DNA of 64,000 bases from Achromobacter insuavis (GTDB taxonomy: Bacteria; Pseudomonadota; Gammaproteobacteria; Burkholderiales; Burkholderiaceae_B). Below are positions 1 to 64,000 of this stretch, in pieces. Position 1 is the stretch's first letter. Each line of letters starts with the position of its first letter. A program made the position numbers and the translations under genes. The stretch spans positions 1 through 64,000 of the forward strand of contig NZ_CADIJR010000016.1 of the NCBI RefSeq assembly GCF_902859645.1. Direction: 5' to 3'. The notes beneath the pieces are model-generated. The model saw only the letters and a list, made by a program, of their open reading frames with translations, searched no databases and was not told the DNA's origin.

Positions 1-175
1 CGGCAGGTCCGGCGGCAGGCGGCGCGGCCGCCGGCGCCTCGCCGGCGACCGCGCCTGCCATCACGCTGGAGATGACGCTGGATATGGCGACAGCCGCCGC
101 CGCACAGGCCAGCCCGGCGGCCGCTCCACGCCACCGCCCTCGCCCGCCGCCGCCCCTTTCCGCCGGGTCCGTCAT
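1..175 (-). CDS. Partial exported protein downstream of aauA (candidate aau cytochrome c gene)
   Basis: Only the first 58 codons are inside the window. The ATG lies in the TGA of aauA (ATGA overlap at 172-175), so the gene is translationally coupled to the dehydrogenase operon. The visible residues form a basic Gly/Arg-rich N terminus, then a hydrophobic Ala/Val/Ile stretch and an Ala/Pro-rich linker, which fits a signal peptide or membrane anchor. In Alcaligenes faecalis the gene after aauA (orf-2) encodes a small periplasmic monohaem cytochrome c that could accept electrons from the enzyme. That identity is inferred from position only, because no haem motif falls inside the visible part. 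Confidence 0.5.
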   Translation of the reverse strand, partial: MTDPAERGGGGRGRWRGAAAGLACAAAAVAISSVISSVMAGAVAGEAPAAAPPAAGPA

Positions 176-687
176 GGCTTCTTCTTGGCCAACCCCACGA
201 TCACGGAGGTGGTGCAGTGGAAGATCGACGACTCGTTGGACATGCACCAGTTGACGTCGTTGTGCAGGAACATCTGGTAGCCCGGCCGCTCGCGCTCGGC
301 CGAGGCGCACATGCACTTGCCGCAGGCCGTCTTGCCGCAGCAGTCGTTGTAACTGATGAGGTAGTCCTTGCCGTCCAGCGGGTTGTGGCAGGTGCCGACC
401 CACGACACCGCCGACGGCGAGGTGCCCGGCGGGCATGAGGTCGTGCTGCCGCCGCAGCACGAGCACAGGAAGCCGTCCACCGCGCAATAGCGCCAGTAGT
501 CGCAGGCGGTCTCGTCGGTCTGCGGCTTCTTGGCCGCCGCGGGCGCGGACCGGGCCACCGGCAGCACCGGCACCAGGAAGGCGGTGCCGACCAGAACGCG
601 GCCGATGCGGTTGAGCACGCTGCGACGCGACGTGGCGTGGGCGACGGAGCGCGTGGCGCGCTCTCCAAGCTTATCCAACCAGCGCAT
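172..687 (-). CDS. aauA: Aromatic amine dehydrogenase light (TTQ) chain
   Basis: This 171-residue protein is the small, cofactor-bearing subunit of a periplasmic quinoprotein amine dehydrogenase. Trp96 (in SWVGTC) and Trp147 (in NDVNWC) are 51 residues apart, the same spacing as the two tryptophans cross-linked into tryptophan tryptophylquinone in methylamine dehydrogenase, and Asp115 sits 19 residues after the first, matching the catalytic Asp. Fourteen cysteines support the heavily disulfide-bonded fold. The N terminus carries a twin-arginine signal (SRRSVLNRIG), as expected for export after folding. The CDYWRYCAVDGFLCSCCGG segment and the neighbouring feaB-like gene favour the aromatic amine (aau) over the methylamine (mau) enzyme. 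Its start overlaps the end of aauD by 17 bases. Confidence 0.9.
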   Translation of the reverse strand: MRWLDKLGERATRSVAHATSRRSVLNRIGRVLVGTAFLVPVLPVARSAPAAAKKPQTDETACDYWRYCAVDGFLCSCCGGSTTSCPPGTSPSAVSWVGTCHNPLDGKDYLISYNDCCGKTACGKCMCASAERERPGYQMFLHNDVNWCMSNESSIFHCTTSVIVGLAKKKP

Positions 688-1309
688 TGCCGTTCTCCTT
701 GCGTGAAATGCGGGTCTCTTCCAGCGCGCCGCCGGCCAGGAATTCCTGCACCGACGCCACGCCCAGCTCCTTGGCCGTGAACAGGCTTTCCAGCTGTTCG
801 CGCGAATTGATCAGGCCCTTGGCACGGATCACGCCGGATTCGTCGATCAGCACCGCATACGGCAACTTGCTGATCTGGAACTTCATGCCCAGCTCGGTCG
901 ACAGCAGGTAGGGAAAGCGCTCCAGCCCCGCCTGGCGGTAGAACGCCAGGTGCTCGGGCATCTCGCCGTCGCTGGCCAGCACGATGCGCAGCCAGGCGCT
1001 CTCGGTGCCGGCCACCGACTTGAGGATCGGCAGCAGCTTCTTGCACACCGGGCAGGTCGGCGACAGGAAGAACAGCAGCTGGCTGTGCTGGCCGCGTTCG
1101 CCGATGGTCAGGCGCCGGCCCAGCAGGTCGGCCAGTTCGAAACGGGGCGCGGCCTCGCCCACCGCCGGCCCCTTGTCCATGGTCAGCGCCCCCATCGGCG
1201 CCACGCGCTCGTACAGCACGCCGATCTGGCGCGACAGCGCCAGGATGACCAGCATCAGGCAGAGCACCACGCCCCACAGCAGAAAATTGGAAATGATCAA
1301 GGCTTCCAT
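671..1309 (-). CDS. aauD: Amine dehydrogenase accessory thioredoxin-like protein MauD/AauD
   Basis: The 212-residue product begins with an N-terminal membrane anchor (about residues 5-25) followed by a periplasmic thioredoxin-like domain with a CPVC active-site motif in SPTCPVCKK. MauD proteins are needed for folding or disulfide formation of the cysteine-rich light chain. The start at 1309 gives the membrane anchor directly; the open frame extends much further upstream but that part overlaps aauE in another frame. It lies 20 bases after aauE and overlaps aauA, so it is part of one operon. Mutations in this gene abolish amine growth in A. faecalis (established for that cluster). Confidence 0.88.
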   Translation of the reverse strand: MEALIISNFLLWGVVLCLMLVILALSRQIGVLYERVAPMGALTMDKGPAVGEAAPRFELADLLGRRLTIGERGQHSQLLFFLSPTCPVCKKLLPILKSVAGTESAWLRIVLASDGEMPEHLAFYRQAGLERFPYLLSTELGMKFQISKLPYAVLIDESGVIRAKGLINSREQLESLFTAKELGVASVQEFLAGGALEETRISRKENGNALVG

Positions 1310-1329
1310 ATCGTGTCGCTCCGTTGTTT

Positions 1330-1887
1330 CTAGGTATGCAGCTGCCGCAGCTTCAGGTGCGAGGCCAGCAGGTGATTGACGGTGAAATACAAGGCCACGG
1401 CGCACATCGCCAGGCCGAAAACCGAGGCCGCGTCGGCCCATTGCAGGCTGCGCGAGGCGCCTTGCGCCGCGGCGAACACCGGCAGCGTCCACGACGCCAG
1501 CAAGGCATTGCGCAGCACCATCCACCAGGACAGCCCGGCGCCGCGCGCCGCCGCACCCCGGAAGGCGGGACCGCCGCAGCCGCAATCGATATCGCGGCGG
1601 CCGCGCGCCAGGTTGAGCGCCACGCCCGCCGTCGCCAGGGCCAGCACCAGCAGCGCCAGCGCGGCGCCCATGGCCTGCGCGCCCGGCGTCAGCAGCAAGG
1701 CGCCAGCCAGCGCTTCGGCCAGCACATAGCCCCAGGCGAAGGCGCCGGCCAGGCCGGCGGGCACGATCTCGTAGGCCGTCACGGCGCCGCTGAAGGCCGC
1801 CATGTCCTTGAGCTTGTCGAGCGCGCCCAGCAGCAGCACGCAGGCGAGCGCGGCGCTGGCGGCATAGAACAGCACGGGATCGGTCAT
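1330..1887 (-). CDS. aauE: Amine dehydrogenase accessory membrane protein MauE/AauE
   Basis: This 185-residue, strongly hydrophobic protein shows four to five membrane segments and a cysteine cluster (CGCGG) between the second and third. It matches the MauE family, which acts with MauD in maturation of the TTQ-bearing subunit, probably by relaying reducing or oxidising equivalents across the membrane. Its ATG overlaps the TGA of aauB (1884-1887). The order B-E-D-A is that of both mau and aau clusters. Confidence 0.85.
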   Translation of the reverse strand: MTDPVLFYAASAALACVLLLGALDKLKDMAAFSGAVTAYEIVPAGLAGAFAWGYVLAEALAGALLLTPGAQAMGAALALLVLALATAGVALNLARGRRDIDCGCGGPAFRGAAARGAGLSWWMVLRNALLASWTLPVFAAAQGASRSLQWADAASVFGLAMCAVALYFTVNHLLASHLKLRQLHT

Positions 1888-3074
1888 TGCGCGCCTCCCG
1901 GCTGCGGCTCGACCTGCAGCGCCGTCTCGCCGGCGCCCTGGATCGTGCCCTTGAGCACCGGCGCGGCCGGCGCCGCGTCATAGATGTTGACGTTGCCGCC
2001 GTCGATGGTGAACAGGCGCGGCTTGTCGTCCTGCGACACCGACATCGACAACGCGTTCTTGCCCGGAATGCGCGCCAGCCGCTTGTGCGTGGCCAGGTCA
2101 TACACCCAGATCTCGGCGGCGGGTGTCTTGTGCGAGCCTTCCGCGCCATTCGGATGCATGCCCACGTACAGCCGCTTGCTGGCGCGGTTGACCGCCAGCA
2201 GGTTGTAGCCGCCCGGGCGCCAGCCGCGGTCCTTGCCGGATTTGTCCAGCAGCGACCACGGCTCGCCGAAGCGCGCCTCGGCGCCGCTGAAATCGGCGCT
2301 GTAGACGTTGCCGTTGTACGAGACGAAATAGAAGGTGTCGCCCAGGCGGTCGGTATGGGTGAAGATCGGATCCTTCTCGACCTCGAACATGGGCTTGCTG
2401 CGCTGCTGGCCCGACGGCTTGCCGGCGGCGTCCAGGTCGACCGTGACGAACGAGCCGTCGCCGCAGATGCTGGCGAAGCTGCGCGGCCGCGACGGCGGCA
2501 CGATGATGCTCCAGCAGCCGGCGGACGCGGTCACTTCGTCGGCGAACTTGCGCGTCTTCAGGTCGACCACCGTAACCGACGAGGCCGGCGTGGCGTTCTG
2601 CACGAACAGCAGGCCGCCGTCGGCGCTCTGCTGCAGGTAGTTGCGGTAGTTCAGCGCCTGCGCGCGCTTCTCCGGAATCGGCACCTCGTACTTCGGCGTC
2701 AACGTCTCGGCATCCCAGGCCTCGACCACGTCGGTGCGCTTGCCGCGGTTCAGGCGCTCGTAGTAGGTGGTCATGATGTAGATGTCCTTGCCGTCCGCCG
2801 ACACCGTCATGTGGCCGTTGAACGACGAGGGCACCAGTCCCAGGAATTTCATCGTGTCGCCGTCGTAAATGTTGACGCGGCTGTCGACCAGGTGATTGAA
2901 CACCGCGTCCATCACGTACAGCCGGTGCGGCGTGGCCGGCGGCAGGCGGGTGCCGCCCTTGAGCTCCTCGACCGGCAGGTCGGCGCGGGCAAGCCCGGCG
3001 GCCGCGGCCAGGGCCGCGCACAGCGCCCATTTGCCGGCCCGCGCGGCGCGTCTGTTGGCACAAAGCGCAATCAT
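1884..3074 (-). CDS. aauB: Aromatic amine dehydrogenase heavy chain
   Basis: The 396-residue protein has a cleavable signal peptide (ending near ARADLP, residue 31) and a beta-propeller pattern typical of MauB/AauB heavy chains, for example the MDAVFNHLVDSRVNIYDGD and AGCWSIIVPP segments. The large subunit binds two light chains in the periplasm and shapes the substrate pocket of the enzyme that oxidises primary amines to aldehydes plus ammonia. The length is normal for the family. It is preceded by 31 bases after the outer-membrane protein gene and is coupled to aauE. Whether the substrate is phenylethylamine, tyramine or another amine cannot be told from sequence alone. Confidence 0.88.
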   Translation of the reverse strand: MIALCANRRAARAGKWALCAALAAAAGLARADLPVEELKGGTRLPPATPHRLYVMDAVFNHLVDSRVNIYDGDTMKFLGLVPSSFNGHMTVSADGKDIYIMTTYYERLNRGKRTDVVEAWDAETLTPKYEVPIPEKRAQALNYRNYLQQSADGGLLFVQNATPASSVTVVDLKTRKFADEVTASAGCWSIIVPPSRPRSFASICGDGSFVTVDLDAAGKPSGQQRSKPMFEVEKDPIFTHTDRLGDTFYFVSYNGNVYSADFSGAEARFGEPWSLLDKSGKDRGWRPGGYNLLAVNRASKRLYVGMHPNGAEGSHKTPAAEIWVYDLATHKRLARIPGKNALSMSVSQDDKPRLFTIDGGNVNIYDAAPAAPVLKGTIQGAGETALQVEPQPGGAQ

Positions 3075-3105
3075 TGGATCTCTCCTGGTGTCATGTCTGT
3101 TGCTC

Positions 3106-3987
3106 TTAGAAGGCGTAGACGTAGCGCATCTGCACGCCCCGCATGCGCGGGCCGTTCTCGACCCTCAGGTCGTGGATGTACTGCATCTGGATCTGGTTGG
3201 CGTCGTTGATCTGGTGCGTCAGTTCCAGCGCCAGCTGGTGATTGCGGGCGCGGCTGGTCACCGTCTCGCCCGCGGCGCGCTCGCGGCCGCCGGTCTCGTA
3301 GCGGTAGCGGATGCCGGTGTAGGTGTTGTCCGTGATATTGGTGGAGGCCAGCGCGAAGAAGCGGAAGGACGGGTCCTTCTTCAGCGTCTGGCTCATCCAG
3401 TCGCTGTTGCGGCCGTAGATTTCCACTTCGCCGATGGCCTCCAGGAAGGTGGATTCGCCCACCCCCTTCACGAACGAGAAATCCTGGATGGTGGACCAGC
3501 GGTTCTTGCCCGGCGAAGTGTCCGGGCGCGAGCCATCGTAGCGCCCCAACGGCACCACCACGAACGGCTCCCAGGCGAACCAGGTCTTGGTCTGCTCGTT
3601 GTTGTAGAGCCAGATCGCGGAACCCAGCGTCACGTCGCCGATGCCGGTCTGGCGGTCGCGCGGGGCGCCCGGCAGTTCCATCGTGGTGCGCGACATCGGC
3701 ACGATGAATTCGAGCTGCACGGTCTTGCCGAACAGCTCCCGGTAATGCATCTGGCGGTAGATCAGCGCATCCACGTCCACCGAGGCGCCGTCGATGCGCT
3801 TGCCGGCCGAATACAGCCCCGACGAGCGCAGCCCGGCCAGGTAGCCAGCGATGATGTTGGTGCCCACCGGCGCGGGTATCCAGTCGCGCGCGCTGGGGTC
3901 TCCGGCCCATGCCGCCTGCGCCGTGGCCAGGCCCGCCAGCAGCAATGCTGCGCGCGCCCGGGCCCGGCAATTGGTCTTGCCTGCCAT
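3106..3987 (-). CDS. Outer-membrane channel, phenol MetA-pathway/SphA-like transporter family
   Basis: The 293-residue product has a signal peptide ending near AAWAGD and then alternating beta-strand-like segments ending in an aromatic residue (RYVYAF), typical of an outer-membrane barrel. It resembles the phenol_MetA_deg (SphA-like) family of putative hydrophobic substrate channels. I chose the ATG at 3987 because it is preceded by AAGGGGA; an ATG 30 bases upstream lacks this. It lies first in the amine operon, 31 bases ahead of aauB, so it probably admits the amine. It occupies the position of orf-1 in the A. faecalis cluster, but whether the two are homologous was not tested. Confidence 0.7.
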   Translation of the reverse strand: MAGKTNCRARARAALLLAGLATAQAAWAGDPSARDWIPAPVGTNIIAGYLAGLRSSGLYSAGKRIDGASVDVDALIYRQMHYRELFGKTVQLEFIVPMSRTTMELPGAPRDRQTGIGDVTLGSAIWLYNNEQTKTWFAWEPFVVVPLGRYDGSRPDTSPGKNRWSTIQDFSFVKGVGESTFLEAIGEVEIYGRNSDWMSQTLKKDPSFRFFALASTNITDNTYTGIRYRYETGGRERAAGETVTSRARNHQLALELTHQINDANQIQMQYIHDLRVENGPRMRGVQMRYVYAF

Positions 3988-4056
3988 GCACTTCCCCTTG
4001 GTTGCGCGGCCTCGCACGCGCCGGTATCTCCCGGCTTGTCTCGCGCGGCCGTCAGT

Positions 4057-5553
4057 CTAGTAAGCGATACAAACGGACTTCTTCTCCAGATACATGTCCA
4101 GTACGGCGCGGCCGTGCTCACGGCCGATGCCGGACTGCTTGAAACCCCCGAACGGCATGTTCGGGTCCAGCATGTTGTGGGTGTTGATCCAGAGCGTGCC
4201 CGCATCGATGCGCGGGATCAGGCGCTGGACCCGGGTCAGGTCGTTGCTCCAGAGGCTGGCGCCCAGGCCGAAGGCGCTGTCGTTGGCCAGCCGCACGGCG
4301 TCGTCGAGCGTGTCGAACGGCTGCGCCACCACCACCGGCCCGAAGATCTCCTCGCGGGCCATGCGGGCATCCTGCGGCAGATCCGTGAATACCGTGGGCC
4401 GCACGAAATACCCGGCGCCCTCGCCGGCGGCGCCGCCCGCCAGCACCTTGCCGCCCTCGGCGCGGCCGATGCCGATGTAGTCCATCACGCGCTGCTGGTG
4501 ACGCGCCGACACCAGCGGCCCCACCTGCGTATCGGGCGCGAAGCCGGAACCCAGCCTCATGCCGGCGGCCAGGTCGGCCAGCCGTTCCACCACCTTGGCG
4601 TACAGGCCCTTCTGCACGTAAAGCCGCGAACCCGCGGTGCAGACCTGGCCCTGGTTGAAGAAGATGGCGGCGGCCGCGCCTTGCGCCGCCACGTCGGCGT
4701 CGCAGTCATCGAGCACGATCACGGGCGACTTGCCGCCCAGTTCCAGCGAGACGCGCTTCATGTCGTCCATGGCGGCGCGGCCGATGAGCTTGCCGACCTC
4801 GGTGGAGCCGGTGAAGGCGATCTTGTCCACGCCCGGATGCGCCACCAGCGCCGCGCCGGCCGTCTCGCCGCGACCGGTCACCACGTTGACCACGCCCGGC
4901 GGAAAACCGGCCTCCAACACCAGTTCGGCCAGCCGCAAGGCGGTCAGCGGGGTTTCCTCGGCGGGCTTGAGCACCACCGTGCAGCCGGCGGCCAGCGCCG
5001 GGGCGATCTTCCAGATCGCCATCAGCAGCGGGAAATTCCACGGGATGATCGCCGCCACCACGCCCACCGGCTGCGGCAGCGTGTAGGCGCTGTACTTGAC
5101 GCCGGGCGGGAACGGGATCGACAGCGCCAGCGTGTCGCCGGTCAGCTTGGTGGCCCAGCCGGCCATGTAGCGCAGCCATTGCGCGCCGGAACCAACCTCC
5201 AGCCCCTGGGCCACGCCCAGCAGCTTGCCGTTGTTCAGGGTCTCGAGCCGCGCCAGTTCCTCGCCATGGCGTTCCACCAGATCCGCCAGGTTCAGCAGCA
5301 GGCGCTCGCGCCCGGCCGGCAGCATGTCGCGCCACGGGCCGCTGGCGAATGCCCGGCGCGCGGCCTGCACCGCCAGGTCGATCTGCGCCGGACCGGCATC
5401 GAGCTGGGTGGCGATGACCTCGCCGGTGGCCGGATCGTGCACGGGGATGGGTTCGCCCTGCCCCTGGCGCAGCGGCTTGCCGTCGACGATCATGTATTCC
5501 CGGATGGCGGCCAGTTCCGGACGGCCGGAGGCGGAGGAAGGGGCGGACGGCAT
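4057..5553 (-). CDS. feaB: Aldehyde dehydrogenase, phenylacetaldehyde dehydrogenase (FeaB)-like
   Basis: This 498-residue enzyme is a NAD(P)-dependent aldehyde dehydrogenase. It shows the general-base Glu in LELGGKSP, the nucleophilic Cys in FFNQGQVCTAG and the usual PWNFP cofactor motif. The family oxidises aldehydes to acids; beside a TTQ aromatic amine dehydrogenase the natural role is phenylacetaldehyde-type aldehyde to arylacetate. The start at 5553 has a GGAG upstream; the frame extends 16 codons further without a better site. It is transcribed toward the aau genes with only about 70 bases between, so it may share their regulation. Substrate specificity is inferred from context. Confidence 0.8.
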   Translation of the reverse strand: MPSAPSSASGRPELAAIREYMIVDGKPLRQGQGEPIPVHDPATGEVIATQLDAGPAQIDLAVQAARRAFASGPWRDMLPAGRERLLLNLADLVERHGEELARLETLNNGKLLGVAQGLEVGSGAQWLRYMAGWATKLTGDTLALSIPFPPGVKYSAYTLPQPVGVVAAIIPWNFPLLMAIWKIAPALAAGCTVVLKPAEETPLTALRLAELVLEAGFPPGVVNVVTGRGETAGAALVAHPGVDKIAFTGSTEVGKLIGRAAMDDMKRVSLELGGKSPVIVLDDCDADVAAQGAAAAIFFNQGQVCTAGSRLYVQKGLYAKVVERLADLAAGMRLGSGFAPDTQVGPLVSARHQQRVMDYIGIGRAEGGKVLAGGAAGEGAGYFVRPTVFTDLPQDARMAREEIFGPVVVAQPFDTLDDAVRLANDSAFGLGASLWSNDLTRVQRLIPRIDAGTLWINTHNMLDPNMPFGGFKQSGIGREHGRAVLDMYLEKKSVCIAY

Positions 5554-5651
5554 GCGTGAGGCTCCAACGGATAGGGTGAGGCCAGGATAGCAACGGCCCA
5601 CCGTGCTGGCTTGTCCGCCCGTGCATGGCGATTTGTCCCGGTGCGCACGGC

Positions 5652-5686
5652 AAAAAAAAAGCGGGACGCGCCATGCGTCCCGCCTT
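5652..5686 (-). terminator. Rho-independent terminator of the quinone reductase gene
   Basis: Perfect 9-base arms GCGGGACGC (5661-5669) and GCGTCCCGC (5675-5683) with a 5-base loop are followed, on the minus strand, by a run of nine T (5660-5652). This is 27 bases beyond the stop codon of the quinone reductase gene and separates it from the aldehyde dehydrogenase gene. Confidence 0.93.
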
Positions 5687-5712
5687 GCCCGCGGCGCCAG
5701 GGGCGCGCCGGA

Positions 5713-6702
5713 TCAGTCCAGCATCAGCACCGTGGCGCCGGTGGTCTTGCGCGAGGCCAGCGCGGTCTGCGCTTCGCCGGCCTGTTCCAGGCTGTAGCGC
5801 TGGTCGATGCGGACCTTGATCCTCTTCTTCAGCACCAGGTCGAACAGCTCTTCCGAGGCGGCCTGCAGCTTTGCCAGCGTATTGACGTGCACGCCCAGCG
5901 ACGGCCGCGTCACGTACAGGCTGCCCTTCTGGTTCAGGATGCCCAGGTTCACGCCCGCCACCGGACCGGAGGCGTTGCCGAAGCTGACCATCAGGCCGCG
6001 CGGCTCCAGGCTGTCCAGCGAGGTTTCCCAGGTGTCCTTGCCGACGCCGTCATACACCACCGGCACCTTCTTGCCGCCGGTCAGTTCGAGCACGCGCTCG
6101 GCCACGTTCTCGCGCGAGTAGTCGATGGTTTCCCAGGCGCCGTTGGCGCGGGCCAGTTCGGCCTTCTCGGGGCTGGAGACGGTGCCGATCAGCTTCACGC
6201 CGAGCGCGCGCGCCCATTGGCAGGCAATCAGGCCCACGCCGCCGGCGGCCGCGTGGAACAGGATGGTTTCGCCGCCTTGCAGGCGGTAGGTCTGGCGGAA
6301 CAGGTACTGCACCGTCAGGCCCTTGAGCATGAGCGCGGCGGCTTCGTCGAAGCCGATGCCCTTGGGCACCTTCACGACCTGGTTGGCCGGCACGTTGCGG
6401 GCCTTGGCGTAGGCGCCGATCGGGCTCTGGCCATAGGCCACGCGGTCGCCCTTCTTCAGGTGCTTGACGTCGGCGCCCACGGCCGTGACCACGCCCGCGC
6501 CCTCGAAGCCCAGGCCATGCGGCAGCGGGTGGGGATACAAGCCCGTGCGGAAATAAATATCGATGAAGTTCAGCCCGGCCGCGTGCTGGTCGATGGTGAC
6601 CTCATTGGCGGCCGGCGGCGGCACTTCGACTTCGACCAGTTTCAGAACTTCGGGACCGCCATGCTGCTCGATACGAATTGCCTTGACGAGATTGCTGGCC
6701 AT
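5713..6702 (-). CDS. qorA: NADPH:quinone oxidoreductase, zeta-crystallin/QorA type
   Basis: The 329-residue protein belongs to the zinc-free medium-chain dehydrogenase/reductase superfamily. It has the GroES-like N-terminal half with the quinone oxidoreductase signature (GLNFIDIYFRTG) and a Rossmann half with the NADPH motif AAAGGVG. It catalyses one- or two-electron reduction of quinones by NADPH in the cytoplasm. A strong ribosome site (AAAGGAGG) precedes the ATG, and the gene ends at a clear terminator, so it is a single-gene unit. This is ordinary host chromosome content. Confidence 0.88.
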   Translation of the reverse strand: MASNLVKAIRIEQHGGPEVLKLVEVEVPPPAANEVTIDQHAAGLNFIDIYFRTGLYPHPLPHGLGFEGAGVVTAVGADVKHLKKGDRVAYGQSPIGAYAKARNVPANQVVKVPKGIGFDEAAALMLKGLTVQYLFRQTYRLQGGETILFHAAAGGVGLIACQWARALGVKLIGTVSSPEKAELARANGAWETIDYSRENVAERVLELTGGKKVPVVYDGVGKDTWETSLDSLEPRGLMVSFGNASGPVAGVNLGILNQKGSLYVTRPSLGVHVNTLAKLQAASEELFDLVLKKRIKVRIDQRYSLEQAGEAQTALASRKTTGATVLMLD

Positions 6703-6765
6703 ACTGGCCTCCTTTCTTTGAAATGTTGCGACGCAAGCTTGAGAATCAACTATGCAATCCGGACT

Positions 6766-7683
6766 TCAGCGCGCGGACGCGCTGCCGCCCGGCGCGGCGG
6801 GCGGCGGCTTGGCGGCCCCGCCCCCCATCAATACGAATACCCCGGCCAGGACCAGCGCGGTGCCGGCCATCTGCCAGACCGTCACGGGTTCGTGCAGGAA
6901 CCACGACGCCAGGAACAGCACCGACACCGGCCCCAGCATGCCCAGCAGCGACGCGGTCGGCGCGCCGATCAGCGCCACCGCCCACATCAGCATGAAGACG
7001 GGCACCACCGTGTTCAGGGTGGCATGGATGATCGAGTAGCCGTACACGCCCATCGGCTGGATCAGCACGGAGGCCGGATGGATCACGAAGAACTGCACGA
7101 TGCAGGCCACGCACGACACCAGCATGGCATACGCCACCAGCCGGGTGGGCCCGATGCGCTTGATCAGTTCTCCGGAGCAGATCAGGTACACAGAATAGCT
7201 GAGCGCCGAACCGAAAACGAACAAAGACCCTAACAGCACCTCGGAGGAGCCGCCGAAGCTCAGATCGTGGGCGAAAACCAGCACCACGCCGGCGTACGAC
7301 AGCGTCATCGCCAGCCATTGCCGGCGCTCGACCGGCCGCTTGAACCAGAACGCCGAGATCAGCACCACCAGCGACGGCGACAGGAACAGGATCAGCCGCT
7401 CCAGGCTGGCGGTGATGTAGCGCAGGCCGAGGAAATCCAGGAAGCTGGACAGGTAGTAGCCCAACAGGCCCAGCAGGCAGACCTGGATGCGTTCCTTCCA
7501 GGTCATGACGACGATCTCGCCGCGGGCCGCCAGGCGCGACTGATGCCATGCCACCGCCGCGAAGAACGGCATGGCGAACAGCATGCGGAAGGCGATCAGG
7601 GTGACCGCGTCGATGCCGTAGCGGTAGGTGAACTTGACGACGATGGCCTTGGCGGAAAACAGGATCGCGCCAAGCGCGGCCAT
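6766..7683 (-). CDS. EamA/DMT-family permease, 5' end at the ICE junction
   Basis: The 305-residue product shows about ten membrane segments in two repeated EamA halves, as in drug/metabolite transporters. Substrate is unknown. The protein starts abruptly within what should be the first helix (MAALGAILFSAKAIVVK) with almost no cytoplasmic leader. Read in frame upstream, the codons are TTT TTC directly before ATG, and a stop (TGA) occurs five codons before the ATG. The ATG is part of the octamer TTTTTCAT, the Tn4371-family att core, and no good ribosome site precedes it. I infer that a few native N-terminal codons and the native promoter were separated from the gene by the ICE insertion. Confidence 0.8.
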   Translation of the reverse strand: MAALGAILFSAKAIVVKFTYRYGIDAVTLIAFRMLFAMPFFAAVAWHQSRLAARGEIVVMTWKERIQVCLLGLLGYYLSSFLDFLGLRYITASLERLILFLSPSLVVLISAFWFKRPVERRQWLAMTLSYAGVVLVFAHDLSFGGSSEVLLGSLFVFGSALSYSVYLICSGELIKRIGPTRLVAYAMLVSCVACIVQFFVIHPASVLIQPMGVYGYSIIHATLNTVVPVFMLMWAVALIGAPTASLLGMLGPVSVLFLASWFLHEPVTVWQMAGTALVLAGVFVLMGGGAAKPPPAAPGGSASAR

Positions 7684-7689
7684 GAAAAA
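7682..7689 (-). other. Candidate ICE attachment site (att core TTTTTCAT)
   Basis: On the minus strand the octamer TTTTTCAT joins the EamA coding sequence to non-host sequence. Tn4371-family ICEs are reported to be flanked by this octamer, with the trbI end facing one flank. Here the trb block ends about 275 bases away, so position and sequence agree. The partner copy would be beyond the right edge of the window. Confidence 0.72.
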
Positions 7690-7964
7690 TGTCCGCTGTC
7701 AAGTCTTTTGTGAGGTCATGCAGCGGCGCAAAAGGTCTTATGGGGCAATAGGTTAGCCTAGATTCGGGCTGCGGCGCGCGCTTGCTGCATTTCTGGCTAG
7801 GTGCCACATGGGCGCTTTGCGGTGGCAAACGCAGGGGCGCCGCAGCGGGCAAGATCGCATAGCCATCTTATGCCCCGGCCTGTCGCAATCCATCCCCAGA
7901 AAGCGAAAGCGCAACCCGAGGGCTGCGCTTTCATCGTGAGTGGGTGGTGGATGCGTCCACATCG
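7690..7964. other. Terminal non-coding segment of the ICE
   Basis: These 275 bases lie between the putative att core and the last gene of the trb operon. No gene is supported. They contain short inverted repeats (GCATA/TATGC near 7855-7876, and a stem at 7905-7932), which could be integrase arm sites or structural end sequences. On average they are less GC-rich than the flanking genes. Confidence 0.5.
7905..7932 (-). terminator. Possible terminator of the trb operon
   Basis: Nine-base arms GAAAGCGCA (7905-7913) and TGCGCTTTC (7924-7932) form a perfect stem with a 10-base loop, 33 bases past the end of the DUF2274 gene. Only a short pyrimidine run follows on the minus strand, so termination is plausible but not strong. 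Confidence 0.5.
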
Positions 7965-8210
7965 TCAACCCGACTTCGGCGGTGCGGCCTTGCCCCTGCT
8001 TCCCTTTCTGAATCCCCGATCCCCCGCCATGAACGTCTCCAGCATGTGCGGGATCAACGTCGTTGCATCGACGGCCTCGCCATACGTCTGCGCGTGCAGT
8101 GCGGCGTAGGCGTCCAGGTCGGCTTTCAGGCTGGCCGGGCAGGTGAACGTCAGCTTCGTGCTACCGCTGGACGGCAACGGGCCGAGGCGGAGTTTTCGGG
8201 CGGTACTCAT
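7965..8210 (-). CDS. DUF2274 domain protein
   Basis: This 81-residue protein matches the DUF2274 family, small proteins found directly after trbI in Tn4371- and clc-like conjugative elements. The sequence is basic at the C terminus (GFRKGSRGKAAPPKSG) with no membrane segment, and its central helix-rich part (LKADLDAYAALHAQTYG) resembles a ribbon-helix-helix protein. Its ATG overlaps the stop of trbI. Function is unknown; the position at the end of the mating-pair operon suggests a role in conjugation or its control. Confidence 0.75.
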   Translation of the reverse strand: MSTARKLRLGPLPSSGSTKLTFTCPASLKADLDAYAALHAQTYGEAVDATTLIPHMLETFMAGDRGFRKGSRGKAAPPKSG

Positions 8211-9481
8211 CGCGCACCTCCAAGCTGATAGAACATGGGTTGGTAAGGACGCAACACGAGGTCGCGCGCCACGATCACCCGAACCGGCAAGCCCGGTCGT
8301 GCTGTCAGCGTCGGCTGGATGTTCATGTTGCGCCGAGTGATCTCCTGGCCGACCTGATTGATGCTGTCCTGTGCGCTGTCGCGCCCGGCGATGACGATGC
8401 GGTTGCCGTCCTGGCGGTTCTCCGGCGCGGCCAGCTCGGCGCCCACGCCCAGCAGCGTCGTCAACACGGCGCCGGCGAAGACGCGGTTCCAGTGCCAGTC
8501 CACGTCGTCTTCCAGGCCGGCGTAGCCGGCCGGGTCGGTGCCCACGAGGTTGTCGAGCGTCAGCGATGACGTGTCGGGCAGGATGACCCGGTTCCATACC
8601 ACCTGTACGCGGCTCTGCCCGTAGCTGACCTGGCTGTTGTAGCGCCCGAGGATGCGCGATCCCTGCGGGATCAGCAGGAACTTGCCCGTGGCCGTGTCAT
8701 AGACGGGCTCCGTGACGGTGGCGATCACATCGCCCGGAAGATCGGACTTGATGCCTGTGACCAGCGCCCCGGCGATCACCGTACCGGCCATCACCTGATA
8801 CGGCGACGCCGGCAGCGCCAGGTTGCCGGAATTGCGGGTTTCCGTAGAGCCGCCTTTCAGGAACGCCTCCTTCTGGTCTTGCCGGTTCTGCGTGGCGGTC
8901 GGGTCGGCGGGCTGGGCCGCCGTCGAGGCCGGCCCGGCGGCGAGCGGGTCGAAGGCTGCGAGCGCGCTTGCAGCACCCGGCGCACCCGGCGCCGCCTGCG
9001 CCACCGTTGCGGCCTGGCCTTGGCCCTGGCCGCCGGAGCGGAAGAACACCGACGAAGCCGCAGCGGCTTCCGCCTCTTTGCGCAAAGCGTCATTCGGATC
9101 GTGGCCGGGGGCCGCGTAAGCGGCTACGGCCGGCTGCTGCGAAGCGACGATGGCGGGGCCAAGATCGCCCGGCAGCGGCGGCCCCAACTCGGGCACCTTC
9201 CGCAGCTTCGAGTAGTCGGAAGGCAGGCCATCCAGCCCCTCGGACTTCGATACGCGATCCACGTTGTAAAGCTCGGTCTGTTCGCCAGTGCCGCGCCGAT
9301 GCGGCTGCAATGACCAGATCGTGGCCCCGAGCACGGCGACCGACAGGCCGCCGACGAGGACGGCCAGCGTGCGCCGGTTCAGGCGCGTGACCGGACACGG
9401 CTGGGCGCGTAGCGCCACCGCCTCGGGCGCGACCTTGCCCGCCTGCGGCGTGGTGAGGTCGGGGGTGTCGTCCTGGCTCAT
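8207..9481 (-). CDS. trbI: Conjugal transfer protein TrbI (VirB10-like)
   Basis: The 424-residue protein has a short cytoplasmic N terminus, one membrane helix (about residues 37-58), a long Pro/Ala-rich linker and a C-terminal VirB10/TrbI domain with the conserved stretches LIPQGSRILGRYNS and VGAELAAPE. VirB10-type proteins span both membranes and link the outer-membrane core of the type IV secretion channel to the ATPases. It is separated by two bases from trbG and overlaps the DUF2274 gene. Confidence 0.93.
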   Translation of the reverse strand: MSQDDTPDLTTPQAGKVAPEAVALRAQPCPVTRLNRRTLAVLVGGLSVAVLGATIWSLQPHRRGTGEQTELYNVDRVSKSEGLDGLPSDYSKLRKVPELGPPLPGDLGPAIVASQQPAVAAYAAPGHDPNDALRKEAEAAAASSVFFRSGGQGQGQAATVAQAAPGAPGAASALAAFDPLAAGPASTAAQPADPTATQNRQDQKEAFLKGGSTETRNSGNLALPASPYQVMAGTVIAGALVTGIKSDLPGDVIATVTEPVYDTATGKFLLIPQGSRILGRYNSQVSYGQSRVQVVWNRVILPDTSSLTLDNLVGTDPAGYAGLEDDVDWHWNRVFAGAVLTTLLGVGAELAAPENRQDGNRIVIAGRDSAQDSINQVGQEITRRNMNIQPTLTARPGLPVRVIVARDLVLRPYQPMFYQLGGAR

Positions 9482-9483
9482 GG

Positions 9484-10473
9484 TCAGTTCCCCCGCGTGC
9501 CGTCGGTGCGCTCGATCCGCACCACGTCGCCCTTGTCCCCGCCCAAGCGCAACTCGGCAGCGCCGAACAAGCGATCAACGATGAAATACGGCGAGCGGAA
9601 GCGGTAGTTCACCAATTGCCCGTCGCCCTGCGCACCGATCACGAACAGCGGCGGCAACTCGCCCTGGGCGATGCCGGCGGGAAACTGGATATATACCTTC
9701 TCGCCGTCATCGAAGGCGCGCAGCGGCTTCCACGGCGGATTGCTGCCACTGATGGCATAGCGGAAACGGATCTTCTCCAGCGACAGCCCGGTCTCGACCG
9801 GCGCGGCGGCGCTGGCCGCCTGCGCCTGGCGCTGCAAGGCGAGCATCTTGTCCTTGGGGTACTCCCAGGATATCGACGCCATCCATGTCTTCTCTGTCGA
9901 GGTCAGTTCCAGCAGATAGGTGCGTCGGCTGGTGGTTACAACGAGATTCGTCTTGAGGCCCGAGCGGATGGGCTTGACCATCACGTTCACGCGCAGCGCA
10001 TCCCCGCTGCCGCTCGATGTGTCGCCCACGATCCAGCGCACCGTGTCGCCAGCGGCCACCGTCACCAGTTCCTCACCGGGCTGGAGCGCGATCACGGTCA
10101 CGCGGCCCACGGCCGCATAGACCTGATACAGCGCGCCGTCCGTGAAAGGCCACACCTGAATCGCGTTGACGTAGCCCTCGCGCGTGGGCGCGACGCGCGC
10201 CTCGGTATTGGCCCGTGAGACGCGCACCTTCTCGTCGACCGGCTCCGGCGCCGGCTTGGCTTCTTCGCCCTCGGGCGCTGGCTTCAACTGTGCCGGCATC
10301 GGCAGCACCTCGGGCACAGCGACCGCCTCCACAGGTGCAGGCGGCTCCGGCAGCGGCTGCGCCTGCACCGGCTCATCGAGCGAGATGGTCGGCGGCGGCT
10401 TGCCCTGGGTGGCGCAGCCCGCCAGGGCCGCGAGCGCCAGCACGGAAACGTAAGTACGGAAAGACGGGTTCAT
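9484..10473 (-). CDS. trbG: Conjugal transfer protein TrbG (VirB9-like)
   Basis: The 329-residue product starts with a lipoprotein-like signal (LAALAGCATQ) and a Pro/Glu-rich segment, then the VirB9/TrbG beta-domain (for example FTDGALYQVYAAVGRVT and TTSRRTYLLELTS). VirB9 proteins build the outer-membrane ring of the mating channel. The ATG at 10473 sits in the stop of trbF (ATGA), while the open frame continues upstream over trbF in another frame. Confidence 0.92.
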   Translation of the reverse strand: MNPSFRTYVSVLALAALAGCATQGKPPPTISLDEPVQAQPLPEPPAPVEAVAVPEVLPMPAQLKPAPEGEEAKPAPEPVDEKVRVSRANTEARVAPTREGYVNAIQVWPFTDGALYQVYAAVGRVTVIALQPGEELVTVAAGDTVRWIVGDTSSGSGDALRVNVMVKPIRSGLKTNLVVTTSRRTYLLELTSTEKTWMASISWEYPKDKMLALQRQAQAASAAAPVETGLSLEKIRFRYAISGSNPPWKPLRAFDDGEKVYIQFPAGIAQGELPPLFVIGAQGDGQLVNYRFRSPYFIVDRLFGAAELRLGGDKGDVVRIERTDGTRGN

Positions 10474-11174
10474 GGCTTGGCTCCTTCGGAAGAATCCAGT
10501 TCGCGGCTCCACGACAGGCCGTTGACGTAGATGCCCAACGGGTTCTTGCGCAGGCGCTGTTCGGTGCGCGGGGTCTGCTGCACGATGGAAATCACCGCGT
10601 TCCAGCGTTCGGTGCCAGCAGGAGCGCCGTTGACGAAGCGTTGTTCCGTCCAGCGCACGTTGAAAGAGGCGTCGCTGGCGCGGGTCACGCTGGTGATCTG
10701 CACCGTCACCGACTCCTTGCCGATGCGCGCGAACGGATCGTTCACGCGGGCGTACTCGTTGAGCACCACGGCGCCCTTGTCGGTGGTGTAGTCGTAGGCG
10801 TCCAGCCAGTTCTGCCGCACCACGATCGGGTCGATGGACAGCGAGCGCACCAGGCCGATGAAGCGGCCCAGGTGGTAGGCGATCTGCGCATCGCTGGGCC
10901 GGTACGGCGTAGCGGCCTCGCCCACGGCGCGCACTTGGCCCGCGTTGTCCACCTCGATGACATAGGGTGTCACGATGGATTGCGCCGAGCGCCAGACCAG
11001 GCCCCCGGCCATCAGCACGGCCAGCGTGAGACAGCCGAAGGCCATGAAACGCCAGTTCTTCGCCTGCACGCGGGCCGAGCCGATGCGCTCGTCCCACACC
11101 TGTGCGGCGGATTGGTACGGAGTAGCAGGCTGCGGCGTGTCGGCATAGCGCACCTGCGGTCGTTTGAATCGCAT
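10470..11174 (-). CDS. trbF: Conjugal transfer protein TrbF (VirB8-like)
   Basis: This 234-residue protein has one N-terminal membrane helix (about residues 43-62) and a periplasmic VirB8-like NTF2-fold domain. VirB8 proteins are inner-membrane assembly factors of type IV secretion. The gene lies 18 bases after trbL and overlaps trbG by four bases, in the IncP-type order L-F-G-I. Confidence 0.92.
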   Translation of the reverse strand: MRFKRPQVRYADTPQPATPYQSAAQVWDERIGSARVQAKNWRFMAFGCLTLAVLMAGGLVWRSAQSIVTPYVIEVDNAGQVRAVGEAATPYRPSDAQIAYHLGRFIGLVRSLSIDPIVVRQNWLDAYDYTTDKGAVVLNEYARVNDPFARIGKESVTVQITSVTRASDASFNVRWTEQRFVNGAPAGTERWNAVISIVQQTPRTEQRLRKNPLGIYVNGLSWSRELDSSEGAKP

Positions 11175-11192
11175 GGGTGTTCTCCTTGAAGA

Positions 11193-12566
11193 TCAGGAAT
11201 CGGAATCGCGCAGACTCGGCCCCTGGCTGGAACTGCCGCCGTCGCCCCCGCGCAGCGTGTGGGCGGCGGTGGTTGCGGCATGGGTGAGTTGCTGGCGGCG
11301 ATGCAGGCGTTTGGCCCAGGCGGGTTGCTCCTGCGGCGCGGTGGAGGGCGTATCACCACCAGACGCTGGGCCGCCCGATGCGGCGGCTGTACCGCCTCCC
11401 GCCGAAGTCGTGCCTTCCTGGCGGAAAGCTGCGGCGGCACGTTCCTTCATCGAACGCGCGCCATCGGCCACCTTCTGCCCGGCTGCCTGAGCGCCTGTCT
11501 TGGCGACATTGCCGAAGCCCGCAGCGGCACCCTTGAGGCCGCCGCCGGCCGAAGCGGAACCGGCCTGGAACGCCGACCGTGCACTGCTGGCAGCCCCAGC
11601 GGCAGCCCGCGCGCCGCTGCCGGCCAGCTTGGCGGCAGCGGGCGCCATGCGCGCTCCAGCAGCTACCGCGCCGCCGACGCCCGTGGCTGCGGCGCCGACG
11701 GCAACGGCAGCGCCCGCAGCGCCCAGCGCAGCACCGGCCATCGCACCCGCGCCAAGCTGCGGCCCGCCAGACACCAGCCCGGTTGCAATGCCTGGCCCGA
11801 AGATGCCCAAGGCCAGCAGGGTCAGCGAGGCCAGCATCACGACCACGGAGTGGTCGATGGATGGCTCGGCGGGATGTACCTGAAACTCGGCGAACAGCCC
11901 CGAGCCGATGCCCACAATGACGGCGAGCACCAGCACCTTGATGCCGGACGACACCACGTTGCCCAGCACCTTTTCGGCGAGGAACGCGGTCTTGTTCCAC
12001 AGCGCGAACGGCACCAGCACGAAGCCGGCGAGCGTGGTCAGCTTGAACTCGATCAGCGTGATGAAAAGCTGGATCGCCAGCACGAAGAAGCACAGGATGA
12101 CGATCAACCACGCGAGGAACATCACGACGATGGGCGTGATGTTCACGAACACCTCGGGGAAGCCCGCCATGTTGCCGATCTGCTCAAGGATCGGCGCACC
12201 GGCGTCGATGCCGACCTTGGCCAGCCGCCCAGGGTGTAGGAAGTTCTCCATGCTCAAGGTCGAGCCGCTGGCCGTTAGGCCCAGCCCGGCGAAGGAGCGG
12301 AACAGGATGCCGGCCAGCGTGTTGAAGTTGCCGATGATGTAGGCGAAGGCACCGACGTACAGCACCTTGCGGATCAGCTTGGCGATCACGTCCTCGCCCT
12401 GGCCGACGGCATGGCCCATCGCCCAGAACAGCCCGGCGATCGTCATGTCGATGACGATCAGCGTGGCGGTCAGAAACGCCACCTCGCCATGCAGCAGTCC
12501 AAAGCCCGAGTCGATGTAGCGCGAGAAGGTATCGAGGAAGCGGTCGATGATCGTTACGTCGTTCAT
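11193..12566 (-). CDS. trbL: Conjugal transfer protein TrbL (VirB6-like)
   Basis: The 457-residue protein has at least five membrane helices in the first 270 residues, including FLAWLIVILCFFVLAIQLF, followed by a long Ala/Gly-rich low-complexity tail and a charged C terminus. TrbL/VirB6 proteins form the polytopic inner-membrane part of the mating channel. Its ATG overlaps the stop of trbK. The Ala/Gly tail is normal for Tn4371-type TrbL. Confidence 0.92.
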   Translation of the reverse strand: MNDVTIIDRFLDTFSRYIDSGFGLLHGEVAFLTATLIVIDMTIAGLFWAMGHAVGQGEDVIAKLIRKVLYVGAFAYIIGNFNTLAGILFRSFAGLGLTASGSTLSMENFLHPGRLAKVGIDAGAPILEQIGNMAGFPEVFVNITPIVVMFLAWLIVILCFFVLAIQLFITLIEFKLTTLAGFVLVPFALWNKTAFLAEKVLGNVVSSGIKVLVLAVIVGIGSGLFAEFQVHPAEPSIDHSVVVMLASLTLLALGIFGPGIATGLVSGGPQLGAGAMAGAALGAAGAAVAVGAAATGVGGAVAAGARMAPAAAKLAGSGARAAAGAASSARSAFQAGSASAGGGLKGAAAGFGNVAKTGAQAAGQKVADGARSMKERAAAAFRQEGTTSAGGGTAAASGGPASGGDTPSTAPQEQPAWAKRLHRRQQLTHAATTAAHTLRGGDGGSSSQGPSLRDSDS

Positions 12567-12862
12567 GGTGAGTCCTCCTGCCCAGGCGCATCGGCATCGG
12601 CGGGTTCATCGAAGCTGGGCGGAATCGGCGGCAGGTCGGCTAGCGTCTGATACTCGCTCGGCCCGGTCTGGCCGGAGAGAAAGCGCCGCAGGTCGGCCTG
12701 GGCCACCTGCGCGCAAAACGCGCCGTCGTGCGCGCCCGTGCGGCACTGCGCGCGCAGCGTGTGCAACCGGGATGGATCGGCGGCCAGTGAAGCCACCGAC
12801 AGCGGCTGATCGCAGCCGGACAGCAGGAACGCGAGAGCGAACACGACAGGCGCGTACTTCAT
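12563..12862 (-). CDS. trbK: Entry-exclusion lipoprotein TrbK
   Basis: The 99-residue product has a lipobox signal (LAFLLSGC, Cys17) and a short mature domain with two further cysteines (QCRTGAHDGAFC). The pattern SLAADPSRLHTLRAQC is shared with the EexN-like protein at 20473-20700. TrbK-type lipoproteins block redundant conjugative transfer between cells carrying the same element. It lies between trbJ and trbL, the canonical place for trbK, and overlaps trbL by four bases. Confidence 0.8.
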   Translation of the reverse strand: MKYAPVVFALAFLLSGCDQPLSVASLAADPSRLHTLRAQCRTGAHDGAFCAQVAQADLRRFLSGQTGPSEYQTLADLPPIPPSFDEPADADAPGQEDSP

Positions 12863-12874
12863 GGCCGCACCTCG

Positions 12875-13600
12875 TCAGTGGTTGTAGAAATCGACGGCTT
12901 GCGGCGTGTACGGCGTGCCACTGCCCAGGAAGCGGCGCGTCATCTCACGTCCGCGCTCCGTGGCCGCCGCCTGCCGCGCCAGTTCCAGCGCGGCAGCGCG
13001 ATCCTGCGTGATCTGGAGCCGCTGCGACTGGATCGACTGCTTGGCCTGCAAGGCCAGCAACTGGTTCATGGCCTGCATCGCCTGCAACGCACCTTCGGCT
13101 GACTGGCTCTTGCCCACGAGGTCGGCGAGCACGCTTTCGTCTTCGCCCAGGTTCTGCGAAACCTGGGCCTGCATCCGCATCGTGGTCTGCAAGCCGTTGA
13201 GCGTGTTCTTCCATCGCTCCTGCGTGTCGCGGTACATCTGGTCGCCGCTCACCGTGGCGGCGTACTGCTCGGGATACAGGCGCTGAAACTCCCGATCCAG
13301 ATTCGTCACGTCGTAGGCCAGGCCGCGCGCCTGGTCGATCAGCCGCTGCGTGGTCGCCAGATTGGCGCGCAACTGGCCGACCACGCTGGATGGCAGGCTG
13401 GCGAGATTGCGCGCCTGGTTCATCAGCATCTGCGCTTCGTTCTGAAGCTGCTGGATCTGGTTGTTGATCTGCTCCAGCGTGCGGATCGCGGTCAGCGTGT
13501 TCTGCACGAGGTTGGTGGGATCGACCACGACCCATTGCGCATGGGCGGTGGCGGTGCAAAGCATGGCCGCGATTGCGGCGGCGACAAGACGCTTTTTCAT
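12875..13600 (-). CDS. trbJ: Conjugal transfer protein TrbJ (VirB5-like)
   Basis: The 241-residue protein has a signal peptide (ending near ATAHAQW) and long Gln/Asn-rich coiled-coil segments (IRTLEQINNQIQQLQNEAQ). TrbJ/VirB5 proteins are secreted minor pilus components involved in recipient contact. It overlaps trbE by four bases and precedes trbK by 12 bases. Confidence 0.92.
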   Translation of the reverse strand: MKKRLVAAAIAAMLCTATAHAQWVVVDPTNLVQNTLTAIRTLEQINNQIQQLQNEAQMLMNQARNLASLPSSVVGQLRANLATTQRLIDQARGLAYDVTNLDREFQRLYPEQYAATVSGDQMYRDTQERWKNTLNGLQTTMRMQAQVSQNLGEDESVLADLVGKSQSAEGALQAMQAMNQLLALQAKQSIQSQRLQITQDRAAALELARQAAATERGREMTRRFLGSGTPYTPQAVDFYNH

Positions 13601-16050
13601 GACAGGTTCTCCAGGGGTTGATCAGCGAGGGAACCCGGCGCAAGGCCGGGGAACGAGGGCAGCAGGTCGGCCGCCCAATCGAGGCCGCGATGGCGCAGCC
13701 AGGCGCCCGCGAAGCCGGGTACGCCGGCGTCCAGCAGCACGCGGTCTATGTCGCGCTGGTCTTGCGGCGTGGAAGCGCCCGCAAACGCCAGCGCGGCCGG
13801 CCCCAGGTCGAGGTCGAACAGGCGGTTGCCGAGGCGGGATTGGTAGTAGTAGTCGCGCTTGGGCTGCGCGGTGGCGACGATCTCGATCTGCCGGCTGTTG
13901 AGGCCGAAGCCTTCGTAGATCGTGCGAATCTGCGGCTCAGTCGCCTGCGGGTTCGGCAGGAAGATGCGGCTGGCGCAGCTTTCGATAATCGCGGGGGCGA
14001 TGCTCGAATCCTTGATGTCCGCGAGCGACTGCGTGGCGAAGATCACCGACACGTTTTTCTTGCGTAGCGTCTTGAGCCACTGGCGGATACGCGCGGCAAA
14101 CACCGGGTCATCGAGGAACAACCACGCTTCATCGAGGATCAGCAGCGTGGGCGATCCGTCGAAGCGTTCATCGAAGCGCGCAAAGAGGTAATGCAGCACG
14201 GCCATGACGGCGGCCTTGCTGTGCATCAGCTCCTCCATCTCGAAGCACTGCACGTCGGCCATGCCGAGCCGGTCGTGGTCAGCGTCCAGCAGCTTGCCGT
14301 GCGCACCACCGAGCACGTAGGGCGCGAGCGCCTGGCGCAGCGCGTTCGATTGCAGCAGCACCGACAGGCCGGTCATCGTGCGCTGCTCCACCGGCGCACC
14401 GGCGAGGCTTCCAAGCGCCGACCAGATAGCCGCCTTCTCGTCGGGGCCGACCGCCACGCCTTCGTGCAGCAAGCGGCCTTCGACCCATTCTGCGGCCCAG
14501 GTGCGGTAGCCCTCGCGGTCGATGCGTGCCAAGGGCTGGAAGGCGATTTCGCCATCCGTGCCCAGGTCGTAGTGTTCGCCGCCCAAGCCCAGGATCGTGG
14601 CCCGCATCGAGCGGCCCATGTCGAAGGCGAAGATGCGCGAACCGCGATAGCGACGGAACTGCATCGCCAGCGTGGCGAGCAAGACCGACTTGCCCATGCC
14701 GGTCGGGCCTGCGACCAGCGTGTGGCCCACGTCGCCGATGTGCGTCACCAGCCGGAACGGCGTCGCGCCATCGGTGCGCGTGACGATCAGCGGCGGGCCG
14801 TCGAGGTGGTCGTTCTTTTCCGGCCCCGCCCATACTGCGGACACCGGCATCATGTGTGCTAGGTTCAGCGTCGAGACGATGGGCTGGCGCACGTTGGCGT
14901 AAGCGTTGCCCGGAATGGATGACAGCCACGCATCCACGGCGTTGAGCGTTTCCGGGATGGTGACGAAGCCGCGCCCCTGGATGACCCGCTCCACCATGCG
15001 CAGCTTCTCGTCGGCTACGGCCGGGTCGGCATCGAGCACCGTCACCGTGGCGGTGAGATAGCCGAAGGCGACCTGATCGCTGCCCAGCTCCTGTAAGGCG
15101 GCATCGGCGTCGGTCGCCTTGTTGCTGGCGTCAGTATCGACCAACGGGCTTTCCTGCTGGAAGATCGTTTCGCGCAGCAGCGCGATGACGTTCTTCCTTT
15201 TTGCAAACCACTGGCGGCGCAGGCGGGTGAGTTCCTTTTCCGCCTCGGATTTGTCGAGACAGAGAAAGCGCGTACTCCAACGATATGCAAAGCCCAAGCG
15301 GTTGAGGTCGTCCAGAATCCCCGGCCAGGTCGAGGTCGGAAAACCGCGCACCGACACCACGCGCAGGTGCTGGTCGCCCAGCATGGGCGCCAGGCCACCG
15401 ACCAGCGGCGAGTCGGTCAGCAGGGCGTCGATGTGGAACGGCACTTCGGGCACACCGACGCGGTAGCGCCGCGTCGAGATGGTCGTGTGCAGGTAGGTCA
15501 GCGTCTGGCTGTCATCCAGCCAGACGATTTCCGGCATCACGCCGTCGAGCAGGTCAAAGACGCGATCCGTTTCCGCGACGAAGGCTTGCAGCCGCTCGCG
15601 CCAGTCCACGCCATTCGTCGGTGTGTTCTCGTAGAGCATCTTGGCTGCACGGGCGCGGGATTCTTCCGGCGGCAGGTAAAGCAACGTCAGGTGATAGCCG
15701 CTCTCGAAGTGATGGCCCGATTCCTCGAAGGCGGCCCGGCGTTCTTCCTCCACCACCCACGAAAGCGGCTCGGGAAACTCCGAGTGCGGATAGTCGGCCG
15801 CAGGCCGGCGCTCGGCTTCGATGAACAGCGCCCAGCCCGATCCCATGCGGCGCAGCGCGTTGTTCAACCGCGCCGACGTGGCGATCAGCTCGCCTTGCGT
15901 CGCGCTGTCGAGGTCAGGCCCGCGAAACCGGGCCGTGCGCTGGAAACTGCCGTCCTTGTTCAAGACGACGCCCGGTGCGACCAGCCCGGCCCAGGGCAGC
16001 CAGTCGGCAAGCAAGGCCGGGCGCTGGCGGTATTCGGCGAGGTTCAGCAT
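13597..16050 (-). CDS. trbE: Conjugal transfer ATPase TrbE (VirB4-like)
   Basis: The 817-residue protein is of full VirB4 length. It has the Walker A motif GPTGMGKSVLL near the middle and a Walker B region LLILDEAWLFLDD. VirB4 ATPases sit on the cytoplasmic face of the channel and energise pilus assembly and transfer. The gene follows trbD by 15 bases and overlaps trbJ. Confidence 0.95.
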   Translation of the reverse strand: MLNLAEYRQRPALLADWLPWAGLVAPGVVLNKDGSFQRTARFRGPDLDSATQGELIATSARLNNALRRMGSGWALFIEAERRPAADYPHSEFPEPLSWVVEEERRAAFEESGHHFESGYHLTLLYLPPEESRARAAKMLYENTPTNGVDWRERLQAFVAETDRVFDLLDGVMPEIVWLDDSQTLTYLHTTISTRRYRVGVPEVPFHIDALLTDSPLVGGLAPMLGDQHLRVVSVRGFPTSTWPGILDDLNRLGFAYRWSTRFLCLDKSEAEKELTRLRRQWFAKRKNVIALLRETIFQQESPLVDTDASNKATDADAALQELGSDQVAFGYLTATVTVLDADPAVADEKLRMVERVIQGRGFVTIPETLNAVDAWLSSIPGNAYANVRQPIVSTLNLAHMMPVSAVWAGPEKNDHLDGPPLIVTRTDGATPFRLVTHIGDVGHTLVAGPTGMGKSVLLATLAMQFRRYRGSRIFAFDMGRSMRATILGLGGEHYDLGTDGEIAFQPLARIDREGYRTWAAEWVEGRLLHEGVAVGPDEKAAIWSALGSLAGAPVEQRTMTGLSVLLQSNALRQALAPYVLGGAHGKLLDADHDRLGMADVQCFEMEELMHSKAAVMAVLHYLFARFDERFDGSPTLLILDEAWLFLDDPVFAARIRQWLKTLRKKNVSVIFATQSLADIKDSSIAPAIIESCASRIFLPNPQATEPQIRTIYEGFGLNSRQIEIVATAQPKRDYYYQSRLGNRLFDLDLGPAALAFAGASTPQDQRDIDRVLLDAGVPGFAGAWLRHRGLDWAADLLPSFPGLAPGSLADQPLENLS

Positions 16051-16065
16051 CGCGGCGTCCTCCCC

Positions 16066-16338
16066 TCACACGTCCAGCAGCGGGCGGTGCTTGATGTGCC
16101 GGGCGAAGACCTGCATGAACTGCGGATCGACGCGCGCACCCCACACCGCCAGCGAATGGCCGACGATCCAGAGCACGACGCCCGGAATCCACAGTTGCAG
16201 GCCCAGGCCGACAGCGGCGGCCAGCGTGCCGTTAGCGATCGCTACGGTGCGCGGCGCACCGCCCAGCAGAATCGGCTCGGTCAGCGAGCGATGCAGCGGC
16301 ACCTCGAAGCCGTCCGCGAAGGTGTCAGGGGCACTCAT
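16066..16338 (-). CDS. trbD: Conjugal transfer protein TrbD (VirB3-like)
   Basis: This 90-residue protein carries the VirB3 pattern: a polar N terminus (VPLHRSLTEPILLGG), one hydrophobic hairpin around residues 32-65 and a basic C terminus. VirB3 is an inner-membrane partner of VirB4. The ATG at 16338 overlaps the trbC stop; the longer open frame upstream is the trbC region in another frame. Confidence 0.9.
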   Translation of the reverse strand: MSAPDTFADGFEVPLHRSLTEPILLGGAPRTVAIANGTLAAAVGLGLQLWIPGVVLWIVGHSLAVWGARVDPQFMQVFARHIKHRPLLDV

Positions 16339-16718
16339 ACGACCGCCCCGCCGGAGAAGCTGAAGAACGACAGGAAGAAGCTCGAAGCGGCGAACGCGAT
16401 GGACAGACCGAATACGATCTGGATCAGCTTGCGGAACCCGCCGGACGTGTCGCCGAACGCGAGCGCGAGGCCCGTGGCGATGATGATGATGACCGCGACG
16501 ATGCGCGCCACCGGCCCCTGGATGGATTCGAGGATGGATTGCAGCGGGCCTTCCCACGGCATCGAGGAACCGGCGGCCTGCGCGGCTCCGGCCAGGAACA
16601 ACAGCAACGCGGCCAGCAGCAGCCCTTGCCCCGCAGGACGGGCCAGGCAGCGCAGCCGCGCAAGACGCAAAGCCGGATTTGCAGAAAAACGGAAAGCAGG
16701 AATGGTCATCTGCGTCAT
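16335..16718 (-). CDS. trbC: Conjugal transfer pilin TrbC (VirB2-like)
   Basis: The 127-residue product has a long basic leader, a signal sequence ending around AAQAAG and two hydrophobic segments (IVAVIIIIATGLALAFG and FGLSIAFAASSFFLSFF), the organisation of VirB2/TrbC propilins. In IncP systems this pilin is processed and cyclised; the TraF peptidase needed for that is encoded at 34850-35437. It overlaps trbB and trbD by four bases each. Confidence 0.92.
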   Translation of the reverse strand: MTQMTIPAFRFSANPALRLARLRCLARPAGQGLLLAALLLFLAGAAQAAGSSMPWEGPLQSILESIQGPVARIVAVIIIIATGLALAFGDTSGGFRKLIQIVFGLSIAFAASSFFLSFFSFSGGAVV

Positions 16719-17776
16719 GGCAGTTCTCCAAGTGAGTCAAGGGATGAGGAAGTCGCCGCAGCGGGTACGGCATCGGGGTTTGGCGACAACTCGGGAAACG
16801 GCGTGTCCAGCGCGTCCGCCTCCCAATCCGCCAATCGGTAGCCCACGCCGTCAAAGCCGACGACGCGGGCGATGCTCTCGATGCGGCGCTTGCGCCCGCG
16901 CCCGGCGATATGGATCACCACGTTGACCGCCTCGGCGATCAGCGCACGCGGCGGGTTCACCGCCACTTCGAGAATCAGTTGCTCCAGGCGCAGCAGCGCG
17001 CCGAGCGCGGAGCCGGCGTGGATCGTGGCGATACCGCCCGGATGGCCGGTGCCCCACACCTTGATGAGATCCAGCGCCTCGGCGCCGCGCACCTCGCCGA
17101 CGACGACGCGATCAGGCCGCAGGCGCATGGACGACCGCACCAGTTCGGTCATGGACACGACGCCGGCGCGCGTGCGCAGCGGCACATGGTCGCGGGCCGC
17201 GCATTGCAACTCGATGGTGTCTTCGAGCACCAGTACGCGGTCGCCCGTGGCGGCGATCTCGGCCAGCAGCGCATTGGCGAGCGTGGTCTTGCCGCTGCTC
17301 GTGGCTCCTGCGATCAGGACGTTCTGGCGCTCGCGCACGGCGCGAACGAGAAAGCCCGCCTGCTCGGCGGTCATCATTCCGTCCTCGATGTAGCGCGACA
17401 GAGGGATGACGCCGATGGCGCGCTTGCGCAGCGCGAAGGCCGGCCCCGGCGCAGCGGGCGGCAAGATGCCCTCGAAGCGTTCGCCGGTTTCGGGCAACTC
17501 GGCGGACAGCAGCGGTTGCCCGCGATGGACTTCTGCGCCAACGTGGGCCGCGACCAAGCGGATGATTCGCTCGCCGTCCGTCTCCGGCAACTCCGCGCCC
17601 ATCGGCGCGCGCCCACTGGAAAGCCGATCCACCCAAAGGGTGCGATCGGGGTTCAGCATCACCTCCACCACGTCCGGGTCTTCGAGCGCGGCGGCGATCA
17701 GCGGCCCCATCGCCGTGCGCAGCATCTGGATGCGGCGGTCGAGCGAGGTGGTGAGGGATGAAGGCGCGGCGCTCAT
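16715..17776 (-). CDS. trbB: Conjugal transfer ATPase TrbB (VirB11-like)
   Basis: The 353-residue protein is a hexameric VirB11/secretion ATPase. It shows the Walker A motif [10 protein letters not shown], the Asp box [10 protein letters not shown], Walker [16 protein letters not shown] and the His box [12 protein letters not shown]. It powers assembly of the mating channel. The start at 17776 overlaps the stop of the upstream ribbon-helix-helix gene; a longer frame beyond this point overlaps that gene. Confidence 0.95.
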
Positions 17777-18237
17777 GAGGCACGCTCCTGCGCTTGCGCG
17801 GCTGCCGCCGCGTCTTCCATCCGCATTGGGTCGGGATGCAGTTCCTCCACCACGTCGCGCACCAGGCTGCGGCCCCGCAGCAGGTGGCGGCCAAGCTGCT
17901 CGGTGAACTGCTCGAAGCGCGCCTTGCCTTGCGCGCGTGCCGCGTCTTGGTGCGCCTCGGGAACCGGAGTGCTCACGGTCAGGTAGTAGCGGATGAACAG
18001 CGCCAGCGTTTCGATGGCGATGTTCTGGTCGCGCTCCATGCGATCGGCCTGGCGCGAGAGGCGATCCAGCCGCTTGGCAATGGCCGCCTCGCGCTGGTCG
18101 GCGGCATCGGGCGACAGCCATGATGCGAGCGCCGCCGCGACGATGGACGACTTGGACACGCCTTTCTTGGCGGCCAGCTCATCGAGCCGCTTGGCGTGCT
18201 CCGGCTGGATGAACAGGTTGAGGCGATAGTGGCTCAT
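17773..18237 (-). CDS. CopG-type ribbon-helix-helix protein of the tra region
   Basis: The 154-residue protein begins with a ribbon-helix-helix motif ([26 protein letters not shown]) followed by a predicted coiled-coil (around residues 45-75) and an acidic C-terminal part. Such genes sit between traG and trbB in Tn4371-like ICEs and are probably DNA-binding regulators or relaxosome helpers. It overlaps traG and trbB by four bases each. The DNA target is not known. Confidence 0.8.
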
Positions 18238-20255
18238 AGCTCGATTCCGTCGTTGGGGTCGAGGGAAGCCAGCCGGGCGCTGCGCTGCATGGCCGGATCA
18301 AGCTGGCGAGGAAGGGGAAGCGGCAGGTCGTCGTCGTCATCGAGCAGCGCGAGGTCGGCCGTGGGAGCGGCCAGCTCGGAGTCGTAGGCGACGGTTTCGG
18401 AGAGTTCGGGCTGACGGCGCGGGCCGCCGTCGTCGGCCGAACCCAAGTTCTCCAGGCCATCAGCGGACGCGGCGGCCAGTGCAGCGGGCACGGACGGAAT
18501 CGCCAACCCGCTCCAGTCGTCGGGCCGCAATGGCGGCGCGTCGGCGTACTGCCCATCCGCCAGCGCGGGCGGTGGCAGCACGCGACGCTTGAAATTGGCG
18601 TCCGCGTAGTAGCGCAGCTTCTTCGCCTTGATCGGCGCCACGCTGGACACCATCACCACGGCCTCGTCAGGCGGAAGCTGCATGACTTCGCCCGGCGTCA
18701 GCAGCGGGCGCGCGGTTTCCTGGCGCGACACCATCAGGTGGCCCAGCCACGGCGCGAGCCGATGGCCCGCGTAGTTGCGCTGCGCGCGCAGCTCGGTAGC
18801 GGTGCCGAGCGTTTCGGAAATGCGCTTGGCCGTGCGCTCGTCGTTCGTGGCGAACGTCACGCGCACATGGCAGTTGTCCAGAATCGAATGGTTCTGGCCA
18901 TAGGCTTTGTCGATCTGGTTGAGCGACTGCGCGATGAGGAAGCTGCGGATGCCGTAGCCCGCCATGAAGGCCAGGGCCGTCTCGAAGAAGTCGAGCCGCC
19001 CCAGCGCCGGGAACTCATCGAGCATCAGCAGCAGCTTGTGGCGGCGCTGAATGCCGTCGGAGCCGTCGAGCGATTCGGTGAGGCGCCGGCCGATCTGGTT
19101 GAGGATCAGGCGAATGAGCGGCTTCGTCCGCGAAATGTCCGAAGGCGGCACCACGAGGTACAGCGATACCGGATGCTCGGCAGCGATCAGGTCAGCGATG
19201 CGCCAATCGCAACGCGAGGTGACTTCGGCCACCGTGGGATCGCGGTACAGGCCGAGGAACGACATGGCCGTGGACAGCACGCCCGAGCGTTCGTTATCGC
19301 TCTTGTTGAGGACTTCGCGCGCAGCGGATGCCACCACGGGATGTGGGCCACCACCTTCCTCGTTCACGAGGTGCGGCGTAGTCATCATCCGATGCAAGGT
19401 CAGCTCGAACGGACTGGCCGGGTCGGAGAGGAAGTTGGCGACGCCGCGCAGAGTCTTGTCTTCGCCTGCGTAGAGCACATGCAGGATGGCCCCAACCAGT
19501 AGCGCGTGCGAGGTCTTTTCCCAATGGTTGCGCTTCTCCAGCGCACCTTCGGGATCAACCAGAATGTCCGCGATGTTCTGCACGTCGCGCACCTCATGCG
19601 CGCCGCGCCGTACCTCCAGCAGCGGGTTGTAGGCCGCTGACTTCGCATCGGTCGGGTTGAACAGCAGGCAATGCGAGAAGCGCGAGCGCCAACCGGCGGT
19701 GATCTGCCAGTTCTCGCCCTTGATGTCGTGGATGACGGCCGAGGCTGGCCAGGAAAGCAGCGTCGGCACCACCAGGCCCACACCTTTGCCCGAGCGCGTG
19801 GGCGCGAAGGTCAGGACGTGTTCCGGGCCTTCATGCCGCAGGTACTGGCGGTCGTGCTGGCCGAGGAACACGCCGGCCGGCTGCGTGAGGCCAGCCTTGC
19901 GAATGTCATCCGCGTTCGCCCAGCGTGCCGAGCCGTAGGTCGTAACCAGCCGCGATTGGCGCGAGCGCCAGATCGACATACCGATGGCGACCACCACCGC
20001 CAGCAGGCCACTGCCGCCCGCGATGGCGCCGCCGGTATCGAACACGCGCGGCGCGTAGGCATCGAAGAAGAACCACCACTCGAACAGTTTCCACGGGTGG
20101 TAGATCGGTGTGCCGAGAAGATCGAACCAGGGCGAGCCAAGGCGTAGCTGGTAGCCAAGGGCTGCTGCTGTCCATTGCGTGGCGCTCCATACGCCAGCGA
20201 TCACGATGCCGAATACCACGGCGATCTGACCGAACAGCACGTTCGTCCCTTGCAT
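18234..20255 (-). CDS. traG: Type IV coupling protein TraG (VirD4-like)
   Basis: The 673-residue protein has two to three N-terminal membrane helices, the Walker A motif FAPTRSGKGVGLVVPTL and a Walker B region LLMLDEFPALGR. Coupling proteins bring the relaxase-DNA complex to the secretion channel. I chose the ATG at 20255 because GGAGG lies nine bases upstream; the open frame extends 17 codons further without a ribosome site. It is the first gene of the long traG-trb operon. Confidence 0.94.
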   Translation of the reverse strand: MQGTNVLFGQIAVVFGIVIAGVWSATQWTAAALGYQLRLGSPWFDLLGTPIYHPWKLFEWWFFFDAYAPRVFDTGGAIAGGSGLLAVVVAIGMSIWRSRQSRLVTTYGSARWANADDIRKAGLTQPAGVFLGQHDRQYLRHEGPEHVLTFAPTRSGKGVGLVVPTLLSWPASAVIHDIKGENWQITAGWRSRFSHCLLFNPTDAKSAAYNPLLEVRRGAHEVRDVQNIADILVDPEGALEKRNHWEKTSHALLVGAILHVLYAGEDKTLRGVANFLSDPASPFELTLHRMMTTPHLVNEEGGGPHPVVASAAREVLNKSDNERSGVLSTAMSFLGLYRDPTVAEVTSRCDWRIADLIAAEHPVSLYLVVPPSDISRTKPLIRLILNQIGRRLTESLDGSDGIQRRHKLLLMLDEFPALGRLDFFETALAFMAGYGIRSFLIAQSLNQIDKAYGQNHSILDNCHVRVTFATNDERTAKRISETLGTATELRAQRNYAGHRLAPWLGHLMVSRQETARPLLTPGEVMQLPPDEAVVMVSSVAPIKAKKLRYYADANFKRRVLPPPALADGQYADAPPLRPDDWSGLAIPSVPAALAAASADGLENLGSADDGGPRRQPELSETVAYDSELAAPTADLALLDDDDDLPLPLPRQLDPAMQRSARLASLDPNDGIEL

Positions 20256-20387
20256 AACCTCGCCTCCGATCACGGCACACAGAGGTGCCGCAGCACTGAG
20301 GATCAAGGCGTTCGCGCAGGTCGGTCAAAGGCCGATGTGGCGGCAATTTAGGCCCAAAAAGTCAGATTTCCTTTAGTGGCGAAAGCA

Positions 20388-20422
20388 ATAAAAACGCCGC
20401 AAGCGCGAGCGCATTGCGGCGT
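20388..20422 (-). terminator. Terminator after the LysR-eexN unit
   Basis: Arms ACGCCGCAA (20394-20402) and TTGCGGCGT (20414-20422) form a perfect 9-base stem; on the minus strand it is followed by TTTTTATT. It lies about 50 bases past the eexN-like stop and insulates that unit from traG. Confidence 0.85.
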
Positions 20423-20472
20423 AGTGAGGTAACAGCGAGAACTTCGTCGCAGCGAAGCGACCGAGAGATAAC

Positions 20473-20700
20473 CTACTTGGATTTTTGCTCGGGCCGATCA
20501 CCGAAAAATCGCCGTTTGGCGGCTTCGGCAGCACGCAGACATAGTTCGTCGCCAACCTTCGCGCGGTCTTCCTTGCATTGACGTTGAATCTCTTTGATGC
20601 GTTCGGGATTGGCTACGAGCGCATCCACGGTTTCCGAAGGTTGAGAAGGACCGCATGCAGGCAGTGCAGTGACCAATATCAGCAATATCACTTTGTTCAT
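20473..20700 (-). CDS. eexN: EexN-family entry-exclusion lipoprotein
   Basis: The 75-residue product has a lipobox signal (VTALPACG, Cys at residue 16) and the EexN/TrbK-like pattern ALVANPERIKEIQRQC followed by a second Cys about 13 residues on. Such lipoproteins prevent entry of a second related element. The start at 20700 gives a compact lipoprotein signal; an upstream start would add 22 residues ahead of it. It follows the LysR gene by 13 bases. It is a second, diverged relative of the TrbK protein at 12563-12862. Confidence 0.8.
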   Translation of the reverse strand: MNKVILLILVTALPACGPSQPSETVDALVANPERIKEIQRQCKEDRAKVGDELCLRAAEAAKRRFFGDRPEQKSK

Positions 20701-20713
20701 AGCCTTATTCCTA

Positions 20714-21640
20714 CTATCGGTCGCGTGGAAGGTCTTCGGGGATGCCGAGTTCATCAGCCGAATCAATAAAATCTACTCGTTCGATAAATCGAGCCAGCAT
20801 TTCGGACGGCTCCGTATCGCGGCGCAGCAGATAGGTCATGAGCATAGTCGGCTTGCCCGCCAAGCGCCGGGCCACGACTCCCGGCTCGCGGCTGGAAGCA
20901 ATGTGCGCCTCGCCCGCCAAGCCCAATGCTAAGCCGGCGGAGACTAAAGTCATCATCACGTCGAAGGTCGCCACGCGCTGCGCGATCAGCGGCTCTTGTC
21001 CGCATGTGCGTAGGAACCGATCGACCTGGCGCGCGTGGCCTTCGCACACTGCTGGGTCGCCCAGCGCCAGCGGATGGCGCAACACCTCCTTCAGCGGGAT
21101 CTGTTTGAAGGCAAGCACCGGATGGCGGGCTGGTACCGCCACCATCAATTCGTCTTCCCATGCAGGAGTGACGATGATGCCATCACCTGCATCCTCTGCC
21201 ATCGAGAAGCCCGCGTCATACAGGTCGCTATGAAGCCCCTTGATCTGCTGATCCAAAGGCACCTCGAACAATCGGATTTCCACCTCGGGGTCCTCTTCGC
21301 GGCTGCGCGCCAGCAATGCCGGCAGGCGCGAAGGCGTGACGCCATCGGACAAGGCAATACGCAACTGGCCGCAAAAGCCGTTGGCGGCGGACTTGACACT
21401 ATCGCGGGCCTGCTCCAGCACTGTAAAGACTCGCTGAACGTGCTCCAGAAACAGCCGTCCAGCGCGGGTCAGTTGTGTGCTGCGAGTGGTGCGGACAAAC
21501 AGGCGTGCGCCGAGTTCTTCCTCCAACTCCTTGATGGTGCGAGATAACGGAGATTGGTCGATGTGCAACCGCTCGGCAGCGCGGGCAAAGTGAAGCTCCT
21601 CTGCTACAGCGAGGAAACACCGTAGATGACGAAGCTCCAC
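20714..21640 (-). CDS. LysR-family transcriptional regulator
   Basis: The 308-residue protein has an N-terminal winged helix (RHLRCFLAVAEELHFARAAERLHI) and a periplasmic-binding-protein-like effector domain. The coinducer and target are unknown. It forms a unit with the eexN-like gene and lies at the border between the conjugation backbone and the copper cargo. LysR genes are found beside traG in several Tn4371-like ICEs, so a role in controlling transfer or exclusion is plausible but unproven. Confidence 0.85.
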   Translation of the reverse strand: MELRHLRCFLAVAEELHFARAAERLHIDQSPLSRTIKELEEELGARLFVRTTRSTQLTRAGRLFLEHVQRVFTVLEQARDSVKSAANGFCGQLRIALSDGVTPSRLPALLARSREEDPEVEIRLFEVPLDQQIKGLHSDLYDAGFSMAEDAGDGIIVTPAWEDELMVAVPARHPVLAFKQIPLKEVLRHPLALGDPAVCEGHARQVDRFLRTCGQEPLIAQRVATFDVMMTLVSAGLALGLAGEAHIASSREPGVVARRLAGKPTMLMTYLLRRDTEPSEMLARFIERVDFIDSADELGIPEDLPRDR

Positions 21641-21787
21641 AAATCAATCTCCTATTAAGTGTTATTTGAACCTACACATTGAATCTTCTGTCCGGGGTAG
21701 TCACCGAAGGCCATGCGCCTATCCGAATCGGACAGGCGCTGGGACTTCTTTCTGACGCCATTGGGAGGCATCAGCAGATCGCGCGAA

Positions 21788-22072
21788 TTACCCGCCGTGC
21801 TCCTGTTCAAGCAGCGAGCTGAGGCGAGCAACTTCATTGCTGGTAATGGCAATGTTCCGCCCGTCCTTCGTCGCCACTGAGGCGCCGATGGATTGATACA
21901 CGGCGCGTCCGAAGCGACTTTCCTGTGCCATCTTTCCATCCTTGAAGACGTACAGCGTTCCCCCGTCAGCCAGCGGAACCATCTCCTTGGCTGCCTGGGC
22001 TGCTGCATGACCGGCGAAGGCAGGCACGGAGAGGGCGCTCAACAGGGCGGCAATGACAATTTGCGATTTCAT
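21788..22072 (-). CDS. copK: CopK-like periplasmic copper-binding protein
   Basis: The 94-residue product has a signal peptide (ending near SVPAFAGH) and the CopK pattern GGTLYVFKDGKMAQESRFG then TKDGRNIAITSNEVARL. CopK of Cupriavidus metallidurans is a small periplasmic protein that binds Cu(I) and Cu(II). It is the last gene of the minus-strand copper block and is preceded by its own CopR-like site at 22158-22178, so it may be expressed separately at high level. It has few of the methionines of the classical protein. Confidence 0.72.
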   Translation of the reverse strand: MKSQIVIAALLSALSVPAFAGHAAAQAAKEMVPLADGGTLYVFKDGKMAQESRFGRAVYQSIGASVATKDGRNIAITSNEVARLSSLLEQEHGG

Positions 22073-22157
22073 GATCGACTCCTTTGTGAAAACGACGACA
22101 ACTTGCGCCGCGCCGTTAAATGTAGAAGCGCGCGATCTACAGATCGCTTACCCGTGC

Positions 22158-22178
22158 ATTACATTCAATTCATGTGCT
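22158..22178 (-). promoter_or_regulatory. Imperfect CopR-box-like repeat upstream of copK
   Basis: ATTACAT (22158-22164) is followed eight bases later by ATGTGCT (22172-22178), a degenerate form of the perfect ATTACAT/ATGTAAT palindrome in front of copA and copR. It lies about 85 bases upstream of the copK start and could bind CopR. Confidence 0.45.
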
Positions 22179-22200
22179 GTCATTTGGTGCCAGTCAAGGA

Positions 22201-23127
22201 TTAGGTGCCGTTGGGAGAAAGGATGCCAAGCCACGCAACGCTCGCCAAAACCAGAACGGCTAATGTCGCCTCCGTGAACAGACTCTGCCGTAGCTTGACG
22301 ACCGCGTGTGCGTGGTTGCCTGTTCTCAATGCCGCCTCCAGACTTGGGCTCAGTCGAAACCGATTGGCTGCCGCCAGCGCGAGCATTCCTCCGAACAACA
22401 GGAGTTTTCCTACGAGCAGGCGGCCATAGAGCGTTGAGAAGAGCGGATCAAGCGATGGCCCAGCGATCAACAGGTAATTCAGGGCTCCGGTCACGACGAG
22501 TGCCGCCACGATCACAGTACCTATCCGAGCGAAACCATTGGATGTTCGGCTCAGGATCTCTACTGAGCCTTGCCCGGTATTTGGTTTGTTCGCCGCAAGC
22601 ACCAAGAACGCGATCAATGCGCCTACCCAGGCACCGGCCGCCCAGAGGTGCGTGATGTCCGAAGCGAGATGAATGTATCCGCGCACGCCGTCATCCATGG
22701 CGCCATGTCCCGCCCATGCAAGGGTCGCCAACGCCACACCACTGGAAGCGGCCATCGCTGCAAAACGCAGTGTTGAATTCATGCGCAACACTGCGATGAG
22801 CACACACGTCACTAACGCCAGGATGCGAATGCACCAGGCGATGCCCATGTGCGTGCCCGTAATGAGCATGTCGAAAACGTGCGTTGACAGCTCCGCGTAG
22901 CTTTGGGCGCCGGACATGGCCTTGGCCATGACCGTCATGCCCCACATCGACAGGACAATGCCGATGGCGGCGGATGCGCCAATGAGTACGCGATAGCGGC
23001 GCGAGATCGTCGAGGATCGCTCGTCGTTGCCCAAAGCATAGAGTCCGAACATGGCGACGCCAAACGCCGCCGCCAGGTCCAGATAAAGCGCCAGGCGCAG
23101 GACGATGGTCAACCAATCCCCGGCCAT
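22201..23127 (-). CDS. copD: Copper resistance membrane protein CopD
   Basis: This 308-residue polytopic protein shows about eight membrane helices and matches CopD/PcoD, an inner-membrane copper importer that works with periplasmic CopC. Conserved features include AWCIRILALV and GHGAMDDGVRGYIHLASDITHLWAAGAWVG-type His-rich helices, read here in shortened form. It is separated from copC by only four bases. Import of copper is thought to supply cuproproteins while the other Cop proteins detoxify. Confidence 0.88.
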   Translation of the reverse strand: MAGDWLTIVLRLALYLDLAAAFGVAMFGLYALGNDERSSTISRRYRVLIGASAAIGIVLSMWGMTVMAKAMSGAQSYAELSTHVFDMLITGTHMGIAWCIRILALVTCVLIAVLRMNSTLRFAAMAASSGVALATLAWAGHGAMDDGVRGYIHLASDITHLWAAGAWVGALIAFLVLAANKPNTGQGSVEILSRTSNGFARIGTVIVAALVVTGALNYLLIAGPSLDPLFSTLYGRLLVGKLLLFGGMLALAAANRFRLSPSLEAALRTGNHAHAVVKLRQSLFTEATLAVLVLASVAWLGILSPNGT

Positions 23128-23131
23128 GGGC

Positions 23132-23518
23132 TTACTTCACCTTGAAGGTGACGTTACCCGTGATCGGATGCGTGTCCGAGGAGACGGCACGCCATTCGAC
23201 GCGATAGTCGCCCGGCTGGAGCGCCTGTGCCGGCGTGATGACCATGGTCTTGCCGTCGCCGGCACCCGCGACGCTGGCGTTGATCTTCATCGGGCCATGG
23301 CTCGCCATTCCCGGCATGCCCGTCATGACAAGGCTTGCGGCGGAGAACTGCGGCACCAGCGTTTCGGAGAACTTCAGCTCGATGGTGGCTGGCGCGGAAA
23401 CCTGCGACTTGTCGGCCGGCGTTGAAGACACCAGCGAAGGATGCGCGAATGCGGCGGTGGCGAACAGGCCAGCAGCGATCGGCGCGACGAGCTTGGCGAT
23501 GAAATGTGAACGGGTCAT
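23132..23518 (-). CDS. copC: Periplasmic copper-binding protein CopC
   Basis: The 128-residue product has a signal peptide ending just before HPSLVSSTPAD, so that the mature protein starts with the Cu(II)-binding histidine typical of CopC. It also has the C-terminal SSDTHPITGNVTF motif and a Met/His segment (MTGMPGMASHGPM). I chose the start at 23518 because it gives the canonical signal peptide. It precedes copD directly, and the pair acts as a periplasmic carrier plus membrane transporter. Confidence 0.9.
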   Translation of the reverse strand: MTRSHFIAKLVAPIAAGLFATAAFAHPSLVSSTPADKSQVSAPATIELKFSETLVPQFSAASLVMTGMPGMASHGPMKINASVAGAGDGKTMVITPAQALQPGDYRVEWRAVSSDTHPITGNVTFKVK

Positions 23519-23659
23519 AGAAGTTTCTACCTGGATGTGTGAGGTGTGGTTTAAGAACGAAATGCCGAGATAAGGCTTGCACCTTCGCAACGGCGTGGAA
23601 CGAAAGAAACGGTTCGCTGGGCGATAGCAGACTCCTGTTGGTTCTGAAAGATGTTTCGG

Positions 23660-26140
23660 TCACAGTCGGCTCGCTCTCAGCCGCAAGGCGTTGCCCACGA
23701 CCGATGCCGAACTCAGGCTCATCGCCAATGCTGCGATCAGGGGCGACAGCAACCAGCCCGTGAGGGGATAGAGAACCCCGGCGGCGATGGGGATGCCCAG
23801 CGCGTTGTAGAGGAAGGCGAACATGAGGTTCTGCTTCATGTTGCCCACGGTACTCACCGAGAGCGTGCGAGCGACAGCAATGCCACGCAGGTCGCCCTTG
23901 ACCAGCGTGACCTGAGCGCTGTTCATCGCCACGTCGGTTCCCGTTCCCATGGCGATGCCCACGTCTGCCTTCGCCAAGGCCGGCGCGTCGTTGATGCCGT
24001 CTCCGGCCATGGCGACGATGCGGCCTTCTTTCTGCAGCCGCTCGATCAACATGAGCTTGTCCGCCGGCTTGACCTCACCATGCACCTCGTCGATGCCTAG
24101 GCGTGCACCGACGGCTTTGGCGGTGGTCTGCCCGTCCCCGGTGGCCATGATGACCCGCAGGCCCGCAGCCTTCAACGCGGCCAGGGCCTCGGGGGTGCTG
24201 CCCTTGACCGGGTCGGATACGGCGAGCAAACCCGCGAGTTGCCCGTCCACAGCCAAGTACATGACGCTGGCCCCTTCGCCGCGCAGAGTTTCGGCCTGGG
24301 GTACGAGCGGTTCCACCGATACGCCAGACTGTTCCATCAGCACTGTGTTGCCCAACGCCAGTTGCCGGTGCTCAACCTTTCCGCGCACGCCGATGCCGGT
24401 TCCCGATTCAAAGCTCTGAGGCTTCACGAGTTGGAGGCCCTGGGCACGCGCGGCCTGCACGATGGCGTCGGCCAGGGGGTGTTCACTGCCCTGGTCCAGG
24501 CTGGCCGCAAGACGCAGCACCTCATCGTTCGTAAAGCCGCGTGCTGCGACGACCTGATCGAAAGCAGGTCGGCCTTCGGTCAGGGTTCCTGTCTTGTCGA
24601 TGACGAGGGTATCGACCTTGCGAAGATTCTCGATCGCCGCGGCATCGCGGAACAACACGCCCTGCGTGGCGCCACGGCCCGTTGCGACCATGATCGACAT
24701 CGGCGTGGCCAGACCCAGCGCGCACGGGCAGGCGATGATCAGGACGGCCACCGCATTGATCAGTCCATAGACCCAGGTGGGCTGTGGCCCGAAGAATCCC
24801 CATACAAAGAGCGTCGTGACCGCAATGGCGACGACGGCCATCACGAAGTAGCCGGCAACGACATCGGCCATGCGTTGCATCGGTGCCTTGGAACGCTGCG
24901 CCTGGGCGACCATCTGGACGATCTGCGATAGAACGGTGTCCGAGCCGATCCGCTCCGAACGCATGACCAGCGCGCCGTTGGTGTTGAGTGTGGCCCCGAT
25001 GACCTTGTCGCCCGCGCGCTTGCTGACGGGCAGCGGTTCGCCGGTCAGCATGGATTCGTCAATCGAGCTGCTGCCCTCGTGCACGATGCCATCCACCGGC
25101 ACCTTCTCGCCGGGTCGGATGCGCAGCAGGTCGCCGACGTGCACATGGCTGAGCGGCACGTCTTCCTCGCTGCCGTCCGCATTGATGCGCCGCGCGGTCT
25201 TGGGCGCCAGCCCCAGCAGCGACTTGATAGCCGCCGAAGTCTGGGAGCGGGCCTTGAGTTCCAGCACCTGGCCGAGCAGTGTCAGCGAGATGATGACGGC
25301 GGCGGCCTCGAAATACACGCCGACCCGTCCCATGGACATGAAGGAGGCTGGAAACACTTCCGGCGCAACGGTTGCCACGACGCTGTAGATGAATGCCGCA
25401 CCCGTTCCCAGGCCGATCAGTGTCCACATGTTCGGGCTGCGGTTGACCACGGACAGCCAGCCGCGGGAGAAGAAGGGCCAGCCGGCCCACAGCACGATCG
25501 GCAACGACAGCACCAACTCGACCCAGCTCTGCGTAGCCATGTCCATCAGGTGCAGCCGCTCGCCCAGCATCGCCAGCGCCAGGACCACGAGCGTCAACGG
25601 CAAGGTCCACCAGAAGCGACGCGAGAAGTCACGCAACTCCGGGTTGTCGTCGTCGAGGTCGGGCAGCAGGGGCTCCAGCGTCATCCCGCACTTGGGGCAG
25701 GTTCCCGGATGATCCTGGCGGATCTCCGGGTGCATCGGGCAGGTGTAGATCGTTCCGGGTGCGGTTGGCGATGCCGCCGGGGCCGGTGAAACTGCGGTGC
25801 TGGCATGGTGATGCGGCGCATGGCCGCTGCCTGTGCCTATGCCCGCGCCACCGCTGGCATATCGCGCCGGATCGGTGTCGAATTTGGCCTTGCATCCGGT
25901 GCTGCAAAACAAGTACGTGTTCCCCAAGTGCGTGGAGCGGTGCTCCGACGCCGCCGTGACCGCCATGCCACACACCGGATCGCGCGTCGCGGCATCGGGC
26001 TGCGAGTGGCTTGAGGACCCGCCCGCGTCGTCACTGCCGGCATGGCTGGCGTGATGGTGGTGCGTATGCGGGCCGGACGTTGTGGCACCCGCCGCCATGC
26101 CTGCGTGCTCATGTCCTGAAGACTTGCTGGGTGAATTCAT
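23660..26140 (-). CDS. copF: Copper-exporting P1B-type ATPase with YHS and heavy-metal-binding domains
   Basis: The 826-residue ATPase has a His-rich N terminus, a YHS domain (DPVCGMAV, residues about 54-95), a zinc-ribbon-like heavy-metal-binding domain ([10 protein letters not shown] then CPKCGM, about 130-160), eight membrane helices with the CPC metal site ([11 protein letters not shown]), TGEP and the phosphorylation motif DKTGTLTEG. It lacks a classical CxxC HMA domain. It exports cytoplasmic Cu(I). GGAGG lies about 13 bases before the ATG. It sits between the DUF2933 gene and copC in the copper operon. The YHS-plus-HMBD layout resembles CopF/silver-type ATPases. Confidence 0.92.
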
Positions 26141-26252
26141 AGTGACAAGTGCCCTCCGCCGTTAACCGTTGGTGTCTGGTGATCGCAGCAGGCCGCAGGC
26201 GCGCAAGGAGACAAGCGCGGCGTCGCGTGCTCGCACGGTGCGAGCACGCGAC

Positions 26253-26525
26253 TCATTGCTTCTGCTCCTTGGCGGGTGCGGCACCTTCCTCACCCTGACG
26301 CGCGGCATGATCGTGTCCGCCGTGGCCGTGACCACGGTGCATGAACAGGTGCATCAGCGGACAAGCCGCCAGCAGCAGGAAGGGGAGATAGCCGGCAACA
26401 TGTGCCGTGTGCTCCTTGAGCAGGAAATACGCGGCGACAGCGGCGATGATGAGGAACGCCACGCCGTAGCGCGATCGCCAGAACCGGGGACGATCGCTGG
26501 GGGTCTGTGTGTGCTGATGCTGCAT
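26253..26525 (-). CDS. DUF2933 domain membrane protein
   Basis: This 90-residue protein matches the DUF2933 family of small membrane proteins found next to copper and heavy-metal efflux genes. It has two hydrophobic segments (VAFLIIAAVAAYFLL and LPFLLLAACPLMHLFM) and a His-rich loop (HRGHGHGGHDHAA) before a polar tail. The histidines suggest metal binding. It lies between the DUF411 gene and the ATPase, about 110 bases from the latter. No biochemical role is established. Confidence 0.78.
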   Translation of the reverse strand: MQHQHTQTPSDRPRFWRSRYGVAFLIIAAVAAYFLLKEHTAHVAGYLPFLLLAACPLMHLFMHRGHGHGGHDHAARQGEEGAAPAKEQKQ

Positions 26526-26558
26526 GGCATATCTCCACGGAAAAGGGTTGATGGATGG

Positions 26559-27044
26559 TCAGCGATGCGACTGATAGACCGTGCTACTACCGTTTTTCCC
26601 GATCAGCAGCACGTCGTAGGCGTCCTTGCGTCCACCATAGGCCGGACCATCCATGCCGGGCGAACCGACCGGCATGCCCGGCGCCGCGAGGCCGATGGCC
26701 TGCGGGGCTTCGCGCAGCAAGCGTTGAATGTCCGAGGCAGGCACATGACCCTCGATGGCATAGCCGCCGATCTGCGCCGTGTGGCACGAACCGTACTTCT
26801 GCGGGATGCCCAGCCGCGTGCGCGCTGCCGTGTTCCCGGTGTCAAGAACCTGCACATCGAAGCCTGCGCCTTGCAGGTGTGAGACCCAGTCCTTGCAGCA
26901 ACCGCAGCTCGGGTCCTTCCACACCTTGGCGATCGGTCGGCTCTGCGCCAGGCTCGGTCCTGCGAGTGCCATCACCAACAAGCCAGCGATCAATGCTTGG
27001 CGTCTCGGCACTTTGCCCTGGCTTCTGTCGTAGTGCATGTTCAT
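26559..27044 (-). CDS. copG: CopG (DUF411) periplasmic copper protein
   Basis: The 161-residue product has an N-terminal RR-containing signal (PRRQALIAGLLV) and a thioredoxin-like DUF411 domain. The cysteines in SCGCCKDW and in GSCHTA match those that bind a tetranuclear copper cluster in CopG proteins. The protein is thought to support periplasmic copper redox handling with the multicopper oxidase. It is placed between copB and the DUF2933 gene, as in other cop clusters. Confidence 0.85.
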   Translation of the reverse strand: MNMHYDRSQGKVPRRQALIAGLLVMALAGPSLAQSRPIAKVWKDPSCGCCKDWVSHLQGAGFDVQVLDTGNTAARTRLGIPQKYGSCHTAQIGGYAIEGHVPASDIQRLLREAPQAIGLAAPGMPVGSPGMDGPAYGGRKDAYDVLLIGKNGSSTVYQSHR

Positions 27045-27081
27045 AGATTGCCTCTCATCAGATGATCAAACCCACAAGGTT

Positions 27082-28062
27082 CTAGAACCAGAATCGCACG
27101 CCAGCCACCCAGCGCGTCTGCTGCGCGCGGCCACCTTCGGCGCGCACATAGTCCGCGGTGCGTCCGAAGCTGCCCGCCCGTTCCACGCCGATGTAGGGGG
27201 CGAACTGGCGACTGAATTCATAGCGCAGGCGCAAGCCAGCAGACGCTTCGGCCAAGCCCTTGCCGATACCGCGTTCCGGGTCGTCCTTGCCATAGAACTG
27301 CAATTCGGCACGAGGCTCCAGAATCAGTCGCTGGGTCAGCAGCAGCTCGTAGCTGCCTTCGACACGCAGCGCCGTACGTCCGCCACTTCCCACGTAGCCC
27401 GTCGCCTTCAGCTCGAACCAGTAGGGGGCGAGGCCCTGGATGCCGAAAGCCAACCATTGACGGCTCGGGCCTTTTCCGTTATCCACCCGAACGCCGAGCT
27501 GGGTGTCCCAGTACGGTGCGACGGCGTGCCCCCAGAGAAGCTCGGTACGCGATTTTTCGAGCTTTCCTTTGGCGATATCGCCTTCGGCCTTCACGACGGC
27601 CTTGTTGTAGGTCGTCCCATACCAAGCCTGGAGGTTGTAGGCCGTGGAATCGTCCCCTTTGCGCGTGAAGCGGCGTTCCAGGGTTTCGCCGCGCAACGAG
27701 AAGAACCTGTGTTCGTCGGCCAGCATCAGCCGCGGCACACCGGGTACGGCGTAGTCGCCCGATCCCAATGTCAGGCCATTGGAGTAGCCATGCGGATCGC
27801 GGGCGTCAGGAGGCGCCGACCCGCCCTGCATCTGCATGTTGCCGTGATCCATGGCCGGGGCCGCGGTCGAGCCGCTCGCCGACGTCGCGTGACCCGCGTG
27901 CGGGTCGGCGGCAGGAGCCACGGTCTGAGTGGATGGCGCGGCCGTTTGAGCGTCGGCCTGGCCGTGCGCTGCATGGTCGTTCTGTGCTTGTGCCTGGGCG
28001 GCGACGCTTACCAGGGCCAGAAGCGTCGTGGCCAGTGCGCGAGTGGGGAGTGCTTTGGACAT
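27082..28062 (-). CDS. copB: Copper resistance outer-membrane protein CopB
   Basis: The 326-residue protein has a signal peptide (ending near AQAQAQND), a His/Met-rich linker (for example DPHAGHATSAS and MDHGNMQMQGG) and a C-terminal beta-barrel domain of the CopB family ending in GVRFWF. CopB/PcoB acts at the outer membrane with CopA in copper sequestration or export. The start at 28062 is chosen for the signal peptide; the open frame continues 20 codons upstream into copA. It follows copA by 25 bases. Confidence 0.9.
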   Translation of the reverse strand: MSKALPTRALATTLLALVSVAAQAQAQNDHAAHGQADAQTAAPSTQTVAPAADPHAGHATSASGSTAAPAMDHGNMQMQGGSAPPDARDPHGYSNGLTLGSGDYAVPGVPRLMLADEHRFFSLRGETLERRFTRKGDDSTAYNLQAWYGTTYNKAVVKAEGDIAKGKLEKSRTELLWGHAVAPYWDTQLGVRVDNGKGPSRQWLAFGIQGLAPYWFELKATGYVGSGGRTALRVEGSYELLLTQRLILEPRAELQFYGKDDPERGIGKGLAEASAGLRLRYEFSRQFAPYIGVERAGSFGRTADYVRAEGGRAQQTRWVAGVRFWF

Positions 28063-28087
28063 TCTTGGTCTTCCTTGTGCGCTGGGT

Positions 28088-29989
28088 TCAAGACACCACG
28101 ACTTCGCGGAACATGCCGGCATCCATGTGGAACATCAGGTGGCAGTGCCACGCCCAGCGGCCGAGCGCGTCGGCTGTCACCAGGAAGCTGATGCGTTGTG
28201 CCGGCTGCACCGGCAGGGTGTGGCGGCGCGCAAGGAAGCGACCGTCGGGGCTTTCCAGCTCGCTCCACATGCCGTGCAGGTGCATGGGATGGGTCATCAT
28301 GGTGTCGTTGTGCAGAATGACCCGCAGCCGCTCGCCGTGTTTGAAGTGCACCGGCGTGGACTTTCCGAACTCCAGCCCGTCCAGGGACCATGCGTAGCGT
28401 TCCATGTTGCCCGTGAGGTGCAGTTCGACCTCCCGGCCAGGGCCTCTCTTGTCCAGCGGCCCCGACGGGGTATGCAGATCCGCGAGGGTCAACACTCGCC
28501 GACCGTTGTTGCGCAGTCCGATGCCGGGGTCATCGAGGTTGGTGCGCGCCATGTCAACGCGCATGTCCGTGCTGGCACCATACTCGGTGCGAGCGTGGCG
28601 AGCAGTAGTGCTGGGCACGGCCAGTCCCCCCGCCGCCGCGGCGTGTTGGCTGTGATCCATCGCCATGCCACCGTGGTTCATGGCGCCGTGATTCATGCCA
28701 GCCATCGCCCCATGATCCATCCCGGACATCGAACCCGAGCCCATCCCGGTCATCCCGGTCATGCCCGTCATGCCCGTCATGCCCGTCATCTCCATGGCTT
28801 GGCCGGACCCGCCGTGGTCCATGCCCCCCATCATGCTGCCCATCATGTCGTTCATGGTCAGCCATTCGACCGGATCGAGGGCAGGCACGGGAGCTTGAAG
28901 ACCTTCACGCACGGCCAGCGTGGCCCGCGCGTAGCCTGTCCGGTCCATCGCCTGGGCGAAGATCGTGTAAGCGTCATCCCGTGGCTGGACGATCACATCG
29001 ACGGTTTCGCCCGGACCGAATCGGAACTCATCGACCGTCACCGGCTCCATGTCAACACCATCGACGTGCACCACCGTGAGTTTCAGTCCGGGAATGCGTA
29101 CGTCGTAGAAGGTGTTGCCCGCACCGTTGACCATGCGCAGCCGCACGCGCTCACCCGGTCGGAACAGCGCCGTCCAATTGCCGGCGGGGGTGACGCCGTT
29201 GGCCAGATAGGTCAGCGTGGCGGCAGACAGATCGGCGAGATCCGTCGGATTCATCCGCATCTCGTTCCACATCTTGCGCTTGTCGATCGCAGCGGCCATG
29301 CCGTCGCGCGAGGCGTCCCGGAAGAAGTCGAAGACGGTAGGTTGGTTGTAGTTGTAGTAGCCGCTTTGGGACTTGAGCTTGGTGAACACCCGCATCGGGT
29401 CTTCGTCGGTCCAATCCGAGAACAGCAGCACGTGGTCACGGTCGGCGCGGATGGTCTCGGCACCAGCGGGGTCGATGATGATCGCCCCGTACATGCCCGT
29501 GAGTTCCTGGAAGCCGGAGTGCGAGTGGTACCAGTAGGAGCCGCTTTGCTGAACCTTGAAGCGGTACGTGAAGGTCTCGCCGGGAGCGATGCCATTGAAG
29601 CTGATGCCCGGCACGCCATCCATCTGATACGGCAGGATGATCCCGTGCCAGTGGATGGATGTGGCTTCACGCAGCTTGTTGGTCACACGGATTGTGACGG
29701 TGTCACCCTCACGCCAACGCAATGTCGGTGCCGGCAGCGAGCCGTTGATGGTCGTAGCCACGCCTGGCTTGCCCGTGAAGTTCACGGGCGATTCGGCGAT
29801 CACCAAGTCGAACTCGGTGCCCTTCAGCACAGGGGCGGCACCGCGCGTCGCGGAGCCTTGTTGGGCAAATGCCCTGAGCGCCGGGGTGGACAGCCCGGCC
29901 AGGACGCCGCCAGCGGCCAGCCCCTGAACAAAACGCCGACGAGACAGGCCCAGTGGGGGCGCGATTACAAAGGGCGAACGAGGCGGCAT
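28088..29989 (-). CDS. copA: Multicopper oxidase CopA (copper resistance)
   Basis: The 633-residue protein has a Tat signal (LSRRRFVQGLAAGG) and all four copper-ligand motifs of multicopper oxidases: HWHG, WYHSHSG, THPMHLHG and WHCHLMFHMDAGM. It oxidises periplasmic Cu(I). A Met/His-rich insert before the last domain contains tandem Thr-Gly-Met repeats encoded by a 9-base tandem repeat (about 28743-28793). The start at 29989 has GGAGG upstream and gives the Tat leader near the N terminus; the frame extends 45 codons further. It heads the minus-strand copper operon, divergent from copR. Confidence 0.93.
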   Translation of the reverse strand: MPPRSPFVIAPPLGLSRRRFVQGLAAGGVLAGLSTPALRAFAQQGSATRGAAPVLKGTEFDLVIAESPVNFTGKPGVATTINGSLPAPTLRWREGDTVTIRVTNKLREATSIHWHGIILPYQMDGVPGISFNGIAPGETFTYRFKVQQSGSYWYHSHSGFQELTGMYGAIIIDPAGAETIRADRDHVLLFSDWTDEDPMRVFTKLKSQSGYYNYNQPTVFDFFRDASRDGMAAAIDKRKMWNEMRMNPTDLADLSAATLTYLANGVTPAGNWTALFRPGERVRLRMVNGAGNTFYDVRIPGLKLTVVHVDGVDMEPVTVDEFRFGPGETVDVIVQPRDDAYTIFAQAMDRTGYARATLAVREGLQAPVPALDPVEWLTMNDMMGSMMGGMDHGGSGQAMEMTGMTGMTGMTGMTGMGSGSMSGMDHGAMAGMNHGAMNHGGMAMDHSQHAAAAGGLAVPSTTARHARTEYGASTDMRVDMARTNLDDPGIGLRNNGRRVLTLADLHTPSGPLDKRGPGREVELHLTGNMERYAWSLDGLEFGKSTPVHFKHGERLRVILHNDTMMTHPMHLHGMWSELESPDGRFLARRHTLPVQPAQRISFLVTADALGRWAWHCHLMFHMDAGMFREVVVS

Positions 29990-30113
29990 GGCCTGAAATC
30001 CTCCATAGATAACTTGAAAGTCGTCTTTAGAGCCGCCTTTGGTCTTGGGCGGCACGGTTCGACGCATGGAGGTCATGCTATGGAGTGACCACTTTCGGAT
30101 GAATGACCCTTGG

Positions 30114-30129
30114 ATTACATTCATGTAAT
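30114..30129. promoter_or_regulatory. CopR box (perfect palindrome) in the copA/copR divergent region
   Basis: ATTACAT and ATGTAAT form a perfect 7-base inverted repeat with a 2-base centre, midway between the divergent copA and copR starts. It matches the cop-box type bound by CopR response regulators of copper systems. A lone ATTACAT-like half-site occurs again near 30161. One site could control both operons. Confidence 0.7.
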
Positions 30130-30244
30130 GGTCGCGTCATCTTCGTGGCAGGAAGCGACTATTACATTGCCCCTAAGAAGCAGATGAATGGGGCATCGTG
30201 GGCGGCAAAATTCCTTACGCCGCAGCGATTTCATGGGGCATGCG

Positions 30245-30937
30245 ATGAAGCTGTTGGTCGTTGAAGACGAGAACAAGACGGCGGATTACGTCCGCCAAGG
30301 TCTCATGGAGGCAGGGTTCGTCGTGGATCTGGCGCGTAACGGATTGGACGGACACCACTTGGCCATGAGCGAGACCTACGATTTGGTGGTCTTGGATGTC
30401 ATGCTGCCGGATGTCGATGGCTGGCGCATCGTGCGTTCGCTGCGAGATGCTGGCAAACAAGTCCCTGTGCTATTTCTAACCGCACGTGGCAGCGTAGATG
30501 ACCGCGTCAAGGGGTTGGAACTGGGGGCAGACGACTATCTCGTCAAGCCGTTCGCGTTCTCGGAATTGCTGGCGCGGGTGCGGACGCTGCTGCGACGCGG
30601 AAGCGCTCCGAGCCAGCCTGATCGCATCCAAGTTGCCGATTTGGTGCTGGACTTGCCGCGCCGACGTGCAACGCGCGCTGGTCAGCGCATCAATCTCACC
30701 AGCAAGGAGTTCGCGTTGCTCGAACTGCTGGCACGCCGACAGGGTGAAGTTCTGCCGCGTTCGTTGATTGCGTCTCAGGTATGGGACATGAATTTCGACA
30801 GCGACAGCAACGTCATTGATGTGGCCATCCGTCGTCTGCGCGCAAAGATCGACGATGCGTTCAATCCAAAGCTCATCCACACTGTACGTGGCATGGGATA
30901 CACGCTCGATGCGCCTGATGATGACCTCGCGCCATAA
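30245..30937 (+). CDS. copR: Heavy-metal response regulator CopR
   Basis: The 230-residue protein is an OmpR-type response regulator with receiver domain (phosphoacceptor Asp51 in VLDVMLPD, Lys in DYLVKPF) and a C-terminal winged helix ([25 protein letters not shown]). It should activate the cop operon in response to periplasmic copper sensed by CopS. The start at 30245 removes 19 unlikely upstream codons and begins with the conserved MKLLVVEDE. Base composition is clearly less GC-rich than the surrounding ICE genes. Confidence 0.93.
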
Positions 30938-32342
30938 GCCACGGCGAAGCCGTCCCGCGTCGCTTGCATTGAGGGTCACGGCCCTGGTTGGCATTGCCAC
31001 TACCTTGGTATTTCTAGCGTTCAACTGGGTTGTCGTTAGATCCCTGGAGCACCACTTTGCCCAACAGGACGCCCATGAACTGGACGCAGTGGTCACGGCC
31101 TTGGCAGAGCCGTTGCGACAGATCGCTAATGACATGGACAAAGATGAGTTGCGGCAGCATTTAGCCAATGCAGTGGCAGGACATCATGGGATGACCTATG
31201 GTGTCTATGATCGGCCGGGCAATACCATCTATGCCACGCCGGGTCCTGACCTGTCGAAACTTGCCAGCAGCAAAAAGTTGGTCAACCGCATCACCGCCGA
31301 CGATTTGACGGTGTGGCAAGAGAATCAGAGGTCTTATCGAGGTGTGGCGCTACAACTGCCTGCCGACGATTCGGCGGCACCTGGCTACCGCATCGTCGCT
31401 GCCATGGACATCGGCTTTCATCTCGATTTCTTGGCAGAGTTCAAGCGCATGCTCTGGTGGGCGACCTGCCTTGTTCTCTGCATTGCGCTCGGGGTGGCTT
31501 GGCTGGCCGTGCAATGGGGCCACCTTCCAATCCGCAAGGTCAACGAGGAGATTCGCACGATCCGCTCTTCAAAGCTAGATGTGAGACTTGATCCTCTGGA
31601 CGTACCTATAGAACTGGCTGAACTTGTGGTCGCCTTCAACGACATGCTGGCCAGAATCGAGGAAGGGTTTGTCCGCCTGTCGCACTTTTCCGCCGACATT
31701 GCGCACGAGTTGCGTACACCCGTTACCAACCTGATTACGCAGTCCCATGTGGCGCTCGGGCAACCCCGCAGTGCAGAGGAATATCGGGAGATCCTCTACT
31801 CCAACTTGGAGGAGTTTGATCGCATGAGTCGCATGATCGGCGACATGTTGTTTCTAGCTCAAACGGAAAATGACCCTCGAAATCTCCGCCTCGGCGAAAT
31901 CGACTTGGCTGAGTTGATCCGAGGTTTGTTTGACTACTTCGAGGCATTAGCTGAAGACCGCAACATCACACTTTACGCAAAGGGTGCTGCCGAACCAATA
32001 CGAGCGGATCGTGAGATGTTGCTGCGGGCGCTCAACAATCTTCTTTCCAACGCAATCCGTCATACTCCCTATGGGTCGCGTATTACAGTCGCTTTGGCGC
32101 AAGATGAGCGATGGACAACGATAAGTGTCGAAAATCCGGGCGAGCGAATTTCGGAGGCTGATCTGCCGAAGTTATTCGATCGCTTTTTCCGAGTAGATCC
32201 TGCCCGCCAACGAAAGAACGCAGGTGCAGGGCTAGGGCTGGCCATCGTCAAATCAATTGCCGAAGCTCATGGTGGACATGTGCAGGCAACGTCCAGCGAT
32301 ACAGCGACTAAATTTGATCTAACGCTGCCTCGCATCGCTTAA
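30918..32342 (+). CDS. copS: Heavy-metal sensor histidine kinase CopS
   Basis: The 474-residue kinase has two membrane helices (about residues 19-38 and 176-197) flanking a periplasmic sensor domain, a HAMP segment, the H-box [16 protein letters not shown] and the ATPase motifs [11 protein letters not shown] and [11 protein letters not shown]. It overlaps copR by 20 bases. The exact start among the ATGs at 30909, 30918 and 30921 is uncertain. This gene is one of the least GC-rich in the window, which points to an origin different from the conjugation backbone. Confidence 0.9.
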
Positions 32343-32418
32343 GTTGGCCTCTCGCCATTGCGGGAGAATGCAGATCGTGGATGGGCGCAGTTTCGACTCG
32401 TCGGAAGCAGGTTGCTCG

Positions 32419-34401
32419 TCAGATGATGGACATGCCTTTCTGCCGTCCAATCTCCCATGACACGCCACCGCCGCGTACAGTGGCAGCAAGTTGCTGACCT
32501 AGCCGTTGCTCGATCACTGGTTTCCACGGCACTAGGCTGAATCCCATGCCGTCATCGAGCATCGCGTAGCGCCCGCTGGCGAGCATGACGCTGCGCCGGT
32601 AGATGCCGGCCACGCGCTGCCCATCGGCCACCGGGCGATGCTCCAGGCCGGTTTCGCCGGCAATGTCCTTCGCGGCCTGTGCCAGTTCCCGGTTGCGCAG
32701 CGTGCCCAGCAGGTTGCGCGCCAGGATCACGCGCTGCCCGCGCCGCTCGGCCAGTCCCTGTTCGGCCAGGAAGTCGGCGCGCTGCTGCATCGCCTGCTTG
32801 GCCTCGCCGCCAAAGCCCAGGTCGCCCAGACCCGAGCCGCCGCCGATCAACTGCTGGTCGAGCCAGGTGGCCCCGATCACTCGGGCCTGCCGCTCGATGG
32901 GCAGGTGCGATTTCAGCTCCACGGCCACGCCGCCCAGGCGCTGCGCGTCGTAGCGGCGGCCCTGCTCGGGCAGATCGTCCGGCACCTTCCATAGACCTTC
33001 GGCCACGCGCTCCACAATGCCGGCGCGGCGCAAGGCTTCCAGCCGACGGACATGGGCTGCGACGACTTCCTGTGGATCGCGGCCGGGCATGGCCTGACCC
33101 TGCGCGATGGCGAGGTGGTGGTCGGTGCGGTACAGGCCATCGCTCGCCAGCGCGGCGATGTTCTTGTCGGCCGCGCGCACATCGGCCGATCCCTTCACCT
33201 CCACCACCGCGCCGGCCGGATAGTTCGCCAGTTCGTCGCGGGTGTTGAGCGCGACGTAGTGGGCCTTGCCGTCCACGCCGTCGATGACCAGATAGCCCCG
33301 GTCGCGCAGCTCGTCGGCCAGCCCCTTCGCGGCCACGCGGCCGAGGATGGTTCGGCCATCGTCGCCCGCCTCGAACACCGCCAGCTCGCGCGGCTCGCCG
33401 CGCATGGCCCGCTGCATGGTGCGGATGATGTCGCCACGCTCGCCCAGGGCGCGCAGCGTCTTTTCGGCATCGGCGTGGACGGCCCAGGTGCCCGGCTGCA
33501 TCTCGTCGGCCAGGCCCAGGCGCTGCAAGCGTTGCAGGCGGCCGATCAGCAGCAGGCGCTGGCGTTGCAGCCGCGGTTCGTTGAACCGTTCGACATGCAC
33601 CAAGCCATCGTCGCCCAGTTCGCGTTTGAGCGTGCGATCCAGGCTCGTCCATCGCTCCTGATCCACTTCACGCTGCAAGGTCTGCTGGATCTCCAGCTCG
33701 GTGCGTGGCCCCAGCCATTCGGTCGCCAGCTCGGACGCGCGATGCCGGAAGCCATCGGCGATGTAGTCGCCCGCGATGATGAGGTCTTTGCCGGTGTCGT
33801 CGCGTCCGCGCACGATCAAGTGGGTGTGCGGGTTGTCGGTGTTCCAGTGATCGACCGCCACCCATTCCAGCCGTGTGCCCAGGTCGGCTTCCATGCGGCC
33901 CATGAGATGCCGCGTGTAGGTGCGCAGGTCGTCCAGTTCCGCGCCATCCTCCGGCAAGAGGATGAAGCGGAAATGGTGCCGGTCGTCGGCGCAGCGTTCC
34001 TTGAAGGCGTCGAGGCCGGCAGCATCGGTCTGCGGCCCATAGGCTTGGCCTGGCTCGCCGTCGCGGCCGGCGCCGTCGCGCTCGATGTAGCGCAGGTGCT
34101 TGGCGAGCGACTGCGGACTGGCCCGCTGCTGATTGACCAGCAGCGTCTTGATGGTCACGCGCCGCGACATGGGCGTGAGCTTCGCGCCCGCGAAGCGCGC
34201 CGCCGTGTGGCCGCGTCCCAGCCGCGAGCCGGGCCGCTGGCCGATGCCGGCGCCCTTGCCACTGCCGCCAGGACGGCGCACCGCCGACTTGCCGCTGCTG
34301 GCCTTTCCTGCCTGCTTGAGCACCTTGGAAACGAAGCCCTGGCCCCGGTTCTTCGGGGCGCTGGGGCGGATGCGGAAATCGTCATCGCGGCGGTTGGTCA
34401 T
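32419..34401 (-). CDS. rlxS: Conjugative relaxase, DUF3363/RlxS type
   Basis: The 660-residue protein has a basic, low-complexity N terminus and a relaxase domain with the HUH-type metal motif (HWNTDNPHTHLIVRG, His185, His192, His194), then a long C-terminal DUF3363 region. Relaxases of this class nick oriT and pilot the strand into the recipient. The start at 34401 follows the stop-to-start spacing best; the frame extends across the upstream non-coding region. It is separated from the next transfer gene, traF, by a 448-base block without genes that probably includes oriT. Confidence 0.9.
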   Translation of the reverse strand: MTNRRDDDFRIRPSAPKNRGQGFVSKVLKQAGKASSGKSAVRRPGGSGKGAGIGQRPGSRLGRGHTAARFAGAKLTPMSRRVTIKTLLVNQQRASPQSLAKHLRYIERDGAGRDGEPGQAYGPQTDAAGLDAFKERCADDRHHFRFILLPEDGAELDDLRTYTRHLMGRMEADLGTRLEWVAVDHWNTDNPHTHLIVRGRDDTGKDLIIAGDYIADGFRHRASELATEWLGPRTELEIQQTLQREVDQERWTSLDRTLKRELGDDGLVHVERFNEPRLQRQRLLLIGRLQRLQRLGLADEMQPGTWAVHADAEKTLRALGERGDIIRTMQRAMRGEPRELAVFEAGDDGRTILGRVAAKGLADELRDRGYLVIDGVDGKAHYVALNTRDELANYPAGAVVEVKGSADVRAADKNIAALASDGLYRTDHHLAIAQGQAMPGRDPQEVVAAHVRRLEALRRAGIVERVAEGLWKVPDDLPEQGRRYDAQRLGGVAVELKSHLPIERQARVIGATWLDQQLIGGGSGLGDLGFGGEAKQAMQQRADFLAEQGLAERRGQRVILARNLLGTLRNRELAQAAKDIAGETGLEHRPVADGQRVAGIYRRSVMLASGRYAMLDDGMGFSLVPWKPVIEQRLGQQLAATVRGGGVSWEIGRQKGMSII

Positions 34402-34849
34402 GGCTGGGCTCCCTGCAAGCTCTGGCGTGTCCGGGCGTGCGAAGCACGTGGACATGACTGCATCGGCGCGGGCTTCGCGCCCCAAGCGGCACGGCGGCAA
34501 AGCCGCTCCGTGCCGCGCCACCCCCACGTGCAGACAGGCTTTCGACGCGGCCCGGTGCCGCGTCCTTTTGTCTTGCCTTCCGCATTTGCCTCCCGCATCC
34601 GCTCCCGGCAATCGCGGCCCGGTGGCGCTGCTGCACCAGCAGCCAGCGCGCCGGCGAACGCGGATACGGCCGCAGGCCGGGCGCGTTCGAGGCAAGACGC
34701 CTGCACGTTGGACGGCTGCGCCGGAGACAGCGCGAAGTGCGGTGCGAATGCACCCGCACTGCACGCGCGACGACACGGCGACGACCAGCAGGACGACACG
34801 CCCGATGGCACGATGAGATGCATGGCAACGTGCAGCGAATCGACGGCCA
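34402..34849. other. Gene-free block upstream of the relaxase, candidate oriT region
   Basis: No convincing gene occurs in these 448 bases, although long overlapping frames exist because of the high GC. There are several inverted repeats: GCGCGGGC..GCGCCC around 34467-34483, and an imperfect 11-13 base pair stem, GGCACGGCGGC against GCCGCTCCGTGCC, at 34488-34514. Origins of transfer usually lie next to the relaxase gene, so this is the best oriT candidate. No nic consensus was identified with certainty. Confidence 0.4.
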
Positions 34850-35437
34850 TCATGGGCGGGATTCCAGCCAGATCGGATGCGCGACGCCGATCACGGCGGA
34901 TGCGCTGACCGGCCCGAAATACCGGCTGTCGAACGACGCCGGGTTGGTCACGCTCAAGAGGAACAGTTCGCCAGGCCGAAGCTGGCGGCACTGCCGCCAG
35001 GAAGGCAGCGGACGGCCCAGCCGGTCGGCGGGCAGCACGGCGGCCACCGGCACGCCGTCGATCCAGACCAGCGCATCAAACACGCACACCGTTTGCGGCG
35101 CGACGGCGCCCACGCGCTTGAGCAGCGGCACGCGCGCCGGCAGGTAGCGGCGCTGCGCGGCCAGCGCGGCGGTGTCTGCCGGCAACGTGGTCAAGACGAT
35201 GCTGCCAACGGACAAAGGCTGGTGCAGCGAGTCGGTACGCTGGTGGAGCGGTTCCACGCGATACCAGCCGACCGCCACGCTGTCGGACGGGTTGTAGATG
35301 ATGCGCGGCAGCGGATGCACGAAGGACGCCCAGGCCAGCGCAGCGAGGCCGCAGGCAGACAGGCACGCGAGCACGATGCGAGCGCGCAGGCGTGAGCGAG
35401 GACGCGGCGCGGTGCCGACAGTCGAAACGGCGGTCAT
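34850..35437 (-). CDS. traF: Conjugative transfer signal peptidase TraF (S26 family)
   Basis: The 195-residue protein has one N-terminal membrane helix (about residues 20-42) and an S26 peptidase domain with the catalytic Ser in NPSDSVAVGWYR and Lys in LLKRVGA. TraF matures and cyclises the TrbC pilin in IncP-type systems. Its start at 35437 overlaps the stop of the DUF2840 gene by four bases. Confidence 0.92.
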   Translation of the reverse strand: MTAVSTVGTAPRPRSRLRARIVLACLSACGLAALAWASFVHPLPRIIYNPSDSVAVGWYRVEPLHQRTDSLHQPLSVGSIVLTTLPADTAALAAQRRYLPARVPLLKRVGAVAPQTVCVFDALVWIDGVPVAAVLPADRLGRPLPSWRQCRQLRPGELFLLSVTNPASFDSRYFGPVSASAVIGVAHPIWLESRP

Positions 35438-35991
35438 GGCAGCGCCCTCCCGATGAGCCATCCGGCGTGCCGCTCGGCGGTGTATTCGGGCAGCGGCAGG
35501 CGCGCAGCGAGCCGGTTGGCGAGCGTGCGCCAGTACGCGGGTGAAGCGGCGGATGGCGCGATCCCCAGCGCCTCGATGGCGTCGATGCGCTCCAGCACGG
35601 CGCGCACCTGGTTCTCGCCCTCGGTGTGCAGCAGCAGGCGTGCGCCCGGCTGCACACCGGGGATGCGCTGCGCCGCGTCCAGCGGCGTGCAAGCCTGCAT
35701 CACCATGAGCTGCCAGCGAACAGTGCCGTAGTCGGTGGACTGCCAGCGAATGCGGCAGAACATGGCATTCGGCATGAATACGGCGAGACTGCGCCAGCGG
35801 TCGAGCCGCAGCGTGCGCGCCGGTTCGCCGAAGCGCAGGTAGAGCTTGAAACGGTGCTCCAGGAAGGCCAGCGAAACGCGCGTTAGCGGCGTTGATGTTG
35901 GCCCCGTCGCGTGTGCTAGGAGTGGCGGCGACGGTGCAGCCGTGGCCGCGAAGGCAACAGGCGCGGGGGCAGACGAAGCGGATGCGGTCAT
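35434..35991 (-). CDS. DUF2840 domain protein
   Basis: The 185-residue protein has an Ala/Pro-rich N terminus of about 35 residues followed by the DUF2840 domain (LTRVSLAFLEHRFKLYLRFGEP and WQSTDYGTVRWQLMV). The family is found between parA-type genes and traF in Tn4371-like elements. Function is unknown. A GGAG ribosome site precedes the ATG at 35991, and the gene overlaps its neighbours on both sides by four bases. Confidence 0.82.
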   Translation of the reverse strand: MTASASSAPAPVAFAATAAPSPPLLAHATGPTSTPLTRVSLAFLEHRFKLYLRFGEPARTLRLDRWRSLAVFMPNAMFCRIRWQSTDYGTVRWQLMVMQACTPLDAAQRIPGVQPGARLLLHTEGENQVRAVLERIDAIEALGIAPSAASPAYWRTLANRLAARLPLPEYTAERHAGWLIGRALP

Positions 35992-36263
35992 GGTGTGTTC
36001 TCCCTGCGTTGTTCTGGAAACTCGCGCTCCAGCAGGCCGCGCAGCAGTTCGGCCACCGTCACGCCTTGCGTGAACGCCGACACCTTGATGCGCGCCCGCA
36101 TTGCGGGCGTGATGTCGAGCGTCAGGCGTGCGGTGTAGAGGTCGCCCTTGCCCAGCGCATCGGCGTCGCCCTGGCGAATCCACGCCTCGGCGTGCGGATT
36201 CGCGGGCGGACGCGCGCCGATGCCGACGCGCTTTGTCGTGCGCTTGCTGGCGGGGCTGCTCAT
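35988..36263 (-). CDS. Small ribbon-helix-helix partition-associated protein
   Basis: The 91-residue product has a basic, flexible N terminus and a C-terminal ribbon-helix-helix pattern (ARLTLDITPAMRARIKVSAFTQGVTVAELL). It directly follows parA with a four-base overlap, as the centromere-binding partner does in small ParA-ParG type systems. It may therefore be the DNA-binding partner of this ParA, while the large ParB at 44049-46112 acts elsewhere. This role is inferred. Confidence 0.7.
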   Translation of the reverse strand: MSSPASKRTTKRVGIGARPPANPHAEAWIRQGDADALGKGDLYTARLTLDITPAMRARIKVSAFTQGVTVAELLRGLLEREFPEQRRENTP

Positions 36264-36898
36264 GTCGGCCACCGCAGCAGTTCGTCCACCAGTGCGGTGA
36301 TTTCGCGCGCGGCGACGCTGTCCGGCGCCGTCTCGCGTGCCAGCCGGCCAGCAGCCACGCTGTCGGCGAACACGATGCGTTGATGCACTTCCGCGCGCAG
36401 CGCAGGAAGCGGCTGCTCGGCCAGCGCGCCGCGTGCTTCGCGTCCGATCACCGTGGTGCTCACGCGCCGGTTGATGACGAAGGCCGCGCGCAGCGCAGGC
36501 CGAAACACCTGCGCCTCGCGGATCAGCGCCACCATCTCGGCGCTGGCCCACAGGTCGTAGGGGCTGGGCTGCACCGGGATCAGCACGCGCTCGGCCGCCA
36601 GCAGCGAGGAGCGCGCCAAGGCGGCGATGCGCGGCGGCCCGTCGATGACGACGTGATCGGCCCGCCTGGCGAGTTCTGGCGCTTCCTGGTGCAGCGTTTC
36701 GCGTGCGAGGCCCACGGCGCTGAACAGCCTTGGCAAACCTTGCTGGCTGCGGCGCTGCGTCCAGTCCAGCGCGGAGCCTTGCGGGTCGGCGTCCAGCAAC
36801 ACGACGTGTTGGCCGCGCATCGCCAGCTCGCCAGCGATGTGGGTAGCCAGCGTGGTTTTGCCGACGCCGCCTTTCTGGTTGAGCAGCGCGACGATCAT
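36260..36898 (-). CDS. parA: ParA-family partition ATPase
   Basis: The 212-residue protein has the deviant Walker A motif NQKGGVGKTTLATH at the very N terminus and the DADPQGSALDW and DGPPR segments of short ParA proteins. Such ATPases position plasmids or circular ICE forms during division. There is no N-terminal DNA-binding domain, so it is a type Ib-like ParA. It lies downstream of repA beyond the iteron-like repeats. Confidence 0.9.
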   Translation of the reverse strand: MIVALLNQKGGVGKTTLATHIAGELAMRGQHVVLLDADPQGSALDWTQRRSQQGLPRLFSAVGLARETLHQEAPELARRADHVVIDGPPRIAALARSSLLAAERVLIPVQPSPYDLWASAEMVALIREAQVFRPALRAAFVINRRVSTTVIGREARGALAEQPLPALRAEVHQRIVFADSVAAGRLARETAPDSVAAREITALVDELLRWPT

Positions 36899-36990
36899 GG
36901 CCTGGCCCTCCCTGTTGGAAAGCCCGGTTGTTGCCGCTGTGCTTCGCGCCGCGTGGCGGTTTTCCACCGAGGTGCGGCGCTTCTACTACC

Positions 36991-37127
36991 AGTTAGATGT
37001 TTTAAGTTAGGGAAGTTAGGGGAGGCCGAAACCCGCGCCGTTATTGGCTTTGCGGCCGATCCGTACTCCTGATAGCACGAGAGTCGTACTCCCGATAGCA
37101 CGATACCTCGTACTCCTGATAGCACGA
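36991..37127. repeat. Iteron-like direct repeats, candidate origin of replication
   Basis: Three nearly identical 19-base copies (plus strand CGTACTCCTGATAGCACGA; the middle copy has one C-for-T change) occur at 37062-37080, 37085-37103 and 37109-37127, spaced 23-24 bases apart, about two helical turns. Beside them an AT-rich stretch has three AGTTAG repeats (36991, 37005, 37014). The block lies between repA and parA. Such arrays bind Rep proteins in iteron plasmids, so this is a candidate oriV of the circular ICE. Confidence 0.72.
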
Positions 37128-37151
37128 GCCCGTCCACAAGCTGCGCACCGT

Positions 37152-38009
37152 TTATCCCCGTGCCGCGAACGGCACGGGCCGGAAGGTCAGCAGCTCGGCG
37201 CTGTTGTCCGGCATCCGCTCGATGCCTAGGACGTAGCCGGGCAGCGACTGCCGCGCGACCAGTGCGCGCAGGTCGTAGGCGAAGTCTGAGAAGCGCGTGG
37301 CACTGCCCGATTTCCGATACAGGTGTCGGAAATCGAATTGCCAACCACCCGGCTGTCGCCCGCCGTGTTTGCGCACCAGCCGGTACAGCCATCGCTCGAT
37401 GCCGCCCGTGAGCCGGAAATACGCTGGGTCGATGGTCAGCACCAGCGCGGCATCCATGACGCCCGCGTAAAACCAGTCCGGCAGGATCAGCTCCAGCCCT
37501 AAGGGCGTGCCCTTGGTATCGGCCAGTTCCTTCCATTCGTTGATCCACGAGAAGCGGTGCAGCCGTCTTCCCGTGGTCTCCCGAATGGACGTGGCCACCG
37601 TCGTGGATTGCAGGCGATCCAAGGCCGCCTTGAGGCGCTGGTAGTCGCGCAGCGACGTACCGCGCCCAATGAATCGCTGGATCTCGTAGGGCGTGGCCTG
37701 CATGAGCCGCGATGGACGCAAGCCCGCGTCGCGCGCCTCCACAATCTGCGAAGCCGCCCAAATGAGCACATCTGCATCCCAAATCGTGGCGATGCCATGC
37801 TCCTGCGTTCCCTCCACGCGGATCGTGATGCCGCTGGCGCGGAAGTCGATCGGCGCCACGCGCCGCGACTTCGCCAGCGAGAAGAACGGAAAGGCCATCA
37901 AATCCTGGCTGTCGCGCGGCGCCATGTCGCCCGGCAGGGCACGGAACAGGTCGAGCTGTTCGCGCTCTGGCACGAGCCGCTGCCGGGACGGCAGCGCAGG
38001 GCTGGACAT
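37152..38009 (-). CDS. repA: Replication initiator protein RepA
   Basis: The 285-residue protein matches the replication initiator protein A family of Tn4371-like ICEs and related plasmids. Recognisable segments are DLMAFPFFSLAKSRR, RLKAALDRLQSTTVATSIR and LILPDWFYAGVMD with winged-helix features. It would start replication of the excised element at the adjacent iterons. I chose ATG 38009, which has GGTGG nine bases upstream; a GTG four codons earlier is possible. It follows the HTH gene by 26 bases. Confidence 0.88.
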   Translation of the reverse strand: MSSPALPSRQRLVPEREQLDLFRALPGDMAPRDSQDLMAFPFFSLAKSRRVAPIDFRASGITIRVEGTQEHGIATIWDADVLIWAASQIVEARDAGLRPSRLMQATPYEIQRFIGRGTSLRDYQRLKAALDRLQSTTVATSIRETTGRRLHRFSWINEWKELADTKGTPLGLELILPDWFYAGVMDAALVLTIDPAYFRLTGGIERWLYRLVRKHGGRQPGGWQFDFRHLYRKSGSATRFSDFAYDLRALVARQSLPGYVLGIERMPDNSAELLTFRPVPFAARG

Positions 38010-38035
38010 GGCGAAAGCCACCCGCGCGCCAGCGG

Positions 38036-38326
38036 TCAGCGCGCACGGCTGTCCGCCGAATGCTGCTCGGCGTACTCGGGATCGGATGTGCTCTCGAAGC
38101 TGCGCTCGGAAGCCCAGGCATCGAGATCGGCCACGGCGTACATGACGCGGCGGCCGAATTTGCGGAACTTGGGGCCGCCGCCCAGCACGCGCTGCTTTTC
38201 CAGCGTGCGCGGTGACAGTCGCAGGTAGTCGGCGGCTTCGTCGTTGGTGAGATAACGCTGCGGTTGCGCGACAGCGGCCGAGGTGGTTGCGGGAGCGGCG
38301 GCAGGCCGCAAGGGAGCAGGACGCAT
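38036..38326 (-). CDS. Excisionase-like helix-turn-helix protein (AlpA/MerR-like HTH_17)
   Basis: The 96-residue protein has an Ala/Pro-rich leader then the HTH_17 domain YLTNDEAADYLRLSPRTLEKQRVLGGGPKFRKFGRRVMY. The family includes AlpA regulators and excisionases. Located between the DUF2285 gene and repA, it probably regulates replication/partition genes or excision. The start at 38326 follows from spacing; the open frame extends 15 codons further. Confidence 0.8.
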   Translation of the reverse strand: MRPAPLRPAAAPATTSAAVAQPQRYLTNDEAADYLRLSPRTLEKQRVLGGGPKFRKFGRRVMYAVADLDAWASERSFESTSDPEYAEQHSADSRAR

Positions 38327-38409
38327 GGTGAGAACCTCCATCGGTTGCAGGGCTCCGGCCACACAGCGCAACCGGATGGAGGCAGTCTCAGAAAATGAAG
38401 CTCTCTTGC

Positions 38410-39183
38410 TCAGGGTCGTTTTGCGTGGCCTTCAAAACGACCCTTCTCAAGCGGCGCAAGCTGTGCTAGGCGGCGATAGCCGCCGCGCATCAGCGCATCG
38501 CCGCGCCGCGTCAGGCGGCGCACCTTGGAGCGCAGGCCGCCGTCGCTGTACCAACCGGCTGCGGCATCCACGCCGAACAAGCCTTCGGCCACATCGCGCA
38601 AGGACGCACCCGCCAGGGTTGCGTCGAGCGCCTGCAAGGTGTGCAGTTCCAGCAAGGCCGAATGCGATGGCCGGGGCCGAGCATTGGCCAGCGCCGCACC
38701 GGGCGCATGGCCGCGTGCAGGTGCGGCAGCACCGCCGTGATGGGCATAGGCGACAGCCATGCCGTCCTCCAGGCCGGGTGCCAGCGCGAAGCGCAGGCAA
38801 TGGCCAGGGCTGCGCGCGATCAGCACCAGCCGCTTGCCATCGTGGATCAATTGCTTGTGACCAGGGATGCGCCAGAACGCGAAGGCGGTGGCATTCTGCG
38901 GTGGGTCGGCATCGGGGTAGAGCTGCACCACGCCGGCATGGCCGGGGAGCCAGGCCGGATGCGCGTCGCGCGCATCCAAGGCTGGGTCTTCCAGCAGGCG
39001 TAAGCCCCAGCGATGCGCCGCGTGCTGTGCCGCCTGCGGCCGGCGATGACGGTGCAGCCAGTCGAGCCGGTAGTCGGGATGGCGCCGCAGGTACTCACAG
39101 GCCAGTGCGAGTGCATCGAGCCGCAGAACGTAGAGGTAGGCGGCGGTGGGATACCAGTGCGGGAAATGGTGAGGGCTGACCAT
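38410..39183 (-). CDS. DUF2285 domain protein
   Basis: The 257-residue protein belongs to the DUF2285/DUF6499-type family of ICE proteins. The N terminus (PHWYPTAAYLYVLRLDALALACEYLRR) and the C terminus (RLTRRGDALMRGGYRRLAQLAPL) are typical; the C-terminal part resembles a DNA-binding helix-turn-helix. It is the first gene of the DUF2285-HTH-repA-parA series and is probably regulatory. Its promoter region includes a 13-base palindrome (39280-39292). Confidence 0.8.
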   Translation of the reverse strand: MVSPHHFPHWYPTAAYLYVLRLDALALACEYLRRHPDYRLDWLHRHRRPQAAQHAAHRWGLRLLEDPALDARDAHPAWLPGHAGVVQLYPDADPPQNATAFAFWRIPGHKQLIHDGKRLVLIARSPGHCLRFALAPGLEDGMAVAYAHHGGAAAPARGHAPGAALANARPRPSHSALLELHTLQALDATLAGASLRDVAEGLFGVDAAAGWYSDGGLRSKVRRLTRRGDALMRGGYRRLAQLAPLEKGRFEGHAKRP

Positions 39184-39526
39184 GACGAAAGCTCCTGTCG
39201 AACAGCAGGAACGTCGCCACGGGCCGATCAAAACGAAGCTATCGCATCCAGATCAAAACCATCATCTGCATCAATTCAAGCATGTAACATGCGGTGTCAA
39301 GACTGATTGGCTCCGGTGTATTGCGAATCCCGTCCGAATGCGACGACCGCCCGACCCGACAACGTCATGCGGCACAAAACACCGTGCCCGTACCCGCATA
39401 AAAGATCGTGACTGATTGGGTCACACCAGCACGGGTTGAATGCAAGAGTGCGGATTCAGACCGGACAGGTCTGGAATAAGACTGAAATAGTCCCAATACG
39501 CCCCGCTTGGCCGCAGTGCGAACGGT
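39184..39526. promoter_or_regulatory. Regulatory region upstream of DUF2285-repA, with palindromes
   Basis: This 343-base segment holds no gene and is less GC-rich than its neighbours. On the minus strand a TTGACA (39300-39295) precedes a perfect 13-base palindrome GCATGTAACATGC (39280-39292) placed where the promoter spacer would be, suggesting a repressor or MerR-like operator. Further elements are two copies of GACTGATTGG (39301 and 39410) and the inverted repeat CAGACC/GGTCTG (39457-39473). No good -10 is visible. Confidence 0.5.
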
Positions 39527-39874
39527 TCAATCGAGGATGGAACCATTCTCCTGGGCCAGCCGCAGATATTCCGACAGCGGGCGTGCCGCCTGAAAATACC
39601 GATCCCGCATCACGGGCTGCTTGCGTGGCCCGACGATGGATTCCAGATCGGACAGCTTCACGGTGCCCAGCTCGGGCATTCCCAGCCCCAGGTCGATCAG
39701 GCCAAAGGCCGTATCGCCATCGGCCGGATCGAGCGCGGCCAGCAGCCAAGTGAGATGCGCGTCCGGCGTGAACAACCGCACCACGGGCAACGGGTCGATG
39801 GAGCCGCCAGCGGCGCGATTCTGGCCGTGGGCCAGCAACTGCCTGCGCTCGTCCTCGGTGATGAGTCGGTTCAT
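39527..39874 (-). CDS. DUF2958 domain protein (copy 1)
   Basis: The 115-residue protein matches DUF2958, a family common on conjugative elements. The motif PVVRLFTPDAHLTWLLAALDPADGD and the LGLGMPELG segment are shared with the second copy at 48056-48406. No catalytic residues are known and no function has been assigned. It has its own AT-rich upstream region divergent from the XRE gene. Confidence 0.8.
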   Translation of the reverse strand: MNRLITEDERRQLLAHGQNRAAGGSIDPLPVVRLFTPDAHLTWLLAALDPADGDTAFGLIDLGLGMPELGTVKLSDLESIVGPRKQPVMRDRYFQAARPLSEYLRLAQENGSILD

Positions 39875-40090
39875 GGGCAGCCCTTTCTTGGAACAAATCC
39901 ACCGAAGCGTGAAAGCGTAAAGCCGTATCGGCGGATTTGAGGAAATGCACGGATTCGGTTTTGTGCTTCCGTGAAAAACCGCAAATGCGTATTTCTGTAA
40001 AGACGTAGAAGCACGAAAAAGGATTGATTCGGAATGAATGAGTTAAAGATAACGTGGTTTTAATTGTGCTGCGAATTGACGCTTCTGTCT
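39875..40090. promoter_or_regulatory. AT-rich divergent intergenic region between DUF2958 and XRE gene
   Basis: These 216 bases are clearly AT-richer than the neighbouring genes and hold both divergent start regions. Short related motifs recur (GCGTGAAAGCGTAAAG, GTGCTTCCGTGAAAAA, GAAGCACGAAAAAGG). A weak plus-strand promoter (TTGATT at 40024, AGATAA at 40047, 17-base spacer) could serve the XRE gene. It may be an autoregulated control region. Confidence 0.45.
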
Positions 40091-40384
40091 ATGCAGAAGC
40101 GAACCGTCCAGCGCGGCCGACCGGCCGGCTCCACCACCCATGACGCCGAGCTGGCCCACGCCTTCGGCGCGGCGGTGCGTGCTCTGCGGATGGAGCGCGG
40201 CATCGCGCAGGAATCGCTGGCACACCAGGCCGGCATCGAGCGTTCCCACATGGGGAAGATCGAGCGCGGCGAGCACATGCCCACGCTGGCGATCATTTTC
40301 AAGATCGCTGGCGCGCTCGAATGCAGCACGGCAGTGCTAATGAGCGAGGCTGAAAGCCAGCTCGCAGCGGCGGCCCCGCCGTAG
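40091..40384 (+). CDS. XRE-family helix-turn-helix regulator
   Basis: The 97-residue protein is a single Cro/C1-type HTH domain (LAHAFGAAVRALRMERGIAQESLAHQAGI then GKIERGEHMPTLAIIFKIAGAL). It is the only plus-strand backbone gene in this part of the ICE. Small XRE proteins in Tn4371-type ICEs act as repressors of transfer or maintenance genes. The ATG at 40091 is preferred over a start nine codons upstream because it begins right before the basic leader; the ribosome site is weak. Confidence 0.82.
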   Translation: MQKRTVQRGRPAGSTTHDAELAHAFGAAVRALRMERGIAQESLAHQAGIERSHMGKIERGEHMPTLAIIFKIAGALECSTAVLMSEAESQLAAAAPP

Positions 40385-40389
40385 GCGCT

Positions 40390-40605
40390 GGCCCGGCCGA
40401 TCCGGCGCAAGCCGGTTCGGCGGTGTTCAAGGGGCGCCAAGTGCAGCGCGGCGGGGATGGGCCTTGCGCCGATCCCCTGGAGCAAGCGACGCGCGCAGCG
40501 CCGCAGGCGCGAAGGCGTGAGGGATTGGCGCCGAATGGCCGTGACGACAAAGACGGCACGGGGCGCAGCCAGCTAAGCCCGGCGGTGCAAGGCACCGACA
40601 CGCCC
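40390..40605. repeat. Dispersed GC-rich repeat, copy A
   Basis: This gene-free stretch begins with GGCCGATCCGGCG..GCCGGTTCGGCGGT and continues with GGGATGGGCCTTGCGCCGATC, CGCGAAGGCGTGAGGGATTG and a tail GACGGCACGGGGCGCAGCC..GACACGCCC. The same order of motifs occurs in copy B (41628-41825), the first part in copy C (47581-47712) and the tail alone at 43563-43620. No plausible gene is present. It occupies most of the 364 bases between the XRE and DUF736 genes. Confidence 0.75.
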
Positions 40606-40748
40606 GGCCGTTCTTGCAGCCGCAGACTCGCCCCATGCCTCAACAGAAGCGGCCCAACATGGGCCACGCTCCTGCAATGACCAGGCTTCCATGCAGCTCT
40701 GCGAAAGCGGCACGGCGCCCCGCCGCGTGGGCGGGGCGCTGGCGGCCA

Positions 40749-41063
40749 TCAGGCCGCCTGGGGCTTGCTGCGCGACCAGATCAGCGTGTGCGTGCCGTCC
40801 TCTTCCTCGATCAGCCGGGCATAGACCGTTGCTGGGAACGAAGGATCGTCGAGGGTCACGGACACGTAGGGCCGTTCGGCCTTGCTGACTTTCTTCCACG
40901 CCGCGCCGATGTCGAAGCCCGCCGCCTGCACGCGGAAGTCGGGGGCGTGTTCGTTGTCCCCCTTGTCGTTGGGAACCAGCTTGGCCTTGACGTTGAGGGT
41001 CAGGGTGCGCAGCGTGCCGGTGAAGCCGTCTTTGTCCGCGGTGAAGGTGCCGATGGTTGCCAT
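40749..41063 (-). CDS. DUF736 domain protein
   Basis: The 104-residue protein is a typical DUF736 member ([24 protein letters not shown], then [22 protein letters not shown]). The family is widespread on ICEs and plasmids of proteobacteria; its function is unknown. It is flanked on both sides by long non-coding blocks and appears to be a single-gene unit. Confidence 0.85.
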
Positions 41064-41627
41064 GATGAATCTCCTTACGATTGAACAAGGTTCGCGCCCA
41101 TCGCGTCCTTGTTGTGATCCGACCGGCGGGAGACGGGCTGGCTGCACCGCTTGCGGTCGCAACGCAGTGGAGAACCGGGAGGCGAAAAGAATTTGTCCCG
41201 CGAGGAATGCGCGCAGCGCAGGGGGAAATTGTTTTCGCCGGACGGTTGCAGCCATAAAGCCCGAGGCGCAGCCGTGCCACCGCCAGGATTCACAACAAGA
41301 CAAGGACGCCTTGGGCCGAACCGCTTCGAAAGGAGACAGGGCTGACTCGGCATCCCCGCACGAACGCTGCACTGGCTCGCTCCCAGACGCGGGCCAGGTC
41401 AACACCCCAATGACGGGCGAGAACGCCCCGGTCACACCTTGCGGCGCCAGTCTTGAGGCGTGGCATGGAAGCTCCATAGCGATGCCGGGCGGGATGCCCG
41501 TGAACCGTCCTTCGTAACGTGATGGGCAGGAACCGTCAGCGTCGGGGACGGCACGCATCCGTACAACCTGCCGCAGCAAGCTCCAGCGTATTCGCCAGTT
41601 CCCCGCCCATCGCGGCGGGGGCGCCGG
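41064..41627. other. Long gene-free block upstream of DUF736
   Basis: About 560 bases separate the DUF736 start from repeat copy B. Frames that cross it have no recognisable product. The sequence just before the gene (41064-41100) should contain its promoter and ribosome site. The rest is GC-rich with many short inverted repeats and may form a long structured leader or be decayed sequence. Confidence 0.4.
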
Positions 41628-41825
41628 CTTGGCCGATCCGGCGTTGCCGGTTCGGCGGTATTCGACGGGCGTCAAGCACCGCGCGGCAGGGATGAGCCTT
41701 GCGCCGATCCTCAGGAGGCAAGCGCAGGCGCGAAGGCGTGAGGGATTGAAGCCGAATGGCCGTAATTCGGCACGAAGCACGGGACGCAGCTCGAAAGCCC
41801 GGCGGCGCTTCGCGCCGACACGCCC
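41628..41825. repeat. Dispersed GC-rich repeat, copy B (left side of the dme cassette)
   Basis: This copy shares with copy A the start GGCCGATCCGGCG..GCCGGTTCGGCGGT, the middle GAGCCTTGCGCCGATC and GCGCGAAGGCGTGAGGGATTG, and the tail ending CGACACGCCC. It ends 28 bases before the last codon of the DUF1232 gene, so it directly borders the dme cassette. Confidence 0.75.
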
Positions 41826-41853
41826 ATGCCATTCAATATGCCCTCAGGAAAAA

Positions 41854-42246
41854 CTAAAGATGCGGCATGAGCCAGAACCACAATGCCACCCCCATCACCA
41901 GCCACAGCGCCACGATCATCACTGCCCCGAACCGGCTCCGCGGCTTGGCGCCTTCCGCCAGCATCCATTCATCGGCCTGAATACGGCATTGCGCCAGCAC
42001 ATCGGATGGCAGCAGCTTCACAGTCAACCAGATCAGCACGGGCAACAAGATCACATCGTCCACATAACCCAGCACCGGAATGAAGTCTGGAATCAGGTCA
42101 ATGGGACTGAGCGCATAGGCCACCACGAACAGCCCCAGCGCCTTGGCATACCAAGGCGTGCCGGGATGCTTGCCGGCAAACCACAGCGTCACGCCATCAC
42201 GCTTGATCCGCCTGGCCCAAGCCTTCAAGGTGACGCCGATGCTCAT
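41854..42246 (-). CDS. DUF1232 (YkvA-like) membrane protein
   Basis: The 130-residue protein has the YkvA/DUF1232 core KALGLFVVAYALSPIDLIPDFIPVLGYVDDV and ends with a hydrophobic segment (VMIVALWLVMGVALWFWLM). The family is of unknown function. Its ATG overlaps the stop of dmeF by four bases, so it is co-expressed with the cation exporter and may support it. It has two to three membrane segments. Confidence 0.82.
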   Translation of the reverse strand: MSIGVTLKAWARRIKRDGVTLWFAGKHPGTPWYAKALGLFVVAYALSPIDLIPDFIPVLGYVDDVILLPVLIWLTVKLLPSDVLAQCRIQADEWMLAEGAKPRSRFGAVMIVALWLVMGVALWFWLMPHL

Positions 42247-43196
42247 GCGGCCCCGCGCTGCACTTCGATCGTGACATGCGACAGTTCGTGAATATGCGCG
42301 AGCAGTGCCTTGTAGTGCGCGGGCTCCTGGGGCTCCCGAGCCACCAGTGAGACGATGGCCGCGAAATGCCCTGGCCCCACCTGCCAGACATGCAGATCTG
42401 TAACCTCGCTTCCCGTCGGCTCCACGGCCTCCCGAATCTCCTGCCGCACTTCCTCGCCCTCGACTGCCGCATCGAGCAACACGCTGCCGGAGTCCCGGAT
42501 CAGCCCCCATGACCAGCGGGCAATCACCAGCGCGCCCACCACACCCATGACCGGATCAGCCCACAGCCAGCCGTAGCTGCGGCCGAGCAGCAGCGCGACG
42601 ATGGCGAATACGGATGTCAGCGCATCGGCCAACACATGGATGTACGCGGCGCGCAGATTGTTGTCGCGGCTCTTGCCTGGCACATGATGGTCGTGATCGT
42701 GGTGGTGATGTCCATGATTGTGACCGTGATGCGCATGGTCGTCCTTCAGCAGCCAAGCGCAGACCAGGTTGACGCCCAGGCCCACGACAGCCACGGCGAT
42801 CGCCTGGTTAAAGTCGATATGGATGGGTTGGGTGAGCCGTACCAGACTTTCCCAAGCGATCAGCAGGGCAATCAAGGCCAGGACGATCGCGCTGGCGAAG
42901 CCGGCCAGATCGCCGAGCTTGCCCGTGCCGAAGGTAAAGCGCGGATTGCCCACATGCTGGCGCGCAAAGCGGTAGGCCAGCGCGGTAATCAGCATCGCGC
43001 CCGCATGGGTGGACATATGCCATCCATCGGCCACCAGCGCCATGGAGCCGTAGATCGAACCGGCCACGATTTCCACCAGCATCATGCTGGCCGTGAGAGC
43101 GATCACCAGCCACACCTTGCGCTCATTGCGCTGGTGGTCGCTGCCGAGAAAGAAATGGTCGTGGCCTGAGGCCGAGGGGGTATAGGTCATTGTCAT
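42243..43196 (-). CDS. dmeF: CDF-family Co/Ni efflux transporter DmeF
   Basis: The 317-residue protein is a cation diffusion facilitator with six membrane segments. Metal-site residues are visible in LVADGWHMSTHAG and IHVLADALTS, and a His-rich cytoplasmic loop (HHGHNHGHHHHDHDHH) separates helices four and five. The C-terminal cytoplasmic domain is complete. Pairing with a DmeR-type repressor points to cobalt/nickel export. It follows dmeR by 46 bases in a compact three-gene cassette. Confidence 0.9.
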   Translation of the reverse strand: MTMTYTPSASGHDHFFLGSDHQRNERKVWLVIALTASMMLVEIVAGSIYGSMALVADGWHMSTHAGAMLITALAYRFARQHVGNPRFTFGTGKLGDLAGFASAIVLALIALLIAWESLVRLTQPIHIDFNQAIAVAVVGLGVNLVCAWLLKDDHAHHGHNHGHHHHDHDHHVPGKSRDNNLRAAYIHVLADALTSVFAIVALLLGRSYGWLWADPVMGVVGALVIARWSWGLIRDSGSVLLDAAVEGEEVRQEIREAVEPTGSEVTDLHVWQVGPGHFAAIVSLVAREPQEPAHYKALLAHIHELSHVTIEVQRGAA

Positions 43197-43242
43197 CGGG
43201 GAGTCCCTGTCATCTGGAAAAGGTCGCCGGCGGGCGGCGGGT

Positions 43243-43515
43243 TTATTTCATGTAGGCTCGGATGACCTCGACCATTTCCTCGCCGCCCTGGCGGCGCTCC
43301 TTGTCCGTTTCAACTTCCAGGACGTGCTCGCGCAAATGGTCTTCCATCACCTCGGCGGTCAGGCCATTGACCGCGCCGCGCACTGACGCGATCTGGCGTA
43401 GCACTTCCACGCACGCCGCGTCTGATTCCAAAGCGCGCTCGATGCCTTCCAACTGCCCTTTGATGCGGCGAACACGGGCGACCAGCTTGTCTTTCTGGCG
43501 AGAGGTATGGGACAT
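43243..43515 (-). CDS. dmeR: DmeR, CsoR/RcnR-family metal-responsive repressor
   Basis: The 90-residue all-helical protein begins MSHTSRQKDKLVARVRRIKGQLEGIERAL, the typical CsoR/RcnR start with the ligand His3 kept and a central CVEVLRQIASVRGAVNGL segment. In the RcnR/DmeR branch these residues bind Co or Ni and release DNA. The start at 43515 is preferred because the conserved MSHT start fits; the frame extends four codons further. It should repress the adjacent promoter through the operator at 43530-43552. Confidence 0.88.
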   Translation of the reverse strand: MSHTSRQKDKLVARVRRIKGQLEGIERALESDAACVEVLRQIASVRGAVNGLTAEVMEDHLREHVLEVETDKERRQGGEEMVEVIRAYMK

Positions 43516-43529
43516 GACAGCCGACAATT

Positions 43530-43555
43530 AATATAGTCTAGGGGGCTATATTATA
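43530..43555 (-). promoter_or_regulatory. DmeR operator and -10 of the dmeRF promoter
   Basis: AATATAG (43530-43536) and CTATATT (43546-43552) form a perfect inverted repeat around a centre containing five G (43541-43545). RcnR/DmeR-type operators have such a G/C tract flanked by AT-rich arms. On the minus strand a TATAAT (43555-43550) overlaps one arm, so binding would block the promoter. No good -35 is seen. Confidence 0.78.
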
Positions 43556-43562
43556 ACAACAG

Positions 43563-43620
43563 CAAAGACGGCATGAGGCGCAGCCGGAAAACCCGACAGC
43601 GCGTTGCCGGGCGTGACGCC
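43563..43620. repeat. Dispersed repeat, tail-only copy D (right side of the dme cassette)
   Basis: CAAAGACGGCATGAGGCGCAG and the following bases to TGACGCCC match the tail of repeat copy A (40552-40605). The rest of the repeat is missing here. With copy B at the other side, it brackets the dmeR-dmeF-DUF1232 cassette in the same orientation. Confidence 0.65.
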
Positions 43621-43775
43621 CGGCAATTTCAACGCCGCCGCCTGAGTGCCAGCGAAGGCGGCGGCGTTCTGATGGAGCTGTTGGGCCTTCAACACCGGGC
43701 GCGGCCACCGCCGCGCCCGGATTGGGCTTTTACCGCGCCCAGGACGGAACGGCCTGGGCGCGGTGCTGATCGCGG

Positions 43776-43985
43776 TTATTCCTTCGTTTTGATGAGCCAC
43801 CACACGGCGCGCGGCAAGGCGCGTCCCGTGATGGGGTGAATGTCGGCGAGGTCGGCGCGCGTCGTCCAGCCCGAGGGCGGGAGGTAGCCGCACACGTCGC
43901 CATCGCCGCGCCAGCGGCGGGCGCGCACCGTGCCGGGCGCGTAGATCGCCGCCATGCGCGGGCGGCTGGTCGTGGTGCGGGTCAT
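43776..43985 (-). CDS. Conserved hypothetical protein of the ICE backbone
   Basis: I do not recognise a family with certainty. The 69-residue product is basic, with several Trp and Arg (MAAIYAPGTVRARRWRGDGD, GRALPRAVWWLIKTKE). A GGAG ribosome site precedes the ATG at 43985. The gene precedes no operon partner closely; it follows parB by about 60 bases on the same strand and may be transcribed with it. Similar short ORFs accompany ParB in this class of element. Confidence 0.65.
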   Translation of the reverse strand: MTRTTTSRPRMAAIYAPGTVRARRWRGDGDVCGYLPPSGWTTRADLADIHPITGRALPRAVWWLIKTKE

Positions 43986-44048
43986 GGGGCGGTTCTCCTT
44001 CCAGCGAAGCGCCCCGGTCAAGGCCGGGGCGATTGCCATTGGCGCGGG

Positions 44049-46112
44049 TCAAGCAGCCAGCGCCTCGGCGGGTTCATCCGCCATTACCTCGGCATCCTCC
44101 GGGGCGTCCTGTTCCGGGCCTTCCTCCTGCGCAGCTCCCTGCGAGCCTATGGCCTTGAAGATGGCGGGCATCCAGCCCGTACCATCGGCCAGTCGTTCGG
44201 CTTCGCTGGCAATGTCGGCTTTCTTCAGCTTTGCCAACCGGGTGACGTGCTCGGGCGCGTACTCGCCCACGGCTCGCAGAATCACGGCCTTTGGAACATG
44301 CCGGAAATACCCCTCGGCAGTCGGCTGCCACCACGCGGCCATGTCCAGCCCCACGGCCTGCGCTAGTTCCGCGCCCGGCTGCTGCACCGTGGCACGCGGC
44401 GTCACCACGTCCACCGTCGAAGCCACGCACACGGCCAGCAGCTTGACCAGTTCGCCTTGCTCCATCGCCAGCAGCGCAGCGAACAGTTCGGCGCTGTCCT
44501 CGGGCAGCTTCTCGCCCCATGCCTGCTGCGCCTCGTGCAGAGCCACAGCAGCAGGCGATTCCGGCCAGTCCGGGGCCATGCCTTCCAGCCTGTCCTGCAC
44601 CGTGAGGCGAACCCCCAGCGGCAGATCGTGGCCGTAGTGACTGCCCTGCAAGATGGTTTGCACCATGCCATGCACCAGCGCCGCCAGCGCCACCTGCGGA
44701 TGCCGGGCGACTTCGGTTTGCAGCGCGGCGGTGCGGTGGGCGCTCAAGCGTTGGGCCAGCCGGTCGGACATGGCTGCGGCCTTGGGTGCTTCGTCGGCAT
44801 CTTCGCCGTCGTCGTCGCCTTCGATTTCCGCGCCGCTAAAACCTTGGCGCAGCTTCTCCAGCGTGCGCAGCGCCTTGGCCTCGGCTTCGCGCAGCAACCC
44901 GCGATGAATGACGGCTTCGCCGTTGCGGTCGATGGTGACGATGGCACCGGCTGCGGCCTTCACGCTCGCGGCATAGTCCAGCAAGCCATCCTCCAATGCC
45001 TGCAACTGCTCGCCCAGGCGCTCGCCTTCTTCCTGCAAGGCTTCGGCCTTGTCCTCGTCGTCGGCGTCCATCGCGGCATCAATGGCTTCGGCCACTTCCT
45101 GCATCTTGGCCTGCAACTTCTCGATGCGCTGTGCGTCGCGCTTGCCCGGTGCGCGGCGCTCCCTCGGCGCACGCTGAAAGGCGTGCAGGTCGGCATGGGT
45201 CACGCCCGGCGTGGCATCCACCCATGCCCAGCCCTCGGTGCGGATTGTGTCGGCAATGCTCGCCAGCTTCTGGCGCACCAGCGTTTCCAGCAGAGCGGCA
45301 TCGTTGAGGTACACGCCCGCATCGCCTTCCGCGAACAGGTCGCGGCGGATGCCTCCGCCTGCCTGCTCGTAGGTGTCCAACCCGACAAAGCGCACCAGCG
45401 GATGCGATGCCCCAATCTCGCGCTCGGTCAGCCGCTCGCGCAAGTTGGACGGGTTGCGCTGCCACTGTGGCGCATCATAGAACGCGGCCTCCTGCGCGGC
45501 GTGGTCGTCGGTGATGGACAGCGCCATCAACTGATCCAGCGTCACGGCATCGGCGCGATAGTCGGCCATCAGGCGGGGCGAGACATTCGCCAGCTTCAAG
45601 CGGCGCTGCACCACCAGCGGCGTGACGGAGAAATCCGCCGCAATGTCCTCGATGGGCCGGCCCTCGGCCACCAATGCCGCAAACGCTTCAAACTGATCTG
45701 CGGGGTGCATGGCTTCGCGCTGCACGTTTTCGGTGAGGCTGGCCGTGCGGGCCGTGCCATCGGCCACCTGCAGGCAAGGCACCTCCCAATCCTTGGCGAT
45801 GCGGTGTTTCTTCGCCAGCAGCTTGAGGGCTGCAAGGCGTCGGCCACCGGCCACCACCTCGTAATGCTCGCCATCAGCGGCGGGAATCACGATCAGGTTT
45901 TGCAGCAGGCCAACGCCCTGGATGCTCGCGGCCAGTTCGGGGATGGACATGCGCGGGGTCTTGCGCACATTGCGGCCCGTGGGGCGCAGCACCAGCCGCG
46001 ACAGCGGAACCAGAATCATGTGCTTGCTCGGGTCGGCGGCTTGCAGCACGTTCGCTGCGCTGCTGGCTGCGGTGTGGACGGCGCGGGCTTCGGTAGTGGT
46101 AACGGCGTTCAT
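44049..46112 (-). CDS. parB: ParB/RepB/Spo0J-family protein, large ICE type
   Basis: The 687-residue protein has an N-terminal ParB nuclease-like domain (LSRLVLRPTGRNVRKTPRMSIPELAASI, VVAGGRRLAALKLLA, TENVQREAMHPADQFEAF) with a KorB-type HTH (IEDIAADFSVTPLVVQRRLKLANV), then a very long extension of about 450 residues with acidic stretches and coiled-coil segments. It is much longer than chromosomal ParB. This form is typical of Tn4371-like ICEs and may serve in DNA binding or anti-restriction functions rather than simple partition. Confidence 0.88.
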   Translation of the reverse strand: MNAVTTTEARAVHTAASSAANVLQAADPSKHMILVPLSRLVLRPTGRNVRKTPRMSIPELAASIQGVGLLQNLIVIPAADGEHYEVVAGGRRLAALKLLAKKHRIAKDWEVPCLQVADGTARTASLTENVQREAMHPADQFEAFAALVAEGRPIEDIAADFSVTPLVVQRRLKLANVSPRLMADYRADAVTLDQLMALSITDDHAAQEAAFYDAPQWQRNPSNLRERLTEREIGASHPLVRFVGLDTYEQAGGGIRRDLFAEGDAGVYLNDAALLETLVRQKLASIADTIRTEGWAWVDATPGVTHADLHAFQRAPRERRAPGKRDAQRIEKLQAKMQEVAEAIDAAMDADDEDKAEALQEEGERLGEQLQALEDGLLDYAASVKAAAGAIVTIDRNGEAVIHRGLLREAEAKALRTLEKLRQGFSGAEIEGDDDGEDADEAPKAAAMSDRLAQRLSAHRTAALQTEVARHPQVALAALVHGMVQTILQGSHYGHDLPLGVRLTVQDRLEGMAPDWPESPAAVALHEAQQAWGEKLPEDSAELFAALLAMEQGELVKLLAVCVASTVDVVTPRATVQQPGAELAQAVGLDMAAWWQPTAEGYFRHVPKAVILRAVGEYAPEHVTRLAKLKKADIASEAERLADGTGWMPAIFKAIGSQGAAQEEGPEQDAPEDAEVMADEPAEALAA

Positions 46113-46176
46113 GGTGAATCTCCAATAAGTGAAACAAGGAAATGGAGGGGAACCGCCCCTCCGGCGGGGGAACGGT

Positions 46177-47001
46177 TCAAGCCTTGAGCTGGCGCATACC
46201 ATCGGCCAGCAGCCACAGGGCACGGTTCAGCCGAATGTCGGAATCAATGCCCTGCACGGGGCGGGTCTGCTGCCTGCGTCCGTTGGTGCTGCGCCCGGAC
46301 AGGCCGCCTTTGGTGAGGTTTTCTTGAGTGCGGTTGAACACGCTCCACAAGTCCGGGCGGCGGTCGTCGAAGCGGCGCGGCATCAGAATTTGCGATTCGG
46401 TGACAGGCGCTGGCTTGTCCGGGTCGTCGTACTTCAACGCCAGCGCAGCACGGGCGAACACCTCCGATTCGCCATCGTCCAAGGTGATGCCGCGCATCAG
46501 GTCGCGCGATTCCTTCACCCGCTCGAAGCCGCTCAACACCTCATAAGCGCCTTCGATGACGTGCCCGGCCACGTTGCCTTTGTGGGGTACGCGCACATCG
46601 GCCACGGTGTCACCGCACACCAGCCCATTGCTGCACACGAAGCGGAACATTCCGGCCAGCATCTGGTAGCTGCTCGTGCCGTCATGGGAGTTCAGCAGCA
46701 CGATTTCGTTAGCTTCCGCGCCGTTGATCTGGCTGGCATGGCGCAGGCGCAGCATGTGTTTCGTGTGCTCGCGCTTGCCTTCATCGCGCACGCGGGTCTG
46801 CGTCACCATGAAGGGTTGAAACCCCTCTTTGCGCAGTTCGGTCAGCACGGCGGCGGTGGGGATATAGGCGTACCGCTCGGAACGGCTCTCATGCGGTGCA
46901 TCCGCGAAGATGGACGGGGCCACCCTGCGAATCTGGTCATCGGACAGCGGGTAGCCGCTGCGCAGCGCCGGGGAGTGGGAAGCGAAACGGGTTGCAAGCA
47001 T
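46177..47001 (-). CDS. DUF932 domain protein
   Basis: The 274-residue protein matches DUF932 (phage/plasmid-like protein TIGR03299-type neighbours). Conserved parts are YAYIPTAAVLTELRKEGFQPF, LLNSHDGTSSYQMLAGMFRFVCSNGLVCG and IEGAYEVLSGF. Function is unknown; family members are common on conjugative elements beside ParB. It is separated from the next upstream gene by a 700-base repeat-rich region. Confidence 0.85.
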   Translation of the reverse strand: MLATRFASHSPALRSGYPLSDDQIRRVAPSIFADAPHESRSERYAYIPTAAVLTELRKEGFQPFMVTQTRVRDEGKREHTKHMLRLRHASQINGAEANEIVLLNSHDGTSSYQMLAGMFRFVCSNGLVCGDTVADVRVPHKGNVAGHVIEGAYEVLSGFERVKESRDLMRGITLDDGESEVFARAALALKYDDPDKPAPVTESQILMPRRFDDRRPDLWSVFNRTQENLTKGGLSGRSTNGRRQQTRPVQGIDSDIRLNRALWLLADGMRQLKA

Positions 47002-47336
47002 GTCGTTCTCCTGAACAAAAAGGCTGTTGAAGAAAACCGCACACCGGATTCCTAGATTCGGAGCCCAGCCTTTCGGCTGTTCGGTGCGGTCGGCACGAGG
47101 AACCCGGTTGGCCCTGTTGCCACCGTCCTTCCTGAGTTCATCGCCCGCGACGGTCAGGAGCGCGCGGACGGGGGCCGTCAAGGAGACAAGCGCAGGGTTG
47201 GTGCGGCCCGCAGGCGCAGCCGAGGACACGGCCCTGCGCGCCTTGACGGCACACAGCCGCGGGCTACAGTCGCGGTGAAGGTGATGAAGTCAGGGAAGAC
47301 GGCTGGACATGGCAACGGCCGTCCCTACACACCGAC
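47002..47336. other. Gene-free leader region of DUF932 with a large stem-loop
   Basis: No supported gene occurs here. At 47175-47249 arms CCGTCAAGG and GCGCAGGG (47175-47197) pair with CCCTGCGC and CCTTGACGG (47232-47249), a 17-base-pair stem with a small bulge and a 34-base loop. A stem using the same CCGTCAAGG arm occurs upstream of the second DUF2958 gene (48472-48530). The structure may be a regulatory leader. Confidence 0.5.
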
Positions 47337-47515
47337 CGCACGGCAAGCGAAGCGCGCAGGCCCGAAGCTGGAAGCCGGGCCGGAGGCGTCAGCCGAGCGG
47401 AGCGAGGGAACGATGGAAGCCCGAAGGGGCGAGACGCCGCAGGCGGCTCGATGCGCCACGCGCACGACAGCGCGACCGGCTATCTCCCAGGTGGCCGGGG
47501 ACGCCCAGCCTTCAA
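47337..47515. repeat. Second dispersed repeat family, copy E
   Basis: Shared motifs with copy F (48598-48745), in order, are GCGCGCAGGCCC, GGGCCGGAGGCGTCAGC, GAAGCCCGAAGGGGCGA, the CGCAGG..TTCAATGCGC-like segment, CACGACAGCGCGACCGGC and GGTGGCCGGGGACGCC. A plus-strand frame crosses this repeat and its neighbour but shows no recognisable product. Confidence 0.65.
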
Positions 47516-47580
47516 AGTGGAATGAACAACTGGATCAGGATGAGCAAACGCGAGGCATCGTCGATCTGCGGCTGATGTTG

Positions 47581-47712
47581 TCTGGCCGATCCGGCGCAGC
47601 CGGTTCGGCGGTCTTTGAGGGGTGCCAAGCATCGCGCGGCGGGGATAGCCCGCAGGGCTTTCCCCTGGAGGCAAGCGAAGCGCGCAGCGCCCCGTCAGGG
47701 GCGCGTAGGCAT
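47581..47712. repeat. Dispersed GC-rich repeat, copy C (first half only)
   Basis: The block TGGCCGATCCGGCG..GCCGGTTCGGCGGT followed by GGGTGCCAAGCATCGCGCGG and CTGGAGGCAAGCGAAGCGCG matches the first half of copies A and B. The tail motif is absent. It ends at the stop of the gene at 47712-47990. Confidence 0.7.
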
Positions 47713-47990
47713 CATGCCGAGTCGTCAGGACGCAGGCTGGATTCCGCAACCGGCATCCACGGCGATGACGAGTCCAGCAGGTATCGCGCACCGCGCGCGT
47801 ACAGACCCGACAGCCCGGTGGGCTGGTAGAACCCGGTGACGCGGCGCCGGAACTGTGCGCCGTACTCGTTGGTGTAGATCACCGCGTCGCCGATCTTGAA
47901 GCGCAAGGGCTGGCCGTTCTCCGGCGCGAACGGCTTGAGCGCATCGTGCTGCGCCGTGATTTCGATGATGTAGTCGTGATGGCTGCTCAT
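47712..47990 (-). CDS. Conserved hypothetical protein of the ICE backbone
   Basis: I do not recognise the family. The 92-residue product is soluble, with segments LRFKIGDAVIYTNEYGAQFRR and GFYQPTGLSGLYARGARYLL that suggest a small beta-rich fold. The start at 47990 follows from the plausible N terminus; an upstream start would add 11 residues. It lies 65 bases from the second DUF2958 gene on the same strand and probably shares its transcript. Confidence 0.65.
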   Translation of the reverse strand: MSSHHDYIIEITAQHDALKPFAPENGQPLRFKIGDAVIYTNEYGAQFRRRVTGFYQPTGLSGLYARGARYLLDSSSPWMPVAESSLRPDDSA

Positions 47991-48055
47991 GGCATTGATC
48001 TCCTTCGATGGTCGAGAAAGCACAAGGAGCGCCTTGCGGCGCTCCCAAGGCCAGG

Positions 48056-48406
48056 TCAGACAGCGATCCGCCCGGCCAAGCGCGCATCGCGCGCATAGGC
48101 GCTCAACCGCTTCTCGGCGCGGAAAGACAGGTCACGCTCGATCGGCAACCCCAGCCGCCCGCGCACCGCTGCCAGCTCGCCCAGGCTGACCCAGCCGATT
48201 TCCGGCATCCCCAGGCCCAGGTCGCAAAGACCAAAGACGTGGTCGTGGTCGTCGGGATCAATCTCGGTCAGCAGCCAGGTCGCGCCCGCATCGGGCGTGA
48301 ACAGCTTGACTACGGGCGCCGGATCGAAGTCCGGGTTCTCCAAGGATGCGCGGCCGTTGGCCAGCAGCAGCGCACGCTGCTCGTCGGTGATGAATGCGTA
48401 GTTCAT
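48056..48406 (-). CDS. DUF2958 domain protein (copy 2)
   Basis: The 116-residue protein is a paralogue of the DUF2958 protein at 39527-39874. Shared segments are PVVKLFTPDAGATWLLTEIDPDD and CDLGLGMPEIGWVSL. Function is unknown. Two diverged copies in one element suggest separate roles or an ancient duplication. It is the last backbone gene visible before the cus/pbr cargo. Confidence 0.8.
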   Translation of the reverse strand: MNYAFITDEQRALLLANGRASLENPDFDPAPVVKLFTPDAGATWLLTEIDPDDHDHVFGLCDLGLGMPEIGWVSLGELAAVRGRLGLPIERDLSFRAEKRLSAYARDARLAGRIAV

Positions 48407-48597
48407 GCTGAACTCCTGAAAGGATGCCGGGCGGAATTGCCCAGCCCCTGCGGGTCACGGCGCAGCGCAAGCCGTCAAGGGGCACGACGGCCGCAGGCCG
48501 CAAGCGCCCATGGCGCGCCGCCCTTTACGGCGCGAACGCCGTGGCACCATGGGGAGACAGCAAGCCGCCACACCCCACCATCCAGCTACACCCGGTC
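48407..48597. other. Gene-free leader region of DUF2958 copy 2
   Basis: This part contains an imperfect stem CCGTCAAGGG (48472-48481) against CCCTTTACGG (48521-48530), with the same arm as the stem upstream of DUF932. No gene is supported. Confidence 0.45.
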
Positions 48598-48745
48598 TTG
48601 GCAAGCGCAGCGCGCAGGCCCTGGTCAGCAAGTTGGGCCGGAGGTGTCAGCGATGAGAGCCCGCATGGGGCGAAACCCGCAGGGGTTCAATGCGCAGCAC
48701 GACAGCGTGGCCGGCCATGCTCCAGTGGCCGGGATCGCCCTGCAT
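48598..48745. repeat. Second dispersed repeat family, copy F
   Basis: This copy has GGCAAGCGCAGCGCGCAGGC, GGGCCGGAGGTGTCAGC, GAGCCCGCATGGGGCGA, CACGACAGCGTGGCCGGC and AGTGGCCGGGATCGCC in the same order as copy E. Confidence 0.65.
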
Positions 48746-48811
48746 CTGCGGTGAAACAGAAAAACGCCTTGGGTGACGATGCTGATCACCTTGATCAATT
48801 TGCAGGAAGGA

Positions 48812-48849
48812 TGCGACTACGAAACGCGTGCGCGTTCACCGTAGTCGCA
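48812..48849 (-). terminator. Stem-loop downstream of the cus operon
   Basis: Arms TGCGACTACG (48812-48821) and CGTAGTCGCA (48840-48849) form a perfect 10-base stem with an inner CGCG/CGCG. It lies 23 bases past the cusF stop. No T-run follows on the minus strand, so it may stabilise the 3' end rather than terminate. Confidence 0.5.
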
Positions 48850-48871
48850 GGCTCACATCGTCTGCGGCGCG

Positions 48872-49309
48872 TTATTTGACCGAGGTCACGACGTAGCCGT
48901 CACCCTCTTTCTTGAACCCGACGTGGACTTTCGCGCCCACGGCGAGTTTGTCGTACAGGGCCTTGTCCTTGACGCCAAACGCCATGGTCATCGCGGGCCA
49001 CCCCAGGCTCTTGACGGGGCCATGCGCAAGGGTGACCTTGCCCTGGACCGCGTCAAATTCCTTCACCACGGCATCGGCCTCATGGGCCGCGGACTTGGCG
49101 GTGCCTTTGGCGTCCATGCCTTTCATCATGTCCTGGCACTTCTTGGCATCCATGTCCTTCATGTCCATGCCCTTCATTCCCTTCATATCCATGCAGTTCT
49201 GCATGCCCTTGCCCTCCATCTTCATGCCGCCCATGTCACCGGATTGAGCGAAGGTGATGGCGGAGAAAGACAAGGCTGCGATCAGCGTTGCGGTTGAGAC
49301 GAGTTTCAT
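48872..49309 (-). CDS. cusF: CusF-like periplasmic copper chaperone with Met/Lys/Asp-rich insert
   Basis: The 145-residue protein has a signal peptide, a low-complexity segment with repeated Lys-Gly/Asp-Met units (about residues 25-75; for example MKGMKGMDMKDMD) and a C-terminal CusF domain (GKVTLAHGPVKSLGWPAMTMAFGVKD) with the Trp and two Met ligands of Cu(I)/Ag(I) binding. CusF delivers metal to the CusCBA pump. An AAGGAAA site lies before the ATG. It is the last gene of the cus unit. Confidence 0.85.
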   Translation of the reverse strand: MKLVSTATLIAALSFSAITFAQSGDMGGMKMEGKGMQNCMDMKGMKGMDMKDMDAKKCQDMMKGMDAKGTAKSAAHEADAVVKEFDAVQGKVTLAHGPVKSLGWPAMTMAFGVKDKALYDKLAVGAKVHVGFKKEGDGYVVTSVK

Positions 49310-49416
49310 GATGAGTTTCCTTTTCTGAGCTTTAAAAATGGGCCGGCCTTCTGGCAGGCCCCGGATGGAACGCGGTCACTTGGGATGGCCCGCGTTGGAG
49401 AGTCATGCGCTGGCGC

Positions 49417-49719
49417 TCACGACTCGGGATTCGCGCATGCCTTGACCTGGGCTTCGTAGCGTGCCTTTCGCATCCGGTTTTCTCCGGGCGTCGTTTGAGC
49501 ACGCGGCCCATGATCCAGCGGCAGCACCAATGGGGCAGGCAGACATTTCACCCGCTGGCCGGAGGCGCTGTCGACTCTGGTGGTGACCGCTTGCGCAGCC
49601 CCGGCCGCTTGCCGGGCGGCACGTGCTTTCTCGATGGCCTGGAAGTCGGGGCCGGCCAGCGCGGGCAGAGAGACACCCAGCGTCAGGGCAGCAATGAGGG
49701 GGAGATACGATGTTTTCAT
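49417..49719 (-). CDS. Small periplasmic protein of the cus operon
   Basis: I do not recognise a named family. The 100-residue product has a signal peptide (ending at LPALAGPD) and a charged mature part with two Cys (KCLPAPL and KACANPES), which could form a disulfide. The start at 49719 is preceded by GGAAACC. Its place between cusA and cusF suggests a periplasmic helper in copper/silver handling. The larger frame upstream belongs to a neighbouring gene in another frame. Confidence 0.65.
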   Translation of the reverse strand: MKTSYLPLIAALTLGVSLPALAGPDFQAIEKARAARQAAGAAQAVTTRVDSASGQRVKCLPAPLVLPLDHGPRAQTTPGENRMRKARYEAQVKACANPES

Positions 49720-49771
49720 GATGGTTTCCTCAGGTTGGCTGGATTCAAAAGTTCGAGAGGGCCTCATCGGA

Positions 49772-50155
49772 TCAATCCAGCCACCGGCAGAACGCAACGC
49801 GCACAGGCCATCGCAGCCGTGCGTCTCCAGCATCGAAGAACCAGGTTGGAATCGGCGCCGCCGTCGCGTGCGCGAGCCAGGCCGCCGGCGCTTGTTCTCG
49901 CGCTTCGCCCTCGCCGGTGAAGGCATGGGCAACAGGAGCCGGTGCGATGACACAAGCCGCGCAGGTCTGACAATCGCCGGCGCTGCTGGACAGCGGGCGC
50001 GAGACCGCCGCCGTCATCACCGGGCCGGCATGCTGAATCTCCGCGACGGAAACGGCAGCATGCGCCACCGTGCCCAGCAGCAGTGACAGGCACAGGCAAA
50101 GCGCCGCCGCACCCCACGCGCGGTAGCCACCGGAGGAGCATTCAAGCGGCCGCAC
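49772..50155 (-). CDS. Hypothetical Cys-rich exported protein of the cus operon
   Basis: The 127-residue product has a hydrophobic signal segment (about residues 12-33) and a Cys motif (CQTCAAC, residues about 61-67) in the mature part, with a few His. It is not assigned to a family here, although it resembles DUF2946-type copper-associated proteins in layout. Its start overlaps the end of cusA by 14 bases, so it is co-translated with the pump. Metal binding by the Cys cluster is an inference. Confidence 0.6.
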
Positions 50156-53100
50156 GATGACGCCTCCAGAACATCCACGGCGATGCCTTACGTTCGCGCG
50201 ACCGGCGCATCAACAGGTAGGCCGCGGGAATGACGAACATCGAGAGCAACGGCGCCGTGACCATCCCGCCCACCATCGGCGCGGCGATGCGTTGCATCAC
50301 CTCCGAGCCTGTTCCCGTGCCCCACATGATCGGCAGCAGGCCGGCCAGGATGACGGCCACCGTCATCGCCTTGGGGCGCACGCGCAGCACGGCGCCTTCG
50401 CGAATGGCATCCAGCAGATCGGCCTCGCTGGTCTTACCCTGGTCGGCACGCTCTTGCCAGGCGTTCTTGAGGTACAGCAGCATGATCACGCCGAATTCGG
50501 CGGACACGCCGGCCAGCGCGATGAAGCCCACGGCGCCCGCGATCGACAGGTTGTAGCCCAGCAGATACAGCAGCCAGATGCCGCCCACCAGAGCGAACGG
50601 CAGCGCCGCCATGATCAGCAGCGCCTCACCGAACGCGCCGAAGGTCAGGTACAGCAGCACGAAGATGATGAGCAGCGTGAATGGCACCACCACCTTGAGC
50701 TTGGCGGTGGCGCGCTCCAGGAACTCGAACTGGCCCGACCAGGAGATCGAGTAGCCCGGCGGCAGCTTCACTTGCTTTTCGACGGCCTGCTGCATGTCCT
50801 GCACGGCGGAGCGCAGATCCCGATCCCGGATATCGACATACACCCAGCCCGACAGGCGCGCGTTCTCGCTGCGCAGCATCGGCGGCCCGTCGGCGACGCG
50901 GATGTCGGCCACATCGGAGAGCACCAGCCGCTGGCCGCTTCCTGTCAGCACGGGCAGGACGCGCAGCTTTTCCAGCGAATCGCGCATCTCGCGCGGATAG
51001 CGCAGGTTGATCGGGAAGCGCTGCAGGCCTTCCACCGTCTCGCCGATGTTCTCGCCGCCCACGGCGGATGAAACCACCGACTGCACGTCGGCGATGTTCA
51101 ACCCATAGCGCGCCGCGTCGTCGCGCCGGATGTTCACATCCACATAGCGTCCGCCGGTGAGCCGCTCGGCCAGGGCGCTGCTCACGCCCGGCACGTCCTT
51201 GAGCGTGCGCTCGATCTCGCCAGTGAGGCGGTCGATGGTCGCCAGGTCCGTGCCCGCCACCTTGACACCCACCGGACTCTTGATGCCCGTGGCCAGCATG
51301 TCGATGCGATTGCGGATCGGCGGCACCCAGATGTTGGACAGGCCCGGCACCTTGACGATGCGGTCGAGTTCCTCAACCAGCTTGTCGGTCGTCATGCCGG
51401 CGCGCCACTGGTCGCGCGGCTTGAATTGGATCGTCGTCTCGAACATCTCCAGCGGCGCGGGGTCGGTCGCGCTCTCTGCGCGGCCCGCCTTGCCGTAGAC
51501 GCTCGCGACCTCCGGCACCGTCTTGATCAGGCGATCGGTCTGCTGCAGCAACTCGGCCGCTTTCCCTGCCGACAGTCCTGGCAGTGCCGAAGGCATGTAC
51601 AGCAGGTCGCCTTCGTCCAGCCGCGGCATGAACTCGCCGCCGATGTGCCGCAGCGGCCACAAGCTGGTAGCCAGCACCACGAGCGCCACCACGAGCGTGA
51701 GCTTCGGGGCGCGCAACACCCTGTCGAGCAGCGGCCGGTAGACCGCGATCAGCAGGCGATTGAGCGGATTGTTCTTCTCGTCGGGGATGCGGCCACGGAC
51801 CAGGTAGCCCATGAGCACCGGGATCAGGGTCACCGACAGGCCTGCCGCAGCCGCCATGGCGTAGGTCTTGGTGAACGCCAGCGGGGAGAACAGGCGTCCT
51901 TCCTGCGCTTCCAGTGTGAACACAGGCACGAAGGACAGCGTGATGATCAGCAGCGAGAAAAACAGCGCCGGCCCCACCTCCGCCGCCGATTCGCCGATGA
52001 CGTGCCATCGGGCCGTCCCTTCAAGCGTCTCGCCAGGGTGTTCATGGCCCCAATGCTCCAGATGCTTATGGGCGTTCTCGATCATCACCACCGCCGCGTC
52101 GACCATCGCACCGATGGCGATCGCGATGCCCCCCAGCGACATGATGTTGGCGTTGACGCCCTGGTAGTGCATCACGATGAACGCCGCCAGGATGCCCAGG
52201 GGCAGCGAGATGATGGCGACCAGCGCCGAGCGCAGGTGGAACAGGAAGAGGAAGCAGACCACCGCAACGACGATGAATTCCTCAATCAGCTTGTGCGTGA
52301 GGTTCTCCACTGCGCGTTCGATCAGCCCCGAGCGGTCGTAGACCGGCACGATCTCCACACCTCGCGGCAGGCTGGACGCCAGGCCCTGGAGCTTGCCCTT
52401 GACCGCAGCAATGGTCTGCAGCGCGTTCTTTCCCGAGCGCATCACGATCACGCCGCCGACGGCCTCTCCCTCGCCGTTGAGTTCGCCGATGCCGCGCCGC
52501 ATTTCCGGACCGATCTGCACCCGCGCTACGTCGCCCAGACGCACCGACACGCCGGCGGCTGTCGTCATGAGCGGCACCTTCCTAAAATCTTCCAGGCTCC
52601 CCAGGTAGCCCGAGGCGCGCACCATGTACTCGGCCTCGCCGAGTTCGAGCACCGAGCCGCCCGTCTCCTGGTTCGCGCGCTGGATCGCCTCCACGACCTT
52701 GGTGTGCGGGATGCCGTAGGCCGCAAGCTTGTCCGGATCGAGCACGATCTGGTACTGGCGCACCATGCCGCCCACGGAAGCGACCTCGGCCACGTCGGGC
52801 ACGGTCTTCAGCTCGTACTTGAGAAACCAGTCCTGCAGCGCGCGCAGTTGCGAGATGTCCATCTTGCCGCTGCGGTCGATCAACGCATACTCGTAGATCC
52901 AACCGACGCCGGTCGCGTCTGGACCCAATGAGGCTTTGGCCTGGGCGGGCAATCTCGACTGCACCTGGTTCAGGTATTCGAGCACCCGGGAGCGCGCCCA
53001 GTATGGGTCGGTTCCGTCCTCGAACAGCACGTAGACAAAGGAGTCGCCAAAGAACGAGTAGCCGCGCACCGCCTTGGCCCCCGGCACCGAAAGCATCGTC

Positions 53101-53312
53101 GTGGTCAGCGGGTACGTGACCTGGTTCTCGACGATGCGCGGCGCCTGACCCGGATAGGTGGTGCGGATGATGACCTGCACGTCCGACAGGTCGGGCAGCG
53201 CATCCAGCGGTGTGCGTTGCACCGCATAGATGCCCCAGGCGCTGAGCGCCACGGTGGCCAGCAGCACGAGGAAGCGGTTGGCGATGGACCAGCGGATCAG
53301 CTTGGCGATCAT
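50142..53312 (-). CDS. cusA: Heavy-metal RND efflux pump CusA (Cu/Ag)
   Basis: The 1056-residue protein is a full-length RND pump of the HME class with 12 membrane helices and two large periplasmic loops. The N terminus ([36 protein letters not shown]) is split here as family-typical, and helix four has [21 protein letters not shown]. The segment [14 protein letters not shown] and several Met in the cleft indicate the CusA/SilA branch. It extrudes Cu(I)/Ag(I) using protons. It overlaps cusB by four bases. Confidence 0.93.
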
Positions 53313-54946
53313 GGCTTGCCTCCGGCCGCCATCGGCGTGACGCGAGTGAGTTGCGGCAGGTCGTCCGCGCCCATGAAGAACTCGAAGCTCACGCGGTCGC
53401 CGACCTGCACCTTGGGTGCCGAGCCGTCAGGCGGCAGCTTGAAATCCATCGTCATCGGGCCCCATTTCAGCGTGGGGATCGCACCGTGCGACAGGGTCAG
53501 CGCGTCCTTGCCGATGCCGACGACCTTGGCCTCACCGGAATGCCGCGGCGCGCTGGCGGCCATCGGGACCGGCGGTGAAGCTGCTGCCACCGCCGACGGC
53601 GCGCTGTTCAGGCGGGCTTCGACGCCCTTGAGGCTGGCCTCCGAATCGATCAGGAATTGCGACGACACGACCACGCGCTGGCCGGCCGAGAGGCCGTGCT
53701 TGATCTCGGTCTGGCCACCGCTCTCGATACCGGCATCGACTTCGGCGGGACGGAAGCGCCCGTTGTCTTCGGCCACGATCACGACCGTGCGTTTGCCGGT
53801 CTGGATCACCGCCTCGGTAGGCACGAGCAGCGTCTTGTCGGGGCGCATGTCCACGAAGTTCATCGTCACGAACATGCCCGGCACCAGCCGGCCGCCCGGG
53901 TTGGCAAGCTCCATGCGCGCCTTCAGCGTGCGCGTGCTCGGGTTCACCTCGGGCAGGATCGCCTGCACCTTGCCATCGAAGCTGCTGCCGGGCGCGGCCG
54001 GGCTTCTGGCCTGCACCTTGGCGCCCGGTCGCAGCAGCGCGGCCTGGCTCTCCGGCACCTCGGCGTTGGCCCATACGGTGGAAAGGCTGTTGATGCGGAA
54101 CAGCGTCGCACCCGGCGCCACCGTCATGCCTTCGCGCGCCAGCACTTCGACCGCCACTCCGCCGAGGGGCGCGCTCAGCGTGATGCGCGGCTGGGTCTGG
54201 CCGCTGCGCTCGACCAGCGCGATCTGGGCATCGTCCATGCCAACCTGACGCATGCGCTGGCGCGCACCGTCCACGAGTCCACCCAGGTCCGTGCCTTTCA
54301 TGCGCCGTACCGACAGGAACTCTTCCTGCGCAGCAATCCAGTCCGGGACATAAAGGCTGACCAAGGGCTGCCCTTTGGCAACCGGGTCCAGCGTGGCGCG
54401 CACGTGCAGGCGCTCGACATAGCCGGTGGCACGCGCCTGCACGATCGCCTGGTCGCGCTCGTTGAAAGCGATGCTGCCAACAGCGGACAGCTGCGGCGAC
54501 AGCGTGCCTTCGGTCACTTCAGCGGTTCGCACGCCGAGGTTCTGCTGGATGCGCGAGCTGACGGTGACCTTGCCCTGGTCCGCATCGCCGTCGGCGTAGA
54601 CCGGCGACATCATCATGTCCATGAAGGGTGACTTGCCCGGCTTGTCGAACTTGTTCGCCGGTACCATGGGATCGTTGTAGTACAGGATCTTCTTGCCATT
54701 GGCGGGATCGACGTCGCCGGCCTTGAGGCCGGCCGCGATATGCCGCCGCGTGGCGTCCTCGCCCGACTCATTGGCAGGCGCAGCAACAGCGGGAGTCGCC
54801 GCTTGCGGCGATGCCATGCCACTGGGATTCGAAGGCGTGGCCGGCATGTCGGCTCCGTGGCGCATGCCGAGGGTGTAGAGGCCGTAGCCGGCGGCGCCCA
54901 GCACGCCGGCGGCGACGAGGGCCATCACGAGGTTTTTGGTTTTCAT
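53309..54946 (-). CDS. cusB: RND periplasmic adaptor CusB with C-terminal CusF domain
   Basis: The 545-residue protein has one membrane anchor at the N terminus, a heavy-metal-binding segment ([21 protein letters not shown] with Met-rich PFMDMMMSP), the barrel-sandwich and helical hairpin of membrane-fusion proteins, and a C-terminal extension (about residues 470-540) with a CusF-like motif [10 protein letters not shown]. It bridges CusA and CusC. I chose the ATG at 54946 (GGGAGG upstream); the frame extends from a GTG 27 codons earlier. Confidence 0.92.
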
Positions 54947-54966
54947 GGGAGGTCTCTCGGTTGTGC

Positions 54967-56280
54967 TCAGGGGCGGGGTGCGGCCGTGTCGTGACCAGCC
55001 GGCACCAGGTAGTTCAGTTGTGCCCACAGGCGCGCCGCGCCCATTTCCAGGCGCAAGCGTTCGACGCGCGTGTCAATCTCGGCGCGGCGTGCCTCTAGCA
55101 CCGCGGTCAAGGTGCCCGCGTTGCCGCGGTAGGCGGCGATCGAGGCGCGCGTGCGCTCGGTGGCCAGTGGCAGCAGCGAGCTGTCGTAGCGCGCCAGGCG
55201 CTCTCGGTCGCTGCGCCATTCCTGCAGCATCGCCAGTGCCTCGGCCACATGGGCGCGCGTGGCTTCCTCGCGCTCGGCGCGCTTTTGCTCGACACTGGCG
55301 AGCTTGGCGGCCAGCTCGCGGTCCTGGCGGTTTTTCTGGTCCCACTGCAGCGGGATCGAAACATTGAGCGAGACCATGTTCGAGTAGGCCGGGCCGCGCT
55401 GGCTGTACATCAGCTCGACGCTCACATCGGTCTTCTTGTTGGCTTGCGCGATGTCGGCTTCGGCCTGCGCGACCTCTTCCTGCTTTTGCATCACGGCGAT
55501 TTCAGGGTGGTGGGCCAACTGGGCTTCCAAATCCTGCGGGCTCAGGCGAACCATATCCAATGCCGGAACCGAGCCCAGGGGATCGCTTGCGACGGAGCCA
55601 ATCCAGCGCGCCAGTTGCGTGCGGGCCGTGGCGACCTGGCGCTCGGCCTGCTCGATGCGGTCGTCGATCTGGGCGACCGCCGAACGGGCGGCGAACACAT
55701 CGGCTTGCGTGCCGCGCCCGCCCCGGTAGGCGGCATCAGCGGCGTCGATCTGCAGGCGCGCTTCGTCGCGCTGGGTCACCAGCATGTCGCGCACACGCTC
55801 CTGGAAGAGACGGTCCAGCCAGGCCAAGGCGGTGTCGCGCTGCAGGTTGGCGAGCGCCAGGCTGCGCCCGGCCTCGGCGACTTCGGCCTCGCGCTCGTAG
55901 CGCCCGGCACGGGCCTTGAGTTTGTCTTCGCGTGTGAACTCCTGCATCACGCCGATGGAGCGCATGGTCATGAAGTCGCGCGTCGGGCTGAACCGATCCG
56001 CGCCGTTGACGGGCAGGTTGTTGATGCCGAGCTTGAGGGTGGGGTCTGGCCGCTGTCCGGCGGCGACCGCCATGTCCCGTGCGGCCGATGCCGTCGCATC
56101 CTGGGCCACGAGCGCGCGAGAACGGGTTTGTGCCAGGCGCAGCGCCTGATCCAGCGTCAGGCCGTCGGCGGCATGGGCTGCACCGGCGCCCATGGCGAAT
56201 GCCGCAACGATGCCGGCAGCAAGCCTGCGCCATGGCACAGCGCCGCCCGGCGTGCGGAAAGAAAAAGAGTCGATGAACAT
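54967..56280 (-). CDS. cusC: RND outer-membrane factor CusC (TolC-like)
   Basis: The 437-residue protein has a signal peptide (ending near AAHAADG) and the TolC/OEP pattern with two repeats of long helices (for example DQALRLAQTRSRALVAQDA and AKLASVEQKRAEREEATRAH). It forms the outer-membrane exit duct of the pump. It precedes cusB by 20 bases. About 130 bases separate it from the preceding small gene. Confidence 0.9.
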   Translation of the reverse strand: MFIDSFSFRTPGGAVPWRRLAAGIVAAFAMGAGAAHAADGLTLDQALRLAQTRSRALVAQDATASAARDMAVAAGQRPDPTLKLGINNLPVNGADRFSPTRDFMTMRSIGVMQEFTREDKLKARAGRYEREAEVAEAGRSLALANLQRDTALAWLDRLFQERVRDMLVTQRDEARLQIDAADAAYRGGRGTQADVFAARSAVAQIDDRIEQAERQVATARTQLARWIGSVASDPLGSVPALDMVRLSPQDLEAQLAHHPEIAVMQKQEEVAQAEADIAQANKKTDVSVELMYSQRGPAYSNMVSLNVSIPLQWDQKNRQDRELAAKLASVEQKRAEREEATRAHVAEALAMLQEWRSDRERLARYDSSLLPLATERTRASIAAYRGNAGTLTAVLEARRAEIDTRVERLRLEMGAARLWAQLNYLVPAGHDTAAPRP

Positions 56281-56414
56281 GGGATCTCCAGTTGACGAAT
56301 GCCATCAGGTCGAATGGAGCTTGGCGGGGGCGAGCGGAAACTCGCGGACACGCGCAAGCGCGACCGATCGGTCTGGTTCAGCCGGCTCAGGCCGGCCGCA
56401 CCAGCGTCAGGAGA

Positions 56415-56888
56415 TCAAATGCGAAAACAGCAGTGCAGGATGGCGTGCGGCGGAGACGCCGCGACGCGCCGGAATATCACGTCGGCCGAAGGCCAGCCAT
56501 GCCCGAGAGGCTCGGGTTGCACCGGAAGGGTGTAGAGGGTCGTCAGCAGCGCCGCGGGTACGGTCGGGGCCGACGCATGGTCGGCGCTTTGCTGGCCGAA
56601 ACGGCAGTGCTCTACGCACAAGTTGGCGGCGTTGTCGTCGATTTGGTCGCAGCTCGCCATGGCGGCCATGTCTGACGTTGCGACCATGTCGGGCGACACG
56701 GCCATCGCAGCACCGGCCTCATCACCGGGCATCGCCGCGGCCGACGCATTCAGGGCCATCGTCGGAAGCGACTGCGGCATGCCCGACAGTGCGGGGCAGG
56801 CGTAGGCAGCGATGGCCAACTGGCCGAAGACCAGCACACCGAGCATCAGCCGGCAGACGAATCGCCTGAACATGCGCGTCATCGTCAT
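56415..56888 (-). CDS. Hypothetical exported protein between merR and cusC
   Basis: I do not recognise the family. The 157-residue product has a basic start, a hydrophobic signal/anchor (LMLGVLVFGQLAIAAYACP), many Met in the middle (for example SDMAAMASC) and Cys/His motifs (NLCVEHCRFG, HAILHCC). The ATG overlaps the merR stop by four bases, so it is co-translated with the regulator. The layout resembles small copper-responsive periplasmic proteins such as DUF2946-like ones; copper binding is inferred from Met/Cys/His content. Confidence 0.62.
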   Translation of the reverse strand: MTMTRMFRRFVCRLMLGVLVFGQLAIAAYACPALSGMPQSLPTMALNASAAAMPGDEAGAAMAVSPDMVATSDMAAMASCDQIDDNAANLCVEHCRFGQQSADHASAPTVPAALLTTLYTLPVQPEPLGHGWPSADVIFRRVAASPPHAILHCCFRI

Positions 56889-57406
56889 GCGGCCACCCCA
56901 TCAGTGCGGTGATAGGCTTCAGCGCCCGGCCGCACGGATCTGCGTCGGCCGGCAACGCTTGCCTGCGCAACGAGGCTCGGATCGGCGATGGCCGGATCTA
57001 AGTCCTGCTCCCCGGTCAGCGCGGCGATGATCGAACAGGCCGAACCTTCTGGCGCTTTGGCGCAGCAATCGGCCAGATTTTCCAGCGCCGAGGCCATCGA
57101 CTGCAGGTCGGCCACGCGCTCCCGGATCTCCGCGATGCGTTCGCGGGTGATTTCCCGCACGCGCAGCCGATCACGCTTGGTACTCAAGGACATCAGTTCG
57201 GCGATGTCCTCCAGCGAGTACCCCAATGCCTGAGCCCGCTTGATGAAGCGCAGACGACGGACATCGTCCTCCGAATACTGCCGGAAGCCGCCGTCCACGC
57301 GATCCGGCGCAGCCAGCAATCCACCGCGCTGGTAATAGCGCACCGCCTCCACGCCAACGCCTGCCGCGTCGGCGAGTTTGCGTATGGTGAATGCATGGGT
57401 CGGCAT
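56885..57406 (-). CDS. MerR-family regulator heading the cus operon
   Basis: The 173-residue protein has the MerR winged helix (FTIRKLADAAGVGVEAVRYYQRGGLL), a dimerisation helix and the metal-loop segment LADCCAKAPEGSACSII with Cys114, Cys115 and Cys124. Compared with mercuric MerR, the Cys117/Cys126 pair is kept (nine apart) but the Cys82 position is not a Cys. The spacing also differs from CueR (eight). A C-terminal tail of about 40 residues follows. It is the first gene of the cus transcript and likely autoregulates it. The metal sensed is uncertain. Confidence 0.82.
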   Translation of the reverse strand: MPTHAFTIRKLADAAGVGVEAVRYYQRGGLLAAPDRVDGGFRQYSEDDVRRLRFIKRAQALGYSLEDIAELMSLSTKRDRLRVREITRERIAEIRERVADLQSMASALENLADCCAKAPEGSACSIIAALTGEQDLDPAIADPSLVAQASVAGRRRSVRPGAEAYHRTDGVAA

Positions 57407-57469
57407 GGGGAAAAGAATGGCTCAGGCGATCGAACGACGAAAAGACTCTATGTCTGTTGTTTGGTACGT

Positions 57470-57499
57470 AGTTTAGGCGGTCTTGCCGGCGCATGTCAA
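57470..57499 (-). promoter_or_regulatory. Promoter of the merR-cus operon
   Basis: On the minus strand TTGACA (57499-57494) and TAAACT (57475-57470) are separated by 18 bases, about 60 bases before the merR start. The spacer is GC-rich and lacks a strong inverted repeat, unlike the adjacent pbr promoter. Confidence 0.72.
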
Positions 57500-57569
57500 C
57501 ACAGCCTTCGCCTGCTGCCAGTGCTTGCGCACAGGCGTCTTGCCCTGCGCCATCGATAGATCTGTTTGA

Positions 57570-57977
57570 CTACGCTTCCCGCTGCGCTGCAGAGACCAGC
57601 TCGCCAAGGATGCCGCACTCTTTCGCTTGATGTCCTGCGGAGCAGCGGGCGCGCAGCGTCGTCAGTTGCCTTTCCAGTGCTTTCAAGCTGGTCAGGCGGG
57701 CACGCACCCTCGCAATCTGCTCGTCGACCAGCCGGTTGATGTCCGCGCAATCCTCATCCGGACGGGATGTGAAGTTCAGGAGCCGCCTGACATCGGCCAG
57801 AGGAATGTCCAAGGCCCGGCAGTGGCGGACAAAGGACAGTCCATCGATGTGTTCCGTCCCGTATACCCGGTATCCATTGGTCTGCCGAGCTGGCGGCGGC
57901 AACACCCCCGTCCTCTCGTAGAACCGGATCGTGTCGGTGTCCACGCCGGTGGCGTGGCTCAACTCGCCAATTTTCAT
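57570..57977 (-). CDS. pbrR: PbrR/CadR-type MerR regulator (lead/cadmium)
   Basis: The 135-residue protein starts MKIGELSHATGVDTDTIRFY and carries Cys77 (in DEDCADI), Cys112 (RCSAG) and Cys121 (KECGIL), matching the three lead-binding cysteines of PbrR691 (78, 113, 122) with the same nine-residue spacing of the last two; CadR has seven. The start at 57977 is preferred over upstream Met codons because the conserved family start fits. It is divergent from pbrA and should act on the 19-base-spacer promoter at 58020-58050. Confidence 0.85.
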   Translation of the reverse strand: MKIGELSHATGVDTDTIRFYERTGVLPPPARQTNGYRVYGTEHIDGLSFVRHCRALDIPLADVRRLLNFTSRPDEDCADINRLVDEQIARVRARLTSLKALERQLTTLRARCSAGHQAKECGILGELVSAAQREA

Positions 57978-58019
57978 CGCAGAACACTCACATGTTGTCA
58001 GGACATGCATCGTAGCCGC

Positions 58020-58050
58020 TTGACCTTGGAGCTACTCCAAGGTGTGAAAT
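58020..58050 (+). promoter_or_regulatory. MerR-type pbrA promoter with perfect operator
   Basis: TTGACC (58020-58025) and TGAAAT (58045-58050) are 19 bases apart, the stretched spacing used by MerR-family activators. Inside lies a perfect 9-base inverted repeat ACCTTGGAG (58023-58031)/CTCCAAGGT (58035-58043) with a 3-base centre. It faces pbrA, and pbrR lies just behind it on the other strand. Confidence 0.9.
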
Positions 58051-58188
58051 AGCCCTTGTAAATGAAAGCACAAGGGGAACGGCACCTGTCGCAACGCTGT
58101 CGGCGTCTGCGCTTTGGCTCTCCTGCGCGGAGACTGGCAAAGCTGGCCCGTCTCACCACCTGACTCTTGAAGAAGAACGGATCGATCC

Positions 58189-61116
58189 ATGAAAGCAGAC
58201 ACCGAAACCTCCTGCACCACGGCGTGCTGTTCAGCGAGCGCCATGAGCGCAGCGGCGACCGTTGAGCCACTCGTGACCCACTTCGGGATAGCCAACATGG
58301 ATTGCCCCAGCGAGGAGGCTCAGATTCGCAAGCGCTTGGCGCAGGTCGATGGCGTCCGGGATATGGCTTTCGACTTGACCCGTCGCCGCCTTGAGGTCAC
58401 ACGCGAACCAGCTGGACAGAACGCCATCCTGCGCGCGCTGCACGACATCGGCATGCGGGCGGTCGTGGAACCCGCGCCGCAGCAGGTCATCTACTTCATC
58501 AAGGAGATGGACTGTCCCAGCGAAGAGCGCCAGTTGCGCTCGATGCTGGAGCCACTGGCGGGCGTGCAGGCGGTGGACTTCGATCTGAAGGCCCACACGC
58601 TGACGGTGACCCATTCGCTGACCGATACAGCCCCGATTGCCAGGACCATCGAAGGCCTGGGAATGAAGCCGGTGGAAAAGACGGCGGGCAGCATGCCAAT
58701 CGCTGTCGAAGCCCTCATCCCCAGCACGGCGGCGTCGCAAACCCCGGCACCGGCGACAGGGAACGGTACACGCTTCCTTATTCCGAACATGGATTGCCCT
58801 ACCGAAGAGGCAACGATCCGCAAGCGCCTTGGTGCGGTCGATGGCATCGAACGGCTGGATTTCGACCTGATGGGGCGACGGCTCGATGTCCAGCACCGTC
58901 TGCCCGACCCCGCGCCGATCCTCAAGGCCCTGAACGATGTAGGCATGAAGGCCAGCATTGAGCACGCTGACGACACCGGGCCGCAGGGCCAGGCCGTGTA
59001 CCTGATCGAAAAAATGGACTGCCCGACCGAGGAGGGCCTGCTGCGCAAGGCGCTCGAAGGCATGCCTGGGGTGAAGGCCCTGGATTTCAACCTGATGGGC
59101 CGCACGCTGACCGTGAGCCACGAGCTTGTCGATCTGGCTCCGGTGACCAGCGCGATCGAGCGGCTCGGCATGGCTCCAGTGCTCCAAAGCGCCTCCGACC
59201 CGGCGCCATCCGCTCCCCGTGAGTTCGGCACCGGCATCTCGCGCGGGCAATGGATTCGGATGGCGGTCTCCGGCGTGCTGGCGCTCGGCGCGGAGGCCAT
59301 GGTCTTCGCGGGTGCTCCCGAGGCCTCCTGGCCCATCATTCTTGCTTGCCTCGCGGCCATCGGCCTGGGTGGGGTCGAGACCCTCAAGAAGGGCTGGATC
59401 GCGCTGAAGACGCGTTCGCTGAACATGAACCTGTTGATGACGGTCGCCGTCATCGGCGCGGCGCTGATCGGCCAGTGGCCCGAGGCGGCGGTGGTCATCT
59501 GGCTCTTCGGCATCGCCGAGATGATCGAGGCCTTGAGCCTGGATCGGGCCCGCAATGCCATCCGCAAGCTGATGGACCTGGCGCCAGAGAACGCATTGGT
59601 GCGCCAGCCCGACGGTCAATGGCGCGAGGTCAAGGCGGATACCGTGCCACTCGGAAGTGTTGTGCGGGTGCGTCCGGGCGAACGCATCGCACTGGATGGC
59701 GAAGTCGTCGCGGGACAGTCGTCGGTGAACCAGGCGCCGATCACCGGCGAAAGCATGCCGGTGGAGAAGACCGCCGGTGCCACGGTCTTCGCCGGCACCA
59801 TCAACGAGCGCGGCACGCTGGAGTTCCGCGTTACCTCGCGCAAGGGCGAAACCACCCTCGACCGCATTGCACGATCGGTCCAGGAAGCGCAGGGACAACG
59901 CGCGCCCACGCAACGCTTCGTGGACAAGTTCGCCGGCATCTATACACCCGCGGTGTTTGCGCTTGCCCTTGCCGTGGCGGTCATTCCTCCGCTCGCTTTC
60001 GGGCAGCCCTGGTTCGAATGGGTCTACAAGGCGCTGGTGATGCTGGTCATTGCCTGCCCCTGCGCATTGGTGATCTCCACGCCGGTTACCGTGGTCAGCG
60101 GCCTGGCAGCTGCCGCACGCCGAGGCATCCTGGTCAAGGGCGGTCTTTACCTCGAACAAGGGCGGCACCTGAAATCGGTGGCCCTGGACAAGACCGGGAC
60201 CCTGACCCATGGGCGCCCCGCACTGACCGATGTCATATCGCTGCGCGGCCTGCCGAAGGAAGAAGTTCTGCGCATTGCAGCGAGCATCGATGCTCTGTCG
60301 GAGCATCCTGTGGCCACCGCCATCGTGGCGGGCTACAACCAACCGCATGCCCAGGTGGACAAGTTCGAGGCGATCCCTGGACGCGGCGTCAAAGGCAACG
60401 TCGATGGAGATGTCTATTACGTCGGCAACCACCGGCTGATCAAAGAGCTGGGACTTTCAACACTTGAGGTCGAGACTCAGCTCGATGCGTTGGAGTACCA
60501 GGCCAAGACCGTTGTGCTCCTCGCCACGGACCAGCAAGTACTCGCCCTGCTGGCCGTGGCCGACACAGTGCGCGACACCAGCCGGCAAGCGATCGCCGAA
60601 CTCAAGTCGCTGGGAATCGAACCAGTCATGTTGACTGGCGATAACGCGAAAACCGCGCAAGCCGTGGCTGCCCAGGTCGGCATCACCAGCGCCAAGGGCG
60701 AGTTGCTGCCGCAGGACAAGCTGCAGGCAATCGAAGAACTGCTCTCACGCGGGCCAGTCGGCATGGTGGGCGACGGCGTCAACGACGCACCGGCATTGGC
60801 CAAGTCGAGCATAGGCTTCGCAATGGGCGCAGCTGGCACCGACACGGCAATCGAAACGGCCGACGTCGCATTGATGCAGGACAACCTGCGCAAGCTTCCA
60901 GAGTTCATCCGGCTGTCACAGCGCGTAGCCGGCATCCTGACGGCCAACATCGTCTTTGCGCTTGGAACAAAGGCGGTGTTCATGGCCTTGGCCTTTACTG
61001 GACATGCAAGTCTGTGGCTGGCGATTCTGGCCGACATGGGTGCCAGTCTGGCGGTCGTTTTCAATGGGATGCGCTTGCTGCGGTCGTCTGAGGACATCAA
61101 GCCACATGGCCATTGA
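58189..61116 (+). CDS. pbrA: Pb/Cd/Zn-exporting P1B-type ATPase PbrA with four CPxEE N-terminal modules
   Basis: The 975-residue ATPase has four metal-binding-like modules, each with MDCPSEE or MDCPTEE (Cys39, Cys109, Cys203, Cys278) instead of the usual GMxCxxC. Modules 1/2 and 3/4 look like a duplicated pair. Downstream are eight membrane helices, TGES (519-522), the CPC motif (Cys623, Cys625), the phosphorylation site DKTGT (Asp667) and SEHP (His706). PbrA-type proteins export Pb(II), Cd(II) and Zn(II). It is longer than most relatives. Its stop overlaps lspA by 11 bases. Confidence 0.92.
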   Translation: MKADTETSCTTACCSASAMSAAATVEPLVTHFGIANMDCPSEEAQIRKRLAQVDGVRDMAFDLTRRRLEVTREPAGQNAILRALHDIGMRAVVEPAPQQVIYFIKEMDCPSEERQLRSMLEPLAGVQAVDFDLKAHTLTVTHSLTDTAPIARTIEGLGMKPVEKTAGSMPIAVEALIPSTAASQTPAPATGNGTRFLIPNMDCPTEEATIRKRLGAVDGIERLDFDLMGRRLDVQHRLPDPAPILKALNDVGMKASIEHADDTGPQGQAVYLIEKMDCPTEEGLLRKALEGMPGVKALDFNLMGRTLTVSHELVDLAPVTSAIERLGMAPVLQSASDPAPSAPREFGTGISRGQWIRMAVSGVLALGAEAMVFAGAPEASWPIILACLAAIGLGGVETLKKGWIALKTRSLNMNLLMTVAVIGAALIGQWPEAAVVIWLFGIAEMIEALSLDRARNAIRKLMDLAPENALVRQPDGQWREVKADTVPLGSVVRVRPGERIALDGEVVAGQSSVNQAPITGESMPVEKTAGATVFAGTINERGTLEFRVTSRKGETTLDRIARSVQEAQGQRAPTQRFVDKFAGIYTPAVFALALAVAVIPPLAFGQPWFEWVYKALVMLVIACPCALVISTPVTVVSGLAAAARRGILVKGGLYLEQGRHLKSVALDKTGTLTHGRPALTDVISLRGLPKEEVLRIAASIDALSEHPVATAIVAGYNQPHAQVDKFEAIPGRGVKGNVDGDVYYVGNHRLIKELGLSTLEVETQLDALEYQAKTVVLLATDQQVLALLAVADTVRDTSRQAIAELKSLGIEPVMLTGDNAKTAQAVAAQVGITSAKGELLPQDKLQAIEELLSRGPVGMVGDGVNDAPALAKSSIGFAMGAAGTDTAIETADVALMQDNLRKLPEFIRLSQRVAGILTANIVFALGTKAVFMALAFTGHASLWLAILADMGASLAVVFNGMRLLRSSEDIKPHGH

Positions 61117-61612
61117 TAGGGCTGTCTTGCGGATGTACCTGTTGGCCGTGACGGTGCTTGCCGCCGACGTAGCGACCAAGGCGGCCATCGTCGCGTGGAT
61201 TCCCTTGTATGGCTCCCATGAAATCACGCCATGGTTCAACATCGGGCATTGGCTGAATCCAGGCGCGGCCTTCAGCTTCTTGGCGCAGGCGGGTGGGTGG
61301 CAACGCGGCTTTTTTATTGTTATTGGCGTCGCTGCTTCTGCCTTTCTCACCTGGCTCATTGCCCGCGAGAAGACTGCAACACCTGAGGCCGTGGGCTATG
61401 CAGCAATTCTCGGCGGCGCGCTCGGCAATGTTCTTGATCGAGTGCGGCATGGGGCCGTGGTGGACTGGCTCGATTTTCATTGGGGCGATTGGCACTGGCC
61501 TGCGTTCAATGCAGCCGACGTTGGCATCACCCTGGGAGCGGGGCTTCTGCTGATCGCCGCGTTTCGCGGCCGCGGCCGAAACGGCGCAGATTCCCATTCG
61601 CCAGCACGATGA
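61106..61612 (+). CDS. pbrC: Lipoprotein signal peptidase-like protein of the pbr operon
   Basis: The 168-residue protein is a type II (LspA) signal peptidase with four membrane helices. Catalytic-region motifs are NPGAAFSF, GGALGNVLDRVRHGAVVDW and FNAADVGITLG with both Asp kept. In lead-resistance operons the LspA-like PbrC is thought to process PbrB or related proteins. The ATG at 61106 overlaps the pbrA stop; a Met nine codons later (61133) is an alternative start. Confidence 0.88.
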   Translation: MAIDRAVLRMYLLAVTVLAADVATKAAIVAWIPLYGSHEITPWFNIGHWLNPGAAFSFLAQAGGWQRGFFIVIGVAASAFLTWLIAREKTATPEAVGYAAILGGALGNVLDRVRHGAVVDWLDFHWGDWHWPAFNAADVGITLGAGLLLIAAFRGRGRNGADSHSPAR

Positions 61613-61699
61613 TCCAGATTTTCATTGACACATGCGGAGCCGTGAGCACGGCTTCGGAGAAACCGATGTCCCACTCGGCGCTACCACTGCCGCCTGCAA

Positions 61700-62503
61700 A
61701 TGCACGCTGAACTCGTTCTCAAGACGCTAATGATGGGCGTCGTCGAAGGCATCACGGAATTCTTGCCAGTCTCCTCGACGGGGCATTTGATCCTAGCGGG
61801 CAATGCGCTCTCATTCCTTGCGAAAGAGAAGCGCGACGTCTTTGAAGTGTTCATCCAGTTCGGCGCGATGCTCGCGGTCATCTGGGAATATAGGGCTCGT
61901 CTGGCAAGCGTTGTTGTCTCAGCGCATGCCGACCAAGGCTCCCGCCGGTTTTTAGTGAACCTTGCCATTGCATTTATGCCCGCGGCAGTGCTCGGACTGC
62001 TGATTGGATCTCATGTGCAGAGGCTGCTTTTCAGTCCGGGGCCGGTGGCCGTCGCACTCGTTGTCGGTGGCATCGCGATCCTGTGGGCTGAGCGACGCCC
62101 CGTGCAAGTGAAGGCTGAGCGTGCCGAACAGATCAGCCGAATCGACGCACTGAAGATTGGTTTCGTGCAGTGCCTTGCGCTCTGGCCGGGTACTTCGCGC
62201 TCAGGCGCGACGATTATCGGCGGGCTATGGTTCGGGGCTTCGCGGCAGGCTGCGACGGAGTTTTCGTTTTTCCTCGGCATTCCAATCTTGGGGGCCGCCT
62301 CGGTATACAACCTCTTCAAGCACTGGGGCGCATTGTCGAGCGACGACATCGGCGTTTTTGCAATGGGTTTCATTGCTTCTTTCGCATTTGCGCTGCTTGC
62401 GATACGCCTTCTGATGCGTTATTTGACCGGACATGGATTTGGAGTTTTTGCGTGGTATCGCATTGCACTGGGAACGCTAATCTTGGTAGCGGTCGCCACG
62501 TAA
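61700..62503 (+). CDS. pbrB: Undecaprenyl-pyrophosphatase-like phosphatase of the pbr operon
   Basis: The 267-residue polytopic protein has the BacA/UppP motifs EGITEFLPVSSTGH and PGTSRSGATIIGG and about seven membrane segments. In C. metallidurans PbrB is a C55-PP phosphatase whose released phosphate precipitates exported lead. It follows the lspA-like gene by 87 bases; a short unconvincing frame lies between. A housekeeping UppP role cannot be excluded, but the neighbourhood argues for lead resistance. Confidence 0.88.
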   Translation: MHAELVLKTLMMGVVEGITEFLPVSSTGHLILAGNALSFLAKEKRDVFEVFIQFGAMLAVIWEYRARLASVVVSAHADQGSRRFLVNLAIAFMPAAVLGLLIGSHVQRLLFSPGPVAVALVVGGIAILWAERRPVQVKAERAEQISRIDALKIGFVQCLALWPGTSRSGATIIGGLWFGASRQAATEFSFFLGIPILGAASVYNLFKHWGALSSDDIGVFAMGFIASFAFALLAIRLLMRYLTGHGFGVFAWYRIALGTLILVAVAT

Positions 62504-62704
62504 CCTTTCACTGGCGATGACGACGACCCATGTGGACGCTGTTGAAGGCCTTCTGCACAACAGGCCGTGGCGCAGGGCCATACGTGCAGCGAAAGGTGCG
62601 CGGCGTAGTTAGCCCCATCATTTTTCGCCGGCAACAGGCAAATCTTCGTTTTAGAACCTTCGCTCGCACTGCATCGTGCAACGCCCAGTGGTCCGAGTCA
62701 TCGA

Positions 62705-62723
62705 TAAAATGAGAATCAATAAC
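62705..62723 (+). promoter_or_regulatory. Fur-box-like sequence upstream of the FTR1 gene
   Basis: The 19 bases TAAAATGAGAATCAATAAC match the Fur consensus GATAATGATAATCATTATC at 14 positions and lie 12 bases before the FTR1 start. No strong ribosome site follows. It suggests iron control of the permease gene separately from pbrR. Confidence 0.5.
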
Positions 62724-62734
62724 ATTTATACATC

Positions 62735-64000
62735 ATGAAAATGCTTTCTCTTTGCGCCAGGCGATTCCTGGCAATAGCCGCGTTGTTCGCACTCTGGTCG
62801 GCTTCTCCCGCCTGGGCTGCCGCCCCTGCCGCCAGCGACCAGGCCAAGCAGACCTGGCAATTGCTGGACTACCTCGCGGTTGACTACGGCGGCGCGGTGA
62901 GCAACGGCCAGATTCAAAGTGCCAGCGAGTACGAGGAGATGAAGGAGTTCGCGGCAACCGCCGCACAGCAGCTTGCCGCACTGCCGAGCACTGCGGCGCT
63001 GCCCGAGTTGCAGCGGCAGGCCAAAGCGCTCGGAGACCTCATCGCCGCAAAGGCGGACGCCAAGGCCGTGGCCGACAGCGCCCATTCGCTGGCCGCAGCG
63101 CTGGTCAAAGCCTATCCGTTTCCGCTCTCGCCGACCCAGCCGCCGGATCTCGCACGCGCCAAGGTGCTGTTTGAAGCCAACTGCGCGGCATGCCACGGGG
63201 CAACCGGTGCAGGCGACGGCCCGCTCGGCGCCAAGCTCGAACCGCCGCCGATCGCCTTCACCGATCGTGATCGTGCCCGTTCGCGCAGCGTGCTCGCGCT
63301 GTACCAGGTCATTTCTCAAGGCGTGACCAGCACGTCGATGCCCAGCTTCGCCACGCTCTCCGACGAGGATCGGTGGGCATTGGCATTTTTCGCCGGCACA
63401 CTGTCGCATGACGATGCCATGCGCGCACGCGGCGAACAGTCCTGGGGGCGAGACGCCAGCGCCAAGGCTGTCTTTCCCGACCTGGCTGCTGCCGCCACCT
63501 TGACCGAAGCCGCCTTGTCCGAGCGGATGCCCCCGGACGCAGCCCGCGACCTCACCGCCTATGTTCGCCGCCACCCGGAAGTCACCGCTGCCGCGAGCGG
63601 CTCGGGCGGACTGGCCTTGGCCCGCACACGCCTTCAGGAGAGCCTTGCCGCGGCGCGCGCGGGCGACCGGGCCAGCGCAACGCGCCTGGGCCTGTCGGCC
63701 TACCTGGATGGATTTGAGCCTCTGGAGCCGGCATTGCGCGCACGCAACCAGACACTTCTCACGGAAGTCGAAAACGCCATGCTGGCCTATCGCGGCGCGC
63801 TCGCCGGCGGGAAACTGGAACAAGCCGATGCCACGGCGCAGAAGCTGGACTATCTCTTTGCCCAGGTGGACGCCGAACTCGGCGCGGACAAGGCAGACCC
63901 GCTGACCACGTTCATCGCCTCCCTCACCATCCTGCTGCGCGAAGGGGTTGAAGCGCTGTTGATCGTCGTGGGCATGCTGGCCTTCCTGAAGAAGGCAGAA
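62735..64000 (+). CDS. pbrT: Cytochrome c-FTR1 fusion permease (PbrT-like), partial
   Basis: The open frame runs off the window (422 codons seen). It has a signal peptide (ending near SPAWAAAPA), a cytochrome c domain with NCAACHG haem motif (about residues 145-235), a helical linker and the start of the FTR1 iron-permease domain with the REGVE motif in LLREGVEALLIVVGMLAFLKK. FTR1 proteins take up oxidised iron; PbrT-type members of pbr operons are linked to lead uptake. Separate from uppP by 231 bases and with a Fur-like box, it may be an iron gene instead. Confidence 0.85.
   Translation, partial: MKMLSLCARRFLAIAALFALWSASPAWAAAPAASDQAKQTWQLLDYLAVDYGGAVSNGQIQSASEYEEMKEFAATAAQQLAALPSTAALPELQRQAKALGDLIAAKADAKAVADSAHSLAAALVKAYPFPLSPTQPPDLARAKVLFEANCAACHGATGAGDGPLGAKLEPPPIAFTDRDRARSRSVLALYQVISQGVTSTSMPSFATLSDEDRWALAFFAGTLSHDDAMRARGEQSWGRDASAKAVFPDLAAAATLTEAALSERMPPDAARDLTAYVRRHPEVTAAASGSGGLALARTRLQESLAAARAGDRASATRLGLSAYLDGFEPLEPALRARNQTLLTEVENAMLAYRGALAGGKLEQADATAQKLDYLFAQVDAELGADKADPLTTFIASLTILLREGVEALLIVVGMLAFLKKAE

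What the first reader, a model, noticed from the sequence alone, without database searches (positions are those of the whole stretch)
7665..7965. Host/ICE junction inside the 5' end of an EamA gene
The octamer TTTTTCAT reported as the att core of Tn4371-family ICEs sits exactly at the EamA ATG, just beyond the trbI/DUF2274 end of a Tn4371-type backbone. The protein starts within its first membrane helix and lacks a ribosome site, as expected if the insertion cut it from its native start and promoter. This defines the insertion target in this strain and may have altered a transporter gene.
Basis: partly seen in the sequence, partly recalled or inferred. Interest (0 to 1): 0.75.

Follow-up and report, generated by a model that had tools for sequence, protein, structure and literature searches.

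The report
Mobile element inserted inside transporter gene
A 67-kb element of a kind that moves between bacteria sits inside the first codons of a membrane-transporter gene of an Achromobacter strain, and comparison with relatives suggests that such elements mostly land on the T-runs at the ends of genes (transcription terminators), so this landing inside a gene looks like an exception.

Summary
The junction is real. Against 39 element-free Achromobacter/Bordetella loci, homology stops at 7682-7696 and resumes at contig position 74429-74610, beyond the window. TTTTTCAT stands at both ends in the same orientation (7682-7689; contig 74429-74436). A 66.7-kb Tn4371-type ICE thus lies in the 5' coding end of an EamA gene; 21 codons and the promoter region are now at the integrase end.

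Beyond it: at the integrase end of 95 related copies (>=76% identical integrase), the T-run follows directly on an intrinsic-terminator hairpin in 70 of 95 (strict) or 77 of 95 (relaxed), against 21/67, 37/189 and 5/35 (strict) of comparable T-runs. A sister integrase clade uses tRNA-Leu-like sites. Ten literature searches showed no report of terminator targeting. The EamA site is an exception: GC-rich bases plus T-run, but a hairpin no better than shuffles. GC-rich bases before the T-run explain most of the signal, so hairpin recognition is not shown; 13 plasmid sites give a weaker signal (6 strict, 8 relaxed). Effects on EamA and int expression are inferred.

The parts
6766..7683 (-). EamA-family transporter gene, 5'-truncated: starts at native codon 22; 21 codons and the promoter region cut off
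   Evidence: PF00892 E=1.2e-31; 36 of 39 relatives have an in-frame ATG 63 nt further upstream; alignment
7682..7689 (-). Attachment core TTTTTCAT at the trb/DUF2274 end of the ICE; second copy at contig C16 74429-74436 (outside the window)
7690..64000 (.). Tn4371-type ICE; continues to contig C16 74428 (66,739 bp between the cores)
   Evidence: homology breakpoints against 39 empty loci; ends read
7690..7705 (-). ICE terminal sequence GACTTGACAGCGGACA abutting the core
   Evidence: CTTGACAGCGGACA stands before the core in 22 of 30 left-end loci, this element included
7905..7932 (.). Inverted repeat (arms of 13 nt) just past the DUF2274 stop, terminator-like without a long T-run
7965..8210 (-). 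DUF2274 gene, last gene of the ICE at this end
   Evidence: PF10038 E=1.4e-23
8207..9481 (-). trbI
   Evidence: PF03743 E=4.6e-61
11193..12566 (-). trbL
   Evidence: PF04610 E=1.2e-51
13597..16050 (-). trbE
   Evidence: PF03135 E=2.6e-10
16715..18121 (-). trbB
   Evidence: TIGR02782 E=8.7e-119, above cut-off
18234..20306 (-). traG coupling protein
   Evidence: PF02534 E=2.3e-103
20714..21640 (-). LysR-type regulator (traR of the family is of this type; PMC11448139, abstract)
   Evidence: PF00126, PF03466
32419..34776 (-). DUF3363 protein, likely relaxase (function recalled)
   Evidence: PF11843 E=6.8e-151
34850..35692 (-). traF-like peptidase
   Evidence: TIGR02771 E=2.3e-21, score 76.1 below cut-off 100.25
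44049..46223 (-). parB-type gene
   Evidence: PF02195 E=1.5e-6, just above cut-off

Best explanation
The feature is the junction between an Achromobacter chromosome and a 66.7-kb ICE of the Tn4371 type. SHOWN by sequence: the ICE lies between two direct TTTTTCAT cores at codons 20-22 of an EamA gene, leaving the promoter region and 21 codons at the integrase end, and the rest of the gene, starting at an internal Met, at the trb end. SHOWN statistically: integrases of this clade sit at a T-run core TTTTT(C/T)(A/G)T preceded by GC-rich bases, and in the sampled genomes that is in about 3 of 4 cases the T-run of a hairpin that looks like a host intrinsic terminator, with the integrase gene just beyond it. 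INFERRED: the tyrosine integrase recognises double-stranded DNA made of a GC-rich stretch followed by a T-run. In GC-rich genomes that description fits mainly terminators, which gives the element harmless landing places and a host terminator that shields int from host transcription. The EamA codons for R-A-A-G-F-F-M (..GCGGCCGG-TTTTTT-CATG) happen to fit the same motif, so the element landed inside a gene. INFERRED: here int lies downstream of the EamA promoter with only a poor hairpin between, and the shortened EamA depends on read-through from the trb end.
For: Breakpoints in 39 of 39 empty loci; same octamer at both ends; 18 of 18 ICEs that I paired (both ends on one contig, this one included) have the same 8-bp core at both ends. 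Hairpin directly before the T-run: 70 of 95 strict, 77 of 95 relaxed; 68 of 93 strict after clustering. Controls (T5-8[CT]?[AG]T sites, strict): 21 of 67 in 400 kb of the strain's contig C1, 37 of 189 in L011-L058, 5 of 35 in the same host flanks, 200 of 1900 dinucleotide shuffles of the junction flanks. Fisher p for 68 of 93 against the first three: 1.8e-7, 2.7e-18, 2.8e-9. Relaxed controls: 21 of 67, 43 of 189, 6 of 35. Intergenic T-runs of C1 only: 19 of 46 by either test; p 3.4e-4 against 70 of 95, 5.2e-6 against 77 of 95. A same-strand frame of at least 100 codons ends within 150 nt upstream in 69 of 95, median 54 nt, against 25 of 72 on the opposite strand at the far end of the same stretches. 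GC in at least 5 of the last 6 bases: 84 of 95 against 96 of 291. int follows the junction on the same strand.
Against: The EamA site itself fails the strict hairpin test and passes the relaxed one only through a 20-nt loop; its fold is no better than shuffles (z -0.03). A looser consensus scan does flag it as terminator-like, but with 0.5 expected by chance in the stretch. Given GC-rich bases before the T-run, hairpins are 66 of 84 against 54 of 96 (p 0.0016), but in the strain's own C1 contig 20 of 27, practically equal; so hairpin recognition is not shown. The four other sites of the identical integrase are two strict hairpins (L115, L125) and two that fail even the relaxed test (L074, L075, a GC-rich repeat). 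Plasmid sites: 13 distinct among the 19 records that I read of 116 with a match; 6 strict, 8 relaxed. 18 of 95 genome sites fail the relaxed test. No promoter match was found at either end by a consensus scan, so both expression claims are untested.
Confidence: 0.9

Rival explanations
1. Selection, not targeting: the integrase uses any T-run core, and insertions inside genes are lost, so the survivors are found behind terminators.
For: Plasmid sites, where genes may be more dispensable, show a smaller share (6 of 13 strict, p 0.055; 8 of 13 relaxed, p 0.14). Some insertions at or in genes exist, such as EamA and, by eye, L128 at a gene start.
Against: Among intergenic T-runs of C1 19 of 46 have the hairpin, against 70 of 95 (p 3.4e-4). 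GC-rich bases before the T-run are strongly enriched (84 of 95 vs 96 of 291), which loss of gene-breaking insertions does not obviously predict. The intergenic calls rest on a rough GC3 gene caller and on one genome.
Confidence: 0.3
2. Structure recognition: the integrase recognises the extruded or single-stranded hairpin plus T-run, as integron integrases use folded sites (recalled).
For: Hairpin excess beyond GC content in pooled controls (66 of 84 vs 54 of 96, p 0.0016); the stem ends 0-1 nt before the T-run, and shifting the test by 5 nt drops 70 to 15 of 95, although a terminator would show that by itself.
Against: In the strain's own contig the conditional share is 20 of 27; the EamA site has no convincing hairpin and 18 of 95 sites fail the relaxed test; by eye the ICE's own end has no such hairpin beside the core.
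Confidence: 0.15
3. Coincidence or assembly artefact: the octamer at the EamA ATG is chance and the 'junction' is a misassembly or an ordinary gene order.
For: The octamer is common (215 in the genome), and the genome is a 199-contig draft.
Against: Homology resumes in the same contig at the second octamer, and 39 of 39 relatives are continuous there; the element's end sequences recur in other genomes.
Confidence: 0.01

Closest known systems
Tn4371 family of ICEs (Ryan et al. 2009, PMC2789088; passages read)
   Same: Core TTTTTCAT; tyrosine integrase; TraG and Trb transfer genes, maintenance genes. The published primers RE1 (GCATGGAAGACTTGACAG) and intFor1 (TTTCATTTCACCATGACTCCAG) occur, by eye, in end sequences of surveyed relatives (L212, L060).
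   Different: Metal/copper cargo; target is the 5' coding end of an EamA gene. That paper reports 'various locations' and direct repeats; the words terminator, hairpin, stem and intergenic do not occur in its main text.
ICEKKS102Tn4677 and tRNA-Leu members (PMC11448139, PMC9960961; passages read)
   Same: Assigned to the same ICE family.
   Different: Core GATTTTAAG; the 60-70% identical integrases found here sit at tRNA-Leu-like sequence with GATTTT(A/G)AG and form a separate clade.
Bacterial class C group II introns (PMC8919778; passages read)
   Same: Insert directly after Rho-independent terminators, sparing genes.
   Different: Group II introns, not tyrosine-integrase ICEs; a works-like comparison only.
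Tn916 (PMC11658703; abstract and outline read)
   Same: A terminator insulates element genes from host promoters.
   Different: Tn916 carries its own terminator; here the terminator, where there is one, belongs to the host and the insulation is inferred.

Membership tests
Tn4371 family of ICEs | Integrase over 70% similar to the Tn4371 integrase | not tested
   Tn4371's own integrase was not compared. Domains fit (PF00589, PF13356), and integrases 60-100% identical to this one are found in many genomes and plasmids.
Tn4371 family of ICEs | Similar maintenance and transfer genes | tested here: met
   ParB-type, TraF-like, DUF3363, TraG, TrbB, TrbE, TrbL, TrbI, DUF2274, LysR regulator. Gene order was not compared with a named member; RepA and ParA were not identified.
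Tn4371 family of ICEs | 8-bp direct repeat TTTTTCAT or variant at both ends | tested here: met
   7682-7689 and contig 74429-74436
Tn4371 family of ICEs | Excision as a circle and conjugative transfer | not testable with these tools
   Needs PCR or mating
Terminator-targeting elements (works like) | This copy lies at an intrinsic terminator | tested here: not met
   Strict test failed, relaxed test met only through a 20-nt loop, fold z -0.03; it lies in coding sequence
Terminator-targeting elements (works like) | Related copies lie at intrinsic terminators more often than comparable T-runs | tested here: met
   70 of 95 vs 21 of 67, 37 of 189, 5 of 35; weaker on plasmids, 6 of 13; 'terminator' means a predicted hairpin plus T-run, not tested for function

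The most novel reading that the evidence does not exclude
One integrase clade of the Tn4371 family is a general terminator-targeting ICE lineage: it inserts just behind host intrinsic terminators of many different genes and species, borrowing the host terminator to insulate its int gene, and its target differs from the tRNA-Leu target of the sister clade by one change; the EamA insertion is a misfire at a coding look-alike that puts int under a host promoter.
Probability: 0.6. Interest if true: 0.7.

Novelty: new member of a known kind. Interest (0 to 1): 0.55.

Why it matters
It would give the Tn4371 family, which carries degradation and resistance cargo, a simple rule for where it lands: a GC-rich stretch plus T-run, usually a terminator. 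That would explain why published members appear at 'various locations' (PMC2789088), let insertion sites be predicted, and make the question of how an integrated element shields its genes from host transcription testable. The EamA case is a natural exception that separates the two halves of the rule (T-run with GC-rich bases, and real terminator).

Tried and rejected
Promoter formed across the circular junction: the trb end has TTGACA next to the core, but by eye no -10-like hexamer follows at 16-18 nt on the integrase side; dropped. The inverted repeat around this attB (GCGGCC..GGCCGC) is, by eye, not a general feature of the other 17 paired sites; dropped. Consensus promoter scans found nothing at either end. 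ARAGORN found no intact tRNA in 12 loci of the tRNA clade, as expected if the gene is split; the tRNA-Leu name rests on my recognition of the sequence and on the published GATTTTAAG core, not on a program. The first pattern search missed or misplaced junctions (L082, L120, L154, L159), which were added by hand.

Rows dropped before the counts: G129 (80%, contig edge) and G054 (74%, partial) were not fetched; L069 is a 65% fragment. L106 has no T-run of 4 or more and was kept, as a failure. Of 30 left-end loci, 8 lacked the end motif and 4 more had no integrase on the same contig, leaving 18 pairs. Three of the 92 full integrases (L121, L228, L241) had no target label; L121 looks like tRNA by eye, the other two do not. 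The 25-of-72 control leaves out 23 of 95 stretches that were too short. Of ten literature searches, two asked for any few of six terms and showed only the top 25 of 9,676 and 15 of 105 papers, so they say little. The direct one (Tn4371, terminator, attB) gave two papers, whose single 'terminator' mentions are unrelated.

Full report
OBSERVATION. The window is bases 1-64000 of a 94,998-bp contig (C16) of a 6.8-Mb, 199-contig genome. TTTTTCAT lies on the - strand at 7682-7689 and overlaps the ATG of an EamA gene (6766-7683, -; PF00892). The octamer is not rare (2 in the window, 0.46 expected; 215 in the genome against 24 for the reversed pattern), so its presence alone proves little.

EMPTY SITES. 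A search with the EamA protein returned 48 loci, of which 39 (L011-L049) are Achromobacter or Bordetella; the other nine are distant and were not used as empty sites. In all 39 the contig's homology breaks at 7682-7696 (38 of 39 at 7682-7690). It resumes at 74429-74440 in 15 and up to 181 nt further out in 24, with at most 205 nt of the relative unaligned between the two parts (blocks over 150 bp). In A. dolens (L011, about 95% identical) the two blocks overlap by nine bases at the core. The contig beyond the window carries the second TTTTTCAT at 74429-74436 in the same orientation. The element therefore spans 7690-74428, 66,739 bp between the cores.

WHAT WAS CUT. In 36 of 39 relatives an in-frame ATG lies 63 nt upstream of residue 1 of the window's EamA; in 37 of 39 a TAAAATCATCGC stretch stands just before it. 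The missing 21 residues (MNRIAKLLPVSRPSSRAAGFF) and that stretch now lie at the far end of the element. The TAAAAT hexamer six bases before the ATG suggests a leaderless promoter; this is inference. The remaining protein starts inside its first hydrophobic stretch, with a stop six codons before the ATG and, by eye, no clear ribosome site. Exactly TTTTTCAT stands at this place in only 4 of 39 relatives, so the other 35 lack the exact core.

THE ELEMENT. The part in the window carries DUF2274, TrbI, TrbL, TrbE, TrbB, TraG, a LysR regulator, a DUF3363 protein, TraF-like and ParB-type genes, with copper and other metal genes as cargo. A tyrosine integrase (PF00589, PF13356) lies at the other end, contig 73054-74250, transcribed inward, so that the EamA promoter region reads, by eye, through a 24-codon leader towards int. 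This matches the Tn4371 family as described in PMC2789088 (passages); I did not compare the integrase with Tn4371's own, nor the gene order with a named member.

SURVEY. I searched for this integrase in 43 genomes of the genus, 268 of the family, 399 of the order, 399 of a second family and 369 of the class, sets that overlap. For 95 copies at least 76% identical (this element and a second copy in the same genome among them) I read the host DNA at the integrase end. Most show the same picture: host hairpin, T-run, then the element's TTTCA..ATGACTCCAG. A strict test (stem of at least 5, loop 3-10, ending 0-1 nt before the T-run) is met by 70 of 95, a relaxed one by 77 of 95; after clustering, 68 of 93 strict. 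Moving the test 5 nt upstream leaves 15 of 95. Controls, T-runs of the same form, strict: 21 of 67 in 400 kb of this genome, 37 of 189 in the relatives' loci, 5 of 35 in the same host flanks, 200 of 1900 shuffles; intergenic T-runs only, 19 of 46 (rough gene caller). A same-strand reading frame of at least 100 codons ends within 150 nt before the T-run in 69 of 95 (control 25 of 72). By eye the upstream genes include secF (before the second copy in this genome), yidC, dcd and a fumarase (names recalled from the translations, not searched). Of 22 left-end loci (of 30) that carry CTTGACAGCGGACA next to the core, 18 could be paired with an integrase end on the same contig, and 18 of 18 have the same core at both ends.

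RESULTS AGAINST A SIMPLE TERMINATOR RULE. GC-rich bases before the T-run are the strongest signal (84 of 95 against 96 of 291); given them, hairpins are 66 of 84 against 54 of 96 in pooled controls but 20 of 27 in this genome's contig. The identical integrase occurs at four other sites: two strict hairpins, two in a GC-rich repeat that fails the tests. In a separate set of named plasmid records (19 read, chosen by me from the best and the evenly spread rows, of 116 with a match; 13 distinct sites) 6 are strict and 8 relaxed, and several, by eye, are not terminators. Against the genome set this is p 0.055 strict and 0.14 relaxed. The EamA site fails the strict test and its fold is no better than shuffles, whereas the second copy in the genome is a strong hairpin (z -3.27); a looser scan does flag the EamA site, with 0.5 such hits expected. 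So the motif 'GC-rich stretch plus T-run' is better supported than recognition of a hairpin.

TWO TARGET CLADES. Of 21 full integrases that are 60-70% identical, 18 sit at a GATTTT(A/G)AG core in tRNA-Leu-like sequence by my pattern. On a tree of 77 distinct integrases (60 T-run, 14 tRNA-Leu, 3 unlabelled) the two target types need one change, as in 100% of 200 bootstrap trees. This agrees with the published GATTTTAAG core of ICEKKS102Tn4677 (PMC11448139 and PMC9960961, passages). Both targets have GC-rich bases followed by Ts, a possible bridge between them (inference).

LITERATURE. Ten searches listed no paper that links Tn4371 integration to terminators. The library holds open-licence PMC papers only, I opened eight papers for passages or abstract, supplements were not available, and the 2012 Van Houdt chapter cited there was not seen. 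Group IIC introns are known to insert after terminators (PMC8919778, passages), and Tn916 uses its own terminator as an insulator (PMC11658703, abstract and outline). A published P. aeruginosa member lies between exoY and hcnA with TTTTTTGT at both ends (PMC6123621, passages). PMC3384475 (passages) gave nothing on sites; PMC8704644 (passages) nothing on terminators.

VERDICT. The junction itself is an insertion of a known kind of element at an unusual place; the wider target rule is the interesting part and is statistical, not experimental.

Noticed in passing
G000:C13:6238-7431 (L070): A second Tn4371-type integrase (86% identical) in the same genome, behind a strong terminator-like hairpin; the gene before it looks like secF (recalled).
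   Followed up: partly
window 22201-30937 and 42243-61116; L009 4700-11000: Metal cargo: CopD, multicopper oxidase, two P-type ATPases, cation efflux, RND pump, heavy-metal response regulator; mercury- and arsenic-type genes further right (by eye only).
   Followed up: partly
L074, L075, L094, L102, L134 (integrase end); L201, L207, L213, L219 (left end): Several elements sit in or beside a similar GC-rich repeated sequence (..CCCCCTCGGGGGGCAGCG..), seen by eye.
   Followed up: no
L228, L241: Two integrases of the tRNA-Leu clade with a GATTTT(A/G)AG core but, by eye, no tRNA-like flank: possible secondary sites.
   Followed up: no
window 7905-7932 and left-end loci: The palindrome just past the DUF2274 stop seems conserved: opposite-strand matches at query 29-61 occur in several other left ends.
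   Followed up: no
L245, L248, L249, L252-L255: Seven plasmid records share one junction sequence, annotated behind an Ig-like-domain gene in L245, L249, L253 and L254; probably one insertion inherited.
   Followed up: no
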